DNA of 64,000 bases from Pseudomonadota bacterium (GTDB taxonomy: Bacteria; Pseudomonadota; Gammaproteobacteria; Steroidobacterales; Woeseiaceae): positions 124,001 through 188,000 of the forward strand of contig JAQCGO010000002.1 of NCBI GenBank assembly GCA_027618995.1. The letters run 5' to 3'. Both the position numbers and the translations under genes were made by a program. Under the pieces are notes generated by a model. It saw only the letters and a program-made list of their open reading frames with translations. It made no database searches and was not told where the DNA came from. Positions 1-64,000 of this stretch are shown one piece after another. How positions within the stretch are numbered: position 1 is the stretch's first letter; each line of letters starts with the position of its first letter.

Positions 1-879
1 CGTGGTCGCTGTATTGGGATACAGCACCATCGTGATATTTTCCGCGAGATTCTTCGATGCGACGGCATCGGCATAGCTGCCCGCATTGAATTCTTCAAGG
101 TCGAATTCGTCCGTGGCTGCTGCGGACCAGAGGCGTAACGTGTTGACGACATCGTTGCCGTAGCCGGGGACCGGGATGTCGTACGGAATCGCGAGCACGT
201 CATGCGTGTCGATCCAGCCGAATCGCATCCTGCCGTCCGCACTCTTGCTGGCGATCGTCCTGCCGCCAAATTTGATAGTCCGCGCAAACTCGAAGCGTTC
301 CACTTCCCAGGGAAATCCCTCGCGTAGCCATGCATCGGGTTCCTCGATCTGATGGCCGTTGTCGAGGCGCTGCCGAAACATGCCGTACTGATAGCGAATG
401 CCGTAGCCGACGACGGGCAGCGATAACGTCGCGCAACTGTCGACGAAGCAGGCGGCCAAACGTCCGAGGCCACCATTGCCGAGGCCGGCATCATGTTCGC
501 GATCATAGAGTTCCTCGAGTTTGATGCCGATGCGCTCCAGTGCCTGGGCGGTTTGCTCCTCGATGCCAAGGCTCAGGAGTGCGTTGCGTAACAGGCGGCC
601 CATGAGGAATTCGAGCGACAAATAGCTCGCGCGCCGATTGTCGTCGCGCTGCATTGCCGTCCGGGTCCGGCCCCAGCGCTCCATCAAGCGGTCGCGCGTG
701 GCATGTACCACGGCCTGGTAAAGATAGGGCAGCTTCGTGCGCACGGTACGACGTCCGAGCATGCGGCCGAAGTAGTGCGTGACGTCCCGCAGAATCGCGT
801 CCGCAGTCATTTCCAGCGGCGTGCCCGGCAGCAACTCGATATCGCCAATGCCATCTATTTCATCTGACTGAGCGGGCAT
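1..879 (-). CDS. glgP: Glycogen/alpha-glucan phosphorylase, N-terminal part (runs off the left edge)
   Basis: Glycogen phosphorylase releases glucose-1-phosphate from alpha-1,4-glucan ends, using PLP, in the cytoplasm. Only the first 293 codons are visible and the frame stays open to base 1. The start is the ATG at 879-877, preceded by a good AGGGAGG ribosome site; an in-frame stop lies directly upstream. Recognisable family segments include SYLSLEFLMGRLL (around residue 85) and DAGLGNGGLGRLAACF (around residue 130), which belong to the conserved N-terminal domain of GT35 phosphorylases. The PLP lysine and the catalytic C-terminal domain lie outside the window. It is the last visible gene of a leftward malQ-glgC-glgB-glgP cluster, 27 bases after glgB, so probably co-transcribed. 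The opposite roles of GlgC/GlgB (synthesis) and GlgP/MalQ (breakdown) in one cluster suggest coordinated glycogen turnover. Confidence 0.93.
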   Translation of the reverse strand, partial: MPAQSDEIDGIGDIELLPGTPLEMTADAILRDVTHYFGRMLGRRTVRTKLPYLYQAVVHATRDRLMERWGRTRTAMQRDDNRRASYLSLEFLMGRLLRNALLSLGIEEQTAQALERIGIKLEELYDREHDAGLGNGGLGRLAACFVDSCATLSLPVVGYGIRYQYGMFRQRLDNGHQIEEPDAWLREGFPWEVERFEFARTIKFGGRTIASKSADGRMRFGWIDTHDVLAIPYDIPVPGYGNDVVNTLRLWSAAATDEFDLEEFNAGSYADAVASKNLAENITMVLYPNTATT

Positions 880-906
880 GCATCATCCTCCCTGAGTGAT
901 CGCTAT

Positions 907-3087
907 TCATGACTTCACAGCAATTATCAATGTCGCGAGCGGCGGTATTGTAATGCACAGGGAGCACGGTTTGTTGTGCCAGGGTTCGGTGCCGGTCTGC
1001 AGGCTCGAATTGCGGATGCCGCTGCCGCCATAGACCTCGGCATCGGTGTTCAGCAACTCGACGTAGGCGCCGGCGGCGGGTACGCCGATGCGGTAATTCT
1101 CTCGCACGATGGGCGTAAAGTTTGAGACGCAGATAACCGCTTGTCCCTGTCGGTCGTAGCGCATCCAGGACAGTACGCTGTTGTCGCGATCGTTCCAGTC
1201 TATCCAGTCGAAGCCCGCACCGTCGAAGTCGTTGCCAAACAGCGCCGGCCGGTTTCGATACAGCTGATTAAGGTCACGGACCAGGCTCTGCACGCCGCGA
1301 TGCAAGGGGTAGTCGAGCAGGTTCCAGTCGAGTGATTGGTCGTGATTCCATTCTTGGTATTGCGCGAGCTCGCCGCCCATAAAGAGCAGTTTCTTGCCCG
1401 GGTGTGCGTACATAGTCGCGAGGTAAGCGCGCAGGTTGGCGAAGCGCTGCCACTCGTCGCCTGGCATTCGGCCCAGCAGCGAACGCTTGCCGTGTACCAC
1501 TTCGTCATGTGACAGCGGTAGTACGAAATTCTCGTTGAAGGCGTACACGATGCCGAAAGTCATCTTGTCGTGATGATGTTTGCGGTGTATCGGGTCCTGG
1601 CCGATGTAGGACAAGGTGTCATTCATCCAGCCCATGTTCCACTTGTAGGTGAAGCCAAGGCCGCCCGTCTCGACCGGGCGCGAGACGCCCGGCCAGGCCG
1701 TCGACTCTTCCGCGAATGACGTGGCGCCGTGCGCGTGCACTTCCTTGTTCAGCCGGCGCAGAAATTCGACCGCCTCGAGGTTTTCATTGCCACCCCGTTC
1801 ATTGGGCAACCATTCGCCGGCCTCGCGCGAGTAGTCGAGATACAACATCGAGGCGACGGCGTCGACGCGAATCGCATCGATATGAAATTCATCGATCCAG
1901 TACAGCGCGTTGCCGATCAGGTAATTGACGACTTCGCGTCGGCCGAAATTGAAGATCAGCGTGCCCCAGTCTGCGTGCTCACCTTTGCGCGGATCCTCGT
2001 GTTCATACAATGCGGTGCCGTCGAAGCGTCGCAGGCCATGTTCGTCCTTTGGAAAGTGTGCCGGTACCCAGTCAATGATCACGCCGATCCCGGCGGCATG
2101 GCAGCGATCCACGAGGTAGCGAAAATCATCCGGCTCGCCGAAGCGTTGCGTCGGGGCAAACATGCCGATCGGCTGATAGCCCCATGAACCATCGAACGGA
2201 TGCTCCGTGACGGGCAGCAATTCGATATGCGTGAAGCCCATGTCCCGCACGTAATCGACGAGCTCCGCGGCAAGCTGCCGGTAGCCGAGGTATTGATTGC
2301 CGTCGTGGCGGCGCCAGGATCCAAGGTGTACCTCGTAGATACTGACCGGCGTGTCGAGATCGGGTGACGCGCTGTGCCTGCCGAGCCAGGTCGCATCCTG
2401 CCACTGGTACTCGCTCTCGTAGACGATCGATGCGTTACCCGGCGGCGCTTCGTGGAAGCTGCCGTAAGGGTCAGTCTTCAATGGCAGCAAGCGGCCCTGT
2501 TGATCCAGCATCTCGAACTTGTAGCGTGCGCCCGCGTCGACGCCCGGCAGGAATATCTCCCAGATACCGTTGGCCGGGTGCAGTCGCATGCTGTGGCAGC
2601 GACCGTCCCAGTCATTGAAGTCGCCAACCACGCTGGCGCGCGATGCGTTGGGTGCCCACACGGCGAAGCGGGTGCCTGTGACTCCGCCCATGGTCAATAC
2701 CCTGGCGCCGAGCTTGTTGTAGATGCGCAGATCGGACCCTTCACCGAGCAGATAGAGGTCCAGATCACCCAGCGATGAAGCAAAGCGATACGGGTCTTCG
2801 AGGTCGAGAGTAGCGCCGCCGGAAAACGACAGCCGGAGCCGGTAATGACGTAAGCGTGACGGCAATTCGCCTGTAAACAGTCCGTCGCGATGCAGCCTGT
2901 CCAGGGGCGCCACGACAACACCATTACGATCGATCAGGTCGACTCTTTTCGCCTGCGGCTGAAAGGTGCGCACCATACGCCGGGCACCGTCGGGATGGAC
3001 GCCGAGCAGTGCAAACGGGTCGCGACAGGTCCCGCGAACCAGGGATTCGATGGCAGCTTCGACGGCTGACGGGTCACTTGCATGCAT
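907..3087 (-). CDS. glgB: 1,4-alpha-glucan branching enzyme
   Basis: GlgB (GH13) cuts alpha-1,4-glucan chains and rejoins them as alpha-1,6 branches during glycogen synthesis. The 726-residue product matches the usual long GlgB form. It has an N-terminal extension, a CBM48 domain (FAVWAPNASRASVVGDFND, about residues 140-160) and the GH13 barrel. Visible barrel motifs are DGSWGYQPIGMFAPTQRFG, the nucleophile region DAIRVDAVASMLYLDYS (about residue 400), the acid/base glutamate in FAEESTAWPG (about 455) and LPLSHDEVVHGK. The ATG at 3087 gives the family's expected N-terminus. It lies 20 bases after glgC and 27 before glgP, as expected in one operon. No glycogen synthase gene (glgA) is present in the window. 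Confidence 0.97.
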   Translation of the reverse strand: MHASDPSAVEAAIESLVRGTCRDPFALLGVHPDGARRMVRTFQPQAKRVDLIDRNGVVVAPLDRLHRDGLFTGELPSRLRHYRLRLSFSGGATLDLEDPYRFASSLGDLDLYLLGEGSDLRIYNKLGARVLTMGGVTGTRFAVWAPNASRASVVGDFNDWDGRCHSMRLHPANGIWEIFLPGVDAGARYKFEMLDQQGRLLPLKTDPYGSFHEAPPGNASIVYESEYQWQDATWLGRHSASPDLDTPVSIYEVHLGSWRRHDGNQYLGYRQLAAELVDYVRDMGFTHIELLPVTEHPFDGSWGYQPIGMFAPTQRFGEPDDFRYLVDRCHAAGIGVIIDWVPAHFPKDEHGLRRFDGTALYEHEDPRKGEHADWGTLIFNFGRREVVNYLIGNALYWIDEFHIDAIRVDAVASMLYLDYSREAGEWLPNERGGNENLEAVEFLRRLNKEVHAHGATSFAEESTAWPGVSRPVETGGLGFTYKWNMGWMNDTLSYIGQDPIHRKHHHDKMTFGIVYAFNENFVLPLSHDEVVHGKRSLLGRMPGDEWQRFANLRAYLATMYAHPGKKLLFMGGELAQYQEWNHDQSLDWNLLDYPLHRGVQSLVRDLNQLYRNRPALFGNDFDGAGFDWIDWNDRDNSVLSWMRYDRQGQAVICVSNFTPIVRENYRIGVPAAGAYVELLNTDAEVYGGSGIRNSSLQTGTEPWHNKPCSLCITIPPLATLIIAVKS

Positions 3088-3107
3088 CGTCGGACTTATG
3101 CAGTTGC

Positions 3108-4397
3108 CTAGCGGGTGAAATGCAGTTGCTGACCCAGCATGTCGGGGGTGACCAGGGTCAGGCCTGTGTCGGTTACGCGAAAACCGCGTTGCCGGTCATC
3201 GTCGGCGTTCTCGCCGATCACTGTACCGTCGGCGATATTCGCACCGCGATCGATGATGGCGCGATGAATGCGACAATTCTGGCCGATCTTGACGTCCGGT
3301 AGCACGACCGACTCGCTCACACTGCTCCAGGAGTTGACGACGGCGCGTGTAAATAACAGCGATCGGCGGATCGTTGATCCGGAAATAATGCAGCCGCCGG
3401 ACACCATCGATTGAATTGCCTGGCCGCGCCGGTCGTCGGAATCGAAGACGAATTTTGCCGGCGGCGTCTGTGCCTGGTAAGTGAAGATCGGCCAGTCCTG
3501 ATCGTACAAATTGAGTTGCGGCGTGATGGCGATCATCTCCATGTTGGCTTCCCAGAAGGCCTGCAACGTACCCACGTCACGCCAGTACGCCTGGTCATTG
3601 GTTTTCGGATCGCGAAAGGCAAACGCGTAAACCTGGTAGCGGTCGATAATCGATGGGATCACGTCGCGGCCGAAGTCATGCTTGGTGCCGGGTGTGTCCG
3701 CATTCTTGATCAGTTGTTCGTACAGGAATTCCGTGTTGAATATGTAGTTGCCCATCGAGGCCAGGCAGTAGCCGGGCCTGCCGGGAATCGGATTGGGCAT
3801 GGCAGGCTTTTCGTCGAAACCAATAATGCGGCCGCTTTCGTCGACCGTCATAACGCCAAACTGGCCTGCGGCTTCGGCGAGCGGCACTTCGATGCAGCAA
3901 ATGGTCATATCGGCTTTGGTCTCGGCGTGTGCCGCCAGGAACGGGCCGTAGTCCATCTTGTAGATACTGTCGCCGGACAGGATCAGAACGTACTTCGAGT
4001 CGTGGTCACGAACGATGTCGAGGTTTTGATAAATCGCATCGGCAGTACCCCGATACCACTCACCACCGATGCGCTGCGAAGCGGGCAGGATTTCGACGAA
4101 TTCGCGACCGCCTGCGCCGGCCTGGAACCACGACCAGCCCTGTACCAGGTGGCGAATCAACGAATGCGCCTTGTACTGCGTGAGCACGCCGATGCGACGG
4201 ATGCCGGAGTTGATGCAGTTCGACAGGGGAAAATCGATGATCCGGTACTTGCCGCCGAAGTAGAGGGCGGGCTTGGCGCGCCACGCGGTCAGTTCGTACA
4301 AGCGTGAACCCTGTCCGCCGGCCAGAATCATGGCCACGGTCTGGCGCGTGAGCCGGCTTACAAAGCGAGGATCTTCAGAATGTCTGAGATCGGCCAT
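3108..4397 (-). CDS. glgC: Glucose-1-phosphate adenylyltransferase (ADP-glucose pyrophosphorylase)
   Basis: GlgC makes ADP-glucose from glucose-1-phosphate and ATP, the committed and allosterically controlled step of bacterial glycogen synthesis. The 429-residue length matches the enterobacterial enzyme (431). The nucleotidyltransferase signature [18 protein letters not shown] lies near residue 28, followed by the [15 protein letters not shown] segment. A C-terminal left-handed beta-helix half is suggested by the hexapeptide-like region [19 protein letters not shown]. Substrate-site elements such as GTADAIYQN are present. It is transcribed leftward between malQ and glgB; the 66-base gap up to the restored malQ end makes co-transcription with malQ plausible. 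Confidence 0.97.
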
Positions 4398-4553
4398 TTG
4401 GTGAACTTCCAGGTACCGTAATCGTCTGAGCCAGTGTGCCAGACTTGCCGGACTTTTTGGGCGTCAATTCGCGCCGGCTGCTCGTCCCGATTCTTTGATC
4501 ATGTGCGCGACCTGCGCGCAAATACCAGTGCTGATCTGGCCGTCCTCAACCCG

Positions 4554-6077
4554 CTAGCGCCAGTTGCCACCCGGCTTGCCGGGTGTGTTGATTCTGGCTT
4601 CCGAACCGAGTCCCAGATAATCCTGCAATGGCGCAATCGCCAGGTTGGAATGGCTCGAGAATGCCAGCCGCACCATGTCGGTATGAATCGTCGCGGCGCT
4701 GCCGCCGGTCAACGCAATGGCTGCTGCCTGTGTGCGACTTATCTCCTCGGCAGACCGCAGGTCCCCAGGGCTGCCCTGGAACCAACCGATCGTCGTGTCG
4801 TTATCGTGCGTGCCCGTATAGCAGACACTGTTTGCGGCAATTTTCTCAAAGTCGAAATCGGCATCGGCCACATCAAACTGCAGTACCACCATGCCCGGTA
4901 TCTGGTGGCGATCACGCAGGCCCTCGACCTCCGGTGTTATGACGCCGAGGTCTTCGGCGACGATCGGTAGTTTGCCCAGCGCTTTTTTCATGGCATCGAA
5001 AATCGCGTCGCCGGGACCGGGTTCCCAGCTGCCCAGACGAGCCGTCGTCGAACTCGCCGACACCGACCAGTACGACTCGAAACCGCGAAAATGATCGATG
5101 CGTACGATGTCGGTGAGCTTCGATGCCGCGCGCAAACGCTCGATCCACCAGCCGAATCCTTCCGCGGCATGTGTATCCCATGCATACAGCGGATTACCCC
5201 AGAGCTGGCCATTGTCGCTGAAATAGTCCGGTGGCACACCGGCAACCCGATCCGGCCGGCCGTTGGCATCGATGCTCAGGATGTGCGGATTCGCCCAGGC
5301 ATCCGCACTGTCGAGTGCAATGTAGATCGGTACGTCGCCAAACAGGCGGACACCCTTGCTGTTTGCGTAGGCGTGCAGCTGTTGCCATTGCTGATGAAAC
5401 AGAAACTGCAGGACCTTGATTATTTCAATCTCGTCGGCGGCTGACACGTCGAGCGCGCGTATTGCGATCGCCTCGCGGTGCATGTATTCGGATGGCCACT
5501 CGGGCCACGGCTGCTCGCCATGTTGCGTTTTGAGGATGCGATACAACGCATAGTCATGCGGCCAGCGTTGCTCATGTTGTGTGACGAAATCGGCGTACGC
5601 GGCCCGCAGGTCCGTACCGGCGTTTTGCAGAAAGCGGTGAGCTGCCAGGCGCAGGATGCGCATTTTTGTCGGTATCAGCGTTGCGTAATCAACATGATCG
5701 CGCGGTAGCTTGAGGAGTTGCGCTGCTTCATCGGCGGCAATGAACTGTTTTTCGATGAGGTCGGCGATATCAATCAGCATTTCGTTGCCGGCAAAAGTCG
5801 ACAATGCCTGATAGGGCGAGTCTCCGTATGCCGTCGGACCGGTAGGCAGGAACTGCCATACCTTCAATCGCATCGCATTCATGACGTCGACAAAATCTCG
5901 TGCATGTTGACCGATTTCGCCAATGCCATACGGTCCGGGCAATGATGCAATGTGCGGGCATACGCCGGCTTCTCTGCCGCGCGATAGAATCTGCGTGCCG
6001 CTGAAAGTTGGGTTATGCAGTTTGTTGTCTCGTCGCTTGCCGGTGCAGGACTCGCAGTAGTACCCTCTGGCGCTCAT
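4554..6077 (-). CDS. malQ: 4-alpha-glucanotransferase (amylomaltase), with a premature TAG near the C-terminus
   Basis: MalQ (GH77) transfers glucan chains between maltodextrins. Family segments include HIASLPGPYGIGEIG, GDSPYQALSTFAGN, RLFGDVPIYIALDSADAW, IVRIDHFRGFESYW and YTGTHDNDTTIGW. The frame stops at TAG (4556-4554) just after GGNWR, where almost all MalQ proteins read GGNWRWR. The same frame then continues for 29 codons (RVEDGQISTGICAQ and on) to TGA at 4466-4464. So a conserved Trp codon TGG appears changed to TAG, removing about 30 residues. The start is uncertain. The ATG at 6077 (507 residues to the TAG) interlocks with the divergent phosphatase ATG at 6076. Homology begins about 30 residues later, near 5996, where no ATG, GTG or TTG exists. 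The enzyme might still work, since only the tail is lost. Confidence 0.88.
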   Translation of the reverse strand: MSARGYYCESCTGKRRDNKLHNPTFSGTQILSRGREAGVCPHIASLPGPYGIGEIGQHARDFVDVMNAMRLKVWQFLPTGPTAYGDSPYQALSTFAGNEMLIDIADLIEKQFIAADEAAQLLKLPRDHVDYATLIPTKMRILRLAAHRFLQNAGTDLRAAYADFVTQHEQRWPHDYALYRILKTQHGEQPWPEWPSEYMHREAIAIRALDVSAADEIEIIKVLQFLFHQQWQQLHAYANSKGVRLFGDVPIYIALDSADAWANPHILSIDANGRPDRVAGVPPDYFSDNGQLWGNPLYAWDTHAAEGFGWWIERLRAASKLTDIVRIDHFRGFESYWSVSASSTTARLGSWEPGPGDAIFDAMKKALGKLPIVAEDLGVITPEVEGLRDRHQIPGMVVLQFDVADADFDFEKIAANSVCYTGTHDNDTTIGWFQGSPGDLRSAEEISRTQAAAIALTGGSAATIHTDMVRLAFSSHSNLAIAPLQDYLGLGSEARINTPGKPGGNWR

Positions 6078-6570
6078 GAAAACAACCACTCCTGCAGAAC
6101 AAGTGAAGCACCGCGTGCTATTCGTCTGCATGGGTAATATCTGTCGTTCGCCGACGGCAGAGGGTGTTTTCCGTTACTTTGTGAACGAAGCGGGCCTTAC
6201 GGATCAAATCGAGATCGATTCGGCCGGCACGCACGCGTACCACAACAATGAGCCAGCGGATCGGCGGGCAACTGCTGCTGCGGAGCGGCGTGGCTACTCC
6301 CTGGAGAATATTCGTGCACGACGCGTGCAGGACGAGGACTTCGAACGCTTCGATTACATCATCACCATGGATCGTGACAATCGCGCGATGCTGATCGAAC
6401 AGGCGGATGAGCGCCACCATCCCAAGATTCGCCTGTTTCTCGAATTCTCGGCAGGTGCGGAAGAGGAAGTACCGGATCCGTACTACGGCGGGGCGGCCGG
6501 ATTCGAACGCGTGCTCGATCTTGTGGAAAAAGCGTCCCGAGGCTTGCTCGAGACGCTAATCAAGTCCTAG
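6076..6570 (+). CDS. Low-molecular-weight protein tyrosine phosphatase
   Basis: A cytoplasmic phosphatase of the LMW-PTP/ArsC-like fold, which dephosphorylates phosphotyrosine proteins. The 164-residue protein has the P-loop CMGNICRSPTAEG near its N-terminus (the CX5R catalytic motif with Cys about residue 17), and the general-acid aspartate motif DPYYGG near residue 137. Length and architecture match stand-alone bacterial LMW-PTPs. No tyrosine kinase or exopolysaccharide genes sit nearby, so a capsule role (Wzb-like) is not supported. It is divergent from malQ with interlocked start codons, and its stop lies only 3 bases from the end of the convergent RNase E gene. Confidence 0.93.
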   Translation: MKTTTPAEQVKHRVLFVCMGNICRSPTAEGVFRYFVNEAGLTDQIEIDSAGTHAYHNNEPADRRATAAAERRGYSLENIRARRVQDEDFERFDYIITMDRDNRAMLIEQADERHHPKIRLFLEFSAGAEEEVPDPYYGGAAGFERVLDLVEKASRGLLETLIKS

Positions 6571-6573
6571 TCG

Positions 6574-9135
6574 CTATCCCTGCTCATTATCCCAGGGCAG
6601 CAATCGACCTTCAGGCTTCGGCGCTGGCGGTGCCTCGGGCTTCGGTGCCACCGTTACTTCAGGCTTCGGTGCAGGCGGTGCCTCAGGCTTCGGTGCCGCC
6701 GAAACTTCGGGTTTGGGTGCTGGTGCCGGCCGGCTTTCAGCTAAACCATTACCTGAACTATCAGATTCAATACTTTGTTTCATAACAGGTTTTTCAAACG
6801 AAAATGCAGGTGACTGCAGATTCGGATGGGTCTCCGCCAGATCCGTCGCCAGCTTGCTCGTGGTCGCTGCCGCAGTGGCCTCTTCAGCAGGCTTATCAGC
6901 TTTTGGCTTGCGTCGTGGGCGAGGCGGCCTCTTGGCTCCTGCATCCGTTGCTGTCTCGGCAGTGGCCGCCGTTTTTTCCGTCGGCTGCGCTGGTGGATTC
7001 TCGGTAGCCGCTTCCCTGGCCATCTGCTGTCGTGCGAATTGCGCCTGAGCGTCCTGTTCCGAGAGGTCCTGCGCGCCTGAATTTTCTACCGGCGGGCGAT
7101 CTGCCGCGCTGCCACGACGACGACGGCGGCCACCGCGGCTGCGCCTGCTGCGCGTGGGCTTCTTCGTCCAGGCATCCTGCGCATCGTCGCTGCCGCCTGC
7201 TGCTGCGTCTTGTGATTGCGGCTTTTGTTGCTGCGGCTTTTGTAGTTGCGGCTGATTGTTGCCGGGATCGGACTTCGGTTGATTTTGATCGTGTGCTGCC
7301 GCCTTCTTGACCGGCTTGCCGGATTTCTTGCGTTTCTCTTTGCGCTCTTCGTCCGGGCGCCGATTGTCCGATCGGCTGCGACCTTTTGCTGAAGTGCGTC
7401 CACGTCCGCCGCGATCTTCGCGACTATCACGTCGGCTGCTGGGCGTAGTCTTCTTCACTGTGCTGCTACGCGCGAACAGCGAGCCAAGCCATGCCAACAA
7501 ACTCGTGCCTTCCGGCTTCGGTTTCGGCGCTTGCGTCGAGGGTTTCAGCACCGCAATTGCCGCTGGTTCGATCGCTTTGCGCGCGAGGATCGCCTGCGGA
7601 GATTCCGGTTCGGTGTCGGGATTCTTCAACACGTAACTGACGCCGCTGTTCTCGGGCATGTCCATTTGATCGTCGCGGATGCGACGCACATCGAAATGCG
7701 GCGTTTCCAGCAGGGGATTCGCAACCAGAACAACCTCGACTTCATTGCGCTTTTCGAGACTCTGTACCCAGTCACGCTTCTCATTCAGCAGATAAGTCGC
7801 GACTTCGGCAGGTAATTGCGCGATTACCTTGGCGGTGCGCTCCTTGCGCGCTTCTTCACCGATGATGCGCAGGATCGCCAATGCCAGCGACTCAACGCTG
7901 CGAATCGTGCCAATGCCGGAGCAGCGCGGGCAGGTGAGGTAGCTGGACTCGTCCAAAGAGGGCCGCAGCCGCTGGCGCGACATCTCGAGCAGGCCAAAGC
8001 GGGAAATCTTGCCGATTTGCACACGGGCGCGGTCTTCATGCACCGCGTCGCGCAAACGGTCCTCCACGTCACGCTGGTGTTTTTGCGGTCCCATATCGAT
8101 GAAGTCGATGACAATCAGGCCACCAAGGTCCCGGATGCGCAATTGCCGCCCGATTTCGTCGGCCGCCTCCAGGTTGGTATTCAGTGCCGTGGCCTCGATA
8201 TCACCGCCTTTGGTAGAGCGCGCCGAGTTGATGTCGATTGAGACCAGTGCCTCGGTGTGGTCGATGACGATGCTGCCGCCGGAGGGCAGGTCGACCTTGT
8301 GCGCAAATGCCGACTCGATCTGCGTTTCGACCTGGTAGCGCGTGAACAGCGGCACCGGATCGTCGTAATACTTGATCCTTTTTAGGCTCTGCGGCATCAC
8401 CTGCGAGACGAACTCGATCGCCTCCTTATAAGTGGGCTCGTCGTCAATCAGGATTTCGCCCACGTCGCTGGTTACGTAGTCACGCAGTGCACGGATTACG
8501 GAATTGCTTTCGCGGTAGATCAGGAACGGTGACTTGCGCTCCAGGACGACGTTAAGAATCGCGGTCCAGACGGTGAGCAGATTCTGCAGGTCCCAGGCGA
8601 TCTCCTCGGGGCTGCGGTCGATGCCGGCAGTGCGCAGGATTACGCTCATATCCTTTGGAATTTCGACGCCATCGAGAGACGCCCGTGCTAGGTCGCGGTC
8701 CTCGCCAATGATGCGTCTCGAGACGCCGCCGGATTGCGATTTGTTGGGCTTGAGGACGACGAAGCGTCCTGCAAGGCTGACAAACGTGGTTAGCGCAGCG
8801 CCTTTATTACCGCGTTCTTCCTTGTCGACCTGCACAACAATGTCCTGGCCTTCTTTGAGGACATCACGAATATTGAACTTGCCGGAGTCGACGGGCCTGA
8901 TGAAGTACTCGGGGGAAATCTCCTTGAGCGGGAGAAATCCGTGGCGCTCCGCGCCGTAATCTACAAACGCGGCTTCGAGGCTCGGCTCGAGTCGCGTAAT
9001 TTTGCCTTTGTAGATATTTGCTTTCTTGCGTTCGCCTGTCGGTAATTCAATATTTAGGTCATAGAGACGTTGGCCATCGACCATCGCCATACGCAACTCT
9101 TCTTCCTGAGTTGCATTGATTAACATTCTTTTCAT
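6574..9135 (-). CDS. rne: Ribonuclease E
   Basis: RNase E is the membrane-associated endoribonuclease that organises the RNA degradosome and processes mRNA, rRNA and tRNA. The N-terminal half has the S1 domain (YKGKITRLEPSLEAAFVDYG), the 5'-sensor region, the DNase I-like catalytic core with Mg-binding aspartates (LVSIDINSARST, GLIVIDFIDMG) and the Zn-link CPRCSGIG near residue 400. The C-terminal half is the expected disordered scaffold. SLLAWLGSLFARS is a short amphipathic candidate for the membrane-targeting helix. Arg-rich stretches (RRSRGGRRRRRGS) are likely RNA-binding, and the end carries repeated APKPE units. Length is 853 residues, shorter than E. coli (1061) but within the gammaproteobacterial range. 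The 400-base non-coding stretch upstream is consistent with an autoregulatory 5' leader. Confidence 0.97.
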   Translation of the reverse strand: MKRMLINATQEEELRMAMVDGQRLYDLNIELPTGERKKANIYKGKITRLEPSLEAAFVDYGAERHGFLPLKEISPEYFIRPVDSGKFNIRDVLKEGQDIVVQVDKEERGNKGAALTTFVSLAGRFVVLKPNKSQSGGVSRRIIGEDRDLARASLDGVEIPKDMSVILRTAGIDRSPEEIAWDLQNLLTVWTAILNVVLERKSPFLIYRESNSVIRALRDYVTSDVGEILIDDEPTYKEAIEFVSQVMPQSLKRIKYYDDPVPLFTRYQVETQIESAFAHKVDLPSGGSIVIDHTEALVSIDINSARSTKGGDIEATALNTNLEAADEIGRQLRIRDLGGLIVIDFIDMGPQKHQRDVEDRLRDAVHEDRARVQIGKISRFGLLEMSRQRLRPSLDESSYLTCPRCSGIGTIRSVESLALAILRIIGEEARKERTAKVIAQLPAEVATYLLNEKRDWVQSLEKRNEVEVVLVANPLLETPHFDVRRIRDDQMDMPENSGVSYVLKNPDTEPESPQAILARKAIEPAAIAVLKPSTQAPKPKPEGTSLLAWLGSLFARSSTVKKTTPSSRRDSREDRGGRGRTSAKGRSRSDNRRPDEERKEKRKKSGKPVKKAAAHDQNQPKSDPGNNQPQLQKPQQQKPQSQDAAAGGSDDAQDAWTKKPTRSRRSRGGRRRRRGSAADRPPVENSGAQDLSEQDAQAQFARQQMAREAATENPPAQPTEKTAATAETATDAGAKRPPRPRRKPKADKPAEEATAAATTSKLATDLAETHPNLQSPAFSFEKPVMKQSIESDSSGNGLAESRPAPAPKPEVSAAPKPEAPPAPKPEVTVAPKPEAPPAPKPEGRLLPWDNEQG

Positions 9136-9535
9136 GGTGCCCTACTTGATAAGTGAGAGAGGGCAGTGAATCGGAACGAAGTGCCAGAGGGCGTACGCAG
9201 GGGAGTTCGTGCAACAGGAACAGGCGCTGCAAAGCGCCATCTGTGCGGTCGAGATACTTGTGGTGGTATTGATTCCCTTGAATCAGAAACCATAAAAAAT
9301 TCAGCATGTATTCCCTGCGGTTTGGCCGCTTTGGCGCTCGTAGAATTCCGAGCTCGCTGCCATCCGGGTTGGCTTCGCATCGCGGAGCCAAAGATAAATC
9401 TCTAATTAGTGTCTAATAACGACGCGACAGGTCCAGAAATGACTGCCGCGAAGGCTTTGTGGGCGCCGGATCCGTAGACCTAGGCTCACAGCGCGGTAAT
9501 ATAACACACACCTCGAATCCATCAAGCTATTGATC
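9136..9535. other. Intergenic region between divergent rne and rluC; probable rne 5' leader
   Basis: This 400-base gap separates the two divergent start codons. RNase E genes in gammaproteobacteria typically have a long 5' untranslated leader that RNase E itself cleaves for autoregulation, and the rne-rluC divergent arrangement is conserved. I see no convincing coding sequence here; the short frames that cross it are not conserved-looking. An AT-rich stretch near 9497-9504 (GTAATATAAC) could be part of an rluC promoter, but I cannot assign -35/-10 elements securely. Leader stem-loops would need RNA folding to define. Confidence 0.5.
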
Positions 9536-10501
9536 ATGCAAGAAAATCCGAATGATGCGACCGGCCAGCGAACGCAGGTCAGGAAGGTCAGCGTAGACAG
9601 TGAGCAGGCCGGGCAGCGTATCGATAACTACCTGCGACGCGTGCTGCCGGGCATCCCGAAGGGGCGGATCTACAATATCCTCAGGCGTGGTGAGGTGCGG
9701 GTCAACGGCGGCCGGGTGCGCGCCGAGTACAAGTTGCGCGAGGGCGACGAGGTCCGGATTCCGCCGGTCCGGGTACGCATCGAAGGCGACCCGCCGAGCG
9801 CTGGGCTGGCTGCAAGCGTGGCAAATCGGGTGTTGTTCGAGGACAAGCGGCTGCTGGTCATCGATAAACCGTCCGGGATCGCCGTGCATGGCGGCAGCGG
9901 CGTCAGCCACGGCGTTATCGAAATGTTGCGCCACGCGCGCCCCGATTTGCAGGACCTGTCGCTCGTGCATCGGCTGGACCGGGAAACGTCGGGGTGCCTG
10001 GTCCTGGCCAAGCGCCGCAGCGCGCTGCGCGAACTGCATGAACGATTTCGCGAAGGCCAGGTAGAAAAAAATTACCTCGGTCTGGCGGTCGGCGACTGGC
10101 AGCTCGGCGAGCAACTCATTGATGAGCCGCTACTCGTGCAGAACCGGCAGGGCGGTGAGCGTCACGTTATCGTGAATCGGGAAGGCAAGCCGGCGCAAAC
10201 CCGCGTCAACCTGTCTCGAAAGTATGGCAAGTACAGCCTGATGCAGTGTTCGCCGCTGACCGGCCGTACGCACCAGATTCGCGTGCATCTGGAATTCTAT
10301 GAGCACCCGTTGCTGGGCGATGAACGTTACGGAGACGGGGAGGCGAATCGCGCGGCGAAGAAACTCGGCTTGCCGCGATTGTTCCTGCATGCGCAGTCGA
10401 TCGCATTTCCCGATAGCAGTGGCAATGAATTGCATTTTACGTCGCCGCTGGCCGACGATCTCGAGCAATTTCTCCAGCGCCTTGCGAAAAAAGCCCCGTA
10501 G
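9536..10501 (+). CDS. rluC: 23S rRNA pseudouridine synthase RluC
   Basis: RluC-type RluA-family enzymes convert uridines at positions 955, 2504 and 2580 of 23S rRNA to pseudouridine. The 321-residue protein has an N-terminal S4 RNA-binding domain (RIDNYLRRVLPGIPKGRIYNI, residues 25-45) and the catalytic domain with the RluA signature VHRLDRETSGCLVLA, whose aspartate is the nucleophile. GRTHQIRVHL is also present. The first possible start is TTG at 9530, but the ATG at 9536 fits better. Position next to divergent rne is the canonical gammaproteobacterial location of rluC, which favours RluC over RluD or RluA. Confidence 0.93.
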   Translation: MQENPNDATGQRTQVRKVSVDSEQAGQRIDNYLRRVLPGIPKGRIYNILRRGEVRVNGGRVRAEYKLREGDEVRIPPVRVRIEGDPPSAGLAASVANRVLFEDKRLLVIDKPSGIAVHGGSGVSHGVIEMLRHARPDLQDLSLVHRLDRETSGCLVLAKRRSALRELHERFREGQVEKNYLGLAVGDWQLGEQLIDEPLLVQNRQGGERHVIVNREGKPAQTRVNLSRKYGKYSLMQCSPLTGRTHQIRVHLEFYEHPLLGDERYGDGEANRAAKKLGLPRLFLHAQSIAFPDSSGNELHFTSPLADDLEQFLQRLAKKAP

Positions 10502-10513
10502 CGAGCCGCCGTC

Positions 10514-11110
10514 TTAAGACGGCAGCAGGTAGCCCAGATCCAGCAACCTGCCGGCGACCCAGATCATGGGTAAGCCGATCAGCGCAGTCGGGTCTTCGGC
10601 CTTCACCGATTCGAACAGCACGAAGCCGCCACCCTCGAGTTTGAAACTGCCGGCGCAATCGTACGGTTCGTCGTGCCGCAGGTAGACCTCCGCCAGGCGA
10701 CGGTCGAAATTGCGGAAACGCACCGTGGTGACATCGATATGCTCGTGCCGGGTACGGCCAATTGGGTCGAGGATGCAGACCGCCGTCAGGAAGGTCATGG
10801 ACTTGCCGGAGGCCGCGAGCAGCTGTTCAATGGCGCCGGCATAATCGCCGGGTTTGCCGAGCACCTGGTCGTCGAGCACGGCCAGCTGGTCGGCGCCGAT
10901 GATCAAAGCGTGGCGCGCGTTGATCGATACGGCCTCTGCCTTCTTGCGGGCCAGATGGCTGGCCAGTTCATGCGGCTCCAGGCCCTCATCGTTACTCTCG
11001 TCCACCTGCGGCGAGACCGCTTCATATTCCGACAGGAAACGATCCAGCAATCCACGACGGTAGCGTGACGACGAGGCGAGAAAAATCGGTGGCGCGGCGG
11101 GATTCTGCAT
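10514..11110 (-). CDS. yceF: Maf-family nucleotide pyrophosphatase, YceF type
   Basis: Maf proteins hydrolyse non-canonical nucleoside triphosphates; the YceF subgroup prefers 7-methyl-GTP. The 198-residue protein starts PPIFLASSSRYRRGLL, the Maf signature for substrate binding. It continues with PQVDESNDE, ARKKAEAV, LIIGADQLAVLD (catalytic Asp) and GSFKLEGGGFVLFE, the last being typical of YceF rather than YhdE. Divergent placement from yceD-rpmF-plsX-fabH is the standard gammaproteobacterial arrangement and supports the subgroup. A perfect 16-base palindrome (GCCGTCTT and its complement, 10508-10523) overlaps the end of the gene, in the convergent gap with rluC. Confidence 0.92.
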   Translation of the reverse strand: MQNPAAPPIFLASSSRYRRGLLDRFLSEYEAVSPQVDESNDEGLEPHELASHLARKKAEAVSINARHALIIGADQLAVLDDQVLGKPGDYAGAIEQLLAASGKSMTFLTAVCILDPIGRTRHEHIDVTTVRFRNFDRRLAEVYLRHDEPYDCAGSFKLEGGGFVLFESVKAEDPTALIGLPMIWVAGRLLDLGYLLPS

Positions 11111-11227
11111 AAAATCAAAAACTTGGCTAGGATAGCCGGCAGTTTAACCACAACACTGGTGGAAACCGACCGTTTCCAGCCGGTTCGCTTTGACAGCGGC
11201 GGCCGGGGTCCTTATCATGCGCGCGCC

Positions 11228-11767
11228 ATGGGCAATCCGCTGCTACAACGCCGCGCCCCGCAGGAATTGGCGGCAAGCAGGGAACTCATTGAAATTAAAG
11301 CGAAAGTTTCTGATTTCGAGCGACTGAGTGAAACAATTGCAAAGGATTTGAGGCCGCCGGATCGGGACGGACTGCCGGATGACTGGCGCGACTCGATTGT
11401 CAGCGGCCAGCTGCGCTTTGGTTTCAACGCTGCGCAGGGCGATTTGCCGACTGCCAGTGGGCAGGCGGCTGTTACTATCGCTGCAGTCTGCCAGCGTTGC
11501 CTGCAGCCGTTTTCGCTGCCGCTGCAGGCAGAGCTAAAGCTGGTGTTTGGCGAGGGTGGCGGTGGTGACTACGAGCAATGGGAGCTGGACGACGACCAAC
11601 TTTGTCCGGCAGACCTGATCGATGAGGCGCTGGTCATGGCGCTGCCGCTGGCGGCGATGCATGACGCCGAAAGCGCCTGTAAAGCAATGACGGTTGCGGA
11701 GGAAAAGCCGGGCCGGATGAGAACACCGTTTGCGGGTTTGAAAGCGCAAATGGGCAAGGAAAACTGA
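11228..11767 (+). CDS. yceD: YceD family (DUF177) 23S rRNA accumulation protein
   Basis: YceD/DUF177 proteins are needed for normal 23S rRNA accumulation in E. coli and plants and almost always precede rpmF. I place the start at the ATG 11228 (179 residues, close to the E. coli 173), because the upstream in-frame TTG at 11123 would add 35 residues that look non-coding. The family pattern [20 protein letters not shown] lies near residue 85. An acidic stretch ([27 protein letters not shown]) follows, where the family usually has its conserved D-L-x-x-L-v-E-E-L-L-L region. It is first in the yceD-rpmF-plsX-fabH run. Confidence 0.9.
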
Positions 11768-11810
11768 ATTTAATGATGGTGTGTATGCGCCATTATTCCA
11801 GGAGAAGAGC

Positions 11811-12011
11811 ATGGCTGTTCAAAAAAGTCGCAGGACCCCAGCAACACGTGGCGCACGCCGTGCACATGACAAGCTGAAAAAACCGGCAGTGTCCGTTGAC
11901 CCGACCTCGGGTGAGACGCACTTGCGACATCGGGTGACTGCAGACGGCTTCTATCGCGGCAATCAGGTAATTGTGCAGCCGGAAGTCGCAGCAGAAGACG
12001 ACGCCGAGTAA
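11811..12011 (+). CDS. rpmF: 50S ribosomal protein L32
   Basis: A small basic ribosomal protein of the large subunit. The ATG at 11811 has the Shine-Dalgarno sequence AGGAGAAG ten bases upstream and gives the canonical N-terminus [20 protein letters not shown]; 66 residues. The conserved [17 protein letters not shown] block near the middle matches L32. The short acidic tail (AAEDDAE) is an extension compared with the E. coli protein. It lies between yceD and plsX as in most gammaproteobacteria, and translation of this group is probably coupled. Confidence 0.97.
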
Positions 12012-12033
12012 ACGACCAGGCTGAACAGGTCAT

Positions 12034-13065
12034 GTGCTGCATGACGTTCTGTTTGTGGCGACACAGTCAATAATTTCCCTTGACGCGATGAGCGGCGACC
12101 GTGGCGCCGAGACAGTTGTGCGCGCCGCAAATGCCGCGATTAATGCGCATGCCGGCCTCGAGTTGATCCTGGTTGGCGATTCAGCGCTACTGCGAGACCT
12201 GGTGACTCGTATCGTAGGCGACGAGCCGCGATTGTCGATTGTGCATGCCAGTGAGGTGGTCGCGATGGGCGAGTCTCCGGTTGATGCGTTGCGCAAGAAG
12301 AAAGATTCCTCGATGCGTGTTGCGCTGAACCTGGTCAGGGACGGTGCAGCGGCAGCCTGTGTCAGCGCCGGCAATACGGGGGCGCTGATGGCCACCGCGA
12401 AATATGTACTGAAAATGCTGCCCGGTATCGATCGACCCGCCATTATCACGGAGCTGCCCGCAATCGGCGGCACCCTGCACATGCTCGATCTTGGTGCCAA
12501 CACCCTGTGTTCCGCGGAGCACCTATTTCAGTTCGCCGTCATGGGATCGATTGTGACGGCAGATATCACGGGCATTGAAGCGCCGAAAATCGCCTTGCTG
12601 AACATCGGCGCCGAGGAAACCAAAGGTCACGACACAGTCAGGGAGGCGGCGGCAATGCTGACCGCAAGCAGCCTGAATTACGTCGGCTTCATCGAGGGCA
12701 GCGAATTATTTTCCGGTAAGGCGGACGTCGTCGTTACGGACGGCTTTACCGGCAATGTCGCGCTTAAGACGATGGAGGGAACCGTCGGGCTGGCCTCGCA
12801 CTACCTGCGGCGCGCCTTTAGCAACGGGTGGTTCGCAAAGTTGCAGGCGACATTGTCCCGCCCCGTGCTGCGCCGCCTGGCCGAGGACATGGACTCACGC
12901 AAATACAATGGCGCGACGCTGGTCGGCCTGAATGGTATTGTTATCAAGAGCCACGGCAGCGCCGATAGCTATGCGTTTCAGCACGCCATCGATACGGCGG
13001 TCGTCGAAGTAAAGAACCAAGTGCCTCTGCAGATCGGGCGCCTGTTGCAGCGGGAAGTGGCATGA
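12034..13065 (+). CDS. plsX: Phosphate acyltransferase PlsX
   Basis: PlsX converts acyl-ACP plus phosphate to acyl-phosphate, feeding PlsY in membrane phospholipid synthesis. Visible family blocks include LDAMSGDRGAETVV at the N-terminus (usual motif DAMGGDxGP), VSAGNTGALMATA, RPAIITELPA, LLNIGAEETKGHD and DVVVTDGFTGNVALK. The frame opens at GTG 12034 (343 residues), but a second GTG at 12055, giving the N-terminus (M)ATQSIISLDAMSG, is equally plausible. Typical length is about 340-356. Its stop overlaps the fabH start by 4 bases (ATGA), indicating translational coupling. Confidence 0.95.
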   Translation: MLHDVLFVATQSIISLDAMSGDRGAETVVRAANAAINAHAGLELILVGDSALLRDLVTRIVGDEPRLSIVHASEVVAMGESPVDALRKKKDSSMRVALNLVRDGAAAACVSAGNTGALMATAKYVLKMLPGIDRPAIITELPAIGGTLHMLDLGANTLCSAEHLFQFAVMGSIVTADITGIEAPKIALLNIGAEETKGHDTVREAAAMLTASSLNYVGFIEGSELFSGKADVVVTDGFTGNVALKTMEGTVGLASHYLRRAFSNGWFAKLQATLSRPVLRRLAEDMDSRKYNGATLVGLNGIVIKSHGSADSYAFQHAIDTAVVEVKNQVPLQIGRLLQREVA

Positions 13066-14030
13066 CCTACACAAAAATAGTCGGTACCGGACGATACCTG
13101 CCAGAAAAAATTCTGACTAATTTCGACCTGGAAAAGATGGTCGATACGACGGACGAGTGGATTCGCACGGGTACCGGCGTCGAGCGGCGGCATGTGGTGG
13201 CGCAGGATCAGACCACTTCCGACATGTGCGTTGAAGCCGCGAAAATCGCGATTGAAGATGCCGGCATCGACGTGACGGACATCGACATGGTGCTGGTCGG
13301 CACGACCTCACCGGATCTGATCTTTCCGAATTGTGCGACCCTGGTACAGCACCGCCTGGGCATTCCGGCGTGTCCGGCAATCGGCATGGAAGCAGCGTGC
13401 ACCAGTTTCATCTATGCGCTGACGACCGCAGACAAGTTCATCAAGGCCGGTGAAGCAAAATGTGCGCTGGTGATCGGCGCCGAGTGCATCAGCAAACTGA
13501 TTGACTGGACTGATCGCAATACCTGCGTTCTGTTTGGTGATGGCGCCGGTGCAGTGATCGTGAAATCGTCCGATAAGCCCGGTATCATCGCAACCCACCT
13601 GGGTGCGGATGGCCAGTACAAAGACCTGCTTTACTACTCGGTCGGTGCATCGAAAGATTTGCACAAAGCCGGCACGGACCAGGCGTCGCTCAAGATGACC
13701 GGCAGCGAGGTATTCAAGGTTGCAGTGAAGACCCTGGGTAACGTTGCGACTGAAGTGCTCGCCAAAGCCGGCATTCATCAGGACGAACTCGACTGGCTGG
13801 TTCCGCACCAGGCCAATATTCGAATTATTTAGGCCACTGCGAAGCGCCTGAATCTGCCGCTGGAGAAGGTCATTCTTACGGTGCAGGATCATGGCAATAC
13901 GTCTGCCGCGTCAGTGCCAATGGCGCTTGATGTCGGGCGACGTGATGGCCGTATCAAACCGGGCCAGCTGATCCTGATGGAAGCGTTTGGCGGCGGCTTT
14001 ACCTGGGGTTCGGTATTGCTGCGCATGTAG
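13062..14030 (+). pseudogene. fabH: Beta-ketoacyl-ACP synthase III, interrupted by an in-frame TAG
   Basis: FabH starts type II fatty-acid synthesis by condensing acetyl-CoA with malonyl-ACP. The frame from ATG 13062 encodes the normal N-terminus, the active-site cysteine (MEAACTSFIYAL) and the histidine motif WLVPHQANIRII. It then hits TAG at 13830-13832. In the same frame the expected C-terminal 65 residues follow: [18 protein letters not shown], the catalytic-Asn motif [10 protein letters not shown], and [16 protein letters not shown], ending with TAG at 14028-14030. Homologues have Gln, Ser, Glu or Asp at the interrupted codon, so CAG to TAG is the simplest change. Without readthrough the product (256 residues) lacks the catalytic asparagine and should be inactive. 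The gene is usually followed by fabD-fabG-acpP-fabF, which are not here. Confidence 0.93.
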
Positions 14031-14049
14031 CAACAGCATGCGCTGTTGC
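14030..14049. other. Stem-loop between convergent fabH and DUF1232 gene
   Basis: GCAACAGC (14030-14037) pairs perfectly with GCTGTTGC (14042-14049) around a 4-base loop. It sits exactly between two convergent genes, so it may act as a bidirectional terminator. There is no clear U tract on either side, so termination is inference. Confidence 0.4.
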
Positions 14050-14051
14050 TG

Positions 14052-14597
14052 CTACCAGAGTTTGACCGACTTGCGTTTCGCGGAGCGGCGTTGCATTCGT
14101 TGATGTAATTCCTGCCGGCGACGATCAATGCGGTCGCGACGCACGGCGCTGTCGAATGCCTTGCCATGCTCGTCATCGAAATTCGTGCGGAAAGCGCAAA
14201 AATCCTCGTATGACTGCCGCACGTGGTGCAGGTCGTGCATGATCAGCTCGACCACGATGACGTCGTCGAGATAGCCGATCACAGGGATATCGTCGGGCAG
14301 AATGTCTTCCGGATCCGCGAAATAGATGAACATGGCCAACAATCTTTCTCTGTCGGCGTCGGGCAATTGCCATTCTTCATCGGTCAGCATCTGCATGAAT
14401 AATTCGATTTCGGGCAGGCGGTGTGCAACAAAATCGGGCAACGGTTCGTTGCTCCGAATTTCTTCCAGAACGTCGCGAATAGCCTCAACAATTTCCGCTT
14501 CTTCGGCGTGCCGAATGGCGTTCCTGGAGTGCTTCAAAGCGTCGCGAAAGTACTGCAAATCGCGATCACTGAGTTCAAACGAGATCTTCAAGCTCAT
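14052..14597 (-). CDS. DUF1232 (YkvA-like) protein
   Basis: The protein (181 residues) contains the DUF1232 core LAMFIYFADPEDILPDDIPVIGYLDDVIVVEL at about residues 90-120. This is the family's hallmark D-x-I/L-P-D-x-x-P-V-I-G-Y-L-D-D pattern. The family's biochemical role is unknown; many members are small membrane-associated proteins. This one lacks an obvious long transmembrane helix, and its C-terminus is strongly basic (RRDRIDRRRQELHQRMQRR), which could bind nucleic acid or acidic lipid. The start ATG at 14597 is supported by a plausible N-terminus (MSLKISFELSDRDLQYFR). It is convergent with fabH and divergent from the GST gene. Confidence 0.8.
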   Translation of the reverse strand: MSLKISFELSDRDLQYFRDALKHSRNAIRHAEEAEIVEAIRDVLEEIRSNEPLPDFVAHRLPEIELFMQMLTDEEWQLPDADRERLLAMFIYFADPEDILPDDIPVIGYLDDVIVVELIMHDLHHVRQSYEDFCAFRTNFDDEHGKAFDSAVRRDRIDRRRQELHQRMQRRSAKRKSVKLW

Positions 14598-14680
14598 GAC
14601 ACCAAGTCGGTCGGATAAGGCGACAAAGGCTACCCGCCGTACACAATACCGCCAAACAGATTATTCGATATGATTGGCCC

Positions 14681-15337
14681 ATGACGCTCAAGCTCATTAT
14701 CGGCAACAAGAACTACTCGTCCTGGTCATTGCGCACCTGGTTGTTGTTGCGCGAAGCAGGGATAGAATTTACCGAGCACCGGATAGCGCTGGATATCGAG
14801 TCAACAGCGGCGGAGATCGCGAAAGTCAGCCCTGCCGGCACCGTGCCGGTCCTGCAACTGGACGACCTGACGGTATGGGATACGCTGGCCATTGCGGAAA
14901 CCGTTGCGGAGCGCTACCCGCAGGCGGCTCTGTGGCCAGCAGACGCCGCCGTACGTGCACATGCGCGGAGTATTTGTGCCGAGATGCATGCCGGCTTTGC
15001 GGTGTTGCGAAACAGCATGCCCATGAATTGTCGTGCGATGGGTCGCAAGGTGCCTCTGCCGGATAATCTGACCCGTGAGATCGATCGGATTTTTGCGATC
15101 TGGTCGGATTGCTACCACCGTTACGGCGAGGACAATGGCTGGCTGTTTGGCGCCTTCAGCGTGGCGGATGCGATGTTTGCGCCGGTCGTATTACGTTTTC
15201 GAACTTACGGCATCAACCTGCCCGAATCGGCGTTACACTACCCGCACCGCTTGCTGCGAAGTGAAGCCATGCAGGAATGGCTGGCGGCCGCTGAATCGGA
15301 AACAGAAGTTATTGAGAGTGATGAAAAAGGCAGATGA
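14681..15337 (+). CDS. Glutathione S-transferase family protein
   Basis: A soluble two-domain GST of 218 residues. The thioredoxin-like N-terminal domain begins LKLIIGNKNYSSWSLRTWLLL, with the glutathione-activating serine likely in the SSWS segment. It includes the cis-Pro region GTVPVLQLDD and the following acidic residues (LAIAETVAERYP). The alpha-helical C-terminal domain contains GAFSVADAMFAPVVLRF, the GST N-capping region. The NxxYSSWSLR pattern is typical of a bacterial group annotated as general GST or YfcF-like; the substrate is unknown. Its stop overlaps the start of the L,D-transpeptidase (ATGA), so the two are translationally coupled although their functions seem unrelated. Confidence 0.9.
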   Translation: MTLKLIIGNKNYSSWSLRTWLLLREAGIEFTEHRIALDIESTAAEIAKVSPAGTVPVLQLDDLTVWDTLAIAETVAERYPQAALWPADAAVRAHARSICAEMHAGFAVLRNSMPMNCRAMGRKVPLPDNLTREIDRIFAIWSDCYHRYGEDNGWLFGAFSVADAMFAPVVLRFRTYGINLPESALHYPHRLLRSEAMQEWLAAAESETEVIESDEKGR

Positions 15338-16314
15338 ACAGAAAACTTAAGGTCTTGCTTCTTTGCCTGTCCACCGTGACAGCCCATGCAGAGATATTTG
15401 AGCTGCCACCAGTGGGCTTTGATGTCATTGGTGCAGTCGCGACGGTCACCGCACGTGAGGAAGATACGCTGGTCGATATCGCGCGCCGTCATGGTCTTGG
15501 CTATGAAGATATTGTGCGTGCCAACCCGGGTGTCAATATCTGGGTACCGGGTGAGGGCACGCAAATCGTATTACCGACCCGCTTTGTACTGCCGCCTGGT
15601 CCGCGCACCGGCCTCGTGCTGAATGTTGCCGAGTATCGCCTGTATTATTATCCGACGCCGAAGGCCGGTGAACCGGCCTATGTCATGACCTACCCGGTCA
15701 GCATCGGTCGCCAGGACTGGGAAACGCCTTTGGGTGTTACGCAGATTATTGCCAAGGCCGTCAGACCCTCCTGGTATCCACCGCAATCGGTGCGCGACGA
15801 ACATCTGGCGGCAGGCGATCCGTTGCCGCCCGTCGTGCCGCCGGGACCCGATAACCCGCTCGGCGATCATGCGCTGCGACTTGGCATGCCGGGCTACCTG
15901 ATACATGGCACGAATAAACCGGCGGGTGTCGGCATGCGTGTATCACACGGTTGCGTGCGCATGTTTCCTGAGGATATCGAATTCCTGTTCGACCGTGTTG
16001 CCACCAGTACGAAAGTTCACATCATCAATGTGCCGATCAAGTTTGGCTGGGACGGTGATGAACTCGTGATAGAAGCGCATCCGATACTGGAAGTTACGGT
16101 AGCGGAATCTGACGATGCGTTACCGTCGGAGGAGTTGCCCGTTGTTCGCGATAGCCTGACGACTGTTACGGAACTTTTTATCGCTGCGACCGATGAGCGC
16201 AGTGGTGAACTGGACTGGCCGCTGGCGGAGGAGGTTGTTGGTCGTGCGGACGGTATTCCGGTGGTGGTTGGGCTGGGAATAAAAAACGCCGCGACTAGCG
16301 CGGCGTCGGAATAA
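15334..16314 (+). CDS. L,D-transpeptidase with LysM-like domain (YbiS/ErfK/YcfS type)
   Basis: L,D-transpeptidases act on peptidoglycan in the periplasm; this group attaches Lpp to meso-DAP or makes 3-3 crosslinks. A signal peptide (MNRKLKVLLLCLSTVTAHA) is followed by a LysM-like segment (EEDTLVDIARRHGLGYEDIVRANPGV, about residues 40-65). The YkuD domain has the catalytic motif HGTNKPAGVGMRVSHGCVRM (Cys about residue 209). The 326-residue size and order match ErfK/YbiS/YcfS. The convergent neighbour is an Lpp/OprI lipoprotein ending in lysine, the substrate type of this subgroup, so a role as the Lpp-anchoring enzyme is a good inference. The terminator of that lipoprotein gene lies inside the last codons of this gene. 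Confidence 0.93.
   Translation: MNRKLKVLLLCLSTVTAHAEIFELPPVGFDVIGAVATVTAREEDTLVDIARRHGLGYEDIVRANPGVNIWVPGEGTQIVLPTRFVLPPGPRTGLVLNVAEYRLYYYPTPKAGEPAYVMTYPVSIGRQDWETPLGVTQIIAKAVRPSWYPPQSVRDEHLAAGDPLPPVVPPGPDNPLGDHALRLGMPGYLIHGTNKPAGVGMRVSHGCVRMFPEDIEFLFDRVATSTKVHIINVPIKFGWDGDELVIEAHPILEVTVAESDDALPSEELPVVRDSLTTVTELFIAATDERSGELDWPLAEEVVGRADGIPVVVGLGIKNAATSAASE
16281..16306 (-). terminator. Intrinsic terminator of the Lpp-like gene, inside the end of the L,D-transpeptidase gene
   Basis: A perfect 8-bp stem (ACGCCGCG / CGCGGCGT, 16286-16306) with a 5-base loop is flanked on the left by six A residues. Read on the minus strand this is a GC stem followed by a U run, downstream of the lipoprotein gene, so it should terminate that transcript efficiently. 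It overlaps the final codons of the convergent L,D-transpeptidase. Confidence 0.88.
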
Positions 16315-16332
16315 CATCTTTGTAGTCTTAGG

Positions 16333-16632
16333 CTACTTTGACATCGACTTCTGGAACATGCGTTCCATGCTGGCGCGGTTCGCTTCGCAGCAAGCCTGAG
16401 CTTCTGTTGCGGCCGACAACGCCCGATCTGCAGTACTCTGAGCACCGGCAGCAGCTTCAGTAGCCGAGGCAGCAGCTTCAGTAGCCGAGGCAGCAGCTTC
16501 AGTAGCCGAGGCAGCATCTGCAGCAGCTTTGTCAGCGGTAGCTTTCACTTCGTTCAGGGTGGAGGTTGTTGCACAACCATATGCGAGACTCAGGAAGAGC
16601 ACGAGTGCGCTTACTTTTACAATCTTGTTCAT
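16333..16632 (-). CDS. Alanine-zipper outer-membrane lipoprotein (Lpp/OprI type)
   Basis: A 99-residue structural lipoprotein. The signal peptide ends LSLAYGC, with Cys20 as the lipidated residue; the L-A-x-G-C form is like Pseudomonas OprI. The mature 80 residues form an alanine-rich heptad zipper containing repeated ATEAAAS units. The tail SMERMFQKSMSK ends in lysine, the residue that L,D-transpeptidases join to peptidoglycan in Lpp. OprI ends similarly (MLEKASRK). The CysCys pair near the end of the zipper (AQACCEANR) could link trimer chains. It is longer than E. coli Lpp (58 mature residues) and OprI (64). It has a strong promoter and terminator of its own and is likely abundant. Confidence 0.92.
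   Translation of the reverse strand: MNKIVKVSALVLFLSLAYGCATTSTLNEVKATADKAAADAASATEAAASATEAAASATEAAAGAQSTADRALSAATEAQACCEANRASMERMFQKSMSK
16450..16512 (-). repeat. Three perfect tandem 21-bp repeats coding for one heptad each
   Basis: Three identical, adjacent 21-base units (16450-16470, 16471-16491, 16492-16512) lie within the lipoprotein gene, and a partial degenerate fourth follows. Twenty-one bases encode exactly one seven-residue turn of the alanine zipper. Gain or loss of a unit keeps the frame and the helix register. Confidence 0.95.
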
Positions 16633-16670
16633 TTTAAAAATTTCCTTTTTTGTGGTGCAATTGCCTGCGC

Positions 16671-16699
16671 ATTATTTACTAAACGACACGAAGCTTCAA
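16671..16699 (-). promoter_or_regulatory. Sigma-70-type promoter of the Lpp-like gene
   Basis: On the minus strand TTGAAG (16699-16694) and AATAAT (16676-16671) are 17 bases apart, upstream of the lipoprotein start at 16632. An AAGGAAA ribosome site precedes that ATG. The match to -35/-10 consensus is good; activity is inferred. Confidence 0.65.
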
Positions 16700-16892
16700 T
16701 GAAAACCTTAGTTTTATTGGCGTTTGTCGGTGTCTGCCGACAATACGACCGCTGATCGATCAAGCTGCGGTGCAGTCCCATTTGGGGTGCTCGGACGCGA
16801 AGCATAAAGCTCGCGTAGCGAGCAGCGAGCGGACGAGTACGCCGAAGCGGATCTGCTTTTCCGAGTTTCGCAAATAGCGATCGTATCGCCGC

Positions 16893-16944
16893 TTGCGTTG
16901 TTCAAAGTACTGTATATAATCACATGCACTGTGCATACATACAG
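16893..16944 (+). promoter_or_regulatory. LexA-controlled promoter of lexA-imuA-imuB-dnaE2 (SOS box)
   Basis: TTGCGT (16893-16898) and a perfect TATAAT (16915-16920) are spaced 16 bases apart and form the promoter. CTGTGCATACATACAG (16929-16944) fits the CTG-N10-CAG LexA box exactly and lies at the start of the transcript, where a bound repressor would block it. A second imperfect half-match (CTG at 16910, CAT at 16923) overlaps the -10 and could be a weak second box. This arrangement is as expected for autoregulated lexA. Confidence 0.88.
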
Positions 16945-16954
16945 GAATGCTGAA

Positions 16955-17572
16955 ATGCGCCCACTGACCCCCAGACAAAGACAAATTCTCGAGATGATTC
17001 AAGAGTTTATGGCTGAAACCGGCATGCCACCAACGCGTGTTGAGATCGCCAGGGAACTCGGTTTCAAGTCGGCCAATGCGGCCGAAGAACATCTGCGCGC
17101 GTTGCAGAAAAAGGGCGTACTCGAATTGCTGCCGGGTGCGTCGCGAGGCATCCAGCTCAGGGACTCTCTGCGTGAACAAATGGGGTTGCCGCTCGTAGGT
17201 CGGGTAGCGGCCGGTAGCCCCATTCTCGCTGAGGAACATATTGAGACGCATTACAAAATGGATCCGGCACTATTTCACCCCAAGCCGCATTACCTGCTCA
17301 GGGTATATGGCATGAGTATGAAGAATGCGGGCATTCTCGATGGTGACCTGGTTGTGGTGCATCGCACGCCTGAGGTGCGCAGCCGGCAGATTGTCGTGGC
17401 TCGTATTGACGATGAAGTCACCGTCAAGCGCTATCGCCAGAAAGGCTCGATCGTCGAGTTATTGCCGGAAAATGAGGACTTCGAGCCTATCAGGGTCGAT
17501 CTCAATAAGCAGAGTATGGTGATTGAAGGTGTCGTGGTTGGCGTTATTCGCGACGGTATACCGTTGAACTAG
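16955..17572 (+). CDS. lexA: LexA repressor
   Basis: LexA represses SOS genes and cleaves itself when RecA filaments form. I start it at ATG 16955 (205 residues; E. coli 202), which gives the canonical [18 protein letters not shown]; upstream in-frame codons overlap the promoter. The winged-helix domain includes [21 protein letters not shown]. The Ala-Gly cleavage site is in [14 protein letters not shown]. The catalytic serine is in [15 protein letters not shown] and the catalytic lysine in EVTVKRYR. It heads an operon with imuA (16-base gap), imuB and dnaE2, so the repressor controls both itself and the mutasome. Confidence 0.97.
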
Positions 17573-17588
17573 ATCCGCATGACCAGCC

Positions 17589-18242
17589 ATGCCGCACGAC
17601 TCACCTTCTCTCGATAAATTACTTGAAAATCCACGTCTCTGGCGCGGCCGCAACCCGGCACAAGGAATGGCCGGGCTGGCGAGTGGGCTTGCAAGTGGAT
17701 ATGAGCGGCTCGATCATCACCTGCCCGGCGGCGGCTGGCCGCAACATGCGCTAACGGAAATTCTGACGGAGCATTACGGCATCGGTGAAATACGCCTGCT
17801 GATGCCAGCGTTGGCAGCGCTCAGCAGGCCGGAGCACAGTGCGGAGTTTTCCGAGTCAGGCTGGATTGCCTGGGTGGCGCCACCGTTTCAGCCATATCCA
17901 CCGGCGTTACAGCAATGGGGCATTGATCTGTCGCGCATGCTCATTGTGCGGCCGAAGACCGATAAGGAAGTACTCTGGTCTGCCGAGCAGGCCTTGTCGT
18001 CGGGCACTTGCGCGGCGGTGTTGCTCTGGCCCGACCGGCTTGACGATCAGGCCGGCCGACGCTTGCAACTGGCCGCCGCGAAGGGCAACAGCTGGGCGAT
18101 AGCCTTTCGACCGCTGACGGCACGCTCCGAACCGTCAGCAGCGGCATTGCGCATCGAGCTACAGGCGCAGGCATCGGGCACATGCCTCAGCATCATCAAA
18201 AATCGTGGCGGCCGGCCGGCCGTACTCCATGACATTTTCTAG
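17589..18242 (+). CDS. imuA: ImuA, SOS translesion synthesis accessory protein
   Basis: ImuA (SulA/RecA-like) belongs to the ImuA-ImuB-DnaE2 mutasome for damage-induced mutagenesis. The 217-residue product has the typical N-terminus with LWRGRN and a G-Y-E-R-L-D-H-H-L-P-G-G-G-W-P segment near residue 45, which resembles the RecA/SulA fold start. It ends with the usual basic tail NRGGRPAVLHDIF. It follows lexA by 16 bases and its stop overlaps the imuB start by one base, so all are in one transcript. It is distinct from the true SulA division inhibitor; operon position decides the call. Confidence 0.92.
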   Translation: MPHDSPSLDKLLENPRLWRGRNPAQGMAGLASGLASGYERLDHHLPGGGWPQHALTEILTEHYGIGEIRLLMPALAALSRPEHSAEFSESGWIAWVAPPFQPYPPALQQWGIDLSRMLIVRPKTDKEVLWSAEQALSSGTCAAVLLWPDRLDDQAGRRLQLAAAKGNSWAIAFRPLTARSEPSAAALRIELQAQASGTCLSIIKNRGGRPAVLHDIF

Positions 18243-19765
18243 TGGTGCAATACGCCTTAGCAATCGATACGCCGCCCGCCGCGCCGCGGACCCTGACCGC
18301 GACGCCAACGGCAGTGCAGCACCTGTGGTTTTGCGCATATCTGCCCAATCTGTCGCTCGAGGCGAGCGGGCCCTCTAAAGACGCCCGGGTTGTTGTTGCG
18401 GAACAGCGCGGCATCTATCGCGTGCTGCTGGCCTGTCCTAAGGCCAGCACCGCAGGGATACAAGCCGGGCAATCCGCGAATGCCGCACTCGCGTTGCTGC
18501 CGACGCTGCGGGTTGAAGAGCGCAGTATTTTGCGCGAACAGCAGGCGGTTGAACGGCTTGCGACCTGGCTGGAACAGTTCACGTCCGTCGTCTGTATTGC
18601 GGGACGTGATGTGCTGTTGCTCGAGATTGCGGGCAGTCTGCGTTTGTACGGCGGCCTGCCATGCCTGCGCCAACAGGTCGCAGCAGGGCTGGAGCAACAG
18701 GGTTTCGCGGCTGCATTGGCCATCGCACCGACACCGCTTGCCGCTACCTGGCTGGCAAGGGCGGGGCGTCGAGCCTGTGTCCGCGAGCCCGCTAACATCG
18801 CGCGCGTTTTGCGTGGTTTGCCACTGACCTGTCTCAACTGGCCGGTCGCTGTCTGCGATTCGATTCGCGCTATGGGTGTGACTCGCATAGGCGACTGCCT
18901 GCGTTTGCCGCGGGAAGGATTTGCACGGCGCTTTGGTGTACAGCGGCTGCTGGAACTTGATCGCGCCCTGGGCCGATTACCGGACCCCCGTACTTCCTGG
19001 CGTGCGCCCGAGCGATTTTGTGCCGATCATGAAATGACCGAGGAACAAAGTGACCGTGAGATCCTGCTCGCTATCTGCCATGAGTTACTGCTGTCACTGG
19101 AACGGTTTCTGTTAACGCGACAACTCGGTACGCAGCAATTGCGGTTTAGTTTTTTCCATCTGCGTGCCCCGGCAACCCAGATATTTCTGGGTGGGGCGGA
19201 GTTCGAGCGTCACGCTGAGCATTGGTCTGAACTGTTGCGCATCCGGTTTGAACGCGTGCTTTTGCCCGAGCCGGTTATTGCTGTGCGTTTGCAGGCGGGC
19301 CGCTGCCAGGCTTTGTCGGCGGTATCCGGGCGACTGGCGCTGCAGGCGAAGCCAGCCGGGTCGGGGCGGCGTTATTCGATGTCACAGCTGGTCGAACGGC
19401 TGGCCGCCCGCGTGGGCTATCAGGCTGTGCAAGGCGTGACTACGGTCGCAGAACATCGGCCACAGCGCGCGTGGCGGTTGCAGGATTTTCCCGGGCAGGC
19501 ACTGCCGGTAATCCGGTACCAGCTTCGCCGGCCACTGTGGATGTTGCCGGAGCCGACACGGTTGTCTGCCGAGCACGGCTATCCACTGCTGCAGGGTCGT
19601 CTGATTTTGCTCGAAGGTCCGGAACGACTCGAAACGGGTTGGTGGGATGACGATGGCATAGCGCGCGACTATTACACGGCGATGAGCCCGCAGGGATTGC
19701 GGTTGTGGGTGTTTCGTAACCGGCAGCATGCACCAACCTGGTACCTGCATGGCTTTTTTGGATGA
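18242..19765 (+). CDS. imuB: ImuB, catalytically inactive Y-family polymerase homologue
   Basis: ImuB bridges the beta clamp, ImuA and DnaE2 and lacks polymerase activity itself. The frame starts with GTG at 18242, giving MVQYALAIDTPP; 507 residues is normal for the family. The N-terminal LWFCAYLPNLSLEAS replaces the polymerase motif hDhDxFFAxVE, so the catalytic acidic residues are absent, as is characteristic of ImuB. The C-terminal part (ERLETGWWDDDGIARDYYTAM, then LWVFRNRQHAPTWYLHGFFG) matches the family end. It overlaps dnaE2 by 4 bases (ATGA). Confidence 0.93.
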   Translation: MVQYALAIDTPPAAPRTLTATPTAVQHLWFCAYLPNLSLEASGPSKDARVVVAEQRGIYRVLLACPKASTAGIQAGQSANAALALLPTLRVEERSILREQQAVERLATWLEQFTSVVCIAGRDVLLLEIAGSLRLYGGLPCLRQQVAAGLEQQGFAAALAIAPTPLAATWLARAGRRACVREPANIARVLRGLPLTCLNWPVAVCDSIRAMGVTRIGDCLRLPREGFARRFGVQRLLELDRALGRLPDPRTSWRAPERFCADHEMTEEQSDREILLAICHELLLSLERFLLTRQLGTQQLRFSFFHLRAPATQIFLGGAEFERHAEHWSELLRIRFERVLLPEPVIAVRLQAGRCQALSAVSGRLALQAKPAGSGRRYSMSQLVERLAARVGYQAVQGVTTVAEHRPQRAWRLQDFPGQALPVIRYQLRRPLWMLPEPTRLSAEHGYPLLQGRLILLEGPERLETGWWDDDGIARDYYTAMSPQGLRLWVFRNRQHAPTWYLHGFFG

Positions 19766-22700
19766 GTCAGACTCGTTACGCTGAACTGCACGCACTCAGC
19801 AACTTCACTTTCCTGCGCGGTGCATCGCATCCCGAAGAACTCGTTGCGGCTGCAGTAGCGCTGGGTTATGAGGCATTGGCCATCACCGACGAGTGCACTT
19901 TGTCGGGCGTTGTGCGTGCGCACACGGCGGCGAGGGAGCATGGCCTCAAACAGCTGATCATCGGTTCCGAACTGCACCTGCAGAGCGGCCGTAAACTGAT
20001 AGTGCTCGCGCAGAACCTGGCCGGTTACGCCGCGCTCTGCGAGTTGATTACGAAGGCCCGGCGCGCTGCCGCAAAAGGCCGATATGCGCTGACCCGACTG
20101 GCTTTCGAAAACGGCTTGCCCGGTTGCCTGGCGTTGTGGGTTCCGGACCAAGACTATGATCTCGACGTCGAAGACCACTGGATACGCGAGACGTTTCGCG
20201 ATCGCCTGTGGATTGCTGTCGAACTGCTGGCCGATGGCCGACAGGCAGAGCAGCTTGAGCGACTGCGGGTGGTCGGTAAACGACTCAAACTGCCGCTGGT
20301 TGCCTGCGGCGATGTCCACATGCATCGGCGGTCGCGACGAGTTTTGCAGGACACACTGACCGCGATACGCGAGGGTGTCACCATCGATAACGCCGGTTTT
20401 GCGTTGTATCCGAACGGTGAGCGCCATCTGCGGCCGCTCGAGGTTCTGCAGCATATATACCCGGCGGAATTGCTGGCCGAGACCGTACGCATCGCGGCAA
20501 TGATCGATTTCTCACTTGATGAATTGCATTACGAGTATCCGGACGAGATCGTGCCGCCTGGCGAAACTGCAGCCAGCTATCTGCGACGATTGACCGAACA
20601 GGGCATGCAGCGTCGCTGGCCCGGCGGTGTGTCGCAGAAGGTGACCGGCCTGATCGAGCACGAACTTGAGTTGATTGCCGAGCTTGGCTACGAACCGTAT
20701 TTTCTGACCGTCTACGACATCGTCGCGTTTGCGCGCGCACAAAATATTCTCTGCCAGGGCCGTGGATCGGCAGCGAACTCGGCGGTGTGTTTTTGCCTGG
20801 GTATTACCGAGGTCGATCCTGCTCGCATGGCGATGCTGGTCGAACGCTTTATCTCCAGGGAACGCAACGAGCCGCCGGATATCGATGTCGACTTCGAGCA
20901 TGAGCGCCGTGAAGAGGTGATTCAGTACATTTATGCGAAATACGGGCGGGAACGTGCCGCGCTGGCCGCGACTGTTATCACGTATCGGCCGCGCAGCGCT
21001 TTACGGGATGTTGGCAAGGTACTGGGGCTCAGCGATCTACAGCTCGGGCGCCTGGCGCGGTCCATGCAATGGTGGGACGGTCAGCGGGTTGATGACAGTC
21101 GCGTGCTTGAGGCCGGGCTCGACCCGAAAAGCCCGATCATCAAGCGCCTGCTGTTCCTCGTACGTGAGTTACTGGGTTTTCCGCGACACCTGTCACAACA
21201 TGTTGGCGGCTTTGTTATTTCGAACGGCCCGTTGTCCGAACTCGTGCCGGTAGAGAATGCGGCGAAGCCGGAGCGCACGGTGATCCAGTGGGAGAAGACC
21301 GATCTCGATGATCTTGGCCTGCTCAAAGTGGATGTGCTCGGTCTCGGTATACTGACCGCGATTCGCCGCAGCTTTGAATTGCTGCGAACGTTTGATGGCC
21401 ATGAGCTGACCCTGGCGACGGTGCCGGCCGAAGACCCGCTGGTTTACGACATGATCTGTCGCGGCGACACTATGGGTGTATTTCAGATCGAATCACGCGC
21501 GCAAATGGCGATGTTGCCGCGCCTGCGGCCACGCTGTTACTACGACCTGGTCATCGAAGTCGCCATCATCCGGCCGGGCCCGATTCAGGGTGACATGGTG
21601 CATCCCTACCTGCGGCGACGAAATGGCGAGGAGGCGGTCGACTATCCAAGTGAGGACGTTAAAGGTGTGCTGCAGCGAACGCTCGGTGTGCCTATCTTTC
21701 AGGAGCAGGTCATGCAACTGGCTGTAGTGGCCGCCGGCTTTACGCCGGGTGAGGCAGATCGCTTGCGGCGTGCGATGGCGGCCTGGAAGCGGCGCGGCGG
21801 TCTTGGGCCGTTTGAGGAGAAACTCATCAGCGGTATGCGTGAACGTGGTTACGCGGAAGAATTCGCACGACAAATATTCCGCCAGATCGAGGGTTTCGGT
21901 GAGTATGGTTTTCCTGAATCACACTCGGCGAGCTTTGCCCTGCTCGTGTATGTGTCAGCCTGGTTGAAGTGTCACGCGCCGGCCGCGTTTACTGCAGCGC
22001 TACTGAATAGTCAGCCGATGGGTTTCTATTCGGCGTCGCAACTGACACAGGACGCGCGTCAGCATGGCGTTGAAATTCGCAAGGTGGATATCAACCGCAG
22101 TCACTGGGATTGCACCCTGGAGCGGAACGCGGATGAACTCGCTGCCCTGCGTCTCGGTTTGCGGCAGGTCAAGGGCCTGGCAGAGGAGGCCGGTCGGCGG
22201 GCAGTCGAGGCACGACCGACCGGTGGCTACCAAAGTATTCAGCATTTGCTGGAGGCGGCCGGACTTGATCGTCGTGAACTCGGCGCCCTGGCGTCGGCCG
22301 GAGCGCTGGAGTCACTGGCTGGGCATCGTCATCAGGCACGTTGGGCCGTTGCCGGCGTCGAGCAGCCGACGCCGTTGTTTAGCTCCATGGATCGATACGA
22401 GGCAAAGCCGTTATTGAGCAAACCCACGGAGGGCCAGAATATTGTCGCCGACTATCAGAGCCTCGGCATGACGCTCGAAAGGCATCCGCTGCATTTACTG
22501 CGGCATCGTCTGGATCGCTATCGTTATCACCAGGCGGGCTGCCTGGTGCAGCTCGCGACCGGCAGCAGTGTCAGTGTGGCGGGCCTGGTTATTACCAAGC
22601 AGCGGCCCGGCACGGCAAGCGGTGTCACCTTCGTTACCCTGGAAGATGAAACCGGGTATATCAACCTGGTGCTCTGGAAGCAGGTGGCGGAAAGTTATCG

Positions 22701-22845
22701 TCCCGCACTTTTGAATGCACGCCTGCTGGGCGTACGTGGGGAATTACAAATAGAAGGTGAGGTCATCCATGTCATCGCCCGACAACTTGTCGATCACACC
22801 GAGATGCTTGGAAATCTGCTACTCACTGCAAGGGAGTTCAGGTAG
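19762..22845 (+). CDS. dnaE2: Error-prone DNA polymerase DnaE2 (ImuC)
   Basis: DnaE2 is a C-family polymerase that performs SOS-induced translesion synthesis with ImuA/ImuB. The 1027-residue length fits DnaE2 and is about 130 shorter than replicative DnaE. The PHP domain begins YAELHALSNFTFLRGASHP. The palm has the catalytic aspartates in PPDIDVDFEHERREEV (about residue 375) and the CQGRGSAANSAVCF block. LIRPGP-like sequence (AIIRPGPIQGDMVHPY) and GFPESHSASFALLVY are also present. A C-terminal OB domain (SVAGLVITKQRPGTASGVTFVTLEDETG) is visible. It ends the lexA operon; its last 8 bases overlap the convergent acidic-protein gene. Confidence 0.96.
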   Translation: MSQTRYAELHALSNFTFLRGASHPEELVAAAVALGYEALAITDECTLSGVVRAHTAAREHGLKQLIIGSELHLQSGRKLIVLAQNLAGYAALCELITKARRAAAKGRYALTRLAFENGLPGCLALWVPDQDYDLDVEDHWIRETFRDRLWIAVELLADGRQAEQLERLRVVGKRLKLPLVACGDVHMHRRSRRVLQDTLTAIREGVTIDNAGFALYPNGERHLRPLEVLQHIYPAELLAETVRIAAMIDFSLDELHYEYPDEIVPPGETAASYLRRLTEQGMQRRWPGGVSQKVTGLIEHELELIAELGYEPYFLTVYDIVAFARAQNILCQGRGSAANSAVCFCLGITEVDPARMAMLVERFISRERNEPPDIDVDFEHERREEVIQYIYAKYGRERAALAATVITYRPRSALRDVGKVLGLSDLQLGRLARSMQWWDGQRVDDSRVLEAGLDPKSPIIKRLLFLVRELLGFPRHLSQHVGGFVISNGPLSELVPVENAAKPERTVIQWEKTDLDDLGLLKVDVLGLGILTAIRRSFELLRTFDGHELTLATVPAEDPLVYDMICRGDTMGVFQIESRAQMAMLPRLRPRCYYDLVIEVAIIRPGPIQGDMVHPYLRRRNGEEAVDYPSEDVKGVLQRTLGVPIFQEQVMQLAVVAAGFTPGEADRLRRAMAAWKRRGGLGPFEEKLISGMRERGYAEEFARQIFRQIEGFGEYGFPESHSASFALLVYVSAWLKCHAPAAFTAALLNSQPMGFYSASQLTQDARQHGVEIRKVDINRSHWDCTLERNADELAALRLGLRQVKGLAEEAGRRAVEARPTGGYQSIQHLLEAAGLDRRELGALASAGALESLAGHRHQARWAVAGVEQPTPLFSSMDRYEAKPLLSKPTEGQNIVADYQSLGMTLERHPLHLLRHRLDRYRYHQAGCLVQLATGSSVSVAGLVITKQRPGTASGVTFVTLEDETGYINLVLWKQVAESYRPALLNARLLGVRGELQIEGEVIHVIARQLVDHTEMLGNLLLTAREFR

Positions 22846-23131
22846 GCAGGTCGTCGTCGAGATCGAAATTATAGGTACTGGCGAATACATCGTCCTCATA
22901 CAGATCGTCTTTCATCGCATCAATGCGCTTTCTGGCATCGAGTCGCTTCTTCATGACCGCATCGGCTTTCAGTCGCTCTATGTCAGCGACCAGCTTGTCG
23001 ACATTGATCTCGGATGACGAATCACTTTCATCACTGTCCTCGTCATCGCTCATGACCACCGTGGCTTCGGTGTCTTCAGCTACGTCGTCATCGGCTTCAA
23101 GTTCAGGTTCTTTGTTACCTTCACCACTCAT
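22838..23131 (-). CDS. Small, highly acidic protein of unknown function
   Basis: I do not recognise a family. The 97-residue protein has a strongly acidic low-complexity N-terminal half (DDVAEDTEATVV, then MSDDEDSDESDSSSE). A more structured segment follows, INVDKLVADIERLKADAVMKKRLDARKRIDAMKDDL, predicted to be helical, and an acidic end (NFDLDDDLPT). There is no signal peptide or membrane segment. Its end overlaps dnaE2 by 8 bases on the opposite strand. It lies 66 bases downstream of gspF on the same strand, so it may be the last gene of the gsp transcript. The basic-acidic helix followed by an acidic tail suggests a small binding protein, but no function can be assigned. Confidence 0.7.
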   Translation of the reverse strand: MSGEGNKEPELEADDDVAEDTEATVVMSDDEDSDESDSSSEINVDKLVADIERLKADAVMKKRLDARKRIDAMKDDLYEDDVFASTYNFDLDDDLPT

Positions 23132-23197
23132 CGCAAACGCCTCCAGAAATGCATTTGGTCTGTATAACGCGAAAAAAAAGCTCGTGCAAGTGACGTA

Positions 23198-24412
23198 TCA
23201 GCGGATCAGGTTATTGATTTCGAATATCGGCAACAGAATGGCCAGAACAATCGTCATCACGACTCCGCCCATGATCACGATCAGCAACGGTTGCAGTATG
23301 CCAAGCAGCGTTGCGATCAGGCCATCGACTTCGCGTTCCTGGTAATCCGCCGTCCGTGTCAGCGTTTCTTCGAGTTTTCCGCCGGTTTCACCACTTGCGA
23401 TGAGATGGATCATCATTGGTGGAAACAGTCGCCTGGTCGCGAGTGACTGACTGATCGACGCGCCTTCACGGACCCGCAAGGACGCCTCCGTGACCGCGTC
23501 CCGCATCGGCAGATTTTCTATGACAGAAGCGGAAATCTTAAGGGCCTCAAGAATTGGTACGCCGCTGCCGGCGAGAATACTCAGCGTGCGCGTGAAACGC
23601 GCGGTGTTGACACCTCGCGCCAGGCGTCCGGCGATCGGCATGCGCAACAGCCAGAGATGGTATTGGCGGCGTGGACCCTCCTGGCGCAGCAGGCGCCAGA
23701 TGCCGTAGATTGCAGCGCCCAGGAAAATCAGGATCAGGAACCAGTAGTCGCGCATAAAGTCGCTGGTGGCAATCAGGCCGCGCGTCAGCAACGGCAATTC
23801 ACCGGCTGTATTCTTGAATATGCCGACAATGCGCGGCACCACAGAAGCAAGCATGAAACTGATAATCGCAATCGACATCAGGACCAGCGCGATCGGGTAG
23901 ACCATGGCATTGTTGATTCTCTGCCGCAGTTCCTGTCGCGCCTCGGTGTAGTCGGCCAGCCGTTCGAGCACGACATCTAGATGGCCCGACTGTTCGCCGG
24001 CCGCTACGGTGGAGCGGTAGAGCTCTGGAAACGCCTGTGGAAAGTCAGCCAGACCGTCGGCGAGCGTGTGGCCTTCCATCACCTTGGAGCGGACCCCGAG
24101 CACGATGCTCTTGGTGCGCGGATGATCATTTTGCTGGCCGACAGCCAGCAATGCTTCCTCCAGCGGCAGCCCGGATTGCGACAGTGAGGCAAGTTGTCGC
24201 GTAATGAGCGCGAGTTCGGCGGTCGAAATTCCTCTGCGAAAAGAGAACGAGCGTTGCCGGTGCGCTTCCTTCAGCGCCACTTCAGTGACGGCTACTGGTA
24301 ACAAGCTTCGGTCGCGAAGGATTTGCCGCACGTGCTTCGGCGTGTCGCCTTCGATAAGGCCTTTCGATTTCTTGCCGGACTGGTCCAGTGCGACGTACTC
24401 AAACGCGCCCAT
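23198..24412 (-). CDS. gspF: Type II secretion inner-membrane platform protein GspF
   Basis: GspF is the polytopic inner-membrane platform on which the GspE ATPase drives pseudopilus assembly. The 404 residues match the family. It begins MGAFEYVALDQSGKKSKGLIEGDT, has two repeated T2SSF domains (RQLASLSQSGLPLEEALLAV near residue 75; LSILAGSGVPILEALKIS near 280) and three hydrophobic helices. The last is IVIMGGVVMTIVLAILLPIFEINNLIR at the C-terminus. It lies 1 base after gspE, so translation is coupled in the gspC-D-E-F run. Confidence 0.95.
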   Translation of the reverse strand: MGAFEYVALDQSGKKSKGLIEGDTPKHVRQILRDRSLLPVAVTEVALKEAHRQRSFSFRRGISTAELALITRQLASLSQSGLPLEEALLAVGQQNDHPRTKSIVLGVRSKVMEGHTLADGLADFPQAFPELYRSTVAAGEQSGHLDVVLERLADYTEARQELRQRINNAMVYPIALVLMSIAIISFMLASVVPRIVGIFKNTAGELPLLTRGLIATSDFMRDYWFLILIFLGAAIYGIWRLLRQEGPRRQYHLWLLRMPIAGRLARGVNTARFTRTLSILAGSGVPILEALKISASVIENLPMRDAVTEASLRVREGASISQSLATRRLFPPMMIHLIASGETGGKLEETLTRTADYQEREVDGLIATLLGILQPLLIVIMGGVVMTIVLAILLPIFEINNLIR

Positions 24413-24413
24413 A

Positions 24414-25934
24414 TCAGTCCTCGCGGGTTACGCGCAGTAATTCTTCGAGCGTCGTGTCGCCGGTCAGAACGCGCCGCTGCCCGTCCGAGCGAATGCTGAC
24501 GCTGGTCTGGCGCGCATGTCTTTCGATATCCATTTCATTCACGCCATCATGGATCATGCGGCGCATCTCTTCATTGACTGCAATCAATTCATAGATGCCG
24601 GTGCGTCCTTTGTATCCGCCATTCGGTCCGTCGCCCGGTTTGTACAGCGTGGGTGGATTCGCCGAATCGATGTTGAGCATCCGGCACTCATATTCGGTAG
24701 CGGTATACGGCCGCTTGGTATCCGGATCGAGTACCCGCACAAGACGCTGTGCCAGTACGCCGATCAGGCTGGAGGCAAGCAGGAAAGGTTCGACGCCCAT
24801 GTCGCGCAGGCGCGTCACCGAACCGGCAGCCGTGTTGGTGTGCAGTGTTGACAGCACGAGGTGCCCGGTCAGACTGGCTTGCACAGCGATTTCCGCGGTT
24901 TCGATATCGCGGATTTCGCCGACCATGACAACATCGGGATCCTGGCGAAGGATGGCGCGCAGCCCGCGCGCAAACGTCATATCGACCTTGGTGTTCACCT
25001 GGCTTTGGCCGATGCCGTCAATAAAATACTCGATCGGGTCTTCGATCGTCATGATGTTGCGACTGTTGTCGTTGATGCGCTCCAGCGCCGCATACAGGGT
25101 TGTGGTCTTGCCGGAGCCGGTTGGGCCAGTGACCAGAATGATGCCATGCGGCTTGTGAATGAGGCTGTCCATGGTTGCGGTCGAGACCTCATCCATGCCG
25201 AGGGACTCGAGATCGAGGCGGCCTGCCTGCTTGTCCAGCAAACGCAACACCACGCGCTCGCCGTGGCCCGACGGCATCGTCGATACGCGTACATCAACCG
25301 CACGACCAGCCACTCTGAGCGATATACGGCCGTCCTGTGGCAAACGCTTCTCGGCGATGTCGAGTTTGGACATGACCTTGATGCGTGACACAACCAGCGG
25401 CGCAAGCCGGCGTCGTGTTTCCAGTACTTCACGCAGGACGCCGTCAACGCGAAAGCGCACGCCGAGCCGGTTTTCGTACGGCTCTATGTGCACGTCCGAC
25501 GCATTGTCCTTGACCGCTTCGGTCAGCACGGCATTGATGAAACGGATGATCGGTGCGTCGTCGTCACTCTCCAGCAAATCAGACGGCTCCTGCAGTTCCT
25601 GCGCAACCTGCGACAGGTTCAGGTCGGAGTCGAGCCCGTCCACCATCTGCATCGCCTTGTGGCTGCCTTGCTCATAGGACGCCTGCAACAAAGCATCGAA
25701 TACTTCGACCGAAACGCAAGACAACTGCAATGGCACGCCCGCGAACCGTCGTACCTCGGCGAGGCTTTGTGGCGAAACGCCGGGACGATAAACAGCGTCC
25801 GCGGAATCGCGACCGATGGTCCGGATCAGGACGCCGTGACGCTTGGCAAATGAGAATGGCAGTACGCGCAGCGCCGAGCCCGTATTCTCGATGGTTTCGA
25901 CCGTCTCCAGGACAATGTCGGTTTCGCTGCTCAT
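24414..25934 (-). CDS. gspE: Type II secretion ATPase GspE
   Basis: GspE hydrolyses ATP to power pseudopilus extension. The 506-residue product has the N1E-like domain, then the catalytic core. The Walker A is GPTGSGKTTTLYAAL (about residue 270), the Asp box TIEDPIEYFIDGIGQ, Walker B region PDVVMVGEIRD and His box LSTLHTNTAAG. The C-terminal metal-binding segment of many GspE proteins (CxxC...CxxC before GYRGRTGIYE) is altered. Here the sequence is KPGDGPNGGYKGRTGIYEL with no cysteine pair, so this GspE probably lacks the zinc subdomain. It sits between gspD and gspF. Confidence 0.95.
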   Translation of the reverse strand: MSSETDIVLETVETIENTGSALRVLPFSFAKRHGVLIRTIGRDSADAVYRPGVSPQSLAEVRRFAGVPLQLSCVSVEVFDALLQASYEQGSHKAMQMVDGLDSDLNLSQVAQELQEPSDLLESDDDAPIIRFINAVLTEAVKDNASDVHIEPYENRLGVRFRVDGVLREVLETRRRLAPLVVSRIKVMSKLDIAEKRLPQDGRISLRVAGRAVDVRVSTMPSGHGERVVLRLLDKQAGRLDLESLGMDEVSTATMDSLIHKPHGIILVTGPTGSGKTTTLYAALERINDNSRNIMTIEDPIEYFIDGIGQSQVNTKVDMTFARGLRAILRQDPDVVMVGEIRDIETAEIAVQASLTGHLVLSTLHTNTAAGSVTRLRDMGVEPFLLASSLIGVLAQRLVRVLDPDTKRPYTATEYECRMLNIDSANPPTLYKPGDGPNGGYKGRTGIYELIAVNEEMRRMIHDGVNEMDIERHARQTSVSIRSDGQRRVLTGDTTLEELLRVTRED

Positions 25935-25954
25935 CGGCTCAGGTCAGCTGGCAA

Positions 25955-27955
25955 CTATTCAGCACCGGCTTCAGTTCCCGTTTCAGTTTCGGCACTGTCG
26001 CCATCCGCATTCTTTTGCCCGGGTCGGTCGGCCTCCTCAAACGGTGGCAGCGCAAATGGCACGGCGTCGCGCATGAGATTGACGCCATCTGCGCTTTTTT
26101 CCCGCAGGACCTCGCGAATAAAATTGTATTTCGAGTTGGTCTCGAAGGTCGTCTGTGATGCGTCTCGAAGAATTTTCGGCCGTATGAAGATCAGCAGGTT
26201 GGTTTTGACCATATCCGTCTTGCGACTGCGGAACATGGCACCCAGGCCAGGGATTCGACCAAGGAAGGGCACTCTCTGTTCGCTTTCGCGCATTACATCT
26301 TCAAGCAACCCGCCAAGCACCAGGATCTGGCCATCGTCAACGATGACCGTCGTTTCGAGCGTGCGCTCATTCGTAATCAGGTCGACTGCGCCAGCGGCGG
26401 ATTGCGCGATGCTGGATATTTCCTGCGAGATTTTCAGCAGCAGCGAATTGCCGTCGTTGATTTGCGGCGTGATGGTCAGCTTCACACCAACCTGCTCACG
26501 GTTAATGGTTTGAAACGGATTGACGGCGCCGCCGGCGCCGCCCGTGTTCGAGTACGATCCGGTCACGAACGGTACTTCCTGGCCAACATTGATGCTCGCC
26601 TCTTCGTTGTCCGTGGTCACGATGGATGGGGTGGAAATAATATTGGTATCCGCATTGCCTTCGAGCGCGCGCAGGATTGCTGCAAAACTGATACCGGAGT
26701 CGCTGATGCGGCCAAGCCCGAAAGTGGCTCCCTCACCGATCAAACTGGCTGGGTTGATATCGCCGCCGCTGGCTGCGGCGCTACCGAGTTGCACGACACC
26801 CGCACCAAAGTCAGGAAAATTTGTGACACCAATGGGCGAGTTCGTGCCATCTCCGCCAATCGCCCAGGTGATTCCCAGTTCTGCTGTCTTGTCAGCAATG
26901 ACTTCGACAACGATTGCCTCCACCAGAACCTGAGCACGCCGGATATCGAGCTTGTCCACGATCTGCATGAGCGAGCGCATCATCTTCGGCGGTGCATTGA
27001 TAATCAGCGCATTGTTCTGACCATCCGCCCAGACGCTGACCGCGTCGACGGAACCGGCCTGGGCGCCGGGCGCTTGCAGCTGTGCCGTAAAATGCGTCTG
27101 CAGCTTGGTGGCCAGCTCTTCGGCGTCGGCGTAGTGCAGGTAACGTACCTGCGTATCGCCACCGTCTTCCAGAGGTGTATCCAGGTGCGCAATCAGCGCG
27201 CGCAGGCGCAGGCGTCCGCTCTTGTCACCGCCGATCAGTACGCTGTTGGTACGCGCGTCGGCGACCAGGCTCGTGGTCACCGGTACGCCGTCGGCGCTCG
27301 GCTGCTGCGTCAGAGCGTTCATGATGCGCACAATTTCGCTAGCGGATGCGTGTTCGAGGCGAATGACTTCGACGTCTTCGTCGTTCGACTGGTCGATGCG
27401 CCGGATGATGTTGATCATGCGCGTCACGTTGGAGGCGCGATCGGAAATAATCAGCATGTTCGATCCGGGGTGCGCCGCCAGGTGGCCATACTGGGGTATC
27501 AGCGGTCGCAGGATTGGCACCAGTTGGGCTGCGCCGACATTCTGGACCAGCAGAACCTGGGTGACGAGATCGTCGTCGCCGACCGCACTGTCAGTCCCTA
27601 TTGGCCCGGCGAACTGTCGCGCCGTCGCGTCCGGAACGATCTTGATGATATCGCCGGTGGGAATCGCGACGAAACCATGTACGGCGAGAATCGACAGGAA
27701 CGCCTCATAGAATGCGCCGGCCGACATCGGCGTCGATGACAGCATCGTCACCTTTGCATTGACGCGAGCATCGATGATGAAGTTCTTTCCCGTGACCTCG
27801 CCGACGGCCTCGATGATCTGGCGGATGTCAGCGTCTTTGTAATTTGGCGTGATGGTGGCCTGCTGACTCCAGGCGAGCGGCAGGCTGCCGCTGCACAGCA
27901 GGACGATAACGAGAATGATCGACCGGCGTCGCAAATAGGTATTCGATGGGGTCAT
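25955..27955 (-). CDS. gspD: Type II secretion outer-membrane secretin GspD
   Basis: GspD forms the outer-membrane channel through which folded proteins leave. The signal peptide ends around LPLAWSQQA. The N0 domain starts ITPNYKDADIRQIIEAV, repeated N1-N3 domains follow (NMLIISDRASNVTRMINIIRR; DARTNSVLIGGDKSGRLRLRALI), and the secretin domain contains NVGQEVPFVTG and LGGLLEDVMRESEQRVPFLG. The 666 residues are of usual size. The C-terminal tail is acidic (ETETGTEAGAE) and may be the pilotin-interaction S-domain region. It overlaps gspC by 4 bases. Confidence 0.96.
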   Translation of the reverse strand: MTPSNTYLRRRSIILVIVLLCSGSLPLAWSQQATITPNYKDADIRQIIEAVGEVTGKNFIIDARVNAKVTMLSSTPMSAGAFYEAFLSILAVHGFVAIPTGDIIKIVPDATARQFAGPIGTDSAVGDDDLVTQVLLVQNVGAAQLVPILRPLIPQYGHLAAHPGSNMLIISDRASNVTRMINIIRRIDQSNDEDVEVIRLEHASASEIVRIMNALTQQPSADGVPVTTSLVADARTNSVLIGGDKSGRLRLRALIAHLDTPLEDGGDTQVRYLHYADAEELATKLQTHFTAQLQAPGAQAGSVDAVSVWADGQNNALIINAPPKMMRSLMQIVDKLDIRRAQVLVEAIVVEVIADKTAELGITWAIGGDGTNSPIGVTNFPDFGAGVVQLGSAAASGGDINPASLIGEGATFGLGRISDSGISFAAILRALEGNADTNIISTPSIVTTDNEEASINVGQEVPFVTGSYSNTGGAGGAVNPFQTINREQVGVKLTITPQINDGNSLLLKISQEISSIAQSAAGAVDLITNERTLETTVIVDDGQILVLGGLLEDVMRESEQRVPFLGRIPGLGAMFRSRKTDMVKTNLLIFIRPKILRDASQTTFETNSKYNFIREVLREKSADGVNLMRDAVPFALPPFEEADRPGQKNADGDSAETETGTEAGAE

Positions 27956-28890
27956 TGACTGGTTTCGTCCGCGATGTCGAGTTGGTCGGTGCGCAGCACG
28001 ATGACTTCGGGTTGCCCGTCACGTTCAACGGTCACCGCCACCTGATCAGCACTTCCGAGAGTTTGAAAAATCTGCATGGCTTGCGACGGATCACTGAGTG
28101 ACTGACCATCGATATCCTTGACTAAATCACCCGGCCGCAGACCAAGTGCCGTGAACTGGGCGCGATTCCGGCCCGGGTAAACCCGGTAGCCCTGTTGCTG
28201 GCCGTCAACAAAGTAGGGCGTCGGCCTGATGACGTCTGACAATTGCGAGACGTTCTGTGCGAGTACGGACTGGATCGACTGAGTGTCGTCTTTGGCCGGT
28301 GCTACGTCCGTCATCGCAGGCGCCGTACGCATCACGGCATAGCCAGCCGGGAAATCCTTGGGCAGCGTCAGGTTGGTCAGCACACCGTTCTCATTAAGCA
28401 CGACACGATCCAGGTATACGGCATGTAACTTGGCACTCGCGGTAACAGGATCGCCGATGCTATAGACTTTCTCATCCTTTCCGCCGCCGGAAATAATTGC
28501 GACGGCGCTTTCTTCTGCCGTACTTGCGATCGTGCCCTTCAGCGCGAGGTTCAGCCGCGTATCGCGATCGGCTTCGACAGCCGTGTCGACCGGGGCCACT
28601 ACGGCATCGTCGGCGCTGGCAATGCCAAAAATATGCGCGCTCGAAATGGCGTTGACCTCGGCCGCGAAGTTGCCGCTATCCTGGGCGCTGGCCACGTGCA
28701 CTGGTATGGCGACGATATCGCCACTGGCGGGCGCAGGCACGAGGGTCCAGAAAAGCTGCGCGAGTTGCCAGGCGATGACGACCACGAGCAAAAGGCTGAT
28801 CCAGTCGGGCAATAGCTGGCCAGCGGCGGCGATGGTTTTCGTGCCATCCATGCTGGCGAGATCTGACCACTTTGCGTCTGTCGTCATCAT
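27952..28890 (-). CDS. gspC: Type II secretion inner-membrane protein GspC
   Basis: GspC links the inner-membrane platform to GspD and helps recognise substrates. It has one N-terminal transmembrane helix (WISLLLVVVIAWQLAQLFW, about residues 31-49). A periplasmic HR domain follows (LNLALKGTIASTAEESAVAII, about residues 130-150). The C-terminal PDZ domain contains LGLRPGDLVKDIDGQSL and DQVAVTVERDGQPEVIVL. The 312-residue size is typical. It is the first gene of the gspC-D-E-F run, divergent from clpS with a 249-base gap that should hold the promoters. Confidence 0.93.
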   Translation of the reverse strand: MMTTDAKWSDLASMDGTKTIAAAGQLLPDWISLLLVVVIAWQLAQLFWTLVPAPASGDIVAIPVHVASAQDSGNFAAEVNAISSAHIFGIASADDAVVAPVDTAVEADRDTRLNLALKGTIASTAEESAVAIISGGGKDEKVYSIGDPVTASAKLHAVYLDRVVLNENGVLTNLTLPKDFPAGYAVMRTAPAMTDVAPAKDDTQSIQSVLAQNVSQLSDVIRPTPYFVDGQQQGYRVYPGRNRAQFTALGLRPGDLVKDIDGQSLSDPSQAMQIFQTLGSADQVAVTVERDGQPEVIVLRTDQLDIADETSQ

Positions 28891-29139
28891 GTGTGAGGTC
28901 GTTTGATTTTAGCCTTGCTCTATTTAACGCGGCGCCACGATGATACGGGTTGCGGTCGCCAGCAAACAAGCCCAGATGGGTGTAAAAAAAATCCATAATA
29001 AGCAATGATATACTGGAGCCAATCGCCTAATTCGTGAAGTGCCCTTGGAGATTAGGTTCCGATGCCCATATATAATATCCTGCAAACGTGGCCGGAAGGC
29101 TGAATTTGCCGGATTACGACAAATGAGCACGGATCGACG

Positions 29140-29469
29140 ATGACGGAACGGAAAGACCAGGGCGACAAGATCGGCAGCTACGAACTGGCGGTCGAAGAGG
29201 CGCGGACACAGGTAAAACAGCCGCCGCTGTATCGCGTCCTGTTATTGAATGACGACTACACGCCGATGGAATTTGTGGTTGATATACTCGAATCGGTGTT
29301 TGGCATGGAGCGCATGCGGGCCACGCAGGTAATGCTGGAGGTGCACACCAAGGGCAAAGGCGTTTGCGGCGTGTTCAACTTTGGCATTGCGGAGACCAAG
29401 GTGGCGCAGGTGAAGGCGATTGCGCAGCGGCATCAACACCCGCTGTTGTGTACGATGGAAGAGTCTTGA
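29140..29469 (+). CDS. clpS: ATP-dependent Clp protease adaptor ClpS
   Basis: ClpS delivers N-degron proteins to ClpAP. The 109-residue product has the core [20 protein letters not shown] with the substrate-binding acidic and asparagine residues, and [12 protein letters not shown] with the histidine that contacts the N-terminal residue. A variable N-terminal extension needed for ClpA action ([21 protein letters not shown]) is present. clpA starts 34 bases downstream, the standard pairing. The downstream neighbourhood includes aat, whose product creates N-degrons recognised by ClpS. Confidence 0.97.
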
Positions 29470-29503
29470 GGATACAAATTCTGGCCACTCGGGAAGCAGG
29501 GCG

Positions 29504-31774
29504 ATGCTAAGTAGCGAACTTGAATACTGTCTGAATGACGCTTTCCAGAAGGCGCGCGACCTGCGTCATGAGTTCATGACTGTCGAGCATCTGTTGCTGG
29601 CGTTGATCGACGTTCCGCGCGTCCACGAGGTTCTCAAGGCCTGTAACTCGAATATCGCCGAGCTGCGGCGTCAATTGACCGAGTTCATTACCGAGCAAAC
29701 GCCACTGCTGGCTGACGAAGAGGACGCCGAAGTGCAGCCGACGCTTGGTTTTCAGCGCGTCCTGCAACGCGCGGTGTTTCACGTGCAGTCAAGAGGCAAG
29801 AAAGAGGTCACCAGCACCAATGTCCTGGTGGCGATATTCAGCGAGAAGCAATCGCAGGCTGTGTACTTTATGGGCCTGCAGGACATTACCCGTCTCGATG
29901 TGGTCAATTATATTTCGCACGGGGTGCCGCGATTGTCCGGCGACAGTAGTGAAAGCGAGCAGGCGGCGCCGCTCGAGCAGGAAGCGGAGGCGGATAAGTC
30001 GGCGCTGGAGCTTTACGCGAGCAATCTGAACCAGATGGCCATAGCCGGCAAGATTGATCCTTTGATTGGTCGCGAAACGGAAATCGAGCGCACGGTGCAA
30101 ATACTGTGCAGGCGGCGCAAGAATAATCCACTGTATGTCGGTGATGCCGGTGTCGGCAAGACCGCACTCGCGGAGGGGCTGGCACGCATGATCGTCGAGG
30201 AGCGCGTGCCTGAGATTCTACGCAATGCCACCATTTATGCCCTCGACATGGGAAACCTGATCGCTGGCACAAAGTATCGCGGCGACTTCGAGAAACGTCT
30301 CAAGGGAGTCATTGCGGAGATCAAAGACGATCCCGGCGCAATTTTGTTCATCGACGAAATCCACACGGTGATAGGGGCGGGCGCGGCATCCGGCGGTGTA
30401 ATGGATGCGAGTAACCTGATCAAACCGGTTCTGGCGAATGGGGATATCCGGTGTATCGGATCCACCACGTATGCCGAGTATCGGGGTGTTTTCGAAAAGG
30501 ACCACGCGCTCGCGCGGCGTTTCCAGAAGATCGATGTACCGGAGCCCAGCCTGGAGGAGACCATTGCCATATTGCATGGGCTGAAGAGTCGATTCGAGGA
30601 ACATCACGGCATCAAGTACGACAATGAAGCGCTCGATGCAGCCGCTGAGTTGTCGTACAAGCACGTCAACGATCGCAAACTGCCGGACAAGGCGATCGAC
30701 GTCATCGACGAAGCAGGTGCCAATCTGCGCCTGCAACCGGTGGAGAATCGCGCCAGCCGGGTCACGGTCTCGATGGTAGAAAATATCGTGGCCAAAATGG
30801 CGCGGATACCGGCGAAAAGCGTCTCGGCATCGGATCGGGATGTCCTGCGGACGCTGGAACGTGATCTCAAGTTGTCTATTTTTGGCCAGGATAAAGCGGT
30901 TGAGTCACTGACGGCCGCTATCAAAATGGCCCGCTCCGGCTTGCGTGAAGATGAAAAGCCGATCGGATCATTCCTGCTCGCAGGTCCCACCGGCGTTGGC
31001 AAGACCGAGGTGACGCGGCAACTTGCGATGTGCATGGGCGTCGAACTGATTCGATTCGACATGTCCGAATACATGGAGCGGCACACGGTGTCGCGACTGA
31101 TCGGCGCACCGCCCGGGTATGTCGGCTTTGATCAGGGTGGTCTGTTAACTGAAGCCGTCACCAAGAATCCACACGCCGTGGTATTGCTTGACGAAGTAGA
31201 GAAAGCGCACCCGGAAGTATTCAACCTGCTGCTGCAGGTTATGGATCATGGCACGCTGACGGATAACAACGGCCGACAGGCGAACTTCCGCAATATCATT
31301 CTGGTCATGACCACCAATGCTGGCGCGCAGGAGATGAGCAGGGCCTCGATTGGATTTACGCATCAGGATCACAGCAGCGACGGCATGGAGATTATTCGCA
31401 AGTCCTTCTCGCCGGAGTTCCGCAATCGCCTCGATGCAATTATTCAATTTGCGCCGTTGGGTCCCGATTCCATCACACGCGTGGTCGACAAGCTCGTGGT
31501 TGAACTGGAGGCCAAGCTCGGCAATAACAATGTAACGCTGGAACTGGATGATGCGGCGCGCACGTGGATTGCAACGCGTGGCTACGATGAAAAGATGGGT
31601 GCACGTCCAATGGCACGCGTAATCCAGGAACACATCAAGCGCCCGCTGGCTGAGGAGCTGTTGTTCGGCAGGCTGGCAAACGGCGGGCATGTGCGCATCA
31701 CTGTCAATTCTGACGATGCACTGACGCTCAGTTCTGAGCCGTTGTTGAAGGAACTGGAACACCTGCCCGAATAG
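29504..31774 (+). CDS. clpA: ATP-dependent Clp protease ATP-binding subunit ClpA
   Basis: ClpA is the AAA+ unfoldase of ClpAP. I start it at ATG 29504 ([19 protein letters not shown]; 756 residues, E. coli 758), because the upstream in-frame extension overlaps clpS. There is an N-domain, a D1 module with Walker [14 protein letters not shown] and Walker [15 protein letters not shown]. The D2 module has Walker [14 protein letters not shown] and [15 protein letters not shown]. The ClpP-binding loop is of the usual IGF/IGL type near [10 protein letters not shown]. It is convergent with infA, with only 11 bases between stop codons and no obvious terminator hairpin. Confidence 0.97.
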
Positions 31775-31785
31775 GCAGGCGCGGG

Positions 31786-32004
31786 CTACTTGCCGCGGTA
31801 CACAATCCTGCCTTTGGTCAGGTCGTAGGGCGTCAGCTCAACCGTCACCTTATCGCCGGTCAGAATGCGAATGTAGTTCTTGCGCATTTTTCCGGATATG
31901 TGGGCCATAACGATATGGCCGTTTTCGAGTTCGACTCGAAACGTGGTGTTGGGCAGTGTCTCGTTAACGACACCCTCTATCTGAATGGCTTCTTCTTTCG
32001 CCAA
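31786..32004 (-). CDS. infA: Translation initiation factor IF-1
   Basis: IF-1 binds the ribosomal A site during initiation. The 72-residue S1/OB-fold protein matches the universal pattern ([20 protein letters not shown], then [21 protein letters not shown] and [16 protein letters not shown]). Length is exactly that of the E. coli protein. It lies 74 bases downstream of aat on the same strand, in the conserved clpA/infA/aat neighbourhood. Confidence 0.98.
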
Positions 32005-32078
32005 GGTCTGCAGTTCTCCGTGCTAAAAGGCTGGCGAATTGTGCAGAAACGAACCGCCCATTGCAATGCAGTGCATGG

Positions 32079-32813
32079 CTATTTGGCCAGTAAATCGGCG
32101 ATTGGCAGTGGTTTCGACGGCCAGCAACTGAATTGGCGCCGGTTCGAGCATGCTGCTCGCAGAATTTCGGTGAAGCTGATTCGGGGAATCTGTGTCGCTC
32201 CGAGCGAGAGCAAATGTGGCGAAAGTACCTGGCAGTCGAGCAGGGCAAACTCGTTACGCACAAGCACCTGGCAAAGTGCAAGCAGCGCAAACTTGGACGC
32301 ATGGTCGGAGTGACTGAACATCGACTCGCCGAAAAACACCTTGCCGATGCTGAGTCCATAGATACCGCCTACCAGTCGGGTGCCGTCCCGGACTTCGACC
32401 GAGTGTGCCCAGCCCTCCGCGTGCAGTTGTTCATAGGCCGCAATCATGCTCGGCGTGATCCAGGTACCTTGTTGGGCACGTCGCCTGCCGGCACAAGCAT
32501 GAATGACGTCGGAGAACGCGAGGTTGTAACTGGCGGTGAGGGTCGTGCTGCGTATGTATTGCCGCAGTCTTCGTGAAACACGAAATTCCCCGGGCCGCAG
32601 GACACAGCGCGGATCCGGTGACCACCAGAGGATCGGCTGTCCGTCTTCGTACCACGGAAAAATGCCGGACGCGTAGGCGCTGAGCAGGCGTGCGCTGCTG
32701 AGGTCGCCACCGGCGGCGAGCAATCCGTCCGGTTCTCGTAACGCGGACTCGACGTCGGGAAAATACAGTGGTGAATCCTGCGGGCTCAGCCACTCGACTC
32801 GCGGGCCGCTCAC
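32079..32813 (-). CDS. aat: Leucyl/phenylalanyl-tRNA--protein transferase
   Basis: Aat adds Leu or Phe to N-terminal Lys or Arg, creating N-degrons for ClpS/ClpAP. The 244 residues include the family blocks FPDVESALREPDGLLAAGGDL, AYASGIFPWYEDGQPILWWSPDPR, GTWITPSMIAAYEQLHAEG, and VGGIYGLSIGKVFFGESMFS. Start ATG 32813 overlaps the preceding acyltransferase gene by 4 bases. Position next to infA and near clpSA is conserved and makes biological sense, since ClpS reads the signal Aat writes. Confidence 0.97.
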   Translation of the reverse strand: MSGPRVEWLSPQDSPLYFPDVESALREPDGLLAAGGDLSSARLLSAYASGIFPWYEDGQPILWWSPDPRCVLRPGEFRVSRRLRQYIRSTTLTASYNLAFSDVIHACAGRRRAQQGTWITPSMIAAYEQLHAEGWAHSVEVRDGTRLVGGIYGLSIGKVFFGESMFSHSDHASKFALLALCQVLVRNEFALLDCQVLSPHLLSLGATQIPRISFTEILRAACSNRRQFSCWPSKPLPIADLLAK

Positions 32814-33955
32814 GATTTGTCCCTGGCATCGCGGCGATACGGGCTGTGGCTCTGTACCGACTGCATGTAGCGCTCCACATGCCGCGTTTCCCTGTCAACG
32901 TAGGCGCCAATGGCAGAGAAAAACTCCGGGTGCTGCAGCCAATGCGCGGACCAGGTTTCGATCGGAGAGAATCCGCGTGCGATCTTGTGTTCACCCTGGG
33001 TACCTGGCTCGAAAAGCGTCTTGCCGGTTTCGATGCAGTATTCAATGCCCTGGTAGTAACAGGTCTCGAAATGCAGCGCGTCATAGTTGCCGTCGCTGCC
33101 CCAGTAACGACCGTACAAGGTAGTTGTACTTTCGAAGAAAACGGCTGCCGCGATCGTCTTGCCGGCAATCTCTGCGAATACGACGAGTACTTTGTCGGGC
33201 ATCGTGTCGCTGATTGTTTGGAAGAACTGCAGGTCAAAGTACGGCAGCACGCCGCGCCGCAGAAACGTGACACTGATAAGCTCGTAGGCCCGGCACCAGT
33301 CTGCGGCCGACATGTCGCCGCCGTGCAGCCGGCGAAAGGTAACGCCCGCATCAGCCACGCGACGACGATCCTGGCGAACCTTCTTACGTTTCGCAGCACT
33401 AAACGTGCGCACAAAGCCATCGAAGTCATTGTAGTTTCGGTTGTGCCAGTGAAACTGGCAGTCTTTGCGTACCTTGAGTTGCAGGTCGCGGCACATCTCA
33501 AGGTCGAACGCGGCCGGAAACAGCACGTGCAAGGAGGAGTAGTGACCGTCTTCGGCCAGTTGTATAGCTGCACGCAACAACAGGTTCGCGCCTTCCTGGT
33601 CAGCGGCATCCCTGAGTAACAGCCGGGAGCTTGTTGCCGGCGTGAACGGCACGGCGGAAACGAGTTTCGGGTAGTACTCCAGGCCAGCGCGTTGATAGGC
33701 CTCTGCCCACGCCCAATCGAAGACGAATTCGCCCCAGGAGTGGCTTTTTTCGTAGAGCGGCATTGCGCCTCGCAGCACACCGTCCTGATACAGGGTCAGA
33801 TGGCGCGGTGTCCAGCCGGTCGCCGGCGACACCGAACCGCTGTCCTCGGCCGCGCGCAGAAAAGCATGTTGCAGGAACGGGTAGTCGTCAGTGAGCAGGG
33901 CATTCCAGTCCTGAGCCGGAATGGCACTTATCGAGTCGTTTACCGTGATCGTTAT
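32810..33955 (-). CDS. GNAT/FemAB-like acyltransferase (COG3146, DUF482), canonical start codon missing
   Basis: A family of unknown substrate, often annotated as a predicted N-acyltransferase or peptidoglycan-biosynthesis protein. Core features are visible: LRGAMPLYEKSHSWGEFVFDWAWA, FHWHNRNYNDFDGFV, FSAAKRKKVRQDRRRV, RGFSPIETWSAHWL. The first ATG/GTG/TTG in frame is GTG at 33832, but homology clearly extends upstream (SISAIPAQDWNALL, PFLQHAFLRAAEDSGS). The expected N-terminus would begin at codon 33955-33953, which reads ATA (Met-Thr-Ile-Thr-Val-Asn-Asp if it were ATG). That codon is 5 bases after the trxB stop. An ATG-to-ATA change or a non-standard start is implied. If the gene really starts at 33832 it loses about 41 conserved residues. 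It overlaps aat by 4 bases. Confidence 0.75.
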   Translation of the reverse strand: MTITVNDSISAIPAQDWNALLTDDYPFLQHAFLRAAEDSGSVSPATGWTPRHLTLYQDGVLRGAMPLYEKSHSWGEFVFDWAWAEAYQRAGLEYYPKLVSAVPFTPATSSRLLLRDAADQEGANLLLRAAIQLAEDGHYSSLHVLFPAAFDLEMCRDLQLKVRKDCQFHWHNRNYNDFDGFVRTFSAAKRKKVRQDRRRVADAGVTFRRLHGGDMSAADWCRAYELISVTFLRRGVLPYFDLQFFQTISDTMPDKVLVVFAEIAGKTIAAAVFFESTTTLYGRYWGSDGNYDALHFETCYYQGIEYCIETGKTLFEPGTQGEHKIARGFSPIETWSAHWLQHPEFFSAIGAYVDRETRHVERYMQSVQSHSPYRRDARDKS

Positions 33956-33960
33956 CGTGA

Positions 33961-34941
<981 letters not shown>

Positions 34942-34981
34942 TCATCGCGATTTCAGCGCGACGTTGCAGTCTACTTTAGAT

Positions 34982-37306
34982 ATGGCAAGAGCCCAAAAGA
35001 ACACTCAGCCGGCATCCCGCTTGTCGGCCCAGGTATCGACCGCACTTCGCGAAAGCGCGCTGTATGTCTTTGGCGTACTCGCGTTCATCCTCTGGTATGC
35101 CCTGTCGACCTACGATCAGGACGACCCGTCATTCAGCCAGGTGACCAGTTCCGCCGTCGTTAACAACGGCATTGGTCACGCCGGCGCGCTGGTTTCCGAC
35201 CTGCTGTTCGATGGGTTCGGCCGGCCCGCCTATCTTTTCACGATAATGCTGCTTTACCTTGGCTGGATGTTGTACCGGGAACAGAAAACTCAACAGCCCT
35301 GGACACGGATGGATTACGGCCTGCGGGTCGGTGGCTTCACGCTGACCCTGGTGACCAGCTGCGCCTTGTCGGCTCTGCACTTCTCGTCGGAGGGATTCGA
35401 CCAAACTGCGGGCGGGATCATTGGTCAGGTTCTTGGCGACTGGCTGAAGTCGGTCATGAAGTTGCTCGGTGCCAGCACGCTGTTGTTTGTCATCTGGGTT
35501 GCGTCGCTCTCCCTGTTTCTCGGTATCTCGTGGTTCTCGGTCATGGACCGGATCGGGCGCTGGTGCCTGTCCGGCTATGAAACAGCGCGCTACAAAATCG
35601 GTGAGTTGCGCGACAAGGCGGAAGGCCGCAAGCAACAGGCGGCCCGGCAGGATGTGCTGGAAACCGAGAAAAAGCGTACGGCCGGCAGGAGTCGTCCGCG
35701 CATTGAACCGGTGGTGCCGTCGCTGGTCCCGAGCGAACGCGCTGAACGCGAACGGCAGGTGCCGTTGTTTGAGCCCGCGGCTGCGGGTGAGTTACCGCCG
35801 TTGTCGCTGCTGGATGACCCACCCGCGCATCGCTCCGGATATTCGGCAGAGTCGCTCGAGGCCATGTCGCGACTCGTTGAATTGAAATTGAAAGACTTTG
35901 GTGTCGACGTCGAGGTCAAGTCGGTCTCGCCGGGACCGGTTATCACGCGTTTTGAGCTTGATCCGGCGCCCGGCGTCAAAGTCAGCCAGATCTCGAACCT
36001 GTCGAAAGACATTGCTCGCGCCCTGTCTGTGGTTAGTGTGCGCATAGTTGAGGTTATTCCCGGCAAGTCCTTCGTCGGGCTGGAAATCCCGAACGAGAAC
36101 CGCGAACTCGTGAATCTCGGCGAAATTCTCAAGTCGGAGGCCTACGAAAAAATGGCGTCGTCCCTGACCCTGGCATTGGGCAAGGACATCGGTGGTCATT
36201 CGGTGGTCGCCGATCTTGCGCGCATGCCGCATCTGCTGATTGCCGGTACAACGGGCTCGGGTAAGTCCGTTGCTATCAATGCGATGGTCCTGAGTCTCTT
36301 GTACAAGGCGCCACCCGATCAGGTGCGCCTGATCATGATCGACCCGAAGATGCTCGAGTTGTCGGTCTACGAAGGCATTCCACATCTGTTGACGCCGGTA
36401 GTGACGGACATGAAGGATGCGGCCAATGCGCTGCGCTGGTGTGTCGCCGAAATGGACCGGCGCTACCGATTGATGTCGGCTCTGGGTGTGCGCAACATCG
36501 GTGGCTATAACCGCAAGGTCAAAGACGCCATGGAGGCGGGTGAACCGATACCGGATCCGACATTTATCGCGCCGTTTTTGTTTGACGAAGACAAACCACC
36601 GGTAGAGCATCCAATGCTGACACCACTGCCGTATATCGTCGTAATCATCGATGAGTTGGCGGACCTGATGATGGTCGTCGGCAAGAAAGTCGAAGAGATC
36701 ATTGCCCGCCTGGCACAGAAGGCTCGGGCCTCCGGCATCCACATGCTGCTGGCAACGCAACGCCCGTCGGTCGACGTCATCACCGGCCTGATCAAGGCAA
36801 ACGTGCCGACTCGCATCGCGTTCCAGGTTTCTGCGAAAGTCGATTCGCGTACGATCCTGGACCAGATGGGTGCGGAAAATCTGCTTGGTCATGGCGACAT
36901 GCTGTACCTGCCGCCGGGCACATCGTTGCCGGTACGAGTGCATGGCGCGTTTGTCGCCGACCACGAAGTGCATGCGGTGGTACGACATCTGAAGAAAAGT
37001 GGCGGGCCGTGTTATGTCGAGGATGTCCTCGACGGCGCATCAGGTTCAACGCCGGGATTGACGGGTCTCGATCCATTGCCGGGGAACGGCGTCGATGCGG
37101 AGCAGGATCCCCTGTATGACCAGGCGGTGCAGATCGTGCTGGAAACACGCAAAGCCTCGATTTCCGGGGTCCAGCGGCGCCTGAAGATCGGCTACAACCG
37201 TGCCGCAAGAATGGTGGAAACGATGGAAGCGACAGGTCTGGTCGGGCCGCTGCAGTCCAATGGATCGCGGGAAATACTGATCCCGTCGGCAGGCGGCGAG
37301 GACTAG
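34982..37306 (+). CDS. ftsK: DNA translocase FtsK
   Basis: FtsK coordinates chromosome segregation and dimer resolution with septation. Start ATG 34982 ([13 protein letters not shown]; 774 residues) is preferred; an upstream ATG at 34919 would overlap the trxB start. About four N-terminal membrane helices are visible ([51 protein letters not shown]). A short linker precedes the motor with Walker [16 protein letters not shown] and [12 protein letters not shown]. The C-terminal gamma domain ([20 protein letters not shown]) recognises KOPS sites. The linker is much shorter than that of E. coli FtsK (1329 residues). lolA follows by 7 bases. Confidence 0.97.
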
Positions 37307-37313
37307 GAGCAGA

Positions 37314-37970
37314 ATGTTGATAGCGCGGATCCTATTTGCAGGACTTTTCTTGTGGCCGGTTGTATCTCTCGCCGAGCCGGATGACGGCGATGGTGCGCGA
37401 CTGGTGGCCGAGTTTGTCAATGAGATGGCCACGTTGCAGGGCCGGTTCGAGCAGTCTTTGCTGGATGCTGACGGCGAGGTCATCGAACGGACCAGCGGCA
37501 CGCTTGAAATTCAACGGCCGGGTCAGTTCCGTTGGACCTACACCGAACCCTACGAGCAGATTCTGCTGGCCGACGGGCTCAATATCTGGAGTTACGACGT
37601 CGATCTCGCGCAGGTTACTGTCAAGCCACAACAGGAGGCGCTGGCGAACACGCCGGCATTGCTGCTGAGTGGTGCACCGGATGCAATGCAACAGTTTGAT
37701 ATTGATGCCAGCTTCATCGAGGCGGACACGACCTGGGTGCAACTCAGTCCCAGGAACACCGAAAGTGGATTTCTGCGTGTGGATCTGGGATTCAAGGACG
37801 ACACGCTCAGTCGCATGGTTTTTTACGGTAACCTCGAACAAACGACGCTCGTGGCGCTGCACGATGTCGTCGTGAACGCGCCGATTGCGGTTGAGCAGTT
37901 CCGGTTCACGATTCCCGTCGAGGTTGATGTTGTGGGTACGCCGGCTTTTGCAGCAGCGACAAATCCCTGA
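37314..37970 (+). CDS. lolA: Outer-membrane lipoprotein carrier protein LolA
   Basis: LolA is the periplasmic chaperone that moves lipoproteins from LolCDE to LolB. The 218-residue product has a signal peptide (MLIARILFAGLFLWPVVSLA), then the core LQGRFEQSLLDADGEVIERTSGTLEIQRPGQFRW and LLADGLNIWSYDVDLAQVTVKPQ, characteristic of the family. An AGGAG site precedes the ATG. It is in the classical ftsK-lolA-rarA-serS arrangement, here with a VanZ-like gene inserted after it; the stop of lolA overlaps the vanZ start by one base. The neighbouring Lpp-like lipoprotein of the window would be among its cargo. Confidence 0.95.
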   Translation: MLIARILFAGLFLWPVVSLAEPDDGDGARLVAEFVNEMATLQGRFEQSLLDADGEVIERTSGTLEIQRPGQFRWTYTEPYEQILLADGLNIWSYDVDLAQVTVKPQQEALANTPALLLSGAPDAMQQFDIDASFIEADTTWVQLSPRNTESGFLRVDLGFKDDTLSRMVFYGNLEQTTLVALHDVVVNAPIAVEQFRFTIPVEVDVVGTPAFAAATNP

Positions 37971-38372
37971 TGTTGCCGTTGCGTTATGCAGGGCGTTGGC
38001 GTGCGGCCGGTACATTCCTGCTCCTGGTCGTACTTGCGGCAACGTTGATGCCGGCCGTCTGGTTTTGGGGTGATCGCGCCAGCTTTTTGACCTGGTTTAC
38101 GCATGTCGACAAGTGGTTGCATGCAGCGACCTTTGTCTTTCTTGCAGTCTGGTTTGGCGGTCAGTATCGCGAGGACTCGTACTGGCGTATTGCCGTGGGA
38201 TTGATCCTGTTCGGCATCCTGATTGAAGTCTGCCAGCGCATGGTCACTTACCGCTCGGCCGAATGGTTTGATATCGTCGCCGACGCTGCCGGCATTATAA
38301 TTGGCCTGCTTATCGGCCGAGTGTGGCTTGGCGGATGGAGTCTGCGAGTTGAGGCGTGGATAGGTCAACGCA

Positions 38373-38395
<23 letters not shown>
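37970..38395 (+). CDS. VanZ-family membrane protein
   Basis: A small polytopic membrane protein (141 residues) with about four hydrophobic helices. Segments include TFLLLVVLAATLMPAVWFWG, KWLHAATFVFLAVWFGG, IAVGLILFGILIEVCQRM and IVADAAGIIIGLLIGRVWLG. The K-x-x-H near the second helix and the E-x-x-Q-x-x-x-x-x-R/D-x-x-D-x-x-A-N-x-x-G pattern (here EVCQRMVTYRSAEWFDIVADAAGIIIG) are VanZ-like signatures. VanZ in enterococci gives low-level teicoplanin resistance; in proteobacteria the function is unknown. It is embedded between lolA and rarA, overlapping rarA by 23 bases if that gene starts at 38373. Confidence 0.82.
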
Positions 38396-40963
<2,568 letters not shown>

Positions 40964-40994
40964 CCTGAATTCAGGGGTAAACCCGATACTGAAA

Positions 40995-41195
40995 CTACGG
41001 TGCGACCAAGTTGTAATGTGGCTGCAGAAACATCACGAGATCGGTTAGCTCCTGTACCGTCATGTAGGCGTTGTACACGTATGCGTCGCCATCCGGTAAC
41101 CGAAAACCACGCTCGGACATGGTCTTGTCTGCGTCGCAAGCACGGAGCAGAGTCACTGCTATCGCAAGAATTGCGAGCATCTTCGCCGTTCTCAT
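40995..41195 (-). pseudogene. Short putative lipoprotein, probable internally deleted c-type cytochrome
   Basis: The ATG at 41195 has a perfect AGGAGG ribosome site eight bases upstream and gives a 66-residue protein. MRTAKMLAILAIAVTLLRAC looks like a lipoprotein signal (Cys20, although Arg at -2 is unusual). It is followed by ERGFRLPDGDA and, without a gap, YVYNAYMTVQELTDLVMFLQPHY. In a family of small cytochrome c lipoproteins known to me, a G-F-x-L-P-x-G-D-A-x-x-G start precedes a CxxCH haem site, and a Y-N-x-x-M-T-V-x-Q-L-x-D-L-V-x-F-L-Q segment ends the protein. Here the haem part (roughly 70-80 residues) is missing in frame. It could instead be a genuinely small lipoprotein. It lies next to the IS element. 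Confidence 0.5.
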
Positions 41196-41280
41196 CTTCC
41201 ACCTCCTGCACAGCCGGAGCGACTGTGGCATACCCATATAAGCACATGGCTGCCGCCTGCGGCAAAAGGGAAAGCCACAA

Positions 41281-41344
41281 AAAAAAGCCCGCAAAGCGTG
41301 CCCAGACTGCTGACAAAGCCCCGGCGATTTCGCCGGGGCTTTTG
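41281..41344. terminator. Left end of the IS: two back-to-back hairpin terminators
   Basis: The inner hairpin has a perfect 11-bp stem (AAGCCCCGGCG / CGCCGGGGCTT, 41316-41341, loop ATTT) followed by TTTTG. It reads rightward and would stop serS-operon transcripts before the transposase. The outer hairpin, GCCCGC-AAA-GCGTGC (41287-41301, one mismatch), is preceded by eight A residues. It is therefore a leftward terminator. Confidence 0.85.
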
Positions 41345-41355
41345 TACAATGGGTC

Positions 41356-42816
41356 ATGCTAAAAGAACCCGGTGCGCATCAGCATGCGCTAGAGATGGTG
41401 ACCCTGGAGTCGTTGGTTCCTTCAGATCACTTGTTGCGTCAGATCGACGCCTGCATTGACTTCGAGTTCATTCGCAACAAAGTCAAACATCTGTACTGCA
41501 TTGACAATGGCCGGCCGGCGACCGATCCGGTGGTGCTGTTCAAGCTGTTGTTCATCGGTTACCTGTACGGTATCCGCAGCGAACGGCAGCTGGTGAAAGA
41601 GGTTGAGGTGAACGTGGCCTACCGCTGGTTCCTGGGGTTTTCGCTGACGGACCGGATCCCGGACGCGAGCACTATCAGCCAGAACCGGCGGTGGCGCTTT
41701 GTGGGCACGCCGATCTACCAGGAGATTTTCGACCAGATCGTCGAGCAGGCACAGTCTTCCGGGCTGGTGACAGGGCGGGTGCTGTACACCGACAGCACCC
41801 ACTTGAAGGCCTCAGCGAACAAGAACAAGTTCGACGTGAAAGAAGTCGAGGTGGCGCCGCAGGCTTACCTCGACGCGTTGGATGCGGCGGTTGACGCTGA
41901 CCGCGAGTCACACGGCAAACGGCCGCTGAAGGTCAGGAATGAGCCGCCGAAGACGAAGCAGAACAAGGTCAGCCGCACCGACAAGGACGCCGGCTACATG
42001 GTCAGGGACGGCAAGCCGAAGGGTTTTTTCTACCTCGATCACCGCACCGTGGACGGTGCCCACGGCATCATCACTGACAGTTATGCGACGCCCGGCAATG
42101 TGCATGACTCGCGCCCGTATCTTGAGCGCCTCGATCGGCAGCGGCAACGCTTCGGTTTTGAGGTGGCTGCGGTGGGTCTGGATGCGGGTTACAGCTCGGC
42201 CGCGATCTGCCAGGGACTGGAGGAGCGCGACATCTACGGTGTCATCCGCTACCGGCGGCTGAACCACAAGCCCGGCTACTTCTACAAGCGCGACTTTCCT
42301 TACGACGCTGAGACGGATCATTACCTCTGTCCGGGCGAACAACGCATCAGCTACAACACGACCAACCGCGAAGGCTACCGGGAGTACAAGTCGGATCCTG
42401 ACATCTGTAAGAACTGCCCGTTACTAACGCAATGTACCCGCAGCGCCAACCACGTGAAGGTCATTACGCGGCACGTGTGGCAGGACGCCAAGGAGCGTAT
42501 TGACGCGCACCGCAAGACAGCGGCCGGGAAGAAGCTCTATGCACGGCGCAAGGAAACCGTGGAAAGAAGCTTTGCCGATGGCAAGCAATTACACGGGCTT
42601 CGCTAAGCGCGCCTGCGCGGTATCGGCAAGGTCCAGGAACAGTGTCTGTTGTCGGCCGCTTGCCAGAATATGAAGAAGATCGCCATGCACAAGGCCAGGA
42701 AGGCCTTTTTGTCGCTCATCGGCTGGCTCAAGACGGTTACTCAGCAGCAGCGGCTGCAATATTGGCACGCATCATCGCTTGCAAGCCGTTATCGACAAAT
42801 CTCAGCCATCGCCTGA
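41356..42816 (+). pseudogene. IS1182-family transposase, interrupted by an in-frame TAA
   Basis: A DDE transposase of the IS1182 type: MLKEPGAHQHALEMVTLESLVP, then ATDPVVLFKLLFIGYLYGIRSERQLVKEV, LGFSLTDRIPDASTISQNRRRW-like sequence, VLYTDSTHLKASANK (first Asp), and the C-terminal ARRKETVERSFADGKQLHGLR with the catalytic Glu. The frame stops at TAA 42604-42606 after HGLR. The same frame continues ARLRGIGKVQEQCLLSAACQ, then NMKKIAMHKARKA, to TGA 42814-42816, the normal family C-terminus. Relatives have Tyr (TAC/TAT) at the broken codon. The truncated 416-residue form retains the DDE core and might still be partly active, but the copy looks inactivated. Confidence 0.88.
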
Positions 42817-42826
42817 GCAGGCCCTG

Positions 42827-42894
42827 AAAAAACAAACCCCGCCAAAAATGACGGGGTTTGTCAGCAGTCTGAGGCCGCAAAGCGGGCCTTTTTT
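42827..42894. terminator. Right end of the IS: two back-to-back hairpin terminators
   Basis: The inner hairpin is CAAACCCCG (42833-42841) pairing with CGGGGTTTG (42852-42860). It is preceded by six A residues and so reads leftward, where it would terminate transcripts from the convergent Bax inhibitor-like gene. The outer hairpin, GGCCGC-AAA-GCGGGCC (42873-42888, one bulge), is followed by six T residues and reads rightward, ending transposase transcripts. Confidence 0.82.
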
Positions 42895-42910
42895 ACGCTG
42901 TAGCCTGTGG

Positions 42911-43600
42911 CTAGTCGCGGTTCATGAAGAGGCGCAACACATACCAGAACATCAGCGCGATCGATGCGAACAAAGCCATCGCCGCAGCGACATAACGGTC
43001 GCTGGGGTAGTGGTGCATGATGTTGGAGGTGTCATAAAGGACCGCAGCACCGGCGAAGCCAATCATGGCCACGGAAAACCAGGTGCCAAGCTCAAAACCA
43101 AACAGTATCGATGCCACGATAGCGACCAATGCGAGCATACCGATCCAGATCATCATTCCGCGCAGGAAGGAAAAATCCTTGCGCGTGATCATCGCCGTCG
43201 CGACCAGGCCGACAGAACCCAACAAGGTGACACCGGCGGCGCTTTCAATAGCGCCCGGGAAATTCAATGTCGCGATCATCAACATTGGCGCAAAAATCAG
43301 CGCCTGGGCAACGATGAACAGCGCAAATGCCGCGTACTGGGTCGGTTTCGATTCGAGGCGATGTGCCACGTGTGTTGCACCCCAGCTGACCAGCATGAAT
43401 CCACCGAGCACGAGCAACCAGTTATTGACCATGACCTGCGTGATTGCCAGGGCAATGCCCGACTGAAACAGGTAGGTCTCGACGGCCGCAAATGCGAGGA
43501 TCGCGCCGACGACGTGTGCGTAGCACTTCCAGATAAACTCGGAACGGTCACTAACGGATGCTTCGGCGACCGGGGCCAGGTAATTTACATTGTCTTGCAT
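42911..43600 (-). CDS. Bax inhibitor-1/YccA family membrane protein
   Basis: A seven-helix membrane protein of 229 residues. Hydrophobic segments include WLLVLGGFMLVSWGATHVA, AAFALFIVAQALIFAPMLMI, VTLLGSVGLVATAMI, GMMIWIGMLALVAIVASILFG and AMALFASIALMFWYVLRLFM. The conserved acidic pair near the end (VLYDTSNIMHHYPSDRYVAAAM) is the family hallmark; in relatives these aspartates gate a pH-sensitive leak. E. coli YccA modulates FtsH proteolysis of SecY. No FtsH or HflKC gene is adjacent, although an SPFH protein is encoded near 62.4 kb. The first base of its stop lies 17 bases beyond the IS right end. Confidence 0.93.
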   Translation of the reverse strand: MQDNVNYLAPVAEASVSDRSEFIWKCYAHVVGAILAFAAVETYLFQSGIALAITQVMVNNWLLVLGGFMLVSWGATHVAHRLESKPTQYAAFALFIVAQALIFAPMLMIATLNFPGAIESAAGVTLLGSVGLVATAMITRKDFSFLRGMMIWIGMLALVAIVASILFGFELGTWFSVAMIGFAGAAVLYDTSNIMHHYPSDRYVAAAMALFASIALMFWYVLRLFMNRD

Positions 43601-43708
43601 GCCGCTAACTCCTTAAGTTTAAGCTGTGCGGATTCTACCACGGAAATGTCCTTCGTTTGGTGAGCCCTTGAAGAACTGCGGCGCAGACTCCACCTCAGGG
43701 AAGCAATT

Positions 43709-43799
43709 TGGCGGAGAGGGAGGGATTCGAACCCTCGAAGGGCTATAAACCCTTGCCGGTTTTCAAGACCGGTGCATTGAACCGCTCTGCCACCTCTCC
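43709..43799 (-). tRNA. tRNA-Ser (anticodon UGA)
   Basis: The minus strand reads GGAGAGGTGGCAGAGCGGTT at the 5' end. A 5-bp anticodon stem CGGTC/GACCG-type encloses the loop with anticodon TGA (context CTTGAAA). A long variable arm typical of serine tRNA follows, then GGTTCGAATCC in the T arm. The acceptor CCTCTCC-G is followed by an encoded CCA (43711-43709). The D-loop GCGGTT and the long variable arm fit tRNA-Ser. Confidence 0.97.
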
Positions 43800-43987
43800 G
43801 GTGTCCGGTTTTGCGCTGCGCATTGTGCTTCCTGCGGCACGGGGTTTCAATAGCGGATCGAACCGCGAGCCTGATGGCGGGCCCGAAACCTTGCAGGGCC
43901 TTGTACAGATAGTGATAATGCTTCGAGAAAAGATAGGTAAGTGATTGATTGGTAATATTTAAATATTGACGGAAAGAGGAATGGCAA

Positions 43988-44242
43988 TTGCAAAAATTCA
44001 CAATCAAGAATGGCGTAGAGGGTAGTAATCCGCTCGTCAACCTGTTGCTGGTCATCGTTGCGGCGATTGTCATTGGCGTATCGGTCGTACTGGGCTTTTT
44101 CGCATTTCTTGCTCTGAGCGCAATGGCCCTCGTGGCAGCGGCTGTGATCGGCGTGCGACGCTGGTGGCTGCAGCGGAGTTCATCCAAGGGTGATTTTATT
44201 GAAGGCGAATTTCACGTGGTCAAAAAGCCGAAAAAACCGTAA
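43988..44242 (+). CDS. Small two-helix membrane protein, unknown function
   Basis: An 84-residue protein starting at TTG 43988, with AAGAGGA about eight bases upstream; the nearby ATG at 43981 is in another frame that stops quickly. Two hydrophobic stretches are visible: PLVNLLLVIVAAIVIGVSVVLGFFAF and ALSAMALVAAAVIGVRRWW. A basic C-terminal tail follows (KPKKP). The central LVVIVAAIVIGVSVVLGFFAFL pattern recurs in small gammaproteobacterial proteins of unknown function. The next gene (histidine phosphatase) begins 11 bases later, so they are probably co-transcribed. Confidence 0.72.
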   Translation: MQKFTIKNGVEGSNPLVNLLLVIVAAIVIGVSVVLGFFAFLALSAMALVAAAVIGVRRWWLQRSSSKGDFIEGEFHVVKKPKKP

Positions 44243-44253
44243 AGTCGCCGGCC

Positions 44254-44844
44254 ATGTGGAATAAGAAAGAACAGGACCGTCGTCGGGTGCGCACTGCGCG
44301 CCGCATTCAGGTTTTCATAATCTATACGGCGATCGCAATTGGCCTGGCGTGGTTCTTCGAGTCGCAGGCGACGACGACCATCATATTTGTGCGGCATGCC
44401 GAGCAAACAGATCATGAGGCGGCCGACCCTGGATTGAGCGAAGCGGGGCTGCGCAGGGTTGCAGAGCTGACCCGGCAGCTGGTTGATGCAGATGTCGTTG
44501 CCGGTATCGATGCTATTTACGCGACGCCATTGAGGCGTTCGCAGGAAACCGCGCAACCGCTCGCGGATCGGCTTGAGCTTCCGATCAATAATTATGATGC
44601 GACCGACACGGAAGCCGTTCTCGCGACCATTCTCAAGGCGCACAAAGGCAAAATAATACTGGTCGTTGGACACAGCAATACAGTACCCGAGCTCATCGCC
44701 AATCTCGGCGCCAGCAAGAAAGTTCCGGTGATTGAGCGAAACGAGTTCGACAACATCTACGTCATTTCCATACCCTGGTTTGGCAAGACGAAAACTATTC
44801 GTCTGCGTTACGGCGAAGCCTACATTCCCGATGCGGCAACTTGA
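44254..44844 (+). CDS. Membrane-anchored histidine phosphatase family protein
   Basis: A phosphoglycerate-mutase-like phosphatase of 196 residues. It has a basic N-terminus and one hydrophobic helix (VFIIYTAIAIGLAWFFE), so the catalytic domain is probably anchored and periplasmic. The catalytic RHG-type motif is IIFVRHAEQTD (His about residue 47). IYATPLRRSQETAQPLADRL carries the second conserved arginine, and ILVVGHSNTVPELI has the second catalytic histidine. The substrate is unknown; related anchored enzymes include SixA-like and Ais-like phosphatases, but length and anchor do not decide. Confidence 0.88.
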   Translation: MWNKKEQDRRRVRTARRIQVFIIYTAIAIGLAWFFESQATTTIIFVRHAEQTDHEAADPGLSEAGLRRVAELTRQLVDADVVAGIDAIYATPLRRSQETAQPLADRLELPINNYDATDTEAVLATILKAHKGKIILVVGHSNTVPELIANLGASKKVPVIERNEFDNIYVISIPWFGKTKTIRLRYGEAYIPDAAT

Positions 44845-44897
44845 ATTTTACGTCGAAACCAAGGGGCGTGGCTGCTACGACCTGAGCGGCGCGTGAG

Positions 44898-45383
44898 TTA
44901 ATCCTTGCCGGACGGCGCTCGCATACCGGCCGTGTCGCGCAGGATGATTGCTTTTTTCATAAACGCGGCATGCCGGCCGATGCGGATGTCGGCGAGCACC
45001 ATGGCGCTGATGGTCCGGTCCTGGGCGATCAGAAACGTCGCACGCCGAACACCCACCCCAAACGGCCCGTCGACGCCATACATTCGGATGGCAATTTTTT
45101 CCGGGTCACAGAGGAGCGTAAACGGAAGATTGTGGGTTTCGCGAAAACGCGCATGGCTTTCCGGATCCTGCGGGCTGACCCCGGCGACCTGTAGCCCCAC
45201 GGCCGCTAACTCTGAGTGCATATCCCGGATCGTACAGGCTTCGCGCGTACAGCCGGGCGTGAAGTCTGCCGGGTAGAAATACAGGATGAGCGGACCTTTC
45301 TGCAGCAGGTCGCTGAGCGACGTGTCCTGTCCCTTATCGTTCGGCAGAACGAACTCAGGCGCGCGTGATCGGGCTTGGAGCAT
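44898..45383 (-). CDS. Thiol peroxidase / peroxiredoxin of the Bcp (PrxQ) type
   Basis: Peroxiredoxins reduce hydroperoxides using a reactive cysteine. I choose ATG 45383 (161 residues, MLQARSRAPEFVLPND), because the 69-residue extension upstream does not resemble the family. The active-site segment YPADFTPGCTREACTIRD has the peroxidatic Cys and a second Cys five residues later, the Bcp/PrxQ arrangement. DPESHARFRETHNLPFTLLCDP and GVGVRRATFLIAQD complete the fold. Electron donor is likely thioredoxin (trxB is in the window). Confidence 0.92.
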   Translation of the reverse strand: MLQARSRAPEFVLPNDKGQDTSLSDLLQKGPLILYFYPADFTPGCTREACTIRDMHSELAAVGLQVAGVSPQDPESHARFRETHNLPFTLLCDPEKIAIRMYGVDGPFGVGVRRATFLIAQDRTISAMVLADIRIGRHAAFMKKAIILRDTAGMRAPSGKD

Positions 45384-45449
45384 TGGCAGAGTCCTCGCGA
45401 ATACGTTTGCTTTCGGTGATAACTGGGGTAGCTTAGCACCTGATTCGCA

Positions 45450-45596
45450 ATGAGCTGGCCCGTGCAAGACGCCATTATTTACATTGATCCACAACAGCCC
45501 ATGAATCTGCAGAATCAGATTCGGCAGAAACTGGTGGATGAGCACTGTGATTTTGGCGATTTCGCTGGCGATTCCCTTCAGTTTCGCCATCGATGA
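45450..45596 (+). pseudogene. Possible N-terminal remnant of a GntR/MocR-type regulator
   Basis: A 48-codon frame from ATG 45450 reads IIYIDPQQPMNLQNQIRQKL, then VDEHCDFGDF. The pattern I-x-I-D-x-x-x-P-x-x-L-Q-x-Q-I-R-x-x-L-V matches the region just before the winged-helix of MocR-like GntR regulators. The frame then diverges and stops at TGA 45594, and no DNA-binding or aminotransferase domain follows. I read it as a degraded stub, but chance similarity over 20 residues cannot be excluded. It lies in the 357-base gap between the peroxiredoxin and SDR genes. Confidence 0.35.
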
Positions 45597-45740
45597 TGGG
45601 GCCGTTTATCCTCTGCATGTGGTGGAAGAAACTTAATAGTCCGATCCGCCGAAACCGCTGACCAATGGTGCCAACGAGGAGATGGATCTTAGTTACCGGC
45701 TCGGTACACTACCGCTTTTCCGACGCTTGGACTGAATCGA

Positions 45741-46706
45741 ATGAGAATTGCAAAAACGATCGCCGTTGTGGCATTGCAGGGATTGCTGGTCTGCAGCTTT
45801 GCCGCGAAGGCGGCCGACGACTCGGCACGAAAGGCTGTACTGGTCACCGGTGCGAGTTCGGGCATTGGTCTCACTATTGCCGAAACGCTGGCTGAGAACG
45901 GTTACTACGTCTACGCCGGCGCGCGCAAGGCGGCCGACCTGGAACGGCTCGATGCGATGGAGAACATGAGTGCGGTCAGGCTCGACGTCACTGTGCAGGA
46001 CGATATCGATGCGGCGGTCGAGTTCGTCAGGGGTGAGGGCCGGGGTCTCTGGGGCATCGTCAACAACGCGGGCGTTGTAATGCTGGGGTCGCTGGTGACC
46101 GACTCGGAAGAGAGGGTCAGGACCACGCTCGAGATCAATGTGCTTGGCCCGGTTCGAATCAATAACGCGTTCCTGCCCTTGCTGCTCGAGAGCCAGGGGC
46201 GCACGACGACAATCGGTTCCATCAGCGGATACATTGCGGGCAGCGAGGACGGCGGCTACAGCACCAGCAAGTTCGCTGTTGAAGGCTACACGGACTCGCT
46301 CGCCGCGGAACTGGCCGAATCCGGTGTACACGTCAGCGTGGTTGATCCGGGCAGCTACAAATCGGAGATTCGCAGCAAAATGCTCGTGCAGACGCTCGCC
46401 GCCGCCGATGCCGGCGACATCGAACTCGATGCCGCGAGTCGCGAAAAGATGATCAGCACGACCATGGGTAACGAGTCGCTAAAGGAACCCGATTAAGTCG
46501 CACAGGCGGTACTGCATGTCATGTCCAGTGATACGCCCAGGCGTCGATACATGGTCACACCGAACGCGGATCAGGCCCGGCGGACGATCACGGCTGCGAT
46601 GCAGCGCCTGCTGGAACTTAATGCAGATCAGCCATACAGCTACAATCGTGAGCAGCTGATCGCAATGCGCGATGAATTACTGGCGCCGTCGAATTCCAAA
46701 GAATGA
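45741..46706 (+). pseudogene. Exported short-chain dehydrogenase/reductase, interrupted by an in-frame TAA
   Basis: A classical SDR preceded by a convincing signal peptide (MRIAKTIAVVALQGLLVCSF, cleavage near AKAADD). The cofactor motif VTGASSGIG, NNAG (GIVNNAGVVMLG), the serine region TIGSISGYIAG and YSTSK (catalytic Tyr/Lys) are all present. The frame stops at TAA 46494-46496 after ESLKEPD. It then continues in the same frame as VAQAVLHVMSSDTPRRRYM, then VTPNADQARRTITAAMQRL, to TGA at 46706, a normal SDR C-terminus. A Glu or Gln codon is the likely original. The truncated protein (251 residues) keeps the catalytic core but loses the C-terminal 70 residues that usually shape the substrate pocket. 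Confidence 0.85.
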
Positions 46707-46731
46707 TTGTTGTGGCTTCCGCCAGGAATGA

Positions 46732-47007
46732 TCAGGCGTCAGCGGCGGGTTTTTCCTTCGGCGTCGGTACGAGAAGGACGCGACCGGCCTTGCCTCTATG
46801 CCGTTCGTTCAATTGCGCAACAATCTCCTGCACCGCCCCGGTGACGACGCTGAGCTTGCCTTGCCGGCAGCCCTGAATGTTGTTGCTGCCTCCAAACGCG
46901 ATCACATATCGATGCCAGTCGGCGCCTTCCATGCCCGGCGGCGCCTCCGTTGGCCGAACGGATACCATTTCGTAGGATCGTCGTGCTTCTGAGTGTTTTT
47001 CGATCAT
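46732..47007 (-). CDS. Hypothetical protein, 91 residues
   Basis: I do not recognise the family. The protein is soluble and moderately basic, with no signal peptide or helix. It contains WHRYVIAFGGSNNIQG and GKLSVVTGAVQEIVAQLNERHRGKAGRVLLVP, which suggests a small alpha/beta fold. ATG 47007 has only a weak ribosome site; ATG codons further in (MVSVRP, MEGADW) are alternatives. It is convergent with the SDR gene and divergent from metY, with a 164-base gap that contains a palindromic site. Codon use and composition look like those of neighbouring genes, so I think it is real. Confidence 0.55.
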   Translation of the reverse strand: MIEKHSEARRSYEMVSVRPTEAPPGMEGADWHRYVIAFGGSNNIQGCRQGKLSVVTGAVQEIVAQLNERHRGKAGRVLLVPTPKEKPAADA

Positions 47008-47110
47008 ATCTGCCCACTATAGAACTAGTTGGGCCTGCGTGCTTGGAAATGTTTGCTTTCGGCCAGAACATGCTGTATTTGAGGTCGGATTTTTACAGAG
47101 CTGCAGTGTT

Positions 47111-47128
47111 TTCTATCATTCGATAGAA
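47111..47128. promoter_or_regulatory. Palindromic operator-like site upstream of metY
   Basis: TTCTATC (47111-47117) and GATAGAA (47122-47128) form a perfect inverted repeat around ATTC, 44 bases before the metY start. A TAGAAT that could serve as a -10 element overlaps its right arm, so a bound repressor would block transcription. It is not followed by a T run and is unlikely to be a terminator. Confidence 0.5.
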
Positions 47129-47171
47129 TCGCGGGATGCGATCGTGCACAAAGAAACCTTAAGGAAATACG

Positions 47172-48446
47172 ATGAAGGACGAAACTCTGGCCATTCACGC
47201 TGGCTTCAAATCAGACCCGACGACCAAGGCGGTGGCTGTACCGATATACCAAACGGTCGCGTATGAATTCGATAACGCGCAGCACGGCGCGGACTTGTTC
47301 AACCTCGTGGTTCCGGGAAATATTTACTCGCGCATCATGAATCCGACGGTCGACGTTCTGGAGAAGCGCTCGGCGGAACTCGAAGGTGGTATCGCGGGCC
47401 TTTGTGTCAGTGCGGGCAGTGCGGCAATCAACTACTCGATTTTGAATATAGCCGAGCATGGCAACAATATCGTCTCCGTGCCTATGCTCTATGGCGGCAG
47501 CTATACGCTATTCAAACATATTCTACCGAAGCTCGGCATCGAAGTTCGATTTGCCGCGGATGATTCCGCCGCCGCGATGGAGAAGCTGATCGATGCGAAG
47601 ACCAGTGCGGTTTTCTGTGAGTCGATTGGCAACCCTGCGGGCAATATTGTCGATATCGAAGCGTTGGCGAAAATGGCACATAAGCACGGCGTGCCGTTGA
47701 TCGTCGACAATACTGTCGCAACGCCTGTTTTAATCAAACCCATAAAATGGGGCGCGGACATTGTCGTGAACTCGCTGACAAAGTACATGGGAGGTCATGG
47801 CACCACCTTAGGCGGCGTTATTGTTGATAGCGGTCAATTTCCCTGGGCAGACTATCCTGAGAAGTTTCACATGCTGACGGAACCGGATTCGTCCTATCAC
47901 GGCGTGGTGTATACGGAAGCGCTCGGGCCGGCCGCGTACATTGGCCGCGCACGGACTGTACCGCTACGCAACACCGGATCGGCGCTCAGCCCAATGAACG
48001 CATTTCAGATACTGCAAGGTTTGCAAACGCTGCCGCTGCGTATGGAACGGCACTGCGACAACGCACTGGCCGTTGCGAAACATCTCGAGCAGCACTCGGG
48101 TGTCGCGTGGGTCAACTACGCGGGTCTTGCGAGTTCGCCGTATTACGATCTCGCTCAGAAGTACACCAACGGCAGGCCATCCGCGCTGCTGACTTTTGGC
48201 ATCAAGGGCGGTTTCGATGCCGGAGTGAAGTTTTATGATGCGTTGCAGATGTTCCTGCGGCTGGTCAATATCGGTGATGTCAAATCACTGGCTGCGCATC
48301 CTGCGTCGACGACGCACCGGCAGCTATCGGATGAGGAGCTGAAATCGGCGGGCGTGACACCCGACATGATTCGGCTGTGCGTTGGAATCGAGCACATTGA
48401 CGATATCCTCGCTGACCTCGATCAGGCGCTGGCCGTCGCTGGCTGA
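47172..48446 (+). CDS. metY: O-acetylhomoserine aminocarboxypropyltransferase (sulfhydrylase)
   Basis: MetY makes homocysteine from O-acetylhomoserine and sulfide using PLP. The 424 residues match the family: ETLAIHAGFKSDPTTKAVAVPIYQTVAYEFDN at the start, YSRIMNPTVDVLEKR, and the PLP-lysine region VVNSLTKYMGGHGTTLGGV. MNAFQILQGLQTLPLRMERH and SLAAHPASTTHRQLSDEEL follow near the C-terminus. AAGGAAA lies seven bases before the ATG. It is monocistronic, preceded by a palindromic site and followed by the antisense-oriented tRNA-Arg. Confidence 0.96.
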   Translation: MKDETLAIHAGFKSDPTTKAVAVPIYQTVAYEFDNAQHGADLFNLVVPGNIYSRIMNPTVDVLEKRSAELEGGIAGLCVSAGSAAINYSILNIAEHGNNIVSVPMLYGGSYTLFKHILPKLGIEVRFAADDSAAAMEKLIDAKTSAVFCESIGNPAGNIVDIEALAKMAHKHGVPLIVDNTVATPVLIKPIKWGADIVVNSLTKYMGGHGTTLGGVIVDSGQFPWADYPEKFHMLTEPDSSYHGVVYTEALGPAAYIGRARTVPLRNTGSALSPMNAFQILQGLQTLPLRMERHCDNALAVAKHLEQHSGVAWVNYAGLASSPYYDLAQKYTNGRPSALLTFGIKGGFDAGVKFYDALQMFLRLVNIGDVKSLAAHPASTTHRQLSDEELKSAGVTPDMIRLCVGIEHIDDILADLDQALAVAG

Positions 48447-48459
48447 AATCATTTAGGGC

Positions 48460-48536
48460 TGGCGCCCCGGCCATGATTCGAACATGGGACCTACGGTTTA
48501 GGAAACCGTCGCTCTATCCGACTGAGCTACCGGGGC
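48460..48536 (-). tRNA. tRNA-Arg (anticodon CCU)
   Basis: The minus strand reads GCCCCGGTAGCTCAGTCGGA at the 5' end. The anticodon arm is ACGGT-TTCCTAA-ACCGT with anticodon CCT, and the T arm contains GTTCGAATC. The acceptor stem GCCCCGG/CCGGGGC has discriminator G and encoded CCA (48462-48460). Total length is 77 bases. It lies between metY and the holin-like gene, both on the opposite strand. Confidence 0.97.
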
Positions 48537-48588
48537 ACGGCAGCCGGCATTCTAGCAAAGAGTACGCCGACAACGCATAATCGTGCGT

Positions 48589-48966
48589 ATGGCTGGAATA
48601 ATTGTTCGTACGTTGATAGGGATGCTGGGTCTGTTGCTGGCCTCGGCACTGATTTCAGGTTTGCAGATAGAGGGGGTGGGGACCTTTATTCTGGCGGCGC
48701 TGTTGCTTGGGCTGGTGAATGCTTTTGTCCGTCCCGTTGCTTTCCCGTTGACTCTGCCACTGACAATCATAACGCTGGGCCTGTTCCTGCTTGTTCTGAA
48801 CGCGGCGATGTTCGGTTTGGTAGCGGCAATACTCGACAATTTCGTTGCCACCGGGCTTGGCTCCGCAATTCTTGGCGCATTGATCGTTTCGATTACCAGC
48901 ATGATCGCGTCCTGGTACATCGGACCCAAGGGCCAAATCGAAATCCTGGTTATTCGCCGCGATTAA
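48589..48966 (+). CDS. Phage-holin-family-4-like small membrane protein
   Basis: A 125-residue protein with four hydrophobic helices: TLIGMLGLLLASALISGLQIEG, TFILAALLLGLVNAFVRP, LPLTIITLGLFLLVLNAAMFGLVAAI and ILGALIVSITSMIASWYIG. N-A-F-V-R-P and the L-P-x-T-I-x-T-L-G-L-F pattern are the signature of the phage_holin_4_2 (YvlD-like) family. Despite the family name, such genes are common in bacterial chromosomes and their role is unknown. The ATG at 48589 is preferred over GTG at 48583. A broken dienelactone hydrolase gene follows 6 bases later. Confidence 0.85.
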   Translation: MAGIIVRTLIGMLGLLLASALISGLQIEGVGTFILAALLLGLVNAFVRPVAFPLTLPLTIITLGLFLLVLNAAMFGLVAAILDNFVATGLGSAILGALIVSITSMIASWYIGPKGQIEILVIRRD

Positions 48967-48972
48967 GCTGCA

Positions 48973-49474
48973 GTGAGCATTCAGACGCGCCTCCTTGAAT
49001 ACGTGGATGGGGACCTCGTGTTCGAGGGACGTCTCGCCTGGGACGACACGTGCCATGGTCCACGACCGGGTGTCCTCGTTTCACATACTATTGCGGGCCG
49101 CAGTGCATTTGAAGAGCGCAAAGCGCGACAGCTTGCCGAGCTCGGTTACGTTGGCTTCGCGATCGATGTCTATGGCAAGGGCACGCAGTCGACCGACTTG
49201 GTCGCAAACAAGGCCCGCATGGATGCGCTCAAGGCGGATCGACCCGGCCTGCAGAGACGGTTGCTGGTGGCGCCCGCAGAGGTCGTCGCACTTGCGCAAG
49301 AGCTGACGGCTGCGGGCGCCGACTGGCAACTAACTGCACGGCTATGGTCATACCATGCACGCTTTCAGCAACCCGATCGCACGGGATCCGGTTGGCGGCA
49401 AGGCTTATAGCGAGAGCGCCGATCGGCGTTCCTGGGCAGCGACGCGATATTTTCTCGCCGAGCTGTTTGACTAA
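48973..49474 (+). pseudogene. Dienelactone hydrolase family pseudogene (internal deletion plus frameshift)
   Basis: The N-terminal part is a clear alpha/beta hydrolase of the DLH type (DGDLVFEGRLAWDDTCHGPRPG, ERKARQLAELGYVGFAIDVYGKG). At about 49266-49275 the sequence jumps from LQRRLL straight to PAEVVALAQELTAAGADWQL, which in relatives lies more than 100 residues further on. The nucleophile elbow and the catalytic aspartate are therefore gone. A second lesion follows between about 49333 and 49343. After DWQL the frame shifts by one, and the expected YGHTMHAFSNP, then ESADRRSWAATRYFLAELFD, is found in another frame, ending at TAA 49472-49474. The gene must be non-functional. Confidence 0.9.
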
Positions 49475-49492
49475 CTAGCAAGAGGAATTGAT

Positions 49493-51184
49493 GTGAAGAA
49501 TAATTTTGTAACTGTACTGGCCGGTATCGCGGCAACTATGGCATTGACTGCCTGTGGTAACGATGAATCAGAGCCTGTGGCAGCTGCCGGCGCGAAGTCC
49601 ACTGCGGCCGCAGTCGAGCTGATCACCGAAGATTTCGTACGCGAGATCATCAAGGAAATTTCCGACGATCGTTACGAGGGTCGTGGTCCATCAACCGCAG
49701 GCGATATTGCCGCGCGAAAGTATCTTGCCGGACGTATGGCCGAGATGGGGCTGCAACCTGGCGCCGCCGATGGCAGCTGGGAGCAACCGTTCGACATGGT
49801 CAGCGTTGAAACGCATTCGCCGGCAAGCTGGGAGTTTTCAGGGCACGGCGAAACGAAGGCTTTCAAAAACTATGACGATTTCGTGATAAACGGTAATTTG
49901 CAACGACCGCGAATCGATATCAACGATGCCGAGGTCGTATTCGCCGGTTACGGCATCCAGGCGCCTGAATTTGGATGGGATGATTACAAAGACGTCGATG
50001 TTCACGGCAAAATCGTCATCCTCATGAACAACGATCCGGACTGGGATCCGGAGTTGTTCGCCGGTGAAACCCGCCTCTGGTACGAACGCTGGGATTACAA
50101 GTTCGAAAACGCGACGCGTAATGGCGCCATCGGCGCGATCATTATTCATACGACACCATCGGCCGGTTATCCGTTCCAGGTTTTACAGACCTCAAATACA
50201 GGCCCGCAAATGGAATTACCTGTAGGTGACGAACCGCGTAATCAGTTCAAGTCCTTCATGACCGAAGACGCGAGCCGGGCGCTGGTCGCGATGGCCGGCA
50301 TGGATCTCGATGAACTGCGCGAAGCAGCCTATAACCGCGATTTCAAACCGGTGCCGCTCGGCGTGACCACATCGATCGCCGCGGACGTGTCGATCAATTC
50401 AGTGCAGACGGCGAACGTACTTGGCCTGATCCCGGGCAGTGATCCCGTGCTAAAGAGTGAGGTCGTTATATTCTCGGCGCACCATGATCACCTCGGTGTC
50501 GGACCAGCGAACGCCGACGGCGATACGATCTATAACGGTGCGATGGACAATGCCTCGGGTGTTGCCGAAGTGCTGGCGATGGCGAAGGCCTACATGGCAC
50601 TGCCGGAACGCCCACGACGCTCGATCCTCGTTTGTCTCGTGGGCGCCGAAGAACAGGGCCTGCTTGGCTCGAAATGGTATGCCGCGAATCCGACGTTTCA
50701 TCCGGGCAAGATCGCCGCCAACCTGAATTTCGACGGTGGCAACTTGCACGGGCTGACGAAAGACATCACCTATGTCGGCTTCGGCAAGACCTCGATTGAT
50801 GAGGAAGTGATCAAGTACGCGGCGGAGCAGGGGCGTGTTGTCAAGCCGGATCAGTTCGTTGATCGCGGTTACTTCTATCGCTCGGATCAGTTCAGCTTCG
50901 CCAAGGTCGGTGTGCCGGCTGTGTACCTCGAGCCGGGTACGGACTTTATCGATCGCCCGGAAGATTGGGGTAAGCAGCAGAAAGAACTTTACGAGGAGCA
51001 CCACTATCACCAGCCCTCCGACGAATACGATCCGAACTGGAACCTGGCGGGCATGGTTCAGGACACACAGGTTGGCTTCTGGATCGGTCTTGCCGTTGCG
51101 AATGCCGACGCGATGCCGACCTGGAATGCAGGCGACGAATTTGAGGCCAAACGTCTCGAAGCATTGGCGACTGCAGGCGAATAA
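49493..51184 (+). CDS. M28 family metallopeptidase, lipoprotein
   Basis: An exported di-zinc aminopeptidase-like enzyme of 563 residues. The signal peptide ends ATMALTACGND with a lipobox (LTAC, Cys about residue 21); Gly at +2 fits outer-membrane sorting. A PA-type insert domain (about residues 130-280, VVFAGYGIQAPEFGWDDYKDVDVHGK) precedes the second half of the catalytic domain. Zinc-site motifs are visible: VIFSAHHDHLGVG, NGAMDNASGVAEVLAMA, LVGAEEQGLLGS, and EEHHYHQPSDEY near the end. Substrate is probably peptides, for nutrient scavenging. It is followed by a bidirectional terminator. Confidence 0.92.
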   Translation: MKNNFVTVLAGIAATMALTACGNDESEPVAAAGAKSTAAAVELITEDFVREIIKEISDDRYEGRGPSTAGDIAARKYLAGRMAEMGLQPGAADGSWEQPFDMVSVETHSPASWEFSGHGETKAFKNYDDFVINGNLQRPRIDINDAEVVFAGYGIQAPEFGWDDYKDVDVHGKIVILMNNDPDWDPELFAGETRLWYERWDYKFENATRNGAIGAIIIHTTPSAGYPFQVLQTSNTGPQMELPVGDEPRNQFKSFMTEDASRALVAMAGMDLDELREAAYNRDFKPVPLGVTTSIAADVSINSVQTANVLGLIPGSDPVLKSEVVIFSAHHDHLGVGPANADGDTIYNGAMDNASGVAEVLAMAKAYMALPERPRRSILVCLVGAEEQGLLGSKWYAANPTFHPGKIAANLNFDGGNLHGLTKDITYVGFGKTSIDEEVIKYAAEQGRVVKPDQFVDRGYFYRSDQFSFAKVGVPAVYLEPGTDFIDRPEDWGKQQKELYEEHHYHQPSDEYDPNWNLAGMVQDTQVGFWIGLAVANADAMPTWNAGDEFEAKRLEALATAGE

Positions 51185-51306
51185 AGTCAAGAATCTGAAA
51201 TATTGATTCATAGCAAGGAATTCACGGAAATCTGTGGCGAGCATGTCGACTACATGTGGGACATTCGGCACGGGAAATAGCAACCAAGCTTGAAGCATGA
51301 AGTGAA

Positions 51307-51331
51307 AAGCCGGGCTTTGCCCGGCTTTTTT
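51307..51331. terminator. Bidirectional intrinsic terminator between the M28 peptidase and ExeA-like genes
   Basis: A perfect 9-bp stem AAGCCGGGC / GCCCGGCTT with a 3-base loop is flanked by A residues on the left and T residues on the right. It can therefore terminate transcripts from both convergent genes. The stop codon of the ATPase gene touches its right edge. Confidence 0.9.
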
Positions 51332-53627
51332 ACTTGCGGCGAAAGCGGCTGAAAAAGCCCTTATCGGAATCGTCGTCATCATCGTCATCGTCGTCTTCCG
51401 ATATCGCGTTGGGACGTATGCTCAGTGCTTTGAGTGTTTGCGTCATCGAGGTCGTTATCTGGTCCTCGATCGAGTCGACAGGGACGGAGTTGGCGGCTGT
51501 TGGCGACTCCAGCCTGCTACCGGACATGACGATACATTCGGTCGCATCGGGCGTTGCCGGTGCGCCGCGTGGCACCGTAGAATTATTGAGTTCGCGCAAT
51601 ACCTTTAGCCGCTGCGACGGAGATGTATCCATAACTTTCGGCGCGTTCGATTTGTCTGCCTCGATACTCAGTTCCACATCTTGAACTTCGTCATCGAGGG
51701 GTAGCGATGCGTTGGCCGCGACCTGAGCAGCAAGCGAGCTGAATTCTTCACCGAACAAGGTTTCTGCCATGAAGTCATCAACGTCTTCAATCGTCCTGGC
51801 CATTGCGATACTCGATGCGATTTTCTCGAGTTCCTGGACCGGCAGACGCGCCTCCTTAGCGGGGGCGGTGGTTGCAACAGCAGCGGCTGCAACAGTTGGG
51901 GCAGTTGCGGCAACCCGGGCAATCGGCGCCGCCGCCGGTTTGTTGACGACAGGTAACGGCTTCTCCGCAGGTTTCGCAGCCACTTTCGGCACAGGCGTCG
52001 GGGCGGTATTCGTCAAGGGTTTCGCGATCGGCTTCGGCACGATCTGTGGCTCCGGTTTCGGAATCGCTTTGGGAACCGGTTTTTGCTCAGTCTTTGGTAC
52101 GGCTTTTACGACCGGCTGAATCGTCGCCTTAACGGATTTAACGCCGCCGGACTGGTCGTCATTTGATGCATTGCTGCCGCTGCGAGGTGCCGCAGCGGGT
52201 TCAGGCTGCGTTTTCTTCAGTGCTTCGGTCTCTTCTTGAATCTTCGCCTCAATCTGTTTGTCGAGTGTGATCTCCGGAATCACTTCCACACGATCATCGT
52301 TGTCGGCGCTCTTTGACGTCCCGCGCCGTGGACGTAGTTGCGAGGCAGCGGCAACAGCGTCCGGTCCCTGGGCGATCGCCATGGCTCGCTCCAGGGCTTC
52401 GAGATCGGGCCGCAGTTCGGCGAAGGTCGGATCACGATCCCAGGCCGGAATGTCCTTCGGTATTCGGCCATCTTCATCACGCGCTTCGGACGGGATGTTG
52501 GCCGTTAAATTGGTTAGCACCGGCAGTTCATTTTCGGTTTGCTCATGCACCGGTTCCTCTATCACAGTGGTGGACACTTTGAGCGGTACGGGACGGGCCT
52601 GCCATGAGGCTGCGAATTGCTCCGGACCTCGGGCCAGATAGGGTGCCAGAATCTCGAGGTCGGGCAGCGTATCCTGAATAAATACAGGCATGTCGTCCTC
52701 TTCAACCCTCACCACGGGCGTCGCGTTTGCGAGAGCCGGTTCCGGTGGCAGGATGTCCTCAACGGCCGCCGCCTTTTCGATGGCCGCGGCGACATGCTCG
52801 ACCTTGTGTTTAGTGGTCAGGCCGAATTCTTCGGCGGCTGTCTGCGCGATCATTTGCGGCGTAATGCGTTTATCGCCTTTCTCCGCTGCAATGTTCAGCA
52901 CGGACTCGAGCAGGTTGTTGACGACACGGGGCAGGCCATCACTGAGATCGTGTAGCGTGTTGGCGGAGCCCTCCGCAAATATCGTGTCGAACTCGCGACC
53001 CGCCAGACGGAAACAATGTTTCAGGTAGCCCTGTAACTCAATCACGTTCTGTGCGTCGAGTTTTTGTCGTGTTCGCAGGCGCTGTTTTAGTCGCGCCAGC
53101 TTCGGGTCGCGCAACAGGTCATTGATGCTGTCGTCGCCGAGCAGGATGAGGTTGGCGCCGTTGGAAACGCCGGCGTCCGCAGCGGTCAGTGCTTCTAGCT
53201 CCGATAACGTGTCGGGTCCAATGCGAGTCGCATCTTCGACCAGGATGAAGACCCGGGTATTCTGCTCGGCAAACTGCTGCAACATGCGCCGAAAGGTTGC
53301 GAACCTGTGCACCGTGCTCTTTGGCAACTGCCGTGCGCCCATTCCGGCGAGCAATATCTCCAGAACTTCGTCGGCCCCGAAGGTCTTGCGGCCAATGGTT
53401 ACGATGCCCCGCTTTTATCCGATGCCATCGAGCGCTCGTTTTGCTATCGTCGTTTTGCCAGAGTCAACGGGTCCACTCAGGCAGACAACGGCATCCTCGG
53501 TCAATAATGCTTTTTTCAGGGCTGCGATAACGGCTGCAACCTGCGGCGCCACAAATACGTTTGTGCCGACTACGTGGGCGGAAAACGGGGCCTTATTCAG
53601 GCCAAAGTGCGACAGGTACGAGTTCAT
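51330..53627 (-). pseudogene. ExeA-like AAA ATPase with long Pro/Lys/acidic tail, interrupted by an in-frame TAA
   Basis: The ATG at 53627 starts MNSYLSHFGLNKAPFSAHV, typical of ExeA/GspA-like ATPases. The Walker A is CLSGPVDSGKTTIAKRA (about residue 50). TAA at 53417-53415 then interrupts the frame (DGIG-stop-KRGIVTIGRKTFGADEVLEILLAGMG). The rest continues in frame: Walker B-like RVFILVEDATRIGPDTLSELEAL, LRTRQKLDAQNVIELQGYLKHC, SDGLPRVVNNLLESV. A long low-complexity region rich in Pro-Lys (KPVPKAIPKPEPQIVPKP) follows, and a tail with nine consecutive Asp ends GFFSRFRRK. Restored length is 765 residues. Separated from Walker A, the downstream part alone could not hydrolyse ATP. No GspB/ExeB partner is nearby, so a secretin-assembly role is unproven. 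Confidence 0.85.
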
Positions 53628-53805
53628 CTGTGGCAGTTTGTAGCCAAACAGGCGCGAATTCAGGGAGTTAAGTCACAAAAAGCGATTTTTATGTTATTTG
53701 GCGCGACGTACTCCAAGGCGCGGAATAATATGGTGCCTGGGCATGACTGTTGGTTCCTTGTTCGGACGGATCTCGATGAAAAACCTCCTTGCTATCAAAT
53801 ACTTC

Positions 53806-53829
53806 GGTGTTATAGCGAACTACAACACC
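53806..53829. promoter_or_regulatory. Inverted-repeat operator candidate upstream of the RND efflux genes
   Basis: GGTGTTATAG (53806-53815) and CTACAACACC (53820-53829) form ten-base arms with one mismatch around CGAA, 50 bases before the adaptor start. TTGCTA (53789-53794) and TATAGC (53811-53816) could be a promoter with a 16-base spacer whose -10 lies inside the repeat. The geometry fits a TetR- or MarR-type repressor site. No regulator gene is adjacent. Confidence 0.5.
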
Positions 53830-53878
53830 AATTTACTAACTATTGACACCATCCCGGGATATACAGGGCAGTAAAAAA

Positions 53879-55015
53879 ATGCAGCGAAAAACCAAGCGTA
53901 TTTTGTTGGTCGTTGGCATATTTGCCGGCACCATTCTGGCGGCCGCGGCGCTGCAGTCCATGCGCCTTGAGCCGGAGAAAAAAGACGTCGAAAATCTTGA
54001 TTTGCTGGTCGACGTGCTTGAGCTCAAGTCGACGACCGAAAGCTTTGAAATATTGAGCCAGGGCATCGTACGCCCACGCACTCAGACCGTTCTCAGTGCG
54101 GAAGTGTCCGGGTCGATTGTCGAGATTTCGCCGAAGTTCATTGCCGGCGGCGTGTTTCGGGCAGGCGAGGTCCTGATGCGGATCGATCCGATCAATTATG
54201 AGGCCGCGGTCGAGCGATCGATGGCATTGGTCCGGCAACGTCAGATCGAGAATGACGGTGCGGAGAAATTACGTCTGCAAGGCTACCGTGCGGAGGCTGA
54301 GCTGGCCGCCGCTGCTGCCGCGCTGGCTTCGGCAAGCGCAGAACTGGTCAGCGCGCGACGCAACCTCGAACGAACCTATATTCGGCTGCCGTACGAGGGC
54401 ATGGTGTTATCCAAGGACGCCGATCTCGGCCAGTTCGTTAATCCCGGCACGCCAATTGGCTCAACTTTCGCCACAGACTCTGCGGAGATTCGCCTGCCCT
54501 TAACCGACCAGGACCTAGCATTCGTCGAGATACCGAGTAGCAGTGATATTACCGGAACTGGCAGCGCGAACGGCCCGTTGGTTCAGCTCAGCGCCGTTCA
54601 AAAAGGCCAGCGCGTGTTGTGGAACGTGCAAATCGTGCGCTCGGAAGGTGTCGTCGACGAACTGAGTCGGGTGACCTACGTCGTCGCGCACCTGGATGAT
54701 CCCTACAAGCTGCATGGCGAGGGAGTCCCATTGCCAATTGGCACATTTGTTTCTGCTAGAATCAGCGGCTCGAATGCGGTCGACATAATTCAGGTACCGC
54801 GGAGTGCCGTTCGTGGTTCCGACCAGCTGTTGTTCATAAGCGATGAAGACACCATCGAAATTCGCTCGGTCAGCATTCTCAGATCCGACGCGTTGTATGT
54901 CTATGTCGATGGTGGTGCAGAGCCCGGCGAACGAATTGCGACAACGGCAATCGCAGCACCGACCAACGGCATGAGCGTGCGCACGGCCAATACAGCTGTA
55001 GCTGCCGAGAACTAG
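53879..55015 (+). CDS. RND efflux periplasmic adaptor (membrane fusion) subunit
   Basis: The adaptor connects an inner-membrane RND pump to an outer-membrane channel. Start ATG 53879 (378 residues) is preferred; TTG 53843 is possible. The N-terminus has a membrane anchor (RILLVVGIFAGTILAAAALQS). Beta-barrel and lipoyl segments (RPRTQTVLSAEVSGSIVEIS; RIDPINYEAAVERS), a short alpha-helical hairpin rich in Ala (ELAAAAAALASASAELVSARRNLE), and LPYEGMVLSKDADLGQFVNPG fit the HlyD/AcrA family. The permease gene follows 2 bases after its stop. No outer-membrane TolC-like gene is in the window. Confidence 0.93.
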   Translation: MQRKTKRILLVVGIFAGTILAAAALQSMRLEPEKKDVENLDLLVDVLELKSTTESFEILSQGIVRPRTQTVLSAEVSGSIVEISPKFIAGGVFRAGEVLMRIDPINYEAAVERSMALVRQRQIENDGAEKLRLQGYRAEAELAAAAAALASASAELVSARRNLERTYIRLPYEGMVLSKDADLGQFVNPGTPIGSTFATDSAEIRLPLTDQDLAFVEIPSSSDITGTGSANGPLVQLSAVQKGQRVLWNVQIVRSEGVVDELSRVTYVVAHLDDPYKLHGEGVPLPIGTFVSARISGSNAVDIIQVPRSAVRGSDQLLFISDEDTIEIRSVSILRSDALYVYVDGGAEPGERIATTAIAAPTNGMSVRTANTAVAAEN

Positions 55016-55017
55016 GC

Positions 55018-58000
55018 ATGGACATACAAGAGCTGAATCCCCGGAATGGACTGATCGCGTGGTTTGCAGGCAATCACGTCGCCGCAAACCTGCTGATGTT
55101 TTTCATTATTGTGGCCGGCCTGATTTCTGCCTTTACGATTCGCAAACAGACAACGCCGGAATTCGAGCTGAACTGGATTCAGGTACAGGTGCCCTACCTG
55201 GGTGCTGCGCCACAGGAGGTGGAAGAGGGCGTCGTGATCAAGGTTGAGGAGGCGGTGCAGGATATCCAGGGAATTAAAGAAATCCGATCGCGCTCCCAGG
55301 AAGGTAATGGCTCGATCACCATCGAAGTATCCCAGGAGGTCGACATCAACGAGGTGCTGACCGAAGTGAAAACGCGCGTCGATGCCATATCGACGTTTCC
55401 CGGGCTTGCGGAAAAACCGGTCATATACAAAGTCGAAGCCGATACGCCGGTCATTTTCGTCGCGATTCACGGCAATCTTGACGACTACTCGCGCAAGCTG
55501 ATCGCACAGGACGTGCGCAACGACTTGTTATCGATGCCGGAAATCAGCCAGATCGAGTTCTACGGCGATCGGGCTTTCGAAATCAGTATTGAAGTCTCCG
55601 AGCACACATTGCGCGAATACGATCTGACAATGTCAGAGGTATCGGAGGCCATCCGTCGTTCGTCCGTCGACATGCCTGGCGGCACGATAAAAACCGAAGG
55701 TGGTGACATTTTGTTGCGCACCGAGGGGCAGGTGTACACGGGTCGGCAATACGCGGATCTTGTGCTGCGCACCAATCCGGACGGAACGCGGCTGTTACTC
55801 GGAGACATCGCGAACATCAACGATGGCTTTGTCGAGACGGAAGGCTTTGGCCGCTTCGATGGCGAACCCACGGCGACACTGAACGTGCTTGCAAACGGCC
55901 AGCAGAACGAACTGAGAACTGCCGCCGCAGTCAAGACTTACGTCGAGGAGAAGCGCAAAACTTTACCGCCCGGTGTGGAGATGGACTTGTGGGTGGACCG
56001 CTCTCATTACCTGACGGGTCGCCTCGACATGATGCTGAAGAACATGTGGCAGGGCGCGCTGCTGGTGTTCCTGGTCCTGTCCCTGTTTCTGCGTATGAAA
56101 GTCGCCGGCTGGGTCATCATTGGCATACCGGTTGCCTTTCTTGGCACCTTGTTTCTGATGCCCTTCGGGCCCTGGCCAGTCACTATCAACATGATCAGCC
56201 TGTTCGGCTTCATCATCGTGCTCGGTATCGTCGTGGACGATGCGATCATCATTGGCGAAAGCGTTTACACCAAGATTCGGGCTGACGGGCATACCATCGA
56301 CAACGTCGTATTGGGCGCACAAAAGGTGGCCTTGCCCGCGACGTTTGGCGTGTTGACGACGATTGCGGCGTTTGCGCCAATGCTATTCATAGGTGGTGTC
56401 GTGGGGCCGTTTTTTGAGGCTATGGGGATGGTTGTCATTCTGTGCCTGATGTTTTCGCTGATCGAATCGAAGCTGATCTTGCCGGCGCACCTGGTGCACG
56501 CGAATATCAAGGCGGTCGATGAAGACGACTTGTTCCATCCGCAACGCCATATTGGTGTGCTCGAATCGATTCCGCGCTTTTTTCAGAAAATCCAACGCCA
56601 CACCCAACACGGGTTGCACCGGGTGATTCACGACCACTACCGGCCGCTGCTGGTTCGCTCGATCAACAATGCGGGTCTTACCGTGACGATTTTCCTGGGT
56701 GTGTTGATCCTGACGTTCGGTTTGCTGGGCAGTGGTTTTGTTCGAGTCGTGCTGTTCCCGGAAGTGCCGGGCGATTTCATTCGTATGGACCTGGCGATGG
56801 AGAGCGGCTCGGCACCCGAAGCACGTAACGTCGCGCTGAATCGTGTTGAGCGCGCCATTCTTGATCTCAACCAGGACTACATTGCCGAAAACCCGGACCT
56901 GCCGCCGATGATCAGTCATATAGGATCGTTCTCGCAGGGTGATACCGGTGCTGTCGCGTGGGTGGAATTGCCTATGGTGACGGGTCGACCGTTGCAGGTA
57001 TCGGAGATCACGAGGCTATGGCGTGAACGCGTCGGCGAAATCCCGGGAGTCAGGGAGTTGACGTTTGAGGACGGGGATAATTTCGGCGGCGGCCCGCCAT
57101 TGAGTTTTCGCCTCTCCGGCGACAACTATGCGGCGCTGGAAGAAGCGTCCACCGAGCTGGAAGACCATCTTGCAACCTATGCGGGCGTATTCGATATTCG
57201 CAATTCGTCGGATAGCGGGGCGCAGGAAATCAAGCTCGCCATCAAACCCGAGGCCGAGGCGCTTGGGCTGACAATGGATTCACTGGGCCGCGAGGTACGC
57301 CAGGCTTTTTACGGTGAAGAGGCGCAGCGTATTCAGCGCGGCAAGGACGAGCTCAAGGTTATGGTTCGCTATCCGGCAGAAGATCGCCGTTCGATCGCGG
57401 ACCTCGAGAACATGCGTATTCGTACGCCGAGTGGCGAAGAGGTGCCGTTCGAATCAGTCGCTGACGTCTCGTTTGGCAAAAGCTATTCGAGCATCGCGCG
57501 CCTGAATCGGGCCAGGACGATCGAAGTGTCGGCGGATATTGATCCGGAGATCGCGGAACCCGGCAAGATCGCAACGGAGATATCGGACGAGTACATTCCG
57601 ACCCTGTTGTCCAGGCATTCCGGTGTCACTTATGGACTGGAGGGCAGCAGCCAGGAAGAACAGGAGTTCATGCGCAATATTTCGATCGCATCGATCGCCG
57701 CATTGTTCCTGATCTATGCGCTGATCGCGATTCCGCTGCGTTCCTATGGCCAGCCCCTGGTCATCATGTCGGTGATTCCGTTCGGCGTGGTCGGCGCAGT
57801 GATTGGCCACGTGATCATGGGCAAGGCGCTGAGCATGTTCTCTCTGTTTGGCCTGATCGCATTGGCCGGTGTCGTGGTCAATGACAGCCTGATCATGGTG
57901 GACTTTATTAATTCAGCTCGGCGAGAAGGGCTGCCGATCGTGCAGGCTGTAGTCGATTCCGGGACGCGACGATTCCGTGCGATCATCCTGACTTCGTTTA

Positions 58001-58218
58001 CGACGGCGGCGGGATTGATGCCGATCATGCTGGAATCCAGTGTGCAGGCTCAGTACGTCATTCCCATGGCGATATCGATGAGCTTCGGCATCCTGTTTGC
58101 CACGTTCATTACCCTGTTTCTCGTGCCTGCGTTGTACGTGCTGTCGCGTAATTTCAAGTTGTGGATTCTCGATCGCGAGGAACCGAAGTCGGCCGCAGCC
58201 GGGGAACAGTTCGTCTGA
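55018..58218 (+). CDS. RND-family efflux permease
   Basis: A proton-driven efflux pump of 1066 residues, with twelve expected membrane helices and two large periplasmic loops. Recognisable elements are the N-terminal NHVAANLLMFFIIVAGLISAF helix, LWVDRSHYLTGRLDMMLKNM before TM2, and GIVVDDAIIIGESVYTKI in TM4 with the proton-relay Asp pair. A mirrored FGLIALAGVVVNDSLIMVDF lies in the second half. PVTINMISLFGFIIVLG and VQAQYVIPMAISMSFGILFA are also typical. The closest pattern is the AcrB/CusA superfamily subgroup with PDZ-free long loops and unknown substrate. It forms a two-gene operon with the adaptor. Confidence 0.94.
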   Translation: MDIQELNPRNGLIAWFAGNHVAANLLMFFIIVAGLISAFTIRKQTTPEFELNWIQVQVPYLGAAPQEVEEGVVIKVEEAVQDIQGIKEIRSRSQEGNGSITIEVSQEVDINEVLTEVKTRVDAISTFPGLAEKPVIYKVEADTPVIFVAIHGNLDDYSRKLIAQDVRNDLLSMPEISQIEFYGDRAFEISIEVSEHTLREYDLTMSEVSEAIRRSSVDMPGGTIKTEGGDILLRTEGQVYTGRQYADLVLRTNPDGTRLLLGDIANINDGFVETEGFGRFDGEPTATLNVLANGQQNELRTAAAVKTYVEEKRKTLPPGVEMDLWVDRSHYLTGRLDMMLKNMWQGALLVFLVLSLFLRMKVAGWVIIGIPVAFLGTLFLMPFGPWPVTINMISLFGFIIVLGIVVDDAIIIGESVYTKIRADGHTIDNVVLGAQKVALPATFGVLTTIAAFAPMLFIGGVVGPFFEAMGMVVILCLMFSLIESKLILPAHLVHANIKAVDEDDLFHPQRHIGVLESIPRFFQKIQRHTQHGLHRVIHDHYRPLLVRSINNAGLTVTIFLGVLILTFGLLGSGFVRVVLFPEVPGDFIRMDLAMESGSAPEARNVALNRVERAILDLNQDYIAENPDLPPMISHIGSFSQGDTGAVAWVELPMVTGRPLQVSEITRLWRERVGEIPGVRELTFEDGDNFGGGPPLSFRLSGDNYAALEEASTELEDHLATYAGVFDIRNSSDSGAQEIKLAIKPEAEALGLTMDSLGREVRQAFYGEEAQRIQRGKDELKVMVRYPAEDRRSIADLENMRIRTPSGEEVPFESVADVSFGKSYSSIARLNRARTIEVSADIDPEIAEPGKIATEISDEYIPTLLSRHSGVTYGLEGSSQEEQEFMRNISIASIAALFLIYALIAIPLRSYGQPLVIMSVIPFGVVGAVIGHVIMGKALSMFSLFGLIALAGVVVNDSLIMVDFINSARREGLPIVQAVVDSGTRRFRAIILTSFTTAAGLMPIMLESSVQAQYVIPMAISMSFGILFATFITLFLVPALYVLSRNFKLWILDREEPKSAAAGEQFV

Positions 58219-58227
58219 ACAAAATAA

Positions 58228-58256
58228 GGGGTCAGAGCCCAATGAGCTCTGACCCC
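58228..58256. repeat. GGGGTCAGAGC palindrome (REP-like) between convergent genes
   Basis: GGGGTCAGAGC (58228-58238) pairs perfectly with GCTCTGACCCC (58246-58256) around a 7-base loop. This sequence core resembles extragenic palindromes often spread by REP-associated tyrosine (IS200-like) transposases. It lies between the RND permease and fusA2 stops and may also terminate or stabilise both transcripts. No transposase of that type is in the window. Confidence 0.75.
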
Positions 58257-58272
58257 GATTGATAGTTGCCGC

Positions 58273-60363
58273 TTACTTCTTCAATGCAGCCTTGCGTTCC
58301 CTGGTTTCCTTGATCACGGCATCGGAAACGTTTTGCGGGCAGGGCGCGTAATGCGAGAACTCCATCGAGAACTGGCCACGACCTGACGTGAGGGTTCGCA
58401 GGTGACCGATGTAGCCGAACATATCGGCCAGCGGAGCATTCGCTTTGACACGTACGCCCGTAGGACCAGCGTCCTGCGACTTGATCATGCCGCGGCGACG
58501 GTTGAGATCGCCGATGACGTCACCGACGTTGTCATCCGGTGTGAACACGTCGACCTTCATAATCGGCTCCAGCAACTGCGGGCCGGCTTTCGGTACAGTC
58601 TGGCGGTAGGCAGCCTTGGTCGCAATTTCAAACGCGAGCGCCGACGAGTCGACAGCATGGAACGCACCGTCGCGCAGCGTGAATTTCACGTCCAGCAACG
58701 GGTAACCGGCCAAGGTACCTTCGTCCAACATGGACGCGAAGGCCTTTTCGCAGGCGCTCCAGAACTCGCGTGGCACGCTGCCACCCGTCACCGCGGATTC
58801 AAACACATAGCCAGCGTTGGTCTCGGCCGGCTCGATCGTGTATTCGATTTTCGCGTACTGACCCGAACCACCGGACTGCTTCTTGTGCGTGTAGACGTCG
58901 TCAACCGACTGCGTAATTGTCTCGCGGTAGGCGACTTGCGGCTTGCCCACTTGCACATCGACGCCATGCGTGCGGCGCAGGATGTCGACCTTGATGTCCA
59001 GGTGCAGTTCACCCATGCCTTTGATCAGGGTCTCGCCGGAGTCCTCGTCGGTCGCGACGTGGAAGGACGGGTCTTCCTGCACCATCTTGTTCAGTGCAAC
59101 GCCCATCTTCTCGTTGCCGGCCTTGTCCTTGGGCGAGATCGCGATCGAGATAACCGGCGCCGGGAACACCATCGGTTCGAGCGTCGCCGGGTGATCGACA
59201 TCCGCCAGCGTGTGCCCGGTGCGTGTGTTCTTCATGCCCAGCAGCGCAACGATGTCGCCAGCCTGGGCTGAGTTGAGTTCCAGGCGCGAGTCGGCTTGCA
59301 TCTCAACGATACGGCCGATGCGTTCAGTTTTGCCGGTGAACGTGTTGAGAACGTTGTCGCCTTTCTCCAGCCTGCCCGAGTAGATGCGCGTAAAGGTCAA
59401 TGCGCCGTAGCGGTCGTCCATGATCTTGAACGCCAGCGCTCGCAGCGGCTTGTCCGGATCGACGATGGCCAAGCCACCGGTCTCGTTGCCCTCGAGGTCA
59501 ACCTCAGGCTGCGGTGTCACTTCCATCGGGTTCGGCAGATAATCAACCACTCCATTAATAACATTCTGTATACCCTTGTTTTTAAAGGCGGAACCACAGT
59601 AGGTTGGGAAGAAATCCAGCGCGATTGTGCCCTTGCGAATACAGCGCTTGAGGTCGGCCTCCGATGGCATGTTGCCTTCCAGATACTGCTCGAGCAGCTC
59701 GTCATCCTGCTCGACCGCGATCTCGATCAGCTTCTCGCGCCATTCGGCGACCTGGGTCAGCATGTCTTCAGGGACATCGGTAATTTCATACGCTGTCGGG
59801 TCATCCACCGTTTTCCAGATCCAGGCTTTCTGGGTCACGAGGTCGACTACGCCCCTGAAATCGTCCTCAATGCCGATCGGCAGGTTCATCACGACCGGTG
59901 TTGCGGCCAGGATATCCTTCACCTGCTTGACGACGCTGTAGAAGTCAGCGCCGATGCGGTCGAGCTTGTTGACGAAAATAATGCGCGCGACCCCGGCATC
60001 ATTCGCGTAGCGCCAGTTGGTTTCGGACTGCGGTTCGACACCGCCGGAGCCACAGAATACGCCCACGCCGCCATCCAGAACCTTGAGCGAACGATACACC
60101 TCGATCGTGAAATCGACATGTCCCGGTGTGTCGATGATGTTCAGGCGATGATTGTCCCAATTGCAGCTGATCGCGGCCGCCTGAATCGTAATGCCGCGCT
60201 CCTGTTCCTGTTCCATGAAGTCCGTCGTCGCGGCGCCATCGTGTACCTCACCGATTTTGTGGATCTTGCCGGTCAGCTTCAGGATACGTTCGGTGGTCGT
60301 CGTCTTACCCGCGTCCACGTGGGCAAAAATGCCGATATTTCGGTACTTGGTCAGGTCTGTCAT
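58273..60363 (-). CDS. fusA2: Elongation factor G, second paralogue (FusA2/FusB type)
   Basis: EF-G drives ribosomal translocation with GTP. The 696-residue product has the G1 motif [15 protein letters not shown], the switch region [27 protein letters not shown] and [10 protein letters not shown]. The C-terminal domains contain [24 protein letters not shown]. Features such as [18 protein letters not shown] and [15 protein letters not shown] match the FusA2 subgroup found beside canonical FusA in many gammaproteobacteria. Its isolated location, away from rpsL-rpsG-tufA, also supports a paralogue. It is monocistronic and convergent with the RND genes. Confidence 0.92.
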
Positions 60364-60879
60364 GTCATGAGCTCAGTCGTCGTTTATTTCAATATCCTGG
60401 GTGCTCGCCAGTACGAAGCCGCAAACTCGCGCGATGGCGGGAGCGGATCGAGCCGTCAAACAAAGAGGATGCGTTAATCCCTGCCGGTGCCCAGATATAC
60501 GTACAAAGCAGGCTGGGTGGGCTTTCGGGCGCGGATAATAGCAGCGCAAACGCTCGTAAACCAGCGATTTCGGGACGGATTCTGCTTATCAGGCCAAGCG
60601 ACCTTGATGCGGAAAATCCGATGTCCCGAACACAATTGTTTCAGCTACGCCTGGTCGCGACCGTCGCCGCGTTCGGCCGGTCTCGGTCTTCGTATTTCTG
60701 ATCTGGGGACGCCGTCGCTTTGACCTGTAATATGTCAAGACCTTGTCGCCGTTTCACTGAAAGTCGGGTCACAAGGTGACACGTTTTGTGGCGTTCTTGC
60801 AGAGCGATTCGCTACTCGTGAACCGCTAACTCTTTGATCTTCAATGGATTAGCGAATGGATGGTCGTGGGTGCCTATCT
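60364..60879. other. Intergenic region upstream of fusA2 and the sigma-54-driven small gene
   Basis: This 516-base stretch has no convincing gene. A 78-codon frame at 60487-60723 has unusual composition and no ribosome site, and I reject it. Two inverted repeats sit upstream of the sigma-54 promoter. TTGAC-N9-GTCAA spans 60720-60738 and GTCAC-AAG-GTGAC spans 60768-60780, about 100-160 bases before the -24 element. That is the usual distance for enhancer-binding-protein sites. The fusA2 promoter must lie near 60370-60450. Confidence 0.55.
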
Positions 60880-60895
60880 TGGCACAGCGCTTGCA
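60880..60895 (+). promoter_or_regulatory. Sigma-54 (RpoN) promoter
   Basis: TGGCAC (60880-60885), five bases, then TTGCA (60891-60895) match the -24/-12 consensus TGGCAC-N5-TTGCW exactly, with correct spacing. The predicted transcript would start near 60907, 26 bases before the ATG at 60933, leaving room for the GGAG ribosome site. Confidence 0.85.
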
Positions 60896-60932
60896 ACAGT
60901 GTGCCTACCAGCCAAGAAGCACGGAGACGATC

Positions 60933-61166
60933 ATGGCACCAGCAATTATTCAGGATTGGACCAGCAGTACGGTTTTACTCAAGTATCAGGAACAGCGTGA
61001 CGTTGAATATCGCGTCTATCGCGACAGCGCCGGAATCTTCCAGGAGATTCGGGAGCCCGATGGCTTGCCGCTACACACCCAGGAAATCCCCGAAGGCATG
61101 AAGCTCCACCGGCATAGTTATGAGTTTCTGCTGCGTTACGTACTGCTCGATGTGGTCAACACCTAA
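60933..61166 (+). CDS. Small protein of unknown function under a sigma-54 promoter
   Basis: I do not recognise a family. The 77-residue soluble protein (MAPAIIQDWTSSTVLLKYQE) is rich in charged residues. It contains QRDVEYRVYRDSAGIFQEI, then HTQEIPEGMKLHRHSYEFLLRYVLL. No signal peptide or transmembrane helix is visible. ATG 60933 has GGAG seven bases upstream and lies just after the sigma-54 promoter. The longer upstream in-frame extension would overlap that promoter and is rejected. Its last 4 bases overlap the convergent ParC-like gene. The alternating beta-like pattern suggests a compact small fold; function unknown. Confidence 0.65.
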   Translation: MAPAIIQDWTSSTVLLKYQEQRDVEYRVYRDSAGIFQEIREPDGLPLHTQEIPEGMKLHRHSYEFLLRYVLLDVVNT

Positions 61167-61417
61167 ACCGGGAGCTCGCGCTGTCCTGGCTGCCAGTGTG
61201 TCAGATGTATGTGCGCAGCGCCCATGCCGAGGCTGCGCACCCATCGCGCGGCGGCGTCCAGTGATACCCAGGTCTTGACCTTGCCCTTGTGAGTCTCCGC
61301 AGTGACTGCGCCGTTTGCTGTGTTTGCTTCGATGTGGAAGCGGGCACCGCTGGCAATGATATTGATCTTCTTGATGGCGCCAGCGGCGACCATCGCCTTC
61401 ATCAGTCTCTCATCCAT
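61163..61417 (-). CDS. ParC-like (plasmid partition-associated family) small protein
   Basis: An 84-residue protein, MDERLMKAMVAAGAIKKINI, with KGKVKTWVSLDAAARWVRSLG and a C-terminal HLTHWQPGQ. This layout resembles the plasmid 'ParC family partition-associated' proteins as I remember them: K-A-x-V-A-A-G-A-V, then T-x-K-G-x-V-R-x-F-x-x-L-x-x-A-A-x-Y-L-R-x-L-G, then Y-Q-P-G. Those are not topoisomerase IV subunits, and their function is poorly known. The start overlaps the end of an upstream ribbon-helix-helix gene by 8 bases, so the two form one unit. This could also be a toxin-like partner; that is inference. Confidence 0.6.
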   Translation of the reverse strand: MDERLMKAMVAAGAIKKINIIASGARFHIEANTANGAVTAETHKGKVKTWVSLDAAARWVRSLGMGAAHIHLTHWQPGQRELPV

Positions 61418-61604
61418 GCTCGATCCTCGGGAAAAGGTCAGATTGTTCGGGGATAGGAATTCCTTGCTGATCGCAATGTCGGCGAATCAGGACCTCAACC
61501 ATGTTCGCGACGCTGCGATGCTCGATCGCAGCGGCTTCCCGCACGGCTTCCTTGATGGCGGGATCGATGCGCAGGTTCAGGGTGGAGATCTTGGTCTTTG
61601 ACAT
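61410..61604 (-). CDS. Ribbon-helix-helix (Arc/CopG-like) DNA-binding protein
   Basis: A 64-residue RHH protein. STLNLRIDPAIKEAVREAAA provides the beta strand and helix A, and EHRSVANMVEVLIRRHCDQQG provides helix B, the standard MetJ/Arc fold. The ATG at 61604 immediately follows an AT-rich palindromic promoter with no room for a leader, so it probably binds and represses its own promoter. It is co-encoded with the ParC-like protein, the order of antitoxin-first operons. Confidence 0.85.
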   Translation of the reverse strand: MSKTKISTLNLRIDPAIKEAVREAAAIEHRSVANMVEVLIRRHCDQQGIPIPEQSDLFPRIEHG

Positions 61605-61607
61605 GCA

Positions 61608-61640
61608 TTACATTGTATATTAAATGTATTACAAATGTAA
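61608..61640 (-). promoter_or_regulatory. Palindromic promoter-operator of the RHH/ParC-like pair, probably leaderless
   Basis: On the minus strand TTACAT (61640-61635) and TACAAT (61617-61612) are 17 bases apart. TTACATTGTA at 61608-61617 and TACAAATGTAA at 61630-61640 are inverted copies with one extra base, so the operator arms coincide with the -10 and -35. The -10 ends 7 bases before the ATG at 61604, which implies a leaderless mRNA. Confidence 0.65.
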
Positions 61641-61718
61641 CGCATTTTATGATTTTTAAATAGCCGTATGTGCGCTCTGCCACGGCAAGTTCCAGCATCT
61701 TGGGCTAACGTTATTGCC

Positions 61719-62114
61719 ATGACTATGGACTTCGTCATCCGTCACTGGGCGCTCCTCATCGCGAGCGTTATGGGAACAGCCGTTGTTCTGTTCGTGCTGT
61801 ATCGCCTGGAGGCCGAGTCGGCCCGCGGCAGGCTTCGTTCCCGGGTGCGCGAGCTGAACGCACAAAAGATCGCGGCGAAGCGGGCAGAGCGCAATTCCAA
61901 CCGCGCGCAACAACGCTTCCATCGCTTGCAGGGGCGGGCCGGAACCGTGCCGCCGCGGCAATTGAGCGCTGCGGACGAGGCGGTGCAGGATGCCCGCATG
62001 CTGCAAAAAGTTGCCGATGACCTCGTGCTGGTTGCCCAGCGCAAGCTTCGTGATCTGATCATTGAGGAATTTCCGCCAAACCGGCACGATGGGCTACGCA
62101 ACAAATACCTGTGA
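61719..62114 (+). CDS. Membrane-anchored coiled-coil protein, unknown function
   Basis: A 131-residue protein from ATG 61719 (MTMDFVIRHW). One N-terminal transmembrane helix (ALLIASVMGTAVVLFVLYRL) is followed by a highly basic helical region (ESARGRLRSRVRELNAQKIAAKRAERNSNRAQQRFHRL) and a second helix (LSAADEAVQDARMLQKVADDLVLVAQRKLRDLIIEEF). Heptad-like spacing indicates coiled coils. I see no known domain. It is followed by a 35-residue membrane peptide gene 12 bases later, and the two may be an operon. The basic helix would face the cytoplasm if the N-terminus is outside, and might bind nucleic acid or membranes. Confidence 0.65.
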   Translation: MTMDFVIRHWALLIASVMGTAVVLFVLYRLEAESARGRLRSRVRELNAQKIAAKRAERNSNRAQQRFHRLQGRAGTVPPRQLSAADEAVQDARMLQKVADDLVLVAQRKLRDLIIEEFPPNRHDGLRNKYL

Positions 62115-62126
62115 CGGAGTCTTGCC

Positions 62127-62234
62127 ATGGATCAACAAACCATCTTCATGATTTGTATGTTTATCGGTGTCGCATCCACAGCGATGATTGCTGTGACGCT
62201 GCTCGCCATCGTGCTCGGCAAGGTGCAGGTCTGA
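62127..62234 (+). CDS. Small single-helix membrane protein, 35 residues
   Basis: ATG 62127 opens a 35-codon frame ending TGA 62232-62234. Nearly the whole peptide is one hydrophobic helix (MICMFIGVASTAMIAVTLL, then AIVLGKVQV). It starts 12 bases after the preceding coiled-coil gene, in the same direction, with GGAG-like sequence (ACGGAGT) about 10 bases upstream. Small proteins of this type are typically regulators or subunits of membrane complexes. It is supported only by composition, position and a ribosome site. Confidence 0.5.
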   Translation: MDQQTIFMICMFIGVASTAMIAVTLLAIVLGKVQV

Positions 62235-62367
62235 TTTAACATAAGCGGCCCATCAGCCGCTCAATCCCGCAAAACAATGGCTTGCTTGAGCAGGTGGCCT
62301 GCTGCATTGACTTTGTCATTCCGGAATATCAAAATGATATCGAATTGACGACAATCAGGAGATGGAC

Positions 62368-63237
62368 ATGAATCGTGAAATTGTAAGAACGGTCTCGTCG
62401 GGCTATTTGATGTTGCTGCTGCTGGCAGTCGCGCAGATCGGATTTGCCTGGGCCCTGTTCCAGGCTGCGATCGCGATCTCCGCAGCCGGCATCGTCGCCG
62501 CCGCGATTGCCTCGCTGATCACGGCTATCTTCTGGGCCGGGTTTTTCATGGTGCATCCGAATGAGGCGAAGGTGCTGCAGCTGTTCGGCAAGTACACGGG
62601 CACCGTGCATGAGGCTGGGCTGAAGTGGGCGAATCCGTTCTATTCGAAAATTGCGGTGTCAACCCGCGTCAGGAACTTCGAAAGCAGCAAGTTGAAAGTG
62701 AATGACTCCAGAGGTAGCCCGATCGAAATTGCAGCGGTTGTAGTGTGGAGAGTATCCGATACCGCTGAGGCGCTGTTCGAGGTCGATGATTACGAAGAGT
62801 TTGTACGCATACAAAGCGAGTCCGCTTTGCGCAATCTGTCGACGTCGTATTCGTATGAACCCCACGAGGGCGAGGGCACGACGCTGCGCAGCCAACCGAT
62901 TGAAATAGCACAGGCTTTGCGCGACGAGATTCAGGATCGCCTCGAAACCGCCGGGGTCACGGTTATCGAGTCGCGCATCAGTCACCTCGCTTATTCGCCG
63001 GAGATCGCCAGCGCGATGCTTCGTCGTCAGCAGGCTTCGGCGATTATTGCCGCGCGTCGACAGCTCGTGATGGGAGCTGTCGGGATGGTCGAGATGGCGC
63101 TCGACGAGCTCAAGAAGGGCAAGATCGTTGAGCTTGATAAAGAGCGCAAGGCGGCCATGGTCAGCAACCTACTCGTTGTGCTTTGCGGCGAGGAGTCGGC
63201 CAAGCCAATCGTGAATACCGGCTCGTTGTACACCTGA
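62368..63237 (+). CDS. SPFH/band-7 domain membrane protein (stomatin/HflC-like)
   Basis: SPFH proteins form large membrane-anchored rings or microdomains. AGGAG six bases before ATG 62368 chooses that start over ATG 62362 (289 residues). Two adjacent hydrophobic helices start the protein ([38 protein letters not shown]). The SPFH domain follows: [57 protein letters not shown], and the C-terminal coiled part [27 protein letters not shown]. It is not an HflK/HflC pair member by context. An Arc-like gene and a small membrane gene follow in the same direction. An ATATCA-AAA-TGATAT inverted repeat lies 27 bases before the start (62326-62340). Confidence 0.92.
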
Positions 63238-63270
63238 TTTCAACTTTGCAGAATCCAGCGGGAACCGAGA

Positions 63271-63444
63271 ATGGTGGAACGTAAAGCGTTTGCACTCCGA
63301 ATCGACAGCAAAACCCTGAATGCGGTGCAGCGATGGGCGAATGACGATCTTCGGAGTCTTAATGGGCAGATCGAGTTTGTGCTCCGTGAGGCACTACGCA
63401 AGGCAGGCAGGCTGCCGAAAGCAGCCGCGGATAAGGGGGAGTAG
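63271..63444 (+). CDS. Arc-like ribbon-helix-helix protein following the SPFH gene
   Basis: A 57-residue frame from ATG 63271 reads MVERKAFALRIDSKTLNAVQ, then RWANDDLRSLNGQIEFVLREALRKAGR. F-x-L-R-I-D is the DNA-binding strand and S-x-N-x-Q-I-E-F-x-L-R-E-A-L is helix B of Arc. GGAACCGAGA provides a weak ribosome site. Such a short Arc gene directly after an SPFH gene is a pairing I recall from other bacteria, but no function is assigned to it. It may control the SPFH operon through the palindrome at 62326-62340 (inference). Confidence 0.8.
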   Translation: MVERKAFALRIDSKTLNAVQRWANDDLRSLNGQIEFVLREALRKAGRLPKAAADKGE

Positions 63445-63472
63445 GCAGCGCCACCAATGTTAGTATCGGGGC

Positions 63473-63607
63473 ATGCGCAGTTTCGTACCTTTCGTACTTG
63501 TTTTTCTGGCGATTTTCATCGCCGGGTGTATCGCCTATATCGCATGGGAGTTTTCGTCCGACAGGACCTCGCCGGGTGACCCGACGAGGTCCAAAGACGA
63601 AACCTGA
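63473..63607 (+). CDS. Small membrane protein, 44 residues
   Basis: ATG 63473 to TGA 63607. The peptide has one transmembrane helix (VPFVLVFLAIFIAGCIAYIAW) and a short charged tail (EFSSDRTSPGDPTRSKDET). It is the third gene of the SPFH-Arc run, 28 bases after the Arc-like stop. The ribosome site is weak. The end of the gene contains a long near-palindrome. It could be a subunit or anchor of the SPFH complex, but this is position-based only. Confidence 0.5.
   Translation: MRSFVPFVLVFLAIFIAGCIAYIAWEFSSDRTSPGDPTRSKDET
63564..63592. repeat. Near-perfect 29-base palindrome at the 3' end of the small membrane gene
   Basis: GGACCTCG (63564-63571) pairs with CGAGGTCC (63585-63592), and CGGGT (63573-63577) with ACCCG (63579-63583) inside it. 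One mismatch and a single central base remain. It could be a hairpin that ends or stabilises the SPFH transcript; no U tract follows. Confidence 0.6.
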
Positions 63608-63615
63608 TTCTTGCC

Positions 63616-64000
63616 CTACTGCCGGTCCCTGGCGCTGCCTTTGCTGGCGCTGCTTTTGCTGGCGCTGGCAACCCTGTTGGATCCTGAGCTCTCGGCCCTG
63701 GGCCCTGATGCTTGGTTGGAATACGAAGGCTGCTTATTCGAGCGCGATGGCTGGCTTGAGTTCGAGGCCTGGTAGCTCGAGCGCGACGGCTGGCTTAAGC
63801 GCTCCTGGCTCTGGCGTGAGCTCGTTGTAACGGGTCTCGTCGTCGCAGGCTTCGATTCACTTGATGGCCGTTGTGCCACCTGAGTCTCGCGAGGCCGTTC
63901 GCGAAACTTGATTTCCGGCGTGTTCGGCACCGCTTTGCTGGTTCGCGCGGTGCTCACAGCAGCTGACTGCGTTGGACGCGCGGGTGTCGTCCTGGTTGCG
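63616..64000 (-). CDS. Ser/Arg/Gln-rich low-complexity protein, C-terminal part (runs off the right edge)
   Basis: The frame is open from base 63999 to TAG 63618-63616; only the last 127 codons are visible. The sequence is dominated by Ser, Arg, Gln, Pro and Lys (SQERLSQPSRSSYQASNSSQ, then PSRSNKQPSYSNQASG). No domain can be recognised in the visible part. It is probably a disordered C-terminal tail of a larger protein whose identity lies outside the window. It is convergent with the small membrane gene, 8 bases away. Confidence 0.6.
   Translation of the reverse strand, partial: ATRTTPARPTQSAAVSTARTSKAVPNTPEIKFRERPRETQVAQRPSSESKPATTRPVTTSSRQSQERLSQPSRSSYQASNSSQPSRSNKQPSYSNQASGPRAESSGSNRVASASKSSASKGSARDRQ

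Follow-up and report, generated by a model that had tools for sequence, protein, structure and literature searches.

Lineage-specific disruption of genes in a Woeseiaceae genome, probably by an early stage of gene decay

Introduction

Stop-codon reassignment and amber suppression are known as a class of systems, and the decay of bacterial genes through accumulation of pseudogenes is likewise a well-known process. In the published account of Salmonella enterica Paratyphi A and Typhi, pseudogenes amount to 4.8% of annotated genes and 6 nonsense events are set against 16 indel events (PMC2658671). For Aliivibrio salmonicida the genome report gives 185 pseudogenes (4.3%), with frameshift and nonsense mutations among the causes (PMC2627896). 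Our literature search on pseudogenes in Woeseiaceae or Woeseia and on genome reduction in Woeseiales found nothing related. Here we describe a stretch of 64,000 nt (the window; contig JAQCGO010000002.1, positions 124,001 to 188,000) from a genome of 2.54 Mb in total, the best-named FabH relatives of which include Woeseiaceae. An initial annotation had listed nine damaged loci in the window and proposed genome decay, damaged template DNA or an error-prone consensus as possible causes. The nearest relative compared (G060, 3.3 Mb, DNA identity 77–82% in the main blocks) was used as reference and G026 as outgroup. A further genome in the size comparison measures 3.5 Mb, and two genomes of the same genus, both about 90% complete, have sizes close to 1.5 Mb; coding density is 0.858 both in this genome and in G060.

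Results

Disrupted genes in the window

Seven of the nine loci are damaged as described. The gene for 4-alpha-glucanotransferase, malQ (4554..6131, minus strand; TIGR00217 scored over its cut-off), carries an in-frame TAG at 4554–4556 where both G060 and G026 have Trp and read on, and about 31 residues of frame are left beyond it. The fabH gene (13062..14030, plus strand) is interrupted by TAG at 13830–13832, and the 65 codons past this stop, including a GNTSAAS stretch, are still highly conserved; even the truncated form scores over the TIGR00747 cut-off. All 20 nearest copies (19 same-genus fabH loci, L004–L022, and L023 compared alongside) have a Gln codon at this site, and in the other 99 rows of the scan the position is never a stop (102 loci were scanned, two of which gave no row, some genomes being represented twice and one row being this genome's own paralogue). 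As that paralogue is intact, loss of this fabH is probably tolerated. In a short-chain dehydrogenase/reductase (SDR) gene (45741..46703, plus strand) the stop is TAA at 46494–46496, with Glu in G060 and 69 codons beyond it, and in an ExeA-like AAA ATPase gene (51333..53627, minus strand) it is TAA at 53415–53417, near the start, with Lys in G060.

Two further genes have lost internal sequence. The dienelactone hydrolase gene (48973..49471, plus strand) shows a 222-nt internal deletion and, later, a 4-nt insertion relative to G060, so that its frames are split; it is disrupted relative to G026 as well. The cytochrome-like lipoprotein remnant (40974..41204, minus strand) lacks, in frame, 228 nt of the G060 gene, including the CNQCH motif, and also has a TAG at 40995–40997, separated from the normal end by seven sense codons. 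Next to it lies an IS element (41280..42894, plus strand) bounded by 42-nt inverted arms that are 81% complementary; its DDE transposase frame, from 41356, contains TAA at 42604–42606. About 1.57 kb of this element is not present in G060 and no copy of the transposase was found in G060 or G026, so there is no reference for this stop.

The remaining two loci fared less well. An ATA does stand at the expected start of the FemAB-like acyltransferase (33955..33957, minus strand), but G060 also lacks an ATG there, whereas G026 has one, and it is therefore not counted among the lesions peculiar to this genome. The MocR stub (45450..45593, plus strand) is a real remnant, 26 residues of which align with the beginning of a complete GntR/aminotransferase (MocR-type) gene in G026, but the gene has no match in the G060 contigs compared either, one of which (C23) spans the site. 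These two loci apart, and with the IS element lacking a reference, the lesions are absent from the relatives compared.

Recurrence across the sampled genome

Internal stops were tabulated by one mechanical rule in an orthologue scan that took in 27% of the genome. This gave 20 stops in 18 of 281 orthologues (97,508 aa) compared with one in 299 orthologues (98,022 aa) of G060, and that single stop lies just upstream of the G060 gene model, yet a coding-like pattern is present there. Only two of the 20 (fabH and SDR) fall in the window; malQ was excluded by the flank rule, the lipoprotein stop is too near the end and the ExeA-like ATPase, at 64.7% identity, is below the 65% cut-off. The span 4464–14030, given in the initial annotation for the first two lesions, does not stand out, and the same pattern is seen throughout the sampled genome. 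Five of the 20 are weaker members (C63 8542, 13393, 14769 and 85810, and L153 8719), L153 8719 being 12 residues from the end of its gene and C63 85810 having no coding-like pattern upstream.

Frameshifts or large indels, scanned for by split protein matches (a DNA-level scan had missed GlgX), affect seven further genes here compared with three in the reverse direction, mirror images of this genome's own deletions having been set aside from the latter count. The large deletions measure 222, 228 and 678 nt. Six genes carry two lesions each: those for the hydrolase, the lipoprotein, an AAA ATPase, an MFS transporter, a kinase and GlgX. Among the 20 stops such clustering is not significant (two genes with two stops, 0.86 expected, P = 0.21), and a second clustering figure (15 lesions, three genes) was set aside as its lesions were hand-chosen. 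In the kinase both stops are TAG facing Gln within a frame 97% identical to that of G060, and there are, stops included, 10 changes specific to this genome compared with three specific to G060.

Some of the damage falls in functionally linked genes. GlgX, with a stop and a 1-nt deletion, belongs to the same cluster as malQ, in which the frames of GlgP, GlgB and GlgC are open, and a tryptophan dioxygenase gene with a stop adjoins that of an FAD monooxygenase from which the 678 nt have been lost. It looks as if two pathways are each being lost as a unit, the breakdown of glycogen (GlgX and MalQ) and that of tryptophan (the dioxygenase and the neighbouring monooxygenase). Residue changes on this branch and on the G060 branch number 1075 and 922 in total, beside 2554 and 2608 synonymous changes, and gene by gene 53 and 37 for malQ, 31 and 28 for GlgX, 63 and 23 for the ExeA-like ATPase, and 8 and 8 for fabH, which thus shows no acceleration.

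Possible errors in the consensus

The main competing explanation is that the consensus of this metagenome-derived sequence contains wrong bases, arising from low coverage or minority-strain alleles, and that most cells do not carry the stops. We consider this unlikely though worth weighing, as stops occur in the otherwise well-conserved genes for fabH, the kinase, an RND adaptor and tryptophan dioxygenase, nonsense is more frequent than frameshift (20 stops compared with about seven frameshift/indel genes) and residue changes are about 17% higher on this branch (1075 compared with 922, one spurious row of 1 versus 112 having been dropped from the branch totals). To account for the stops, however, 0.17–0.32% of bases would have to be wrong. 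An error rate of 0.2% predicts some 15 additional radical missense changes in conserved surroundings, but 11 were observed here compared with seven for the G060 branch (P = 0.006 at 0.2% and 0.00005 at 0.3%, with the seven of G060 taken as exact). As no excess of radical missense changes is seen, uniform base error at 0.2–0.3% is disfavoured. The single-base changes also look natural by mean BLOSUM62 score (1.14 here and 1.09 for G060, compared with −0.47 for random changes), and unique changes at otherwise invariant sites are ordinary, the counts for EF-G (4), RpoB (3), the first 480 residues of RpoC (0) and PlsX (1) lying inside the spread of other genomes; the L151 and L165 rows, in which a single relative had entered twice, were disregarded. 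As the initial annotation had pointed out, the large deletions are not base-calling errors at all. An error-prone consensus is thus disfavoured as the general cause, while individual stops may still be single errors.

Possible decoding of TAG

If TAG inside genes were decoded, as Gln or otherwise, often enough to be tolerated, whether by suppression or by partial recoding, the interrupted genes could be functional. This was first suggested by candidates from a six-frame coding-potential contest (the raw scan being swamped by antisense shadow frames), in which TAG faced Gln in six of the eight candidates with an aligned residue. Four of the 12 such candidates tested had yielded no broken gene or no answer (respectively, two genes in both relatives, the same TAG end in G060, an upstream-only match and no match), and a fifth, a peptidase-like frame, matched distant copies only. 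In the less biased orthologue scan TAG still accounts for the most internal stops (12 of 20), seven of which face Gln, but TAA and TGA also occur (four each) and both proportions are close to those predicted from the third-position spectrum of this branch (54% TAG, 42% Gln among TAG). TAG terminates 185 of 552 gene models, as it does in relatives (97 of 312 and 58 of 154), and RF1 is intact with an open frame of 361 aa. None of 42 distinct tRNAs, a set that is incomplete (e.g. without Ile(GAU) and Ala(UGC)), has a stop anticodon, and a CTA anticodon was not found by pattern searches either. With every one of the three stop codons represented, no suppressor among the tRNAs examined, RF1 intact and TAG closing one-third of genes, recoding is unsupported and was dropped; we agree with the initial annotation, which had argued against it because the stops face different residues. 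Its best evidence remains the kinase with two Gln-facing stops, and we think it improbable. The same low weight is given to a variant without a suppressor tRNA, in which TAG would be read as Gln at a rate sufficient for partial tolerance inside working genes, for example by the normal tRNA-Gln(CUG) acting as a near-cognate, while RF1 still terminates at TAG. If this were true, Gln-to-TAG changes would be nearly neutral and the doubly interrupted kinase would be the best case.

Mutation rate and possible template damage

A mutator lineage, in which defective repair increased the rate of point mutation and thereby gave rise to many stops, would fit the dominance of point lesions but is very improbable, as synonymous change (2554) is not above that of the G060 branch (2608). 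Least probable of all is that cytosine deamination of the template put C-to-T changes into the consensus, since the Gln- and Trp-facing stops are reachable by transitions but the Glu-, Lys- and Tyr-facing ones require transversions, deletions and frameshifts are also present, and the rise in C>T/G>A at codon positions 1 and 2 (227 compared with 198 on the G060 branch) is accompanied by one in T>C/A>G (178 compared with 139), so that with a stop mix near the spectrum expectation the special C-to-T process first suspected finds no support.

Discussion

The sequence does contain the lesions, which are absent from the compared relatives, recur in the sampled genome and are of several mutation classes. 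Of the causes first proposed, genome decay is therefore favoured, and we put at roughly 70% the probability that the window contains real lineage-specific pseudogenes that arose after the split from the nearest relative compared. Purifying selection on the broken functions would have weakened, so that inactivating mutations (nonsense mutations, small frameshifts and internal deletions in dispensable or redundant genes) could become fixed, and the genome may have begun to shrink. Such accumulation of pseudogenes most probably represents gene loss of an ordinary kind at an early stage. Genome size also speaks for it, at 2.54 Mb here compared with 3.3 and 3.5 Mb. Several observations count against pseudogenes: some stop-bearing genes (the kinase and fabH) are otherwise hardly changed, the ratio of nonsense to frameshift is higher than in the Salmonella comparison, a few of the 20 stops are weak, their clustering in genes is not significant, and coding density is the same as in G060. 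If the lesions are real, gene loss has been caught early, with the broken genes recognisable and intact copies in a close relative, and the functions that seem to go first are glycogen breakdown, tryptophan breakdown and a redundant FabH.

Of the known systems, stop-codon reassignment and amber suppression resemble the present case in having in-frame stops within otherwise conserved genes, but differ in that here there are three stop types, an intact RF1, TAG still in use as a terminator and a suppressor tRNA that was not found. Salmonella Paratyphi A and Typhi share with this genome lineage-specific inactivation by nonsense mutations, small indels and deletions, but those are host-restricted pathogens with complete genomes, in which indels outnumber nonsense mutations, the reverse of what is seen here (PMC2658671). 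Aliivibrio salmonicida is likewise a marine gammaproteobacterium losing whole pathways (chitin use in that case), but there the expansion of IS elements contributes to the decay, whereas only one IS copy of the window's type was found in the present genome (PMC2627896).

Lesions within the window

All five in-frame stops called in the initial annotation are present in the sequence, at window positions 4554 (malQ), 13830 (fabH), 42604 (IS transposase), 46494 (SDR) and 53415 (ExeA-like ATPase). The residue facing the stop in relatives is Trp in malQ, Gln in fabH, Glu in the SDR and Lys in ExeA, and in these four genes the frame is still recognisable past each stop. The internal losses proposed for a dienelactone hydrolase (49270; −222 nt and +4 nt) and a cytochrome-like lipoprotein (41100) were likewise borne out, the latter through an in-frame loss of 228 nt that takes out the CNQCH motif seen in the protein of the nearest relative compared (G060); its remnant also bears a late TAG. 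At the MocR stub (45450) 26 residues match the start of the full gene in the outgroup (G026) but there is no match in G060, so this loss may be older. The ATA start of the acyltransferase (33955), also claimed as a lesion, was left out of the count because G060 is likewise without ATG there (G026 has ATG).

The IS (41280–42894) occurs once in this genome, matches nothing in G060 or G026 and sits between convergent genes. At its site about 1.57 kb, flanked by 42-nt inverted arms, is absent from G060; the arms contain terminator-like GC-rich stretches and A/T runs, and a transcription terminator may have been the insertion target. The broken FabH (13062–13830) is backed by an intact paralogue (52% identity), and a second FabH match of 47–54% was found in 27 of 36 same-genus genomes searched. 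Residue 37 of the broken FabH is Gly, as against Arg in the 18 other aligned copies.

Genome and relatives

The window covers positions 124001–188000 of contig C63 (199 kb), part of a 2.54-Mb genome (76 contigs, 97% complete), and in a named collection the best FabH relatives are metagenome-derived genomes, several labelled Woeseiaceae. Three contigs of G060 (JAOUHU010000021.1, isolate 4_1_May_SF_Bin74, 3.3 Mb) combined match the window gene order almost throughout, with large blocks at 77–82% DNA identity; coding density is 0.858 in both genomes. The outgroup is 3.5 Mb. Two same-genus genomes (G003 and G010) are about 1.5 Mb each at 89–90% completeness, the others being at least 2.2 Mb; FabH had no match in G010 and one of only 44 residues in G003, and these two are possibly further advanced in reduction.

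Excess of broken genes across the sampled genome

With each genome's gene models as references, the stop scan covered 27% of this genome (281 orthologues, 97,508 aa) and about one third of G060 (299, 98,022 aa). Stops were accepted if past residue 50, at least 12 residues before the end and with at least 5/10 identical residues on each side, which gave 20 in 18 genes here versus one in G060. Third-position-rich change (at least 0.51) lay upstream of 19 of the 20 and of the one in G060, although this test is rough as an opposite-strand gene can yield a similar pattern. Split-frame matches added seven genes of this genome broken by frameshifts or large indels, compared with five when the search was reversed, of which two mirror deletions in this genome. 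Clustering of stops within genes was not significant. Genes broken elsewhere than in the window include GlgX (stop plus 1-nt deletion), a cyclic-nucleotide-domain Ser/Thr kinase (C63:38905–40200; interrupted in frame by TAG twice, each time opposite Gln), an MFS transporter (one TAG, one TGA), a DUF2062 protein, an AAA ATPase, an RND adaptor, an AsmA-type protein, a DUF4136 protein, a frame that we take to be HisF (locus L166:913–1920, contig C24; in-frame TAG at 1555) and tryptophan 2,3-dioxygenase (stop; locus L152:10157–12483 with its neighbour, contig C7). The TIGR03036 score of the dioxygenase (378 bits, cut-off 391) is that of the G060 frame, which is fused with a neighbouring dihydrofolate reductase.

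Decay, error or recoding

The stops and indels are probably real gene decay (probability about 0.7). Fitting less well, the kinase shares 97% identity with G060 despite its two stops and fabH shows no acceleration. The coding density shared with G060, the lack of significant clustering of the stops and the high share of nonsense lesions also fit less neatly. In such stop-bearing but otherwise hardly changed genes as the kinase and fabH the lesions must be very young, or a minority of them errors, or read through, and the kinase is the best case for readthrough or very recent loss.

Consensus error would need a rate of 0.17–0.32% to produce the stops. Across 12,003 codons with conserved surroundings, at which G060 and G026 agree, about 15 extra radical missense changes are expected at 0.2% error and about 23 at 0.3%; 11 were seen here and seven on the G060 branch (P = 0.006 and 0.00005, respectively, taking seven as exact). 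Mean BLOSUM62 scores of single-base changes were 1.14 here, 1.09 on the G060 branch and −0.47 for random changes. At otherwise invariant sites there were four unique changes in EF-G (four also in G060; 26 sequences), three in RpoB (18 sequences), none in RpoC up to residue 480 (17 sequences) and one in PlsX (16 sequences), all within the range seen in other genomes. For the broken FabH the count was three (19 sequences, maximum nine). C-to-T was not singled out among own-branch changes. These comparisons argue against uniform error, and would still be compatible with a few wrong or minority-strain bases.

As to recoding, the 20 stops comprise 12 TAG, four TAA and four TGA (54, 20 and 26% predicted from third-position changes on the branch), with TAG opposite Gln in 7/12 (prediction 42%). 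Gene models end in TAG in 185/552 cases here, 97/312 in G060 and 58/154 in G026. Searching the whole genome for tRNAs returned 42 matches; the 42 distinct ARAGORN tRNAs in the stretches read, an incomplete set lacking for example Ile(GAU), include Gln(CUG) and Gln(UUG) and no stop anticodon, and pattern searches of the genome found no CTA anticodon. Recoding is not supported, as all three stops occur, TAG is still a terminator, no suppressor tRNA was seen among those read and RF1 is intact.

Selection, linked losses and known systems

Synonymous changes are equal on the two branches (2554 here, 2608 in G060) whereas residue changes are higher here (1075 versus 922, one spurious row dropped), which indicates slightly relaxed purifying selection or a minor contribution of error, and not a raised mutation rate. 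The broken GlgX and MalQ share one cluster, in which the frames of the phosphorylase, GlgB and GlgC are uninterrupted. Adjoining the dioxygenase, 678 nt are missing relative to G060 from an FAD monooxygenase whose top NCBIfam hit, under the cut-off, is VioC; this pathway may be being lost as a unit. That lesions fall on linked genes is suggestive (two pairs). Weakened purifying selection probably let the inactivating lesions become fixed; a reduced population or a change of niche could, we infer, lie behind it.

Aliivibrio salmonicida is described as having 185 lineage-specific pseudogenes, 4.3% of its genes (PMC2627896), and pseudogenes make up 4.8% of genes in Salmonella Paratyphi A, the Salmonella comparison giving six nonsense and 16 indel events (PMC2658671). 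Set against these figures the build-up here is of the same kind, with 18/281 orthologues broken by stops alone, but differs in that no host is known and in its nonsense-rich mix, nonsense being commoner relative to indels than in Salmonella.
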